A stretch of 28,924 nucleotides of DNA, taken from the IMG/VR virus record IMGVR_UViG_3300021335_000065, positions 1-28,924 of that record. One strand, 5' to 3'. The stretch comes from a virus. Below are positions 1-28,924 of the stretch, in pieces. The notes under the pieces are model-generated. The model searched no databases. It was not told the DNA's origin and saw only the letters and a program-made list of their open reading frames with translations. Positions within the stretch are counted from its first letter, which is position 1, and every line of letters begins with the position of its first letter. The position numbers and the translations under genes are program-made.

Positions 1-4
1 TCCT

Positions 5-250
5 TTATTTTCTTTTTTTATTTTTTTCTTTATCAAACCATAATAAAGGATAGCGGCTCGTGTGACGAGATGCTATAGTATATGTTAATGGAGTTTTAAG
101 ACCATTTAATAAATATGTTCTGTCTTTAATTTCCCACTGTGGTTTTTTAGGTGCTGATACTTTAGCCGCAGGTTTTGCAACTTCTTTTGTTTCAATTACT
201 TGAGGTGCAACCTCAATATCTTTTACTGCTTGGGTAGCTTTTTTAGCCAT
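5..250 (-). CDS. Hypothetical 81-aa protein, possibly truncated
   Basis: This small lysine- and alanine-rich protein follows the left-hand major capsid gene. Residues 1-36 are a low-complexity K/A/V/P segment; residues 37-73 look like a compact domain (WEIKDRTYLL, then a run ending LLWFDKE). The reading frame ends in a lysine-rich tail coded by runs of seven As. The position behind the capsid gene and terminator suggests a head-neck or virion protein, but I cannot name a family. From memory, similar phage proteins continue well past the LLWFD segment, so the stop may reflect a frameshift in the poly-A runs or a natural truncation. The start is the only ATG that fits; an AT-rich leader precedes it. 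Confidence 0.6.
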   Translation of the reverse strand: MAKKATQAVKDIEVAPQVIETKEVAKPAAKVSAPKKPQWEIKDRTYLLNGLKTPLTYTIASRHTSRYPLLWFDKEKNKKRK

Positions 251-290
251 GATATAATAAAATTAAATAATTAAAAAGAGATAAAAACTA

Positions 291-310
291 CCCCCGCAAT
301 TAAGCGGAGG
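291..310 (-). terminator. Rho-independent terminator-like hairpin after the left capsid gene
   Basis: On the minus strand CCTCCGC pairs with GCGGGGG (one T-G pair) around a six-base loop, followed by TAGTTTTT. It lies 19 bp past the stop of the 481-aa capsid gene and would limit read-through into the 81-aa gene. Confidence 0.7.
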
Positions 311-328
311 TAATTAATATCAGAAAAA

Positions 329-1774
329 CTATGATGCAGTAAACAATACAAAATTGTTAGCACCTTGTACACATAAACATCTTTCAGACAAGAAGTGAAC
401 ATCCATAGAGTCAATGTCAGAAGTATAAGCACCTCCGGCAGATCCTGTGATCCAAGATTTCATTCTTCTATCTTCAGTCTGTGAAGCTCTGTAACGAACA
501 TGCAAGAAAGGTCTACGAATATTAGAACCTAAAATTTGGTCGTATACAGTTGATGTACCAGCAGGAATAAGAACTCCATCAATTGCTGAAACAGCTACTC
601 CACCTCTAGTTGAAGCATCATTAAGATATTTCCAGTCAGTTTTGTAAAAATCATAAGAACCTCTTCTAAATCCTGAAAAACCAAGATTCAAAGCCATTTC
701 TTCAGAGTTTTCAAATAGACCGAAAGCAGTACCTCCTCCAATACCGGAAGAAATAGCAGCTAGCATATCATCAAAATCCAAAGAAGTTTTTCTATTCAAG
801 AAAAGCATATTCTCTTCAATAGCACCTTGAGTGTCAAGATTTTTAAGAATACTGTCAAATTCGCCAAGACCAGCAGCAGCACTAAAGTTATTTAGTACAT
901 TACCTCTAGCGTTGATAGCAGCAAAAAGACCTTCAGTTCCGCCATAGTCAGCAGCAATACCAGCAACTCCAGAACCTGCAGCAGCTTTTTCACCTTCAAC
1001 CATAGACATTTCAAGATAATCTTCAAATCTCAAACGAGTTTCAGACTCAGCTTTCAAGTACCATAGGTATCCAGAAGTTCCATCTTCAGTAGCAACTTCA
1101 ACCCAACCAATCTGAGCCATATCTGATCCATTGACCACATACTTTTCTTTAATAATAATTGGTGAATTGTTAAACTGAGTAAAAGATGGGGTTACGCTTC
1201 TGATGTCAGCATCTCCAGTTCCTTTTCTATATTCAGAACCATATACAAATATTTTAAGATTTGTGGGAGATCCGGCACCAAACGTAGCAGCGAGATCAGC
1301 TCCAGTATATGTAGCCACAGTAATTGTTGCTAGAGTAGCTGATGTATCCACACTGTTGGTTACTAAAGCTTTTACTTCAGCTCCAGTAGTAGGATTCATT
1401 ACTACAATAGTTTGGTTGATAGAAATTGCATTATCAACGAAGTTAGGGCCAGCAGTTGCGTTAAGCGCAAAAGTTAAAGTTGTTGCGCTAGCTTTAGTTA
1501 CGTCATTATATGCAATGTGCAATCTATTTTGTTCTGACCAGATTACTTGATCAGAAGTCATAGGCATTTCTGCTCCTACCATACGTAGAAATCCAGAAAG
1601 AGTTCGGTTTCCATATCGCTCTACTTCTTGTTCGTAGATCTCAGGAAGATATTGTGCTGCGAAATCTGAAAAATCGTCGCCAGCTTTATCTGTAAATTGC
1701 AGATAATTTGTAGACAGAACCTGTTGTTTCTGACTAGGTTTAATTGACCCAAACGAGGGTACTACATTTGCCAT
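329..1774 (-). CDS. Major capsid protein of the left-hand phage
   Basis: This 481-aa protein probably forms the capsid shell of the left-hand phage. It sits directly behind a scaffold-like gene and the portal and terminase genes, the usual place for a major capsid protein. The N-terminus mentions no signal or membrane segment. Roughly residues 90-190 are Thr/Ala/Val-rich beta-type sequence, which could be an inserted surface domain. The C-terminus is Arg-rich and ends in a conserved-looking block (FLSERCLCVQ, then ANNFVLF) that I associate from memory with capsid proteins of large Bacteroidota and marine phages. It shares no visible similarity with the HK97-type capsid at 24381-25595. No protease lies in this module, so processing is unclear. 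It is followed by a terminator hairpin. Confidence 0.7.
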   Translation of the reverse strand: MANVVPSFGSIKPSQKQQVLSTNYLQFTDKAGDDFSDFAAQYLPEIYEQEVERYGNRTLSGFLRMVGAEMPMTSDQVIWSEQNRLHIAYNDVTKASATTLTFALNATAGPNFVDNAISINQTIVVMNPTTGAEVKALVTNSVDTSATLATITVATYTGADLAATFGAGSPTNLKIFVYGSEYRKGTGDADIRSVTPSFTQFNNSPIIIKEKYVVNGSDMAQIGWVEVATEDGTSGYLWYLKAESETRLRFEDYLEMSMVEGEKAAAGSGVAGIAADYGGTEGLFAAINARGNVLNNFSAAAGLGEFDSILKNLDTQGAIEENMLFLNRKTSLDFDDMLAAISSGIGGGTAFGLFENSEEMALNLGFSGFRRGSYDFYKTDWKYLNDASTRGGVAVSAIDGVLIPAGTSTVYDQILGSNIRRPFLHVRYRASQTEDRRMKSWITGSAGGAYTSDIDSMDVHFLSERCLCVQGANNFVLFTAS

Positions 1775-1784
1775 GTTTTAAATT

Positions 1785-3005
1785 TTAGTTGTTAAATTTT
1801 TTTGTTCTAATTTTAAGTTTTGAAGAATCCAGTCCGCTAATAGCTTTTACTTTTAATCCTTTAACAAATACATCGCCCGGAGCAGTTTGCCTTGGTTCAG
1901 TAGTTATGTTTTTAGATTTTGCAATTTGATCTTTTATAGCATCAGCACGGCCTTGCTCATAGAAATGTGTTGCCATAGTATCAGCATTGCGGGCAGCGTA
2001 AATTGCTTTATGATAACCAGCCGGATCTTTCATTTGACCATTCTTGTCTAGGAACGTCCCAACAAAGTCTGTAAGATCTTTTTGTTTATCGGCAGTTGAT
2101 TCAGGGTCTTTAATACCATATCTAACTTTTTTATCTCCTAATTTAAAATCAAAACCTTTGAAATCATTAGAAAAGTAATCTTTAGTTGTATTAATAAACC
2201 CTTCTCGAACCGCTTCATTACGCTTTTGTTCTTCATTGTATCGGTTAAAAAAGTCAGTAGCTTTTTGTTGCTCTTGAGTAACACCAGGTCTTAATTTAAT
2301 TTCCTCGTAATATTTACTCTTAGTTTGCTCTAAAAAGTTTTTGGCTTTTGCAACTTCTTCTTTATACGCTATTTTTTTCTTGCGTATGTCTCTATCCTCA
2401 TCAATTTCTTCGTCCCATGCAAAATCTTCTAATAATAAATTTACATCCTCTGAATCTAAATGAGGTTTACTTGTTTTATAATATTCTCTTAATAATGTAT
2501 TGTTATCTACATTAGAGTAATCTGCATTGAGTCTAGCATAATCTTCAACAGTACCCCCCGTTTCTTCCATAAACTTTATAAGCTTATCTACTCCTTCGGG
2601 AAGTTCTTGTGTTTTTGTTTCCGGTAATACTTCTTTTTGTTGCGATGTGGTAGGGGCAATTTCATTGCTTCCATCCACTCCTGTTTTTTCAGAATTATCT
2701 TCTTCATCTTCAATAACTTGAATAGGAGAATCTATCTCTGCCTCGCTAGCATTGCTATTATCTTGTCCGGTAGGTTTTTCATCTGTTGCTTGCTCGTCTC
2801 CTTCTCGAATTCCTTCGCTAGTTTTGGATTCGTCGCGTACAGGTACTTCATCTGTGCTTTGCTTTTGAACGGCATCTTCTTCTTTTTTTGTTTCTGCTGG
2901 TGGGTTAGAAAGATCTACTTTAATAATGTCTTGCTCACCTGCTAATTTTTTTGGAGTTCTTTTTTTAATTTTAAAATCTCCTTCTTGTTTTACTTCTGTT
3001 GACAT
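1785..3005 (-). CDS. Scaffold-like acidic protein
   Basis: The 406-aa protein lies between portal and capsid genes, the classic place for a scaffold that directs shell assembly and leaves before packaging. Residues about 35-130 are strongly acidic, Glu/Asp/Ser/Thr-rich and probably disordered. Residues 135-200 hold a mixed helical region, and 200-340 is a charged helical stretch typical of coiled coils. The last 40 residues are basic (SKLKIRTKKF), as expected for a capsid-binding tail. There are no enzymatic motifs. The role rests on position and composition; an alternative is an internal virion protein. Confidence 0.6.
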   Translation of the reverse strand: MSTEVKQEGDFKIKKRTPKKLAGEQDIIKVDLSNPPAETKKEEDAVQKQSTDEVPVRDESKTSEGIREGDEQATDEKPTGQDNSNASEAEIDSPIQVIEDEEDNSEKTGVDGSNEIAPTTSQQKEVLPETKTQELPEGVDKLIKFMEETGGTVEDYARLNADYSNVDNNTLLREYYKTSKPHLDSEDVNLLLEDFAWDEEIDEDRDIRKKKIAYKEEVAKAKNFLEQTKSKYYEEIKLRPGVTQEQQKATDFFNRYNEEQKRNEAVREGFINTTKDYFSNDFKGFDFKLGDKKVRYGIKDPESTADKQKDLTDFVGTFLDKNGQMKDPAGYHKAIYAARNADTMATHFYEQGRADAIKDQIAKSKNITTEPRQTAPGDVFVKGLKVKAISGLDSSKLKIRTKKFNN

Positions 3006-3036
3006 AATATGATAATATAAAATTAATTAATAAAAT

Positions 3037-5451
3037 TTACCTTGGCTCAAATTGTTCTAAGCCAAAGCCACTTAAGTTATCATTACCTGCTGATTCAAAA
3101 TTTTTAGGCAATAAATCGTTTTTTCTTTGATCAATAAGTTCTGATTGTTGTGTACCTTGTATTTTTACACGTTTATCTTTTCTATCTTCTATTTCCTGTT
3201 CTTTTTTTGTTGTTGCAGATGCTTGTACCTGAGCTAATTGTATATTATAATTAAACTCTTCTGCCATTAATTGTTTTTTAATTAATGCTTCTTGCTCCAT
3301 CCTGGCAATTTCAAAATCTGATTTAGCTTTTTCAATCTGTACTTTTGTTTCAGCTAAAGCTTGTTGTTTTTGAACTTCCGCGAGCGCCGCCGCTTCAGAA
3401 GCTTGAGCATTAGCCTGTGCTTGAGCTTGGATATTAGCTTGAGCAACCTGTTGATCTCTTGCACCTTTTTCTTTCCTTTTAAGCTTTAATAATTGATTAG
3501 CTAATTTTAAATTTGATATTTGTCTTACATCAATAGCATCATCTAAATCAATTCCCCCTGATTGAAGTGCTACTTGTATGTTTTGTTCAAGCTTAGCTTT
3601 TTCTTCTTCATCGGGTTCTAATTCTAAAAATATACCGAAGTCGTGCATGGCTACTTTTTCCATTTCTTCAAGAGTATTAACATTAAATGTATTAATGCTA
3701 TTAAGTAATGCATCTTTTGTTAATGGAAATTGCAATGCATCATTGGCTCGTAAACTTACATTTTCAGCTATTTTAATGGTTATATACATTAAAGCTTTAA
3801 GAATGTGCCTTGTGGCTACATTTGAATTTGCAGCTGCCATTTTTTGCAATCCTACTAAAGCATTTTTATCCGGTGTGCTACCATCAACCGCTTCATTTAA
3901 ACCTGTAACGTCTCTTATCATTTGTAAATAGTATTGATAAGTAGATATTAAAGATTGTATTTTAGCCATACCGCTTGAAGACTGTAATTCTTGAATAGGA
4001 ACTTTACCTCTATTTAAATCACCATCTTGTGTTAAAGATCTTCCAACAATGCTACCTGTTTGAAAATACATATTTAACGCTTCAGCTGGATTGTAATTTG
4101 TACCATTACCTAAATCAACCTCGGCAAGCCCATCCATATCTAAATAAACTCCATCTGGCACAACCCTTGATAATACTTGTTGTAGCTTTAAATGTGTTAG
4201 CTGAATCATATCCGCGAAGCTTGTTACCCTGCTTACAATAGAATCTATGCGCCCTTTATACATTCTAGGAGCACATATAGAGTAATTCATATTTACTTTC
4301 GTAACGTCCGAACTGGGGCGAGTCATATTTTCCGCCATTTTCCAGTCTATAATTTTACTCATTCCCATTACTTTAGCCCCTGTATATAATACTTCTATGC
4401 TCCTTGAGACTTTGCTAAAGTTGTCATTTTCTGGCGGATCAAAGGTATCATCTTTTTCTAGTATTTTTTCTAATCCTTGATCGGTATTTTTTAATTTAAA
4501 TACTTGGTTGGTATAAGTTTTATATTCAAAAAATAATATAGAAACTAAATTATCGTCATTTTGTCCACCATAGTTTCTTACGTAATTACTATAATTAGTT
4601 GGACCTTTATACTTTTGTATTTCCTTAAGATCGTCATCCGTAAGCTGTGGATACAATCTTTTTACTTCTGAAAGACTTAAATTTTTGACTTCTCCTACAT
4701 AATATATATCTTCAAAATTAGGATCTTCTGTGTAGGAATACACTACTGAGGCGGGATCTACATAATCCACTGTTATGCCTTCGGAAAAATTAAAACCTGT
4801 TTTAGACACCCCAATACCTAATACTGCTAAATCATAAGCAATTCGTCTTTGTATATCTTCATATTTATTAAAAGAAAAAACATTTTTAATTATTTCTTCT
4901 TCAGCAATTTCAACGCTTTGTTTATAATTTAATTGTAAATAAAGATCTAGTTCATCACGCGATGCTGGTAGTTTATCAGGCTGAGCAGAAGCATAAAAAT
5001 TTTGCCCTGTAGCAGCATTCATTTGCTCAATATATTCTTTATTAATTATATCGCGCATCGCATTAAAAGCAAAATCAGTTCTTTCTTTAAGTGCAAATGG
5101 GTCAGTAGCAAATGATTTTATTTCATAACCTTTATCAGTCATCCCATTAACTACAATGTCTACAAACTTAGGTATAACCGGAACTATTGTCCAATCTAAA
5201 TTTAAATAAGATAAATCACCATTAATAGATAATTCATCTTTATATTTTTGTATTGGCTGTTCGCCTCTTGCATATAGTCTTAATCTATGATAATTTTGAA
5301 AGTTCTGTAAATACCTTTCGCCTCCAATATCTTGCCGAAACCACTCATTTTCTATAGCTTGAGCAACTTGTAGCCCATAGTCATAACTATTCTTTACTGA
5401 ATCAGGTACTACCTGATCTGGAAATGAACTGTTATAATTAGTATTAATCAT
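3037..5451 (-). CDS. Portal protein of the left-hand phage (long form)
   Basis: This 804-aa protein starts five bases after the large terminase stop and precedes the scaffold and capsid genes, so it most likely forms the portal ring through which DNA is packaged. Residues 1-600 are a mixed alpha/beta body. Residues about 660-760 are a long Ala/Gln/Glu/Lys-rich helical region that should form a coiled-coil barrel or crown, as in other long portals. The C-terminus is polar. It is much longer than HK97-type portals (about 400 aa) and has no visible relation to the portal at 27089-28924. The function is inferred from gene order, size and helical crown; the family was not searched. Confidence 0.72.
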   Translation of the reverse strand: MINTNYNSSFPDQVVPDSVKNSYDYGLQVAQAIENEWFRQDIGGERYLQNFQNYHRLRLYARGEQPIQKYKDELSINGDLSYLNLDWTIVPVIPKFVDIVVNGMTDKGYEIKSFATDPFALKERTDFAFNAMRDIINKEYIEQMNAATGQNFYASAQPDKLPASRDELDLYLQLNYKQSVEIAEEEIIKNVFSFNKYEDIQRRIAYDLAVLGIGVSKTGFNFSEGITVDYVDPASVVYSYTEDPNFEDIYYVGEVKNLSLSEVKRLYPQLTDDDLKEIQKYKGPTNYSNYVRNYGGQNDDNLVSILFFEYKTYTNQVFKLKNTDQGLEKILEKDDTFDPPENDNFSKVSRSIEVLYTGAKVMGMSKIIDWKMAENMTRPSSDVTKVNMNYSICAPRMYKGRIDSIVSRVTSFADMIQLTHLKLQQVLSRVVPDGVYLDMDGLAEVDLGNGTNYNPAEALNMYFQTGSIVGRSLTQDGDLNRGKVPIQELQSSSGMAKIQSLISTYQYYLQMIRDVTGLNEAVDGSTPDKNALVGLQKMAAANSNVATRHILKALMYITIKIAENVSLRANDALQFPLTKDALLNSINTFNVNTLEEMEKVAMHDFGIFLELEPDEEEKAKLEQNIQVALQSGGIDLDDAIDVRQISNLKLANQLLKLKRKEKGARDQQVAQANIQAQAQANAQASEAAALAEVQKQQALAETKVQIEKAKSDFEIARMEQEALIKKQLMAEEFNYNIQLAQVQASATTKKEQEIEDRKDKRVKIQGTQQSELIDQRKNDLLPKNFESAGNDNLSGFGLEQFEPR

Positions 5452-5455
5452 TTAT

Positions 5456-7678
5456 CTAAATTATTTTTGATGTAGAACCATCGTTATTGTATCTTTTTAT
5501 TCCTAAGTTCATTGGTTTAAAAACTTTTTTAGCTACTGGAGCATATTTATTTTTATTACAAGCCATTATAGCAAGCCCAGAACTTATAGAAGCATCGTGC
5601 TTTGTTCTGTTATTAAGATTAAATTTTGACCAATCATTTAATGTTCTTGTAAAATACAAATCCCCGTGAGTTTCTCCATTAAATCCAACGTGAGAATCAA
5701 TGTAAGATTCTATAGCAGCCGCGTGAGCTTGTTTCATATCTTCACTCGAGTTAGGCACTCCACCTATTTCTCTTTCTGTAACTGATAGTTTATTATAAAC
5801 TTTATCAGGTCTGTTCATAGAGTAACCCCTGTAACCTCTTCGTTTTAAATAATATAATAATCTAGGCTTATTGTTTTCTGCAAGTATTGGCATTCCATAA
5901 AATACTAAAGCCATTAATACATCTTCAAAAAATATTTCAGCATTATCGGGTCGTGATATATATTCTAAAAAAAAATGGTTTGGGGGTATGTCTTCCATTG
6001 TAAATTTAGTAAGCCCGTGAAGAGACCCTTTGGATCCTCTGCCGTCTACTGTACCAGATATATCATAACTATCACATCCAAACGCGCCACAATGCTCATT
6101 AGCCGGGTATCTTAAGTTACCTTTTGAAATAGATCTGTTTTGCATATTATGTGGTGGTATCCACGAAATAAAAAATCTACCATTATTATTAGGTGCAAAC
6201 TCTACTAATGAATCTTTTACACCACCTTGCCATTGAAAATTACCCTGTGTAATAAGGCCGGTATACTTCATTTCCTCTACATAATCTATTTGCTCGTATA
6301 TTTTAGTCAGATTAAATAAGGACTGTTTTGTTTCATCGCGAAACGCGTGTTGCGTCGTTCTCGGGAATTGTCTATAAAATTCATTTAAAGCATCTTGATC
6401 TTTTTTTAAACCGTCAACTTCATTTATCCAATAATCAATTACACCTGTATCTATTTCAGTTCCGTCAATACTTTTGACCGGTTTTTCTGGTGTATTGAAT
6501 ACAGGTATTCCATGCATATCAATGAATCCTTCGTAATTCCACTCCATAGGTATGAACAAAGAATATAATCCTGAGCTAGTCTGTCCGTTGCGGTTTCTTT
6601 TAGTAACGTCTGATCCTTCATATAATTTTTTAAAATTATTACCTCCTTTATCTAAAGCGTTAGAGGTAGAACCCATCATACATTTACCGACTATTCTACT
6701 ACCTAGCCTTAATGTTGTTTTGGTTACTCTCCAGTTATTAATTATATTATCTGGCCTTTCCCATTTACCAGATTCATCATGAACTAAAAGCTTTAACTTT
6801 TCTCCGTCATAAGAGTTATCGCCTGTGTTTTTCCAGTCGATTGTGGTGTCAAGCCCATCAATTTCAGCTAATTGTTCGCCTATTTCTATCTTGCGCCGAG
6901 TAAGTTTGGAGGCGGGCACTCGGTAAGCAAGCTCTGTTTTGGGGCGATCCATACCGTCTTGAACGGGCTTGAAGAAGAAAGGGTAGTTAATTGATATTGG
7001 AACAACTTTATCGGTAAACATTTTTTTGGCATCTGCCCCAGTTTTTGATAAAATTCCAAATCTTGCGTCGCTTGACATTGTTGCCTGGTTAACAGTTTCG
7101 TTCGATGCCATGAAGCTAAACCCAGACCGTCTGTTTTTGAGATAGCATATTCCATAACATCTGGTATCTGCTTTGCACGCTTCCCAGAAAATATAGAATA
7201 ACCTATTTGATTCTCTAAAGTCGGCGGCCCCAACGTCAATCTTAGTCCACTGCAAGTACATGTAATGAGACCCAGTAATATAAGTTTCAACGCCATTATT
7301 GTAGAACGCAAAACCTTCTTCTCTATATTTAAATTCATTATCTATATAATCGTACCATTGTTCTTTAAAATTATCAGGATAATTATTCCAATCAAATACA
7401 CTTTTAATTTTTTGTAATTCTTTGGGATAATTAAACTTTTGCCAATATTGTTCTTGTTTCTTATTGGATCTTTTAAAGCATCTATTAATTAATGGTAAAC
7501 CAATTTTTAAGCCTTGAATATTGTATATTTCTCCAATTTCACCTGATTTACTTATTACAACTAAATCATGTTCTTTGTTATATCCGTATCCCCAACTCTT
7601 TTGTTTATTTTTTTTCTTTAATATATTGGGCTTTACATAATCAGGTATTACTGAATATAATGTTTGCTTATATATCAT
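5456..7678 (-). CDS. terL: Large terminase subunit (ATPase and nuclease)
   Basis: The 740-aa protein is the packaging motor. Residues 181-188 (KNRRSGFS) look like a degenerate Walker A loop; 297-302 (LLVHDE) is a good Walker B with the catalytic glutamate; a Ser/Gly-rich motif III follows near 336-347. The C-terminal half fits an RNase H-like nuclease: D536 in FGCD, E601 in LAENN and D695 in KHDAS are the likely metal ligands. The length is greater than most terminases (400-600 aa), with an N-terminal extension of about 120 residues. Its ATG overlaps the stop of the upstream 88-aa gene (ATGA), and the portal follows, so the set should be co-translated. No terminase for the right-hand module is visible; it would lie beyond the right edge. 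Confidence 0.85.
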   Translation of the reverse strand: MIYKQTLYSVIPDYVKPNILKKKNKQKSWGYGYNKEHDLVVISKSGEIGEIYNIQGLKIGLPLINRCFKRSNKKQEQYWQKFNYPKELQKIKSVFDWNNYPDNFKEQWYDYIDNEFKYREEGFAFYNNGVETYITGSHYMYLQWTKIDVGAADFRESNRLFYIFWEACKADTRCYGICYLKNRRSGFSFMASNETVNQATMSSDARFGILSKTGADAKKMFTDKVVPISINYPFFFKPVQDGMDRPKTELAYRVPASKLTRRKIEIGEQLAEIDGLDTTIDWKNTGDNSYDGEKLKLLVHDESGKWERPDNIINNWRVTKTTLRLGSRIVGKCMMGSTSNALDKGGNNFKKLYEGSDVTKRNRNGQTSSGLYSLFIPMEWNYEGFIDMHGIPVFNTPEKPVKSIDGTEIDTGVIDYWINEVDGLKKDQDALNEFYRQFPRTTQHAFRDETKQSLFNLTKIYEQIDYVEEMKYTGLITQGNFQWQGGVKDSLVEFAPNNNGRFFISWIPPHNMQNRSISKGNLRYPANEHCGAFGCDSYDISGTVDGRGSKGSLHGLTKFTMEDIPPNHFFLEYISRPDNAEIFFEDVLMALVFYGMPILAENNKPRLLYYLKRRGYRGYSMNRPDKVYNKLSVTEREIGGVPNSSEDMKQAHAAAIESYIDSHVGFNGETHGDLYFTRTLNDWSKFNLNNRTKHDASISSGLAIMACNKNKYAPVAKKVFKPMNLGIKRYNNDGSTSKII

Positions 7679-7941
7679 TTAGATCTTTTTTCAGCAAAGC
7701 CCCCGAATGTTTTTTGATTAGTAGATTTATCTTCTAATAACTTTTCTTCGGTTTCAATTCTTGTTAATATTTCAAATGCATCAAATATCGCTAACTTTTT
7801 TGTTGCTGCTGCATTTTTAAGTCTATCCGCTGATATGTCATCTTCTGAATCTACAATAGCTTCTTTGGCTACCTTAATTAACTCTTCAACCGCTTTTTGC
7901 CCAGCTTGGATTATACTCAGCTTGGTTTTCTTTACGTTCAT
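7675..7941 (-). CDS. Small protein upstream of terL, possible small terminase subunit
   Basis: An 88-aa, helical, charged protein starting MNVKKTKLSI. It stops inside the terL start codon (ATGA overlap). The position suggests a small terminase subunit or packaging partner, but no helix-turn-helix is obvious, so this is only positional inference. An upstream in-frame ATG at 7959 would add six residues; I prefer 7941 because the added residues are MILLLN and the longer form increases the overlap with the upstream GroES-like gene from 56 to 74 bases. Either way the two genes overlap substantially. Confidence 0.65.
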   Translation of the reverse strand: MNVKKTKLSIIQAGQKAVEELIKVAKEAIVDSEDDISADRLKNAAATKKLAIFDAFEILTRIETEEKLLEDKSTNQKTFGGFAEKRSK

Positions 7942-8491
7942 ATTTAATAACAATATCATTAGATTTCATACAATATAATCGCTCGTCATCAATTATAAAC
8001 TCCCACTCGCTATTTGGAGTAAAACCCACGAGGTCGCCAGGGGTTATTTCGAGCGCGTTTAACGAGCTATTGCCATACTTTAGTATACCAATATACTTTT
8101 GCTCTTTTTCTAAGCTTGTAGGGTCATTATTTATAAGAGGCTTAACAAAGCATCTATCCATAAATGAATGCCACTTATTGCTTTTTTTGTAAAGATACAC
8201 CTGATCAGGCTGACAAAAATAAAGATTGTCTTTAAAATATTTGCTACTATTTTTTTCTTTACCTTTTATATCATAATATCTTCTAAAAACATTATGATGA
8301 ATTACGATTTCGTCACCTTCTTTTATAATGGTATTATAAGCTTTTGGTGTAGATACAACTCTAGCAAGTTTATTTATAAACTTAAATGATTCTATATTGC
8401 AATTTAATATTAAATCTTTATTATTTACGTTAGTTGTATTATTGTATCTTTCTCCAATAGGCTCAACGATAAAATCGTAGATGCTATTCAT
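7886..8491 (-). CDS. Tandem GroES-like co-chaperonin-type protein
   Basis: This 201-aa protein appears to hold two GroES-like beta-barrels. Domain 1 (about 5-103) has FIVEPIGERY, then LARVVSTP, IKEGDEIVIHHNVFRRYYD and DNLYFCQPDQVYLYK, matching the order of GroES elements (V-PLGDRV, VVAVG, VKVGDKVLF, YLILREDDIL). Domain 2 (about 107-185) repeats it: MDRCFVKPL, then IGILKYG, ITPGDLVGF, and DDERLYCMKSNDIVIKYE. GroES caps the GroEL folding chamber; phage versions such as T4 gp31 adapt it for capsid folding. A separate GroES and GroEL lie 4 kb upstream in the same direction. The domain 1 segment 17-40 could be a mobile loop, but no IVL-type GroEL-binding tripeptide is clear. A structural role is possible instead. 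Confidence 0.65.
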   Translation of the reverse strand: MNSIYDFIVEPIGERYNNTTNVNNKDLILNCNIESFKFINKLARVVSTPKAYNTIIKEGDEIVIHHNVFRRYYDIKGKEKNSSKYFKDNLYFCQPDQVYLYKKSNKWHSFMDRCFVKPLINNDPTSLEKEQKYIGILKYGNSSLNALEITPGDLVGFTPNSEWEFIIDDERLYCMKSNDIVIKYERKENQAEYNPSWAKSG

Positions 8492-8714
8492 ATTCTAAAT
8501 TATATTCAACAGAAATAGCCATATTAGAATTAAACTTCTTCCACGGCAATACTTCATTGTTTTTTTTAATAAAAATATTATAAGAACTATCAGTATCTTC
8601 AAATATGATATAAGCTATTTTGTGTCCTCCGTATACTTCTTGGCCTACAGAGTAATGCATAGCATCATTTTTATAATCAGAACCGATGCTGATCTTCCTT
8701 ATAATGCTGCTCAT
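8484..8714 (-). CDS. Hypothetical 76-aa protein
   Basis: A short, soluble protein with mixed charge. It has a beta-type pattern (HKIAYIIFEDTDSSYNIFI) and no recognised motif or membrane segment. Its stop overlaps the start of the tandem GroES-like gene by eight bases, and it begins two bases after the preceding gene, so it is part of the same tightly packed transcript. A role with the GroES-like protein is possible from translational coupling only. Confidence 0.6.
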   Translation of the reverse strand: MSSIIRKISIGSDYKNDAMHYSVGQEVYGGHKIAYIIFEDTDSSYNIFIKKNNEVLPWKKFNSNMAISVEYNLEYE

Positions 8715-8715
8715 C

Positions 8716-8967
8716 TTATTTTTCTTCTTGCTTTTCTATTTCTTTGTAAACACCCGTTTCCAAATCAATACTAATTGCTCCATATTCTTTTTCAAGGTCT
8801 TTTTTATAAGCTTCCATATCTTGCTCAAGTCCAGCGTATTCATGTAATAAAACGTGTTTTTGATTTTCAACAAGCCCAATGTCCCTCAATTTGTTATTCA
8901 TTGTTACTTGTTGCTCTTTAATTTTAGCTAATTGTTCCTCTGTTACTTTTTTTTCTTTTGCACTCAT
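8716..8967 (-). CDS. Hypothetical coiled-coil protein, 83 aa
   Basis: Almost the whole protein is Lys/Glu/Gln-rich helix (EEQLAKIKEQQVTMN and KDLEKEYG), ending in an acidic segment. It should form a short coiled coil. It follows the holin-like gene after an AT-rich gap of 19 bp. No family is recognised; small coiled-coil proteins beside holins sometimes act as lysis regulators or spanin-like parts, but nothing here proves it. Confidence 0.6.
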   Translation of the reverse strand: MSAKEKKVTEEQLAKIKEQQVTMNNKLRDIGLVENQKHVLLHEYAGLEQDMEAYKKDLEKEYGAISIDLETGVYKEIEKQEEK

Positions 8968-8986
8968 TTGATTAAATTTAATTAAA

Positions 8987-9367
8987 TTATTTTACTTTAT
9001 CTTTTATTTTCTCAAAGGTTCTTAATCCGCCAAGACCAAGCATTCCTAATAAGACTGTCATTAAATGCTCCATTTGTAATGCCGGAGGAGCGTCCGTTGT
9101 TTTTGTTATCCAAATAAATAAATCTCTAATTACGAAGTTATATGCTAATGCCACCCCGCAAACCCATCCTATAAATGGACGCCAACCAGCAACAAATACT
9201 GTTCTATGGCCGGCTTCAATTTCATTTATTTTAGTTTGCAATTCTATTATTTCATTTGGGTCTAATTCTTTACCCTTGATTGCTTCTCTTATTTCCCACG
9301 CTAAATTGCCAGCTACTGACTTTCTGCCATCACCGCCTTTTAGTAGGCCTAATAATAATTTTAACAT
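8987..9367 (-). CDS. Holin-like membrane protein (left-hand phage)
   Basis: A 126-aa protein with a short amphipathic start, a charged helical segment (about 15-52), then FVAGWRPFIGWVCG, a hydrophobic helix at about 64-86, and a second at about 101-116, with a basic tail. The W-RP-F motif before the first helix and the overall layout match the three-TM holin family known from gene-transfer agents and marine phages (recalled as PF11351). Such proteins open the inner membrane at lysis. The gene just upstream encodes an HExxH metallopeptidase-like protein, giving a plausible lysis pair. It resembles in layout the protein at 19449-19859. Confidence 0.65.
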   Translation of the reverse strand: MLKLLLGLLKGGDGRKSVAGNLAWEIREAIKGKELDPNEIIELQTKINEIEAGHRTVFVAGWRPFIGWVCGVALAYNFVIRDLFIWITKTTDAPPALQMEHLMTVLLGMLGLGGLRTFEKIKDKVK

Positions 9368-9370
9368 AGC

Positions 9371-9679
9371 TTAAGCTTTATCGTAAGCTTCTTTTTCCCA
9401 AGGAAGATTTTTAGCGCCTTCCCGCATTTGACTCCTAGAATATGTTTTACCCTTCCAGTAAACATTATTGTCGTCATAATCTAGATCACCTCTTTTAAAT
9501 TGATCAATATGAACCATTTCATGATCAACAACTTTTTTAGTTTTAGATGGATCTAAATTTTTATTTATTAATATAGTACCATTATTATTAGCTTTGCCTA
9601 ATACATCATTACCTAAATCTACATTATATATAGGCGTATTGTCTAAATTATACGGAGGTGTATTAAGTTTAAAAGCCAT
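9371..9679 (-). CDS. HExxH metallopeptidase-like protein, 102 aa
   Basis: The protein carries H53-E54-M-V-H57, the zinc-binding and catalytic motif of zincin peptidases, in VDHEMVHIDQF. A late acidic segment (LPWEKEAYD, E95 or E97) could give the third zinc ligand. The Asp/Asn-rich stretch at 66-73 is conspicuous. It is very short for a peptidase, so it may be a minimal catalytic domain. No signal peptide is seen. It is followed three bases later by the holin-like gene, parallel to the M15 peptidase and holin-like pair at 19.4-20.3 kb. It could therefore act in lysis, or be a virion protease; the substrate is unknown. Confidence 0.6.
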   Translation of the reverse strand: MAFKLNTPPYNLDNTPIYNVDLGNDVLGKANNNGTILINKNLDPSKTKKVVDHEMVHIDQFKRGDLDYDDNNVYWKGKTYSRSQMREGAKNLPWEKEAYDKA

Positions 9680-9834
9680 TACTTATAAGGAAACATTTTA
9701 TTTAATTTATCTTTGCGAGCAGAACAGCCGCAGGGGATATTTAAACCCTCTGCGACTCTATCTACTACACTTTTAATTCCAGTAACCTTAGTGACTTTTT
9801 CAATTGAATCACCAAGTCCTTTAGAATCACTCAT
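9679..9834 (-). CDS. Small CxC-motif protein, 51 aa
   Basis: Translation gives a 51-aa protein beginning MSDSKGLGDS and ending NKMFPYK. It contains IPCGCSARKDKLN, a short Cys-x-Cys motif followed by a basic segment, which I recall from other small phage proteins. The start overlaps the stop of the upstream gene (TAATG type) and its stop overlaps the start of the HExxH gene by one base, strong support for a real gene. Two cysteines could bind metal as part of a dimer. The function is unknown. Confidence 0.7.
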   Translation of the reverse strand: MSDSKGLGDSIEKVTKVTGIKSVVDRVAEGLNIPCGCSARKDKLNKMFPYK

Positions 9835-10142
9835 TATACAACTGCAAATTCAGTTACAGTAATACCAGCTGCAAGGCCAACTGTTGATTTTACACCACCC
9901 GGATTAGCTGTAAGTGCCGCATTAACCGCATCTCTTACGCTAGGAGTAGTTTCTGCGCTATGAGTTAGTACTATAGTATTAAGCACAGCAGAGTCTGTGT
10001 GAATAGTAGTTTTAGTACCTTCATTAGCTCCAGCCTCATCACCAGAAGTAACTGTAATTACTGAGTCTGTGTTAAGTAAGTGTTGTCCGTCTTCGAAAGC
10101 ATCCGCGCCTCCAACGACTTTGATAGAAATAAATCTTGCCAT
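9834..10142 (-). CDS. Hypothetical 102-aa protein, possible virion protein
   Basis: A Thr/Val/Ala-rich, low-charge protein (MARFISIKVV start, GITVTEFAVV end) with alternating beta-strand pattern, as in small phage decoration or virion proteins. There is no membrane segment or catalytic motif. It is preceded by a 64-bp gap with an unusual A/C-rich leader (AACAACAAAATG), suggesting strong, unstructured translation initiation. That would fit an abundant structural protein, though this is inference only. Confidence 0.6.
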   Translation of the reverse strand: MARFISIKVVGGADAFEDGQHLLNTDSVITVTSGDEAGANEGTKTTIHTDSAVLNTIVLTHSAETTPSVRDAVNAALTANPGGVKSTVGLAAGITVTEFAVV

Positions 10143-10206
10143 TTTGTTGTTGTTTTTGTTATTGTTAATGTTTATGTTTTGCTAGGTTTATACAGTCCTA
10201 TCTGTT

Positions 10207-10719
10207 TTATTTATAATCTCTTCGAGATTTGCTCATGTCACCTTTTTTGCCACCATACATTTTAGTGGGAGCGCTATAATCTCTATCTGACATGCTTTCA
10301 TCGCCTTTATTACCACCGTATTTTTGTCGGCTTGCAACAGAGGGCTTACCAACTTGTTGGCCATAACCTTTATTAAGGTTTGCTATAGGAGCCATATCTG
10401 CAGCACCTTTATTTTGTGTGATGTCATCTACGGGATTATAAGCAAGATCTGCATTCATGCTCATTCCTTTGGAAGCAAACCTAGGATGATTGCCTGTATA
10501 AGTTCCTACGTTACCACTACGCATTGTAGCCATAGAGCCTTGTTTAACTTGGCCCATCATAGACATACCTTCATCTTTCATCATCATGCCTTCGTCCTTC
10601 ATAGACATACCTTTTTTATCATGCATGGCATTTTTAAGATAATTAAATCTTGCTGACTTTGTAAGATCTTTGTTGTATGCTTCTTTCATGTCATACTTTT
10701 CTGCTTTACCGTGTCCCAT
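10207..10719 (-). CDS. Repeat-rich Met/Gly/Lys protein, 170 aa
   Basis: A low-complexity basic protein, probably disordered. Residues 36-54 contain short repeats of the form GMSMKDEG / MMMKDEG / MSM. The C-terminus contains two copies of a YGG-KGD...RDY unit (residues about 133-150 and 154-169). It is unusually methionine-rich. The gene has an A/C-rich leader like its downstream neighbour. I recognise no function; possible roles are a nucleic-acid-binding internal virion protein or scaffold, both inferred from composition alone. Confidence 0.6.
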   Translation of the reverse strand: MGHGKAEKYDMKEAYNKDLTKSARFNYLKNAMHDKKGMSMKDEGMMMKDEGMSMMGQVKQGSMATMRSGNVGTYTGNHPRFASKGMSMNADLAYNPVDDITQNKGAADMAPIANLNKGYGQQVGKPSVASRQKYGGNKGDESMSDRDYSAPTKMYGGKKGDMSKSRRDYK

Positions 10720-10765
10720 AATTTTTGTGTTTTGGTTTGTGTTTGTTATTGTTGTTGTTTAATTA

Positions 10766-11071
10766 TTAGCAATTCCACTTTCTTAATGCTAGAGCTTTTC
10801 TTGTTGGCTCACCGTTAGGTTTTTTCATAGGTCCTTTAACGCCACTCATTCTAGCACAAAACGATTTTCTTCTTTTAGCAGCTTTGCTACCTTTTTTTAA
10901 TTTAGAAGGAGGAGTAGTAACCGCTGTTTGCAATTTGCTTCCAGGGTTTTCTTTTCTGTAAGATTTAACTCCTTTTTCGTTGAGTCCACCTTTAGGGTCT
11001 TTACCTTCTTTACGAGTCCATGCCGCTGTTTTCTTTTTTAAAAACGGCGAAGAGTTTTGTATATATGCCAT
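10766..11071 (-). CDS. Basic protein, DUF6321-like
   Basis: A 101-aa, strongly basic protein. Landmarks are AWTRKEGKDPKGGLN near residues 17-31, a KGSKAAKRRKSFCARMSG block near 60-77 and a terminal ALRKWNC. These match, from memory, a domain of unknown function found in phages and some bacteria (DUF6321). The SFCARMSG segment with its cysteine and the end cysteine may form a small metal site. Charge suggests nucleic-acid binding. Its ATG overlaps the stop of the upstream membrane-protein gene. Confidence 0.7.
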   Translation of the reverse strand: MAYIQNSSPFLKKKTAAWTRKEGKDPKGGLNEKGVKSYRKENPGSKLQTAVTTPPSKLKKGSKAAKRRKSFCARMSGVKGPMKKPNGEPTRKALALRKWNC

Positions 11072-11217
11072 TATTTTATGAGTTTAGACCATTTCATTAC
11101 GGTATATCCTATAGTAACAACCAATAGAACAATTTTTAGCCACACCTCTATTTCCATCATAGTCACTACTCCAACTGATCCGTTGATAGCTAGTAACTTT
11201 ATATGCCCTATATCCAT
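11071..11217 (-). CDS. Small membrane protein, 48 aa
   Basis: Translation gives MDIGHIKLLAIN, then a hydrophobic stretch near 11-20 and a clear membrane helix WLKIVLLVVTIGYTVMKW (about 26-43), ending SKLIK. The stop overlaps the next ATG and the start lies two bases after the preceding stop, so the packing supports it. An 85-aa reading frame in another phase over the same bases is a shadow. It resembles in size and layout the 47-aa protein at 20697-20840. Possibly a holin-type or accessory lysis protein. Confidence 0.7.
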   Translation of the reverse strand: MDIGHIKLLAINGSVGVVTMMEIEVWLKIVLLVVTIGYTVMKWSKLIK

Positions 11218-11219
11218 TA

Positions 11220-11429
11220 TTATTCTCCTCTTGCGGCTTTGGCAATTTGAGTAATAGCTCCCGCTTTATAAAATGTTGGAGCTTTTTTAACTTCCATACC
11301 AGTAGCACCCGAACTAGAGCCATTACCCATAGGAAATCCATTTGTATTTAAAGGACCATCCCATACGTGAGATTCTCCTACTTGCCCTTTAAGTTGCGGG
11401 TTCGAAATAATTGCTTTACTTTTGTCCAT
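11220..11429 (-). CDS. Hypothetical 69-aa protein
   Basis: A Gly/Ala/Lys-rich protein (MDKSKAIISN start, AGAITQIAKAARGE end) with no membrane segment and no known motif. Proline, glycine and asparagine in the middle suggest a loop-rich small virion protein. It sits in the co-directional run between the small regulator-like gene and the 48-aa membrane protein gene, separated by two bases from each side or nearly so. No function can be assigned. Confidence 0.6.
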   Translation of the reverse strand: MDKSKAIISNPQLKGQVGESHVWDGPLNTNGFPMGNGSSSGATGMEVKKAPTFYKAGAITQIAKAARGE

Positions 11430-11431
11430 AA

Positions 11432-11878
11432 TTATCTGTACTTATCTTTATTAACGTTATCTATAGAAACCTTTAAAACTTTATTAGTGTAGGTTTCACC
11501 TTTCATTATTACATTTCTGCGTTCGCTCATTGGAATATCTTCTTCGCCAAGCATTATCTTATATATTTTATTTATAAGTTGTTTGCACTTAAAAGAAGTT
11601 TTATATATATTGTACTTTTGTGTTGTGTGATTTCTTTTGCGCCATACCATTATCCAGCCTTCTTTTAATAATGTATTCCATCTTCTATTATTCCAGCTAT
11701 ATGAATAAGCACCCATTTTAAAATCTATTTTACTAAACAGATCAACACAATCTAAATATATTAAAAGCTCTAAATCAGCATCAGTCATGCCGTTATTTTT
11801 AGCAGCCCACTTCCTTATAATTCTATAATGCTTAAGCAAGTTAAGATCTTTTAAATCTCTTGCCTCTAATCTTTTCAT
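11432..11878 (-). CDS. Winged-helix-like protein of unknown role
   Basis: The 148-aa protein is basic and helical at the start (KHYRIIRKWAAKNNGM), with ADLELLIYLDCVDLF then SYSWNNRRWNTLLKEGWIMV, a pattern that resembles a winged-helix DNA-binding domain (helices followed by a beta hairpin with a W-wing). It has a basic segment at about 95-110 (TSFKCKQLINKIYKIM). It overlaps the GroES stop by four bases, so it may be translated with the chaperonin genes. It could be a transcription factor of the phage, but no close relative is recognised with certainty. Confidence 0.6.
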   Translation of the reverse strand: MKRLEARDLKDLNLLKHYRIIRKWAAKNNGMTDADLELLIYLDCVDLFSKIDFKMGAYSYSWNNRRWNTLLKEGWIMVWRKRNHTTQKYNIYKTSFKCKQLINKIYKIMLGEEDIPMSERRNVIMKGETYTNKVLKVSIDNVNKDKYR

Positions 11879-12135
11879 AAAACAATTACAACGTCTTGGA
11901 GCTTAATTACTTGCAAAACTTCTTTGTTTATTTCAACGCCATGCCCTGCATGTTTGTCATAATAAATGTCATCGTTTTCAACAACTCCAACTACTTCAGA
12001 ACCTACGGATATTACTTTAGCTTTATTATATCTTAAATCTTCTCTTTGATTTTCAGTTAACAATAAGCCTCCTTTGGTTTCAGAAGTACCTTGTTTTTCT
12101 TTTTTAATTATTAAGTTTCTACCTATTGCCTTCAT
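11875..12135 (-). CDS. groES: GroES co-chaperonin (phage-encoded)
   Basis: At 86 aa it is close to normal GroES length (about 95). It has the GroES order: an N-terminal strand IGRNLIIKK, a mobile-loop region GTSETKGGLLLTENQ that would contact GroEL, KVISVGSE, a weaker roof region and the closing strand LQVIKLQDVVIVL. It forms the lid on the GroEL ring during protein folding. It overlaps the end of groEL by 17 bases, the reverse of the usual bacterial groES-groEL order. In phages this gives host-independent folding of virion proteins. Divergence from host-type sequences is clear, fitting a long-held viral copy. Confidence 0.85.
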   Translation of the reverse strand: MKAIGRNLIIKKEKQGTSETKGGLLLTENQREDLRYNKAKVISVGSEVVGVVENDDIYYDKHAGHGVEINKEVLQVIKLQDVVIVL

Positions 12136-13672
12136 TAATACGTAAATTATTAATTATACAATCTGTAGATAATATAGTAGTTGCAACTGATGCAGCATTT
12201 TTTAATGCTGTTTTAGTCACAAGCAACGGATCAATTATTCCAGACTTAATCATATTTTTACTTTGTCCAGTAATAACATCTAAGCCCCAGCCTTTTTTAT
12301 TTAGCTCTACAATATCAAAATTTGCATTTTGTAGTATTGTAATATACGGAGCTTTAATAGCTTCTAATAATATTTCTTCCGCTTTGTTTTCAGGCTTAAT
12401 TTGGGTTGATGCATTTAATAATGCAACGCCGCCTCCAGGTACAATACCTTCCTTAATAGCAGCTTTAGTAGCGCAAATAGCATCTTCAACCCTATCTGCT
12501 TTTTCTTTTAACTCAATATCTGAATCTGCCCCAACTTTTACCGTAGCAATCTTAGCTGATAGCCTAGCTAATCTTTTTTCAAGTCTTATAATTTCTGCAG
12601 CATTGTTTTTGCCAGATAAATCTTTTTTAATTTTATTGATTACTTCTGATACTTCATCAGTAATACTTTCAACTTTTATAATAGTCTCTGTATCATTAGT
12701 AACAGCTTTCAAACATTTACCTAAATGTTCTGGCTGAATTAAATCCATGTCATCACCTAAATCTTCATTTATAATAGTAGCTCCTGTTAATAATGCCAAA
12801 TCAGTTAGCATATCTTTTTTAGCCACACCATAAGTAGGTGCATTAATAACATTAATTTTTACATTACCTTTTATTTTATTCATCGCCAATGTAGAAATAA
12901 CTTTAGGATCTAAATCAGCTATAATAAGCAAAGGCTTACTTTTCTTTATAATGTATTCTAATACAGATTGTATTTTACGTATATTTTCTACCGGAGATTC
13001 AATTAATAATACATAAGGATTATCTAGTTCTGCAACTTTTGAATCTTGCTTAGTAATAAAATGTGAATTTGTTAATCCTTTTTCGTATTGTAAACCATCA
13101 ATTAGTTCTGATGTTGTTTCGGATAGCTCTGTTGTTTCCATCATAACCACGCCTGTCTCATCTACAGATCTAAAAGCGTTTGCGATGGTTCTACCCAGCT
13201 TAATATCATTATTAGTAGATATACTAGCCACTTGATCAATCATATCGCCTGTGACTCTTACAGAAGCTTTTTCTAAATGCTGAACAACTTTTTGTACAGC
13301 ACTATCGATACCCTCTTTCAAATTTCTAGCCCCTAATTCCTTTAACTGCGGGTATGCTTCAGTTAAAATTGAGTGCGCTAGCACTGTAGCCGTTGTCGTT
13401 CCGTCGCCAGCTTCTCTTACAGTTTTCCTAGCGGCTTCCTTTAAAAGCGTAGCACCCATATTTTCAATAGGGTCTAATAGTACAATTGAATCAGCTACAG
13501 TTACGCCATCTTTAGTAATAACAGGTTTTCCTGATCCATCTTCTAATATCACACGTTTACCGCTAGCCCCGAGTGTAGAGCTAACGGCTTTTGTGAGTTT
13601 GTTTATACCTTCAAATAGTTTATCCTTAGCTTCGTGACCAAAGCTGAGGTTTTTGACAATTGCGTCTGACAT
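12119..13672 (-). CDS. groEL: GroEL chaperonin (phage-encoded)
   Basis: This 517-aa protein is a full-length group I chaperonin. The nucleotide site is intact: KDGVTVA at 54-60 (D55), GDGTTTATVLA at 89-99, D397 in VEDA (the residue needed for ATP hydrolysis) and GGG at 413-415. The apical domain is divergent around 199-205, where the E. coli substrate and GroES contact YLSPYF is LTNSHF here, so the substrate or lid choice may differ. The Gly-Gly-Met tail of bacterial GroEL is absent; the protein ends NEGNR. It assembles as a ring with the GroES encoded just downstream. A likely role is folding of capsid or tail proteins. Confidence 0.93.
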   Translation of the reverse strand: MSDAIVKNLSFGHEAKDKLFEGINKLTKAVSSTLGASGKRVILEDGSGKPVITKDGVTVADSIVLLDPIENMGATLLKEAARKTVREAGDGTTTATVLAHSILTEAYPQLKELGARNLKEGIDSAVQKVVQHLEKASVRVTGDMIDQVASISTNNDIKLGRTIANAFRSVDETGVVMMETTELSETTSELIDGLQYEKGLTNSHFITKQDSKVAELDNPYVLLIESPVENIRKIQSVLEYIIKKSKPLLIIADLDPKVISTLAMNKIKGNVKINVINAPTYGVAKKDMLTDLALLTGATIINEDLGDDMDLIQPEHLGKCLKAVTNDTETIIKVESITDEVSEVINKIKKDLSGKNNAAEIIRLEKRLARLSAKIATVKVGADSDIELKEKADRVEDAICATKAAIKEGIVPGGGVALLNASTQIKPENKAEEILLEAIKAPYITILQNANFDIVELNKKGWGLDVITGQSKNMIKSGIIDPLLVTKTALKNAASVATTILSTDCIINNLRINEGNR

Positions 13673-13703
13673 GATTTAATTAAATTTAATTTAAGTATTT
13701 TAT

Positions 13704-13985
13704 TTAAAAGGTTTTTACAACAACTGGTCCTTCAGAAAGTTTTAGTTTTTTAGCGTAATGTTCAATTGAAGATTCAATTGCTTTTTCAGCTCCTTCAATT
13801 GTTTCACGTCTTGTAATTCCGTTCCAGTTTTCGTTGAAATCAATCCATTCGGCCTGGTAATAGCCGTTAGGAAGTTGTGTTATTCGCCAATTTTTTTTCT
13901 TTGAATAACGCTTCCAAATTTTCTTGGTTTCTTCGGATACTTGTGGTTGACTAGACCACGATTGAGTCTGGTAAAATAGTGTCAT
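13704..13985 (-). CDS. Hypothetical 93-aa protein
   Basis: A small Trp/Tyr/Lys-rich protein (seven Trp or so) with a beta-type centre (NWRITQLPNGYYQAEWIDF) and a helical end (GAEKAIESSIEHYAKKL). The fold could resemble a small double-stranded RNA-type or beta-beta-alpha domain, but no family is recognised. It lies 31 bp ahead of groEL, and a link with the chaperonin operon is only positional. Confidence 0.55.
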   Translation of the reverse strand: MTLFYQTQSWSSQPQVSEETKKIWKRYSKKKNWRITQLPNGYYQAEWIDFNENWNGITRRETIEGAEKAIESSIEHYAKKLKLSEGPVVVKTF

Positions 13986-14034
13986 TGGTATTGGTTTAAA
14001 ATTAGTTAGGTTTATAGTTTATTATTACTTGTAA

Positions 14035-14496
14035 TTACTCACCTTTACAAGAGCAGCTGTCTTCGCCACATATGCATTTTTTTTCAACTCTTAATTGCCT
14101 CCGTGCCCCATCGCGATCATCATAATCTAATGCTGCTTTTAATATAATCTTGTCCATTACATCATCCTGGTTTTTTAGCATTTCTTTTTGAAGGTTAATT
14201 ACCATAGATTCTAAATCGTCTTTTGATTTAGTTAGATAATCTATTTGTAATTGCTTTTTTTCTATATCACCTTTTAACGAATTAACATCATCAGGTTTAG
14301 CACCGGTTATAGTGCTAATAACAATACCAATAGAAGCAGAAATGGTTCCGATTAGCATCATTACAACCTCTTTGTTTGTTTCTAATACTGGAAACATTAC
14401 AAGCCATACTACTATTCCTATAATTAGTAAGAATACAAATAAACTTCCAATATAATGTCTTATTTCGCGCGCTATGCCGTTTCTTGGTAATTTCAT
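14035..14496 (-). CDS. Membrane plus coiled-coil protein, copy A
   Basis: The 153-aa protein starts MKLPRNGIAREIRHYIGS, has two adjacent membrane helices (about 17-36 and 42-62), the motif TITGAKPDD, a charged coiled coil (about 70-112) and a cysteine-rich end (CICGEDSCSC). It is clearly related to the 125-aa protein at 20315-20692, sharing MKLP-NG, IRHY-GS, ISTITG-PDD and KD-LE-MVI-LQ; I judge about 45 percent identity over 105 residues by eye. The other copy lacks the cysteine-rich tail. A spanin- or holin-like lysis or a membrane-anchor role is possible; the function is unknown. Confidence 0.7.
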   Translation of the reverse strand: MKLPRNGIAREIRHYIGSLFVFLLIIGIVVWLVMFPVLETNKEVVMMLIGTISASIGIVISTITGAKPDDVNSLKGDIEKKQLQIDYLTKSKDDLESMVINLQKEMLKNQDDVMDKIILKAALDYDDRDGARRQLRVEKKCICGEDSCSCKGE

Positions 14497-14511
14497 ATTT
14501 TTGTTTTAATT

Positions 14512-16794
14512 TTAAGCTATTGCCATAAAGATAAAAGTATTACCACTTTGATTGATTGCTAAAGAGTTGTTAGGAGTAGAAATTTGAAAACCATTACTTA
14601 AAAAGTTTATATTAGCATCGCCATTTACAGGCTCTCCGTTTGAAACATTAGCTGCAAGGTTCTGTGTATTTGGATTTGTTGTATCTCTTTTGTTGTCAAA
14701 AATATACCAACGATGCCAATTATTACCCGTAGTTGTGTTTTTTACCATTATAAAAGCAGGTCTAAACCCTGTTACAACAGTTGGTCCTGCTGCACTTCCA
14801 TTTCCCGTATAACTCCCTATCCGACTATATCCTGCAACTGAATGGAAGCAGTAGTTAATATACGTTCTTGATGTGCTTGATATGTTATTGGTAAAGGTTG
14901 AATCAGTAATTGATGTATAAACTCCTGAATTTGATATTGCGGCACTCGTTGTATTTAACCCTAAAAACTTTTGTGTTCCTACAGGTTCTGCGTAAACAAA
15001 CCATTGTTCAGATATATCTAAATTCTTTGTAATTATTAATTCAGGTGGGTTATCCAATCCGTGTCCTACTGTGGCTGTGCCTCCAGCGGTATATTTCACA
15101 ATACTAAACCCTGCTTCTGTATTAGCACTAACTTGACTGTCGATAGTACCTTCTTCGTTTAAGACGTCATCTCCTCCGCCTTTCCATACCCAAGCTACAT
15201 AATCAACTCCTGTTTCATTGACACCACCCTCATTACCATTAAAGAAAAACCCATTAGCGTCATATTCTATTGGAAATACTACACCCTCTGCTAAAGTTCT
15301 ACTTGAATAAATGGGATATATACCTCTAACCGTATCATAGTTCCTACTGTCTCTTGCAGTTCCAGTCCTTGCTTTTACCCAAACAAAACCACCATCTCCA
15401 CCATTATCAACATCTAAATTATACCCAACATTAGAAATATATTGCTTTGAACTTGTACCCTCATACAACACAGTCTTAAAGTTAGATGTATCTGTTTCAG
15501 GTTTTTCGTTGTATAGTTTGTCAATATCATCAGTATCTAACGCAGAATCATAAACCCTAACTTGGTCTATCATAGCCTCTGTATCTGTAATAGTGTCGAG
15601 GATTCTTAAGTTATTTGTGCCTAAATTATTAGTGCTAATGTTAGCAGTTAACACTAATTGATTATCTACATAAGCTTTTGCAGTTGTTCCATCATAAGTT
15701 GCAACGTAGTGAAACCACTGCTTTTGTGGTACTGTAAATGTAGATGCGGTTGCTGCATTATTACAGAAATTAAAATACGGTTTACCACCACCACCGTTCA
15801 GTATTCCTCCCCAAGCGGATGTTGAACCAGTAGCAGTTGCCCAATTGAACAAATACACTCTTTGGTTTATATCTGTTATATTAGCCCAACAAGAATAACT
15901 AAAAGGGCTGTTTGGAGATTCAGATATATTTGGAAAATTAACAAAATGAGCATTTGCAGTAGTCCTTATTGCTTGACCATAGCGACCAAACTTAAAGTCC
16001 ATACCACTTGCAATAGTTCCGAAGTCTCCTGAAACCAAATCCTCTGCCGAATTATCAAAAGGTATATAAGCCTTATTAGTTTTAAGGTTAGGAAAATCTA
16101 CTATGTCTGTGGTGGAATCATATACACAAGCAGTTTCTGCGTAAAGAGCACCTACTTCTGTTGAATTTAACGCTTTAGAGAATATTCTTACTTGGTCTAT
16201 ATCGCCATCGAAATACCCGCTTGAACCATTTGCATATTTTCCGATTGTATTAGAAGAACCTAAAATCGACAAAGTGCCTGTTTCTGCATAAGTAGTAGGT
16301 GTATTATTATTAACATAAATGTTAAACCCAACTCCTTGCTCATAGGTTAAAACAACGTGATTCCAAGCATCAGCAGTTACAGAAACAGTTGATGAACCAT
16401 ACCAACTACTGCCTTTTCTATATACTGCTCTAACTGCTGAATTTTGTACTCTAAACTCTAAACCATTTTCCCCTAAAGTGGACACAATAGTAGCATCAGT
16501 AGCATCACTTGAACCCTTTACCCAAGCAGAAAATGTAACATCATCTGATGTTGTAATTGGCAAAGCGGGAATAGATATATTACTACTACTACCATTAAAC
16601 CTTGCACCATAGTTTGCCTGACCTCCTACTCCAAAGTCAACGTCAGTAGGTGTGCCATCATAATCCCCACTTGCATCACTTGCATCGTAGTCTAAAGAAT
16701 ATAATGCTACACCACTTGAATCGCCAAAGATGTCTGTTGTTTCAGTTAGACAAGCTGGCAAGCCAACTTTAATAAGTCTTTTTCCTAAACTCAT
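14512..16794 (-). CDS. LamG-domain tail fibre or adhesin-like protein
   Basis: This 760-aa protein contains two LamG/concanavalin-like beta-sandwich domains, at about 28-225 and 245-435, each with a DVTFSAWVKG / SPFSYSCWANI strand, a W-HVV-TYE or WFHYVATYDG strand and a closing ID-QVR-F or IDQVRVYD strand. The rest (about 440-760) has a repeated GF-I-KYT, VGHGL-N-P-LII-KN pattern typical of phage fibre C-terminal domains. LamG domains bind carbohydrates, so it may recognise host surface glycans. It shares the fibre block with the genes at 16798-18970 and is nearest to copy A of the membrane protein. Confidence 0.8.
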   Translation of the reverse strand: MSLGKRLIKVGLPACLTETTDIFGDSSGVALYSLDYDASDASGDYDGTPTDVDFGVGGQANYGARFNGSSSNISIPALPITTSDDVTFSAWVKGSSDATDATIVSTLGENGLEFRVQNSAVRAVYRKGSSWYGSSTVSVTADAWNHVVLTYEQGVGFNIYVNNNTPTTYAETGTLSILGSSNTIGKYANGSSGYFDGDIDQVRIFSKALNSTEVGALYAETACVYDSTTDIVDFPNLKTNKAYIPFDNSAEDLVSGDFGTIASGMDFKFGRYGQAIRTTANAHFVNFPNISESPNSPFSYSCWANITDINQRVYLFNWATATGSTSAWGGILNGGGGKPYFNFCNNAATASTFTVPQKQWFHYVATYDGTTAKAYVDNQLVLTANISTNNLGTNNLRILDTITDTEAMIDQVRVYDSALDTDDIDKLYNEKPETDTSNFKTVLYEGTSSKQYISNVGYNLDVDNGGDGGFVWVKARTGTARDSRNYDTVRGIYPIYSSRTLAEGVVFPIEYDANGFFFNGNEGGVNETGVDYVAWVWKGGGDDVLNEEGTIDSQVSANTEAGFSIVKYTAGGTATVGHGLDNPPELIITKNLDISEQWFVYAEPVGTQKFLGLNTTSAAISNSGVYTSITDSTFTNNISSTSRTYINYCFHSVAGYSRIGSYTGNGSAAGPTVVTGFRPAFIMVKNTTTGNNWHRWYIFDNKRDTTNPNTQNLAANVSNGEPVNGDANINFLSNGFQISTPNNSLAINQSGNTFIFMAIA

Positions 16795-16797
16795 AAA

Positions 16798-17340
16798 TTA
16801 AATAATTTCATCATCAGATGGGAAAAATTGTACGTTGTATTGCAAAACATCAGCATAAGTTGTGAAAGCATTTACCTCCGCCTCTAATCTGTCGGCTTCC
16901 GTAAGTATTCCTGCTCTTTCCGTTGCAACGTCTGTATCAATATCAATGTCCCTCTCTGCTTTTCTAATAACTTGCCAATCGGTAGGCTCTAACATCTTAC
17001 CTGCTTTAGACTTAATCTCTGCAATCTTACTTGCCTTAATGTCGGCTATCTTATATCTTTTTTCGGTTTCGCCTGTTGGCTCACCATCCTCTCCAATAAT
17101 ATCAACATCCTGGTCAAAGTCTATGTCAGTCACATCATAGGTGACAACTGAATTTGCCTCGTCAAAATAAAGACCTCCTTTGGTTTGTGTTTTTGAATTA
17201 TAACTCGGCTTTACAACATCGTAAAAACCATTTTCTTGTAAAACTTCATCCGTTGCTTTCCTAAAGTTTAAAATATTATTCCAAACATTTGGAAGGGTTT
17301 TGTAAATTGCAATACCACCATTTTTAACTAATGCTTTCAT
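16798..17340 (-). CDS. Tail-fibre-associated / assembly-like protein
   Basis: A 180-aa protein with an N-terminal domain (MKALVKNGGIAIYKTLPNVW) and a helical C-terminal domain. The latter, with KAGKMLEPTDWQVIRKAERD near 115-134 and ERAGILTEADRLE near 140-152, resembles the helical C-terminal pattern of phage tail fibre assembly proteins (TDW-V-R-E then ERA-I). The middle is acidic (DIDFDQDVD). The gene lies directly between fibre-related genes, three bases before LamG. It likely helps fold or attach fibres; this is based on pattern memory. Confidence 0.65.
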   Translation of the reverse strand: MKALVKNGGIAIYKTLPNVWNNILNFRKATDEVLQENGFYDVVKPSYNSKTQTKGGLYFDEANSVVTYDVTDIDFDQDVDIIGEDGEPTGETEKRYKIADIKASKIAEIKSKAGKMLEPTDWQVIRKAERDIDIDTDVATERAGILTEADRLEAEVNAFTTYADVLQYNVQFFPSDDEII

Positions 17341-17341
17341 A

Positions 17342-17701
17342 TTAACTTGATATTTGTGAGATTGTGTACCACGCCTCTGTTGTGGAAATAAATTTTATTT
17401 GAATAAAGTTTTTTGTTGAACTGGTGTCATCATAAGTACCACTTATAAGATTAAAAGTTGCTGATGAACCATTTACAGTCCCTAAAGTTAAAGTGTAAGA
17501 ACTGCCCCCTCCAGTAACAACTAATGTTTTTAAATCCCCTACAATAACATTTGTAAAATTTAAAGTTGCTGAATGTCCAGCTGTTAATGTGAAAACATCA
17601 GCAGAAGATGTGTCAACTGTGATTGCCGTTGCAGATGTTAATGAACTGCTTGATGTATATTCATCTCCTAAAACTCCGCTTGTTACTTTTGTTAATGCCA
17701 T
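17342..17701 (-). CDS. Short beta-rich fibre-like protein, 119 aa
   Basis: A Thr/Ser/Val-rich protein with a beta-helix or beta-sandwich-like alternating pattern (TLTAGHSATLNFTNV and LVVTGGGSSYTLTLG). It begins MALTKVTSGVL, a start seen in many tail-fibre and spike proteins. The end (TSTTEAWYTISQI, close paraphrase aside) also fits a spike. It is likely a virion surface protein. It starts just upstream of the fibre-assembly gene; its leader repeats the sequence CTTAAATTTGTAAAAA seen before the 416-aa fibre gene. Confidence 0.65.
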   Translation of the reverse strand: MALTKVTSGVLGDEYTSSSSLTSATAITVDTSSADVFTLTAGHSATLNFTNVIVGDLKTLVVTGGGSSYTLTLGTVNGSSATFNLISGTYDDTSSTKNFIQIKFISTTEAWYTISQISS

Positions 17702-17714
17702 TTTTTATTTTTTA

Positions 17715-17722
17715 CAAATTTA
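17715..17722 (-). promoter_or_regulatory. TAnnTTTG-like element before 119-aa fibre gene
   Basis: Minus-strand TAAATTTG lies 14 bases before the ATG at 17701 and at the stop of the preceding gene. The context CTTAAATTTGTAAAAA is repeated at 18984-18991. It matches the Bacteroidota -7 consensus TAnnTTTG, but no good -33 TTG is seen, so it may be just a conserved leader. Confidence 0.3.
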
Positions 17723-18970
17723 AGATATTTTTAAATGAGTCACCTCAATGTTATTAGTTCCAGTTGCTGGTGCAGTCGTAAACGTTAAAGATGTTGTTAC
17801 AACTGAATAATTTGCTTTTGCTTGATAAACCCCATCAATGTAAATTTGCAAGTTATTTTTTGAAACTGGTTCACTTGTAAGGGTAAATCCAGTTGTTGAT
17901 CCATCACCACTAAAATTGTCAATCTCAATGTCAGGCGTTCCATTTAATGAAACCATGTGAGTAAACTCAATTGATGCTCCGTTTGATGGAGCAGTAGAAA
18001 AGGTTAATGTATTGCTCGATGTCGAATAATTAGATTTTGATTGATAAACCCCATCTATATAAACCTGAACATTATTTTCATTAGTAATTGTATTACTCAA
18101 AGGAAAAGCAACAGTTGAACCATCACCTGAAACTGTGTCAATTATTAAGTTTGTTGCACCACCTCCAGAAGCTGTTGAAGCGATAGTAATATCATCACCA
18201 GCTGGAGTAATTGTAATATTTGAACCAGCAACTAATTTGACATCATCAGCAGATGAATCCGATCCTGTTAATCTTATAATTGCATCATCACCAGAATCAA
18301 CCGCTGAAACTCCATAGGTTGTATCATTGTCAGTAATGTTATTAATTTGAGTTTGTATTGCAGAGGTAACTCCAGAAACATATCCGAGTTCAGTATCTGT
18401 AACTGTTGAAACGCCTACCTTACCAGAACCATTTGAAACCAAAGCCCTTGAAACAGTCAAATCGCTTGAAACGATTGTTGTTGCTGCCCCAGTAATTGTG
18501 TCTTGTTTAGCGTTTATTAATGCTGTAATTGTTGTGTTAAAATCTGGGTCATCATTTAAAGCTGCTGCAATTTCGTTTAAAGTGTCAAGAGTGCCAGGAG
18601 CAGAATCTATTAAATTGGTAATTTCTGTATTTACATAATCTTCTGATGCAATATATTTAAATGCGGTGTCAAAATATTCAAGCTTTGAATCCGTTGTATT
18701 ATATCGGATAATGCCAGATTGCCCAGTCGGTTGTTGAGCAGTTGAACCATTAGGAACTCTAAAAGCATCAGTATTTGACCCAGCATCAAGCGTGAAGTCT
18801 GGCGTTGATGCAAAACCTATTTGGCCCGCTGTATTGATATAAATGTCTAAATCATTACCATTGCCATCAGTAAGTTCTTTACCAGTAGCATCAACCTCTA
18901 AATTATCAGAGGTTTTTATAAAGCCAAGATAAGTGTCTTTTATTCTTTGTCCTGTTAGGGTTGTTCCCAT
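17720..18970 (-). CDS. Tail fibre protein with internal repeats
   Basis: This 416-aa protein begins MGTTLTGQRIKDTYLG, a typical fibre N-terminus, followed by a beta-rich shaft with small helices (about 115-155, containing LNEIAAALNDDPDF, a common fibre segment) and Gly/Ser/Asp-rich regions. Residues 277-338 and 349-413 are two copies of the same repeat: DGDGST-like turn, N-QVYIDGVYQ / N-LQIYIDGVYQ, then LTFSTAP / LTFTTAP, ending in FTHM / VTHL. It is a tail fibre or short spike and probably a trimer. It precedes three more virion-surface genes. Confidence 0.8.
   Translation of the reverse strand: MGTTLTGQRIKDTYLGFIKTSDNLEVDATGKELTDGNGNDLDIYINTAGQIGFASTPDFTLDAGSNTDAFRVPNGSTAQQPTGQSGIIRYNTTDSKLEYFDTAFKYIASEDYVNTEITNLIDSAPGTLDTLNEIAAALNDDPDFNTTITALINAKQDTITGAATTIVSSDLTVSRALVSNGSGKVGVSTVTDTELGYVSGVTSAIQTQINNITDNDTTYGVSAVDSGDDAIIRLTGSDSSADDVKLVAGSNITITPAGDDITIASTASGGGATNLIIDTVSGDGSTVAFPLSNTITNENNVQVYIDGVYQSKSNYSTSSNTLTFSTAPSNGASIEFTHMVSLNGTPDIEIDNFSGDGSTTGFTLTSEPVSKNNLQIYIDGVYQAKANYSVVTTSLTFTTAPATGTNNIEVTHLKIS
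17732..18142 (-). repeat. Two tandem protein-coding repeats in the fibre gene
   Basis: The two copies (17957-18142 and 17732-17926) encode about 65 residues each, related over their whole length in the protein (IDGVYQ and TAP anchors), but well diverged at DNA level. The duplication is old and not a slippage artefact. Confidence 0.75.
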
Positions 18971-18983
18971 AATTTAATTTTTA

Positions 18984-18991
18984 CAAATTTA
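18984..18991 (-). promoter_or_regulatory. TAnnTTTG-like element before fibre gene
   Basis: Minus-strand TAAATTTG in the leader CTTAAATTTGTAAAAA, 13 bases before the fibre ATG at 18970. It is the twin of the element at 17715-17722. No clear -33 element is seen. Confidence 0.3.
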
Positions 18992-18999
18992 AGAAATTT

Positions 19000-19137
19000 T
19001 TAATCTTCATTCCACAATGCATTTTCGGTGTTCCATCTGGATTCTCGATTTTGCCATAAAAGATTTTTTATTTTTTTTAATATTTTTTTTCTGAATCTCC
19101 CAGCCTTTGGAACAATATTTCTTTTTAAGCCTATCAT
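19000..19137 (-). CDS. Small basic protein, 45 aa
   Basis: Translation gives a 45-aa protein starting MIGLKRNIVPKAG, with a strongly basic helix (RFRKKILKKIKNLLW) and a polar Trp-containing end (NALWNED). The ATG overlaps the stop of the upstream gene, and the stop sits 29 bp ahead of the fibre start, supporting a real gene. The basic amphipathic helix could bind membrane or nucleic acid. The function is unknown. Confidence 0.6.
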   Translation of the reverse strand: MIGLKRNIVPKAGRFRKKILKKIKNLLWQNRESRWNTENALWNED

Positions 19138-19433
19138 TATTCAGGAACATGGCGCAAATAACAAATTATGTGTCCCTTTGTGAGTGTTATGTCTGTAAAG
19201 TTTCCGTAAATAATTTGTCCATCCAACAGATCATAATCAGTCAAAGAGGTATCACCAGCAGGAGTGTCATTTGTCGCATCAAAGGTGCAAGATGTAATGC
19301 ATTCAATCATGCAAAAATATTCTCCAGTTGGTGTTGATAAATTTACATCTCCTTTTATAAGCGTTCGCATTCCGAAATCGCCAAAACTCATTCGATGAAA
19401 ATTATTTGCCGAATATAAATCTCTTGTTGCCAT
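19137..19433 (-). CDS. Hypothetical 98-aa protein
   Basis: A beta-rich protein (MATRDLYSAN start) with three cysteines in EYFCMIECITSCTFDA near 38-53 and two in the remainder. It has no membrane segment. It lies between the holin-like gene and fibre genes. Proteins of this size and place are often minor virion or fibre-associated proteins, but no family is recognised. Confidence 0.6.
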   Translation of the reverse strand: MATRDLYSANNFHRMSFGDFGMRTLIKGDVNLSTPTGEYFCMIECITSCTFDATNDTPAGDTSLTDYDLLDGQIIYGNFTDITLTKGHIICYLRHVPE

Positions 19434-19448
19434 AATTATTTCAATGTT

Positions 19449-19859
19449 TTACTTTTTAAAATTAACTCCAATTTTATCGGCAGACCTTGCTCCAAAATAA
19501 CCGCATAGAACCCAAGTTAAAAGGTCAGCGGTGTCAGATGTATCAAGACCAACAAACCACCCCCCACAGTAGCTTAAAACAAGAACTGAAAGCGTTAATG
19601 GTCTTATGTTTCTGGCCAGCCAACTTTGAGAATTAGAATCAGCAACCCAACGCTTTGTAATGCCATCAATTTCAGCCCTTTCAATTTTTAACTTTTCAAG
19701 GGCAACTCTTTTGTCGTTGTCTGACATTTCAGAGCCTCCGATAATTGCTTCAATTACACTTCCAACAGGTGTGTCGTTTGCTATTTTACCAACAACGCTT
19801 GGAATCTTATTTAAAAGAAACTGACCAACCTTTGTGTCCTTAAATCGTTTTTTTGCCAT
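19449..19859 (-). CDS. Holin-like membrane protein (right-hand phage)
   Basis: The 136-aa protein has a basic start, a charged helical region (about 45-75), then WLARNIRPLTLSVLVLSY (about 80-97) and two hydrophobic helices (about 84-104 and 109-125), with a basic end. The W-R-RP motif before the first helix is characteristic of the 3TM holin-type family also suggested at 8987-9367. It follows the M15 peptidase by one base boundary, so the two form a lysis pair: the holin-like protein would open the membrane and the peptidase would cut the cell wall. Confidence 0.68.
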   Translation of the reverse strand: MAKKRFKDTKVGQFLLNKIPSVVGKIANDTPVGSVIEAIIGGSEMSDNDKRVALEKLKIERAEIDGITKRWVADSNSQSWLARNIRPLTLSVLVLSYCGGWFVGLDTSDTADLLTWVLCGYFGARSADKIGVNFKK

Positions 19860-20318
19860 TTAAAAAAAAATGTATTGTGTTTTTTTATTCTTTTTTACAG
19901 CCTTTAAAACATTGCCTCTGTTTGTGTTTACATTTACAAAAGAAACGTGAATCCAGTCAGGGTTTTCATCATCTCCAAACTCCCAGATCAATTGGTCAAA
20001 GTTTAAATTTTCTTTGATATAATAAAAAAGTTCAGCATTAGATTTATCGCCAAGTGAATCAATATCAATTGCCTGTCCTTTTGTGTGCTGGCTTGTCGCT
20101 TTTGATTTTAACTTAATACAAAGTTCTGGTGAACGAAAGAAACTGTTTACACGAATCGGATGTCCAGCCCATTCTCGAAGTGGCTCAAAAACATTTTTTG
20201 CAATTTTCTTCATTTCCTGAATCTGGTTCTCGTTTGGAATATTTTCAATTTCGTGCTTTTCAGCCGTTTTACTTTTTACAGCTTCATTCCAAGTAATATG
20301 TTTGCTTATGAATCTCAT
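19860..20318 (-). CDS. M15-type peptidase (endolysin)
   Basis: A 152-aa protein of the Peptidase_M15_3 type. The zinc motif S76-Q-H78-T-K-G-Q-A-I-D85 (SxHxxGxAxD) and the second motif W122-I-H124-V-S are intact, with a likely catalytic acid in IWEF near 111-114. Members cut peptidoglycan stem peptides as D-Ala-D-Ala or L-Ala-D-Glu peptidases. There is no signal peptide, so export depends on the holin-like protein next door. Its ATG overlaps the stop of the upstream membrane gene (ATGA), fitting a lysis cassette of the right-hand phage. Confidence 0.85.
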
Positions 20319-20692
20319 GATTTTTTATTAATAAAGTCGTGCTTTAAAGTGTTATTCAACAAAAGCTTGTCAATTGTGTCATCTTGTAATTTTATGACCA
20401 TAGCCTCCAAAGAATCTTTTTGACTTACAAGCAAGTCAATTTTAGTTTCAAGGTTTGATATTTTCTTTTTATGGGCTTCCAAATCATCTGGATTCCTTCC
20501 TGTAATTGTCGAAATAATCATTGTTAAACTTGCAGCAATCATTCCAATTAAAGTGTTTATTATTTGAGCGTTTTCATCTGGGATGCTGTATTTGGTTAAA
20601 TAACCTAAAATCCCAACTATTAGAAAAAAAACAACTAAAGACCCTGAATAATGTCTTATATCTTTTGCTGCTCCGTTGCTTGGTAGTTTCAT
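20315..20692 (-). CDS. Membrane plus coiled-coil protein, copy B
   Basis: The 125-aa relative of the protein at 14035-14496. It starts [18 protein letters not shown], has two membrane helices (about 18-35 and 42-63), [11 protein letters not shown], then a coiled coil (about 70-105). It lacks the cysteine-rich end of copy A. The place directly before the endolysin and after a 47-aa membrane protein suggests a lysis role such as spanin or holin partner. The function is inferred from position only. Confidence 0.7.
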
Positions 20693-20696
20693 TTTA

Positions 20697-20840
20697 TTAT
20701 TTATTTAATCTGTTATATATTCCAATTGCTGTATAAATTATTGACAGCATTAAAAGTGCTGTTTGTAAAGTTGGGTTTATTGGCGATAAACTTGATAATA
20801 ATGCAATTGCACTAAATCCATATATTTTAACATCCTCCAT
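20697..20840 (-). CDS. Small membrane protein, 47 aa
   Basis: Translation gives [18 protein letters not shown], a proline-containing turn (SPINP) and a second hydrophobic helix ([14 protein letters not shown]), ending NRLNK. Start and stop abut both neighbours (its ATG is directly against the stop at 20841; 4 bp from the next start). It is similar in size and pattern to the 48-aa protein at 11071-11217. A holin or holin partner is plausible given the lysis genes that follow. Confidence 0.65.
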
Positions 20841-21275
20841 TTAAGTGGTTTTTTCAATTCTGTTTGAAACTTCAATTATTGCTCTAAAGTATGTTTTATC
20901 ATCTTCATAATCTTCAAAATATCTTATTCTGTCAATTGTGGTTGTGTAAACATTAAAATTTTCAGATGACAAATCAATATTTGTTCTCGTTCTTATAATA
21001 GCTAAAATGCCATCAACAATTAAATTGAGTTGATATTCGCCACCATCATCACCATCAAAACCAGTAATCGCCTCAATTCTTGATTTGTATTCACCACTAA
21101 AACTGGTTTGGTTTTGGTCAATTTCATCCATTTGATAAGAGTAAATCCTAATAAATGGCGTTTCAGTTCCTATTGGGACTCTATTATAAACAGGAACAAA
21201 AGACCCCCCAATGGTAATTTGATCAGTCAAAGAATCAATAAAGGCTTTTCGTATATGATGAAATATTTCGTTCAT
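20841..21275 (-). CDS. Tail-completion / terminator-like protein (DUF3168-like)
   Basis: A 144-aa protein with pattern ETPFIRIYSYQ (near 37-48), a mid strand segment GEYQLNLIVD and a C-terminal strand YFRAIIEVSNRIE. Size, place after the gp10-like gene and the strand pattern match tail completion proteins that cap the tail tube of long-tailed phages. The next gene would normally be the major tail protein; here a lysis block follows. The call rests on position and pattern. Confidence 0.65.
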   Translation of the reverse strand: MNEIFHHIRKAFIDSLTDQITIGGSFVPVYNRVPIGTETPFIRIYSYQMDEIDQNQTSFSGEYKSRIEAITGFDGDDGGEYQLNLIVDGILAIIRTRTNIDLSSENFNVYTTTIDRIRYFEDYEDDKTYFRAIIEVSNRIEKTT

Positions 21276-21652
21276 TATTTTTTCAGTTGTTTCCTAATGT
21301 CTTTGATGACATTCATTAATAAAACTCTTAAATTTTTATAGATGTTTGGATAAAAATAAGGCTTGCCTTTTCGGTAAACAGAACCAAATTCTTGGACAAT
21401 AGCATAATCAAAATTTTTCTTACTCAATGCAATTGACTCAACTTGAGCAGATAAATCATCAATCATAAATCCTTTAACTTCTTGCCTTAAATTACCAGTA
21501 TCTAATGGAGCATCCTTTTTGATGTCATTTTGTGATTCTGTTGCGAAATATTTCAGGTTTGGATTTAACACACTTTTATTAAGCCTTTTTAAATTATGAA
21601 GCTTTGACAAAATTCTGTCCATATCCTTTTTATTAACTTGAATATTTTTCAT
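21275..21652 (-). CDS. HK97 gp10-like head-tail protein
   Basis: A 125-aa protein with the signature APLDTGNLRQEV (residues about 50-61) and a later YAIVQEFGSVYRKGKPYFYP (about 84-103), both typical of HK97 gp10-family proteins that connect head and tail. Basic helix at both ends. It lies between the head closure and tail completion genes and overlaps each by a base, in the standard order of siphovirus neck modules. Confidence 0.85.
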   Translation of the reverse strand: MKNIQVNKKDMDRILSKLHNLKRLNKSVLNPNLKYFATESQNDIKKDAPLDTGNLRQEVKGFMIDDLSAQVESIALSKKNFDYAIVQEFGSVYRKGKPYFYPNIYKNLRVLLMNVIKDIRKQLKK

Positions 21653-21981
21653 TATGCAAATTTAGTAGCTGAAATTTTTACAAATTGATCCTCCTGACTT
21701 TCGTAAATATCATTTATTTTATAGTTTCCAGTTTGACCTTGAATCTGAATAATGTCGCTAGCCAATATAAATTCATCAGCTGTTTGACTTCTGACAATTA
21801 TTTCAATTTCTATAAATCGCCCAGATTTAAATTCTGTTTTTGATACCTCGCCTTTAAGTTCTTTTACTTTTGCCCAGATAGTGGCAATGGTTGAAAGCGT
21901 TGAAGTTGTACCACCAAACCCATCATCAGTTTTGGATTGCCTTTTGATTATAATTCTTTTATTTAATTTCCCTGAATCCAT
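21652..21981 (-). CDS. Head closure / head-tail joining protein
   Basis: A 109-aa protein with LNKRIIIKRQSKTDDGFGG near the start and a conserved-type strand pattern ATIWAKVKELKGE, then VRSQTADEFILASDII and YKINDIYESQED. It fits the phage head-tail joining family (SPP1 gp16 and HK97 gp7-like head closure), a stopper ring below the connector. It is followed by the gp10-like gene with a one-base overlap. Confidence 0.82.
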   Translation of the reverse strand: MDSGKLNKRIIIKRQSKTDDGFGGTTSTLSTIATIWAKVKELKGEVSKTEFKSGRFIEIEIIVRSQTADEFILASDIIQIQGQTGNYKINDIYESQEDQFVKISATKFA

Positions 21982-21984
21982 TTA

Positions 21985-22500
21985 TTAAATAAACATATTT
22001 TTAAAGCCTTGTAAAATTTGGGTGACTTTTGTTGGAACTTGAACAAAAGAAACTCCTTGTAATACGATAAAATCAGCCCTATTGTCATAATAGGTTGAAA
22101 CCAACTGCAAAATTGCTTGTTGTAGTAATCCGTCATCCATTCCAGCTGTTGTGTAATTTACAATTATGTCTTTTGCAGGGAGTTGATTTAAGGCGATAAC
22201 TTCATCATGCAGACCATAAGTATCATAATCAGCAGATGATCCCTCTACTGTCACGCTGGTTATTGTATTCAATGGCCCGAAAGGAATTATAAACCTATCC
22301 TTTGCAGATTCTAAATAATACTGTCTTGATTTCGCAACAATATCTCTGCCAATATAATTTTCAGACCATATCCTGGCTTGTTCAATCATTGTTCCAATTA
22401 AAGTGTCATCATCAGAGGTGTCAATTCTCATATATGATTTTGCAACTGTAACAGTTACAATTTCACTTCCAGTTGTAGAAACTATTTTTTCGCTTGGCAT
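21985..22500 (-). CDS. gp6-like head-tail connector
   Basis: A 171-aa protein with VTVAKSYMRIDTSDDD (about 18-33), IEQARIWSENYIG (about 42-54), a strand PFGPLNTITSVTV and a helical end. The VT-AK-YLRID and A--W-ENYI-R pattern is the hallmark of phage gp6/gp15-type connectors, which form the ring directly under the portal. The start overlaps the stop of the small upstream gene. Confidence 0.85.
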   Translation of the reverse strand: MPSEKIVSTTGSEIVTVTVAKSYMRIDTSDDDTLIGTMIEQARIWSENYIGRDIVAKSRQYYLESAKDRFIIPFGPLNTITSVTVEGSSADYDTYGLHDEVIALNQLPAKDIIVNYTTAGMDDGLLQQAILQLVSTYYDNRADFIVLQGVSFVQVPTKVTQILQGFKNMFI

Positions 22501-22697
22501 TATTTAGCTTTTTTAGTTGTTCTTTTTTTTGCAGTTTTATTTTCTTTTGTCTGCTTGACGGCTTTTTCCTCTTTTAGTTCAATTCCGATTTGCCTTGATA
22601 AATAGTGTTTTGCAGTTTTTGCATCGAGTTCATAAACTTGACCCTCATATCTCCAGCCCTTTGTGGAAAATACGTCTTTTAACATTTTAATTTTCAT
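22500..22697 (-). CDS. Small basic protein, 65 aa
   Basis: A small protein with KIKMLKDVFSTKGWRYEGQVYELD at the N-terminal half (a compact beta-type domain) and a Lys/Thr-rich tail (KTKENKTAKKRTTK-like). Such proteins sit near neck genes in many siphoviruses; an equivalent is often recorded as an unknown head protein. It starts the connector operon after the terminator at 22721-22755. Confidence 0.65.
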   Translation of the reverse strand: MKIKMLKDVFSTKGWRYEGQVYELDAKTAKHYLSRQIGIELKEEKAVKQTKENKTAKKRTTKKAK

Positions 22698-22713
22698 TGT
22701 GCTTTATTTATCA

Positions 22714-22721
22714 CAAAGATA
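22714..22721 (-). promoter_or_regulatory. TATCTTTG element, likely -7 box
   Basis: Minus-strand TATCTTTG exactly fits the Bacteroidota TAnnTTTG -7 consensus. It lies right after the T-run of a terminator and 16 bases before the ATG of the 65-aa gene, a sensible place to restart transcription of the neck genes. A matching -33 TTG is not visible at the usual spacing. Confidence 0.4.
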
Positions 22722-22755
22722 AAAAAAATTGCGCCACCATAATCAGCAGCGCAAT
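22721..22755 (-). terminator. Rho-independent terminator after nuclease gene
   Basis: Minus strand ATTGCGC pairs perfectly with GCGCAAT (extended by wobble pairs) around a loop, then an eight-T run. It separates the nuclease gene from the neck genes. Confidence 0.85.
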
Positions 22756-22798
22756 CCCAACAAACTATAAACAAAAATTTATGAAAAAGGTAAAAGAA

Positions 22799-23164
22799 TT
22801 ACCTTAAGTCAAAGGTATTAAAATTTTTCTTATATTTTCCAAAAGGGTTAATATTAAATGCAGTTTGATTTTTATTTTTTATAAAAAAAAATCCATCATA
22901 ATAATCAATCCAAAGTGCATAATAATCCACTTCTGAAGTACTATATTTTCTGTGCCTGGTGACGTGTATTCTGACACCAGTAGTGTTTTCGTATGGTTTT
23001 TTAGATGTTGATTTAACTTGTATTTTAACAAGTTTTCCGTTAATATCAGCGATTAAATCATAAACGGATGAATCGGCCAAAGGTCTTGAAACTTGATACC
23101 CCCTCTTTAATAATTCGGTTGCAATTTTAAATTCTGCTAAACATCCATAAATATTGACATCCAT
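22799..23164 (-). CDS. PD-(D/E)XK nuclease-like protein
   Basis: A 121-aa protein beginning MDVNIYGCLAEFK. E11, D36 (VYDLIAD) and Q49-V-K51 (KIQVKST) form the PD-(D/E)XK arrangement; the glutamine in place of the second acid is usual in the subfamily of holliday-junction-resolvase-like and intron-associated nucleases. It is a small soluble enzyme likely to cut DNA. It is flanked by terminators on both sides, so it forms its own transcription unit. The ATG at 23164 is preferred to the TTG two codons upstream. A possible moron with a role in DNA cleavage, repair or superinfection exclusion. Confidence 0.75.
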   Translation of the reverse strand: MDVNIYGCLAEFKIATELLKRGYQVSRPLADSSVYDLIADINGKLVKIQVKSTSKKPYENTTGVRIHVTRHRKYSTSEVDYYALWIDYYDGFFFIKNKNQTAFNINPFGKYKKNFNTFDLR

Positions 23165-23178
23165 GCTCAAATTTAGTC

Positions 23179-23207
23179 AAAAAAAAACATCCCCCAATCA
23201 AGGGGGA
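23179..23207 (-). terminator. Rho-independent terminator before nuclease gene
   Basis: Minus-strand TCCCCC pairs with GGGGGA around a six-base loop, followed by a nine-T run (TGTTTTTTTTT). It closes the tiny-gene cluster. Confidence 0.85.
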
Positions 23208-23245
23208 CATTTCCAACATTACTAACTAACTAAAAATGAAAAAAA

Positions 23246-23380
23246 TTATCTCATTGATGCCTCAAAACAAATGTTTGAGCAAAATTCTGAATCTGATTCC
23301 CTTCCGCACTCTGGGCATTCAAAAACATATTCTGATTCATAAAATATAGGATCATTTAGTTCCCTGTCTGGTATGTACAT
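23246..23380 (-). CDS. Tiny zinc-ribbon-like protein, 44 aa
   Basis: Translation gives a 44-aa protein that starts MYIPDREL. Cys22, Cys25 (CPEC), Cys34 and Cys38 (C-S-N-I-C) give a single zinc-finger-like site. The N-terminal part is acidic. It overlaps the previous gene by 29 bases. Zinc-ribbon-like phage proteins often bind nucleic acid or host polymerase; here only the fold can be suggested. Confidence 0.65.
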   Translation of the reverse strand: MYIPDRELNDPIFYESEYVFECPECGRESDSEFCSNICFEASMR

Positions 23381-23522
23381 AATCTCTGTCTTTTATTGTG
23401 TTAATTTTATCTTGAATTTCTTTTGCCTTCATTAATAAATATAAATAATCACTTGGGATCATTTTATCTTTGTTTTTGTCTATCATATCATAAACAAAGT
23501 CTAATATATCATTTTTTTCCAT
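23352..23522 (-). CDS. Tiny charged helical protein, 56 aa
   Basis: A 56-aa protein, MEKNDILDFVYDM start, lysine/aspartate-rich, predicted mostly helical (LLMKAKEIQDKINTI). It overlaps both neighbours (14 and 29 bases), which is the main support. No function is recognised. Confidence 0.6.
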   Translation of the reverse strand: MEKNDILDFVYDMIDKNKDKMIPSDYLYLLMKAKEIQDKINTIKDRDYVHTRQGTK

Positions 23523-23664
23523 AATCTGAACTGTTTATTAGTGCTGCAAGGATTACCATTCCAACTGAATCAATGTAAGCTGAATAAACAAAAACCAATC
23601 TAAATCCCCACAAAATAAATAATATTGAAGTGATAAGTTTTATTCTTTCTATCCGAGCATCCAT
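23509..23664 (-). CDS. Tiny membrane protein, 51 aa
   Basis: A 51-aa protein starting MDARIERIKL. It has two hydrophobic segments (about 10-27 and 34-44), likely a membrane hairpin, with a polar end (SSDYGKK). It overlaps the upstream gene by 16 bases and the next by 14. Confidence 0.6.
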   Translation of the reverse strand: MDARIERIKLITSILFILWGFRLVFVYSAYIDSVGMVILAALINSSDYGKK

Positions 23665-23816
23665 ACTATAATTTTTATAAAAGCATAATAAGAAAAGAAT
23701 ATTGCAGAAATTAAAACTGCAAATGCCTTTGATGCTTCAATTAAATTTTTTCTGTTTTCTTCGCTTGTTATTTCTTTAACAAGTCTGTATTCGTGTGTGT
23801 CTTGTATTCGTTTCAT
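23649..23816 (-). CDS. Tiny membrane-anchored protein, 55 aa
   Basis: A 55-aa protein starting MKRIQDTHEYRLVK. A charged helical half is followed by one membrane helix (AFAVLISAIFFSYYAFIKII, about 32-51). The orientation rule (basic residues first) predicts the N-terminus inside. It precedes another membrane protein, so they may work as a pair. Confidence 0.6.
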   Translation of the reverse strand: MKRIQDTHEYRLVKEITSEENRKNLIEASKAFAVLISAIFFSYYAFIKIIVWMLG

Positions 23817-23832
23817 ATTATTGTATTTAATA

Positions 23833-23849
23833 GGGGGGTTGCCCCCCCC
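23833..23849 (-). other. G/C-rich hairpin between tiny genes
   Basis: A strong stem of six G-C pairs with a three-base loop, between the 55-aa gene that ends at 23855 and the one starting at 23816. On the minus strand a T-rich but not T-run tail follows, so it may be a weak terminator or an mRNA stability hairpin. Confidence 0.5.
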
Positions 23850-23854
23850 TGTTG

Positions 23855-24022
23855 TTAATGTTTAAATTTCGAATTTATCTCTTTTATTATTTTTTCAGAA
23901 GCATTAAAATCTTTTAAAGTCCTACAATTTTTTTGAAATTCTTTTACCTCTCTTAATGTGCGAACTAAAGTAGCACTTGGTCTGCAAAGTTTAATGTCAT
24001 TTAAATTTGGTAATTGATACAT
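23855..24022 (-). CDS. Tiny basic protein, 55 aa
   Basis: A 55-aa protein starting MYQLPNLNDIKLC. It is basic and mostly helical, with two cysteines (position about 13 and 33) and a lysine-rich end. The leader is A/C-rich (AACAACAACAAC). It lies 26 bases after the preceding stop. No function is recognised. Confidence 0.55.
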   Translation of the reverse strand: MYQLPNLNDIKLCRPSATLVRTLREVKEFQKNCRTLKDFNASEKIIKEINSKFKH

Positions 24023-24048
24023 AATAATCGTTTTTAGTTGTTGTTGTT

Positions 24049-24219
24049 CTACTTATTACACTCAATTAAACACTCCTCGTAAGACTTATATCCTAAATTT
24101 TCATTAACTGTGTCAAGTTCATTGTTTTCAAACCTTGCTACTCTCCAAACGTTACAAGTAGTGTGATAAAATGGTTTGTTTTCAATTTGTGTACCAAAAA
24201 TGTTTGTAAATGCTTTCAT
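24049..24219 (-). CDS. Tiny protein, 56 aa, first of cassette
   Basis: A 56-aa protein beginning MKAFTNIFGTQIENK. It has three cysteines (TTCNVW; EECLIEC) and is acidic at the end. It is the first gene after the capsid terminator and a likely promoter, so it is probably the first gene of its transcript. No function is recognised. Confidence 0.55.
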   Translation of the reverse strand: MKAFTNIFGTQIENKPFYHTTCNVWRVARFENNELDTVNENLGYKSYEECLIECNK

Positions 24220-24246
24220 AATAATAATTGTTTTATGTTTATGGTG

Positions 24247-24278
24247 TAAATATATATGCTTTTTTTATATAACACAAA
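24247..24278 (-). promoter_or_regulatory. Probable Bacteroidota-type promoter
   Basis: Minus strand TTTG (24275-24278), 20-base spacer, then TATATTTA (24247-24254), one mismatch from the -7 consensus TAnnTTTG. It lies between the capsid terminator and the first tiny gene, 28 bases before its ATG. The two-part match and position make it the best promoter in the window. Confidence 0.5.
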
Positions 24279-24329
24279 CTTTTTTAACTTTTTTTAAAAT
24301 TATTTTACGTTTAGTAAATATTACAATAA

Positions 24330-24358
24330 AAAAGGGTAACCATAATGATCACCCTTTT
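24330..24358 (-). terminator. Rho-independent terminator after HK97-type capsid gene
   Basis: Minus strand AAAAGGGT pairs perfectly with ACCCTTTT around a 13-base loop, followed by a T-rich tail (TTTTTTATTG overlapping the stem). It lies 22 bp past the capsid stop. Confidence 0.85.
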
Positions 24359-24380
24359 AAGTTCAAAACTAATCGTCAGA

Positions 24381-25595
24381 TTAGGCAGTTTCAAGTGCTG
24401 TTTTAGCAGTTGAGAACGTACCTTGTACGATAGCGTTTGGCAAGTAATTTGTCAAAGCAACTCTTTCTTGTGCTTTTACAGTTACAAAACCATCTCTGAA
24501 GTTGGTAGAATCTTCTCGGCTAAAGCTAATTGCCAAGTTTTCTCTAATCCAAAGTTGAGTCGCTTGAGCAAGATTTCCAACAAGGAATTTACCAGCGGTC
24601 ACAGCTGTATTTACAGTCACAGGGATTCCCATGATTGTAGGCTGAATACCAGAGTAAATTTGTTGTCTTAAATACTCATTAGCAGTTGATTTCAATAATA
24701 CTACTTTATGCAGATCTGTTGGGTTCAATAGAATTGTATCGGCTTGATAGTTAGCCAATGCCAATTGATTCAATGCTGCAACAAGAACATCATATTCATT
24801 TGCAGATTCAACAGACTGATAAAAAGCACCACCAGAACCAGTAACAAAAGCAGTTCCATCAGTAAATAATCCGTCAAGGTTAGGAGCAGAACCATCACCA
24901 TTAAGAATTTCAGTATCTTCAACTGAAAGCACTTTGCTTGGCACTCTTGCAGATAGGTAAGAAGAAAGCTGTGGAGTATCCGCCAACATTTCTTCTGTTA
25001 ATCTCATATAAGTTCCGATTTTTTCCAAGTTTACGCTGGTTGCAGTAATATCGAAGTCAGACTGTCCAAGAGTTGAACCTTGAGCAGTTGCAGCGGCATT
25101 GTCAGAATATCCAGATTCTTTTGGGAAACGGATTGTCTGTGCGCTGGTAGAGCCTTGGGGAATCAAGTTTCTAACGTGTACGCTTCTGCTTGGGTCAAAT
25201 TTAAATTGAGAAACAACAGTTTCATCAGCAACAACGCCAGTATAATCAGCGGCCATTGTCATATCAGCTTTTACCTCAAATTGAGCAGCGTTTGTATTTC
25301 CTTTGATTAGTCCCTCAACAACTCCTTCTTTAAAAGCAGAGTCAAGCGCACCTTTGAATGATTTTGAGTTTACGCCAGAAAGTGTTTTTTTGGCATTAAC
25401 TTCCATTTCATCCATTCTTTTGTTCAATTCATCATTCTTTGAAACAAATTCATTTGATAGGTTTGAGATTTCACTTTTTAGTGATTCCTCGATTTGACCT
25501 TTTGCGTTATCCTGTGCGGAATTAAACGCTTTTTCGATTTTTGAATCAACCAGATTTCCTAAATTATCCAGTTGCTCTTTAATTTCTTCGTTCAT
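24381..25595 (-). CDS. HK97-type major capsid protein (right-hand phage)
   Basis: This 404-aa protein is an HK97-fold capsid precursor. Residues 1-100 are a charged coiled-coil delta domain (KSEISNLSNEFVS) that acts as built-in scaffold and is removed by the protease encoded just upstream, probably around residues 102-112. The body has the usual layout: N-arm, SAQTIRFPKE-like strand, E-loop, then DTEILNGDGSAPNLDGLF, and the C-terminal P-domain strands (TVKAQERVALTNYLP). The gene follows the protease by four bases and ends in a terminator. Wholly unlike the other capsid protein in this window. Confidence 0.9.
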   Translation of the reverse strand: MNEEIKEQLDNLGNLVDSKIEKAFNSAQDNAKGQIEESLKSEISNLSNEFVSKNDELNKRMDEMEVNAKKTLSGVNSKSFKGALDSAFKEGVVEGLIKGNTNAAQFEVKADMTMAADYTGVVADETVVSQFKFDPSRSVHVRNLIPQGSTSAQTIRFPKESGYSDNAAATAQGSTLGQSDFDITATSVNLEKIGTYMRLTEEMLADTPQLSSYLSARVPSKVLSVEDTEILNGDGSAPNLDGLFTDGTAFVTGSGGAFYQSVESANEYDVLVAALNQLALANYQADTILLNPTDLHKVVLLKSTANEYLRQQIYSGIQPTIMGIPVTVNTAVTAGKFLVGNLAQATQLWIRENLAISFSREDSTNFRDGFVTVKAQERVALTNYLPNAIVQGTFSTAKTALETA

Positions 25596-25598
25596 CTT

Positions 25599-26285
25599 TT
25601 ATTTATTTAAACGATTATACAAATATTTAACAATCTCATTGTCATCACTTTTTACAACAGTCGGCTCTGTGACTTCAATTGTCGGCAAAGTGGCATTTAT
25701 GTATAATGATTTCAATTTATAGATTTCAGCTTCCAGGGCGTAGCCTAATTCATCGGAGATGTCCCCCTTGCGAATTAGCTTTGCCATATTATCAAAACGC
25801 TTTAAGATTTTTTCAGGGTCGAAATTTCCTTTTACGTCAAGAATCATTGCTTGGTCATTCGCTGCAAGTGTTACAGCAGAAACCTCAAACAATTTTACTT
25901 CATTTAATTCTCTGTATTGTCCATTCATTCCTTTTTGAATAGGTAGGATTCCAACTGAATTTTCAGTTATTACCCCCGCTTTCATCAGTTCAATGACATC
26001 CAATCCAAGTCTTGTTTTTGGAACCTGTGCCTCAAAAACCAATCCTTTGTCATCTTCTTCAAGATTTATCATTTTGCCAATAGGCTTGTCCATATCGTGC
26101 TGATATAGATATTTAACCCTTGATCCGTTTTCTTGAATTGTCTTTTTGTATGCCCCCTTGTTTATTATATCCCCATCAGAATCGACATTGCCAAATACAG
26201 ATCCGTATCCTTTAACGATTCCGTTTTTTTCATCAGCATCGATGACCTCACCGAGATAAGTTGATTTATAAAGTATTGTGTTCAT
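25599..26285 (-). CDS. Prohead protease, U35 (HK97 gp4-like)
   Basis: A 228-aa serine protease that matures the capsid. It shows GYGSVFGNVDSDGDII (27-41), H63 in YQHDMDKPIG, S110 in ENSVGIL and E134 in LFEVSAVTLAAN, the expected catalytic His-Ser-Glu or close arrangement of the U35 family. The last 70 residues are a charged helical region. It lies between the MuF-like gene and the capsid gene, in standard HK97-type order, and its start is preceded by a TATCTTTG element. Confidence 0.88.
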   Translation of the reverse strand: MNTILYKSTYLGEVIDADEKNGIVKGYGSVFGNVDSDGDIINKGAYKKTIQENGSRVKYLYQHDMDKPIGKMINLEEDDKGLVFEAQVPKTRLGLDVIELMKAGVITENSVGILPIQKGMNGQYRELNEVKLFEVSAVTLAANDQAMILDVKGNFDPEKILKRFDNMAKLIRKGDISDELGYALEAEIYKLKSLYINATLPTIEVTEPTVVKSDDNEIVKYLYNRLNK

Positions 26286-26289
26286 ATTG

Positions 26290-26297
26290 CAAAGATA
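26290..26297 (-). promoter_or_regulatory. TATCTTTG element before protease gene
   Basis: Exact TAnnTTTG match, four bases ahead of the protease ATG and at the stop of the previous gene. There is no visible -33 element, so the call is weak; a near-leaderless transcript would result. Confidence 0.25.
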
Positions 26298-27089
26298 TTA
26301 AATTTTAGGAATAGGTTTTGGTTTGATTAAAAGCGTGCATCTGCAATTTATATTATTTTCAGCAAGTGAACCAGAACCTGGATGCGTTAAATACTCGCCA
26401 CCAACTAAAAATTTATCGTTTCCGCTTACCTTTTGGCCATTTGCAGCAGCATGAGTTTCTCGAGTTCTTACAAATCCAGCAAGCCAAGTTTTTTCTACAT
26501 TGTCGATCCCATACATATCATTGGCAGTTTGTAAGGTTGCAAAGTTAGCCGCATTGGTTGCCTCTGTCCGTACAATCCTTTTCGCTTTGTAATCTGCAAG
26601 CTTTCCAAATTGTGATTTTAATATTCGACCAGCCTCACGCTCATTTAAAGCTTGAAATTCTGGACTTTTATGAAGTTTAGATATTATCCTTGTGATTTCT
26701 TTTTGGGAAGCAAGAGAAACATCTTTTCCTTTAAACTCTGAAATCTTTAAACCAGCTTGTCTGAATTTGTCCCTCCAGATGTTGTTGTAATTGTCAGTAT
26801 TAAATTCGTTTGGGAATTTTCCAGAATTTAGTTTTTTAAAAAGCTTTGCGAAGTTTAATCCGATATTGGAATAAAGAACGGCATAAATAGCAGCAATCTC
26901 ATATTCTTTAAAAAGGGAACTCCAGTTGTTTGTGTTTTGGTTTTGAAGATAATCATCGGTTGCTTTGTTGTATTCCCTTGTCAAATATCTTTTGACTGGA
27001 ATGACCTCTTTTTGTTCATTCCTTTCCAATTCATTTTCAAAAGACTCTTGCCAAGCCTGTTCTTCTTTTGTGGCTTTTATCAAGGTCAT
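26298..27089 (-). CDS. MuF-like minor head protein
   Basis: A 263-aa protein of the Mu gpF/SPP1 gp7 type. The C-terminal half has the MuF pattern: KRIVRTEATNAANFA (about 168-182), then KTWLAGFVRTRETHAAANGQ (about 200-219), FLVGGEYLTHPG and the ending INCRCTLL (about 247-254). The N-terminal half is helical. It binds the portal or DNA inside the head in related phages. It overlaps the portal stop by a base, as usual for a portal-MuF pair. Confidence 0.82.
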   Translation of the reverse strand: MTLIKATKEEQAWQESFENELERNEQKEVIPVKRYLTREYNKATDDYLQNQNTNNWSSLFKEYEIAAIYAVLYSNIGLNFAKLFKKLNSGKFPNEFNTDNYNNIWRDKFRQAGLKISEFKGKDVSLASQKEITRIISKLHKSPEFQALNEREAGRILKSQFGKLADYKAKRIVRTEATNAANFATLQTANDMYGIDNVEKTWLAGFVRTRETHAAANGQKVSGNDKFLVGGEYLTHPGSGSLAENNINCRCTLLIKPKPIPKI

Positions 27090-28924
27090 TATTCGCCTCT
27101 AATTTTTTTCATTTTACGGATTGCCCAATCAACACCTGCTGAACCTCCCCAAAGATTCCAAGCAACATATCCATTGTCTTTCCAAGGTTCGCCTTTAAAT
27201 TTAGGATTTATTTCAGCGTTTTCTCTATGTCTGTTAAATTGTGCCATTCTTGAAATTACATCGACTGAAAGTTTTTCTCTCTTTGATAATTGTGATGCTC
27301 TTTGCCAGCCGACCTCGGTTCCACCTTTTACAACATCCCTTCCATATTTTTCACGCCATTCAATCATTCGCCTTGCGTTGTTTGTTGCAGCTTGTGGATA
27401 GTCGCTGTAAGATTCTTTTAATAAAACTTCCTTTTCATCTTCACTATTATCAGAAGCTGATTGGCTTTGGTCGTATTCCCCTCTTTGAATTGCTTCAAAT
27501 TGTTCGTGAGAATCAAAAGGCATATAAACAGTGCCTCCATTATGAACGTGTGAATGATAACCATCTCCGCCCAATTCTCTGGCTCTATTAACAGCCTCTT
27601 GAATTGTTGTGTAAGTGTTTGGAAGTCCAGGCACTTGGGCTTTTAATAATTCATTGTAATCTATGTCAATATTTTTTGGCTCAATGTCAACCTCCTCAAC
27701 TGACATAGGCAGCAAATTAGCTGGGACATAAAAATCATCAAGCTTTGAATCTTCTTCAATTCCATAAGACATTGCAGCCCTTTTTTCGTTTGGAGTAATC
27801 CACCAAGCCTGTGACATTTGTCCAACAACCTTTTCCATTTCCTCTTGGAGTTCTGGAATGGCAGAGAAATCAAAATCAATATAAAGTTTTTCTCCAAATC
27901 TCGGAGCGAGCCATCTGTTTAGTTCCTCCCTGATTTTTACAAGTTCAGGCATCACAGCGTTTTGATACAAGGCTTTTTTTGCCTCTTTCATATTGTTGTA
28001 AGTACTTGAATCGGTATTGTTTAAAAGTTGAACAGGAACGTTGTAAACATTACACAAGTCTTTAATTGATGCGTTGTATTGCTCAATCAAAGATAAATCC
28101 GAAGCGTTTAATCCAAAGTTAATCCAAGACAATTTTTTTGGCGTAATAATAACATCACCAGCATTATCCGAACCTTGATATGTTTGTTTAAATTTTCTTT
28201 TTAATTCCTTGGCTTGTGTTTCTGTTAAATCGCCTTCATCGGAAGTAAGAACCCCCCTGGCTGTTTGGTTTTGTAAATATTTTACGCCTGTCGTGACCGC
28301 TTCGTTGTTTGTGTCCATTGCTCGAAGTCCAGCTTTTAGCGGTGACATTCCGTAGAGGTGCGAACCAGTCCCATCGTAATAAGGATTGAAATCTTTTATG
28401 TGGCAAATATTATCAGCATCAATTTTGACAGTTCCGTTGTATTCTAAACTGTAAGATTTAACAGGCTCAAATATGCCTCCAGAATTTATTTCCATAACCT
28501 GTGAAGGCAATACATATAATTCTTTAAACTTTGATTTTCCGTTTCCTGTATCGGGTCCAATTCCGTAAATGTATCTGTTCCCTGTTAATTTACCATAAGC
28601 AATGATTTCTTGAATCCAACTTGCGTAGGATTGCGCTGGATTTGGATTGTTCAAAAGTTCGTGAATTTCTGTATCTTCTAATTCAACTAAAGCTGATTTT
28701 TGAATTTGACCAGCTTTAAATAATGATGAAGCAGTAAAATCGCTATTTGTCAAAGATTTATATCTCTTTAAATCGTTTTCATTTTTTACCTCATAAATCT
28801 GGAAAGGAATAGTTTGAGCAGTTTTTGAAATAAGGTTTACAATTGAATAAATTGTTGGGTTGTATCGATAACCTTTATTTATGTAAGTATCATCATTTTC
28901 AGGATTCCAAACAATAGAATCTCC
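27089..28924 (-). CDS. HK97-type portal with fused C-terminal domains (partial)
   Basis: The reading frame stays open to the right edge, adding 57 residues upstream of the TTG-start form (28753), including YSIVNLISKTAQTIPF, the typical portal N-terminal helix; so the gene is partial. Counting from the TTG, residues 1-350 are the portal core (FKAGQIQKSALVELE, LYGMSPLKAGLRAM, NNTDSSTYNNMKEA). The C-terminus carries two extra modules: about 375-425, with DGYHSHVHNGGTVYMP, a His-rich motif, and about 445-554, with YPQAATNNARRMIEW and a final WGGSAGVDWAIRKMK. Normal HK97 portals end near residue 400. The protein forms the DNA entry ring of the right-hand phage. Confidence 0.85.
   Translation of the reverse strand, partial: GDSIVWNPENDDTYINKGYRYNPTIYSIVNLISKTAQTIPFQIYEVKNENDLKRYKSLTNSDFTASSLFKAGQIQKSALVELEDTEIHELLNNPNPAQSYASWIQEIIAYGKLTGNRYIYGIGPDTGNGKSKFKELYVLPSQVMEINSGGIFEPVKSYSLEYNGTVKIDADNICHIKDFNPYYDGTGSHLYGMSPLKAGLRAMDTNNEAVTTGVKYLQNQTARGVLTSDEGDLTETQAKELKRKFKQTYQGSDNAGDVIITPKKLSWINFGLNASDLSLIEQYNASIKDLCNVYNVPVQLLNNTDSSTYNNMKEAKKALYQNAVMPELVKIREELNRWLAPRFGEKLYIDFDFSAIPELQEEMEKVVGQMSQAWWITPNEKRAAMSYGIEEDSKLDDFYVPANLLPMSVEEVDIEPKNIDIDYNELLKAQVPGLPNTYTTIQEAVNRARELGGDGYHSHVHNGGTVYMPFDSHEQFEAIQRGEYDQSQSASDNSEDEKEVLLKESYSDYPQAATNNARRMIEWREKYGRDVVKGGTEVGWQRASQLSKREKLSVDVISRMAQFNRHRENAEINPKFKGEPWKDNGYVAWNLWGGSAGVDWAIRKMKKIRGE

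Follow-up and report, generated by a model that had tools for sequence, protein, structure and literature searches.

A fixed nuclease of homing-endonuclease fold and a partly exchanged set of small genes between the capsid and connector genes of uncultured phages

The DNA between the major capsid gene and the head-tail connector gene of this phage forms a real, well-bounded and recurrent block, and the PD-(D/E)XK nuclease encoded in it belongs, as a single copy, to the core genes of the lineage rather than being a removable insert. The tiny genes that share the block form two layers, with a fast-turnover slot next to the capsid gene and a selected series next to the nuclease. Taken as a whole, we lean slightly towards a model in which the late operon is divided into four terminator-promoter units holding a domesticated nuclease and a cargo slot together with a selected gene series.

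The window analysed spans the 28,924 bases of a virus record in IMG/VR, with the block of interest on the minus strand. The HK97-fold major capsid gene (positions 24381 to 25595, minus strand; Pfam Phage_capsid 1.1e-36, phrog_10 3.7e-48) ends at 24381 and the connector gene (21985 to 22500, minus strand; phrog_442 1e-19, PF05135 3e-8) starts at 22500. The interval holds six ORFs of 44 to 56 residues, the gene for the 121-residue nuclease (22799 to 23164, minus strand) and, before the connector, a 65-residue gene, g65 (22500 to 22697, minus strand; phrog_2616 0.0043), which is found in most relatives and is core in the lineage. No tRNA was found, there was no Rfam match within the block, and a search of isolated phages for similar DNA found none. 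The original prediction had placed tiny ORFs, nuclease, terminators and a promoter here, and all were recovered on the minus strand, two of the terminators shifted by a few nucleotides.

Relatives were collected by capsid and connector searches of viral contigs, at a capsid identity of ∼55 to 100%, and represent a large, uncultured phage family that is mainly marine. The capsid-connector distance is 1187 to 2249 nt in a first set of 73 loci and 1190 to 2940 nt in 240 unique intervals with both ends sequenced, counts that include contigs related to one another and do not represent independent events. The nuclease is present in all 73 loci of the first set and in 240/240 complete intervals; it is also present in 159/159 loci that were found by the capsid alone and had at least 3.2 kb of downstream sequence, so its fixation is not an artefact of nuclease-based searching. 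In neither collection did we see the patchy presence or empty alleles that mark a mobile gene. The nuclease had been proposed as accessory cargo unless it turned out to be a core gene of related phages, which is what it is. It occurs once per genome in 29 of 30 whole records, the exception being a 51-kb record that duplicates the capsid too. In that record (G015, the record of locus L138; 51221 bases), capsid and nuclease are each found twice, ∼34 kb apart, a doubling such as an assembly wrapping around a circular or terminally redundant genome would give.

The nuclease gene has its ATG at 23164, six bases downstream of the TTG given in the ORF list, and the protein matches Pfam PDDEXK_5 (E 6.5e-17) and phrog_5018. 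Its E-D-QxK active site is intact, with E11, D36, Q49 and K51 invariant in 240/240 sequences, and pairwise dN/dS values are mostly 0.04 to 0.23 where informative. An AlphaFold (AF2) model with a pLDDT of 91 was made from an alignment of unedited sequences (A3), while an alignment of nucleases with edited start residues (A1) served for searching only. The best Foldseek match to this model was I-Ssp6803I (2ost; E 2.5e-8, TM 0.71 to 0.75), followed by archaeal Hjc resolvases (TM ∼0.5 to 0.6) and SPARDA nucleases. The protein has both the fold and the catalytic D-(E/Q)xK residues of I-Ssp6803I-type enzymes, with Asp and QxK aligned and a like size, and the deposited 2OST chain has Gln where the present protein has E11. 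Against the Pfam Hjc profile it scored 14.3 bits, under the cut-off of 21.1, and PADLOC returned "homing endonuclease" together with a marginal restriction-enzyme match (E 0.03). The nuclease clearly descends from an I-Ssp6803I-like homing-endonuclease family. Unlike I-Ssp6803I, a PD-(D/E)XK group I intron homing endonuclease, it lies outside any intron, shows no empty alleles and keeps to a single, fixed site in the lineage. A function as the sole junction resolvase was unsupported; other candidate nucleases are present in G010 (a VRR-NUC-like gene, recognised by eye) and in G001 (RusA), and a resolvase niche that may be filled otherwise counts against our model.

A homing enzyme can also reach fixation by drive. 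An unlikely but serious alternative is a nuclease that is still an active, free-standing homing endonuclease, fixed in this way and not through usefulness; it would cut alleles that lack it, spread and carry flanking genes along, with the exchanged tiny genes hitch-hiking on it. Both the nearest fold and the PADLOC match are homing endonucleases, a member of the family fills the gene 5.3 slot of the T7-like phage Kvp1, and the swap of one tiny gene (B55, described below) took place within the same cassette. The family also seems to have more than one address: 4 of the 30 whole records lack this capsid and have the nuclease at another position, which in the records read is near an ERF recombinase gene or directly ahead of it, suggesting two alternative genomic homes. 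Five loci without this capsid (L156, L113, L131, L160 and L174) have the same nuclease family before an ERF recombinase gene and an SSB-like gene. Essential phage genes, structural ones included, often have homing endonucleases nearby, as do the boundaries of exchanged segments (PMC10448857). The present nuclease likewise sits beside essential structural genes and near an exchanged segment, but it is single, has no flanking pairs and is always present, which sets it apart from the homing-endonuclease gene islands described there. Against continued homing stand the lack of an empty allele among the 240 relatives, the strong purifying selection with no decayed nuclease copies, the presence of one copy at one site, and the position of the swapped genes at the far side of the cassette, away from the nuclease. 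Nuclease distances also follow those of the connector, with a Mantel correlation of 0.51, about equal to that between capsid and connector (0.54), the correlation between nuclease and capsid being weaker (0.33); free movement of the nuclease within the lineage is unsupported by these values. Because the nuclease is fixed, is under selection and agrees with the connector in its distances, we favour a domesticated role.

The block is punctuated by three predicted terminators on the minus strand, T1 after the capsid gene (24330 to 24358; −15.0 kcal/mol), T2 before the nuclease (23183 to 23214; −18.4 kcal/mol) and T3 after it (22725 to 22758; −16.9 kcal/mol). Their folding z scores are −4.3 to −4.9, and the HK97-type half of the window (14 to 28.9 kb) has no other strong terminator on the coding strand. 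Among the 73 relatives they recur in 70, 67 and 65 loci, respectively, compared to a chance level of 1 to 3%. Each is followed by a promoter-like element on the same strand. P1 (24247 to 24278), ahead of the cassette, reads TTTG-N20-TATATTTA and fits the −7 consensus TAnnTTTG, which was mapped for flavobacterial sigma-A (PMC9723704), at 7/8 positions with the free ones counted; this consensus occurs within 200 nt after the capsid gene in 48/73 relatives compared to 10 expected. P2 (23168 to 23175; TAAATTTG) lies directly after T2, and P3 (22714 to 22721; TATCTTTG, found once in the window) is fused to T3 ahead of g65, the connector and the tail genes, the borders of the nuclease and g65 units resting on such consensus matches. 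A T-run leading straight into a TAnNTTTR-like box is found at the place of P2 in 129/151 intervals (5% in shuffled sequences) and a T-run with a box at that of P3 in 146/151 (3% shuffled), rising to 235/240 in the full set. The element after the nuclease is the strictest, a T-run with TATCTTTR, and it stays constant beside T3 arms that vary, with 45 distinct arm pairs in 84 intervals. The boxes linked to T-runs around the nuclease are mostly TATCTTTG or TATCTTTA, and the exact TTTTTATCTTTG form typically lies 15 to 17 nt before an ATG. A scan for E. coli-type promoters, the wrong class for these phages, gave no excess over shuffles. In the subclade of L185-L188/L191, T3 and P3 are lost and the nuclease gene, now part of the neck operon, ends ∼10 nt short of g65.

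Since the −7 boxes fit the flavobacterial sigma-A consensus, these phages probably infect Bacteroidota. When capsid relatives were sought in genome contigs, for a host or for empty sites, one close locus was found (L255); its contig is binned as a Woesearchaeota MAG, carries the capsid-nuclease-connector block and is probably a misbinned virus.

These signals support the proposal that the block is a transcriptionally separate unit where HK97-type operons continue without a break. We infer that the elements would work as terminators and sigma-A promoters, T1 to T3 insulating the genes on either side. Unit 1, the capsid and upstream genes, would end at T1; unit 2 would comprise P1, the tiny-gene cassette and T2; unit 3, P2, the nuclease and T3; and in unit 4, P3 would restart transcription of g65, the connector and the tail genes. 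Another reading of the punctuation, which we regard as highly improbable, is expression balance, with a terminator following an abundantly expressed capsid gene as in HK97-like phages and the small genes encoding minor assembly factors. The isolated phage mEpX2 does have an annotated terminator directly after the capsid gene, with the connector adjacent, and g65 and the nuclease are both core. This reading, however, covers T1 only and leaves aside T2, T3, the boxes, the membrane proteins and the turnover of the first slot.

The six tiny ORFs overlap one another on the minus strand (24219 to 23246) and encode proteins of 56, 55, 55, 51, 56 and 44 residues. Their reality as genes had been proposed subject to purifying selection, and this was confirmed for four of them, with pairwise dN/dS values mostly between 0.04 and 0.40; coding cover in 151 relatives is 0.77 on the forward strand compared to 0.15 on the reverse. 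The first two occupy a variable slot. A56 (24049 to 24219) has no homologue in the first 73 loci, whereas B55 (23855 to 24022) shares 85% nucleotide identity with L017/L026/L044 despite much more diverged capsid, nuclease and connector genes, so it was recently swapped between phages. A G/C-rich hairpin with a GGCAAC-type loop (23828 to 23854, minus strand) separates this slot from the gene series; many relatives have a covarying hairpin, with arms that change but stay complementary, ∼23 nt ahead of the gene for the first membrane protein, marking the border of the cargo slot. The series that follows consists of C55 (23649 to 23816; dN/dS mostly 0.04 to 0.37), a single-pass membrane protein with an N-terminal IVKxIT.EENRKN motif; D51 (23509 to 23664; 0.04 to 0.33), a membrane protein whose helix contains or adjoins conserved Arg and Asp residues; E56 (23352 to 23522; 0.05 to 0.40), a helical protein with a KMxPxDYLYL motif; and F44 (23246 to 23380), a CxxC...CxxxC zinc-ribbon-like protein. 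The two membrane-helix proteins and the zinc ribbon expected from the first reading of the sequence are present.

The two layers are also seen across the family. The interval ORFs from the first 73 loci group into 97 families, 45 of them singletons, with 41 families in 66 loci for the first slot compared to 11 for the slot before the nuclease. Beside the nuclease, the order membrane, membrane, helical, zinc ribbon recurs while the sequences drift. A membrane ORF is found in 142/151 intervals and two in 82/151; a zinc-ribbon ORF is found in 47/151, 40 of them directly before the nuclease, compared to 0.7% on the opposite strand. The description of the block as an inserted accessory island with its own control holds in that it is set apart by sequence signals and in that the capsid-proximal slot is accessory and exchanged, but it is true for those genes only, given a nuclease in every relative and a widespread neighbouring series.

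No convincing family match was found for the tiny proteins in Pfam/phrog-type profiles, nor did E56 or F44 match any isolated phage. The original prediction envisaged an island with its own control that might act in defence, superinfection exclusion or host takeover; a moron-like island of this kind, expressed on its own and protecting the infected cell through defence or superinfection exclusion, is a reading that we consider improbable. As in phage morons such as HK97 gp15 and JBD26 Tab, the cassette holds small late-operon genes, some of them membrane proteins, with conserved putative promoter and terminator elements of its own and a variable first slot, and known morons do sit in late operons, e.g., the 83-residue Tab between terminase genes (PMC10884400). 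Here, however, conservation extends to the adjacent nuclease and to much of the gene series, which are not extra genes: those without a counterpart in similar phages are those of the first slot, and the nuclease is core. Moreover, no PADLOC defence model matched any tiny protein, and there is no evidence of a temperate lifestyle, the sole close relative in the genome collections being L255, maybe a misbinned virus. Among the genes of the block, only the tiny ones may have a defence role.

Capsid and connector genes had been expected to be adjacent where the island is missing. No empty allele was found in the 240 relatives, but the two genes are adjacent or nearly so in isolated HK97-type phages at ∼30% capsid identity, with gaps of 33 nt in mEpX2, 53 nt each in Valrath and NV1.1.1, and 133 nt in Flavobacterium phage snusmum6-1. 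The mEpX2 head operon shares the order portal, protease, capsid, terminator and connector, whereas here 1.2 to 2.9 kb with further transcription units lie between terminator and connector. Because these distant phages have the two genes nearly adjacent, we conclude that the block was gained once, long ago.

The left half of the record is of a different nature. Positions 1 to 14000 encode another head set, unrelated to the first, with capsid-like, portal-like, terminase and GroEL genes that are collinear with the 60-kb podovirus MW202828; its terminase is found in none of 30 relatives of the right half. A junction near 14 kb probably makes the record a chimera or a hybrid. Two paralogous genes for small membrane proteins that begin MKLPRNG/MKLPSNG lie at 14035 to 14496 and 20315 to 20692, one of them near the suspected junction.

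For our model we count the fixation of the nuclease, its single copy, its fold, its invariant catalytic residues, purifying selection, its distance agreement with the connector, the punctuation, slot turnover and the B55 swap, as well as the ERF/SSB-like neighbours in sister phages and the joining of the nuclease to the neck operon in L185-L188/L191. Against it we count the weaker correlation between nuclease and capsid distances, the capacity of homing enzymes to reach fixation by drive and the reliance on consensus matches for the borders of the nuclease and g65 units. Late in infection, the nuclease may serve recombination or packaging by cutting DNA of the phage or of a competitor, either at a specific site or at branched structures. 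The cassette would offer a fast-exchanged cargo slot between P1 and the G/C hairpin, and the selected membrane, helical and zinc-ribbon proteins probably act together on the host envelope. We offer as a tentative and rather doubtful proposal the more specific picture of a homing-fold enzyme turned fixed late nuclease (for packaging, debranching or rival-DNA exclusion) beside a promoter- and hairpin-delimited slot that swaps small host-takeover genes.

A seemingly optional island thus becomes a tested pattern that recurs at one location in hundreds of uncultured phages, with a core nuclease, a selected series of small proteins and a fast cargo slot. It provides a clear case for asking when a nuclease of a selfish type turns into a required phage enzyme, and its conserved flanking signals mark where new small anti-host genes can be sought in phages of probable marine Bacteroidota.
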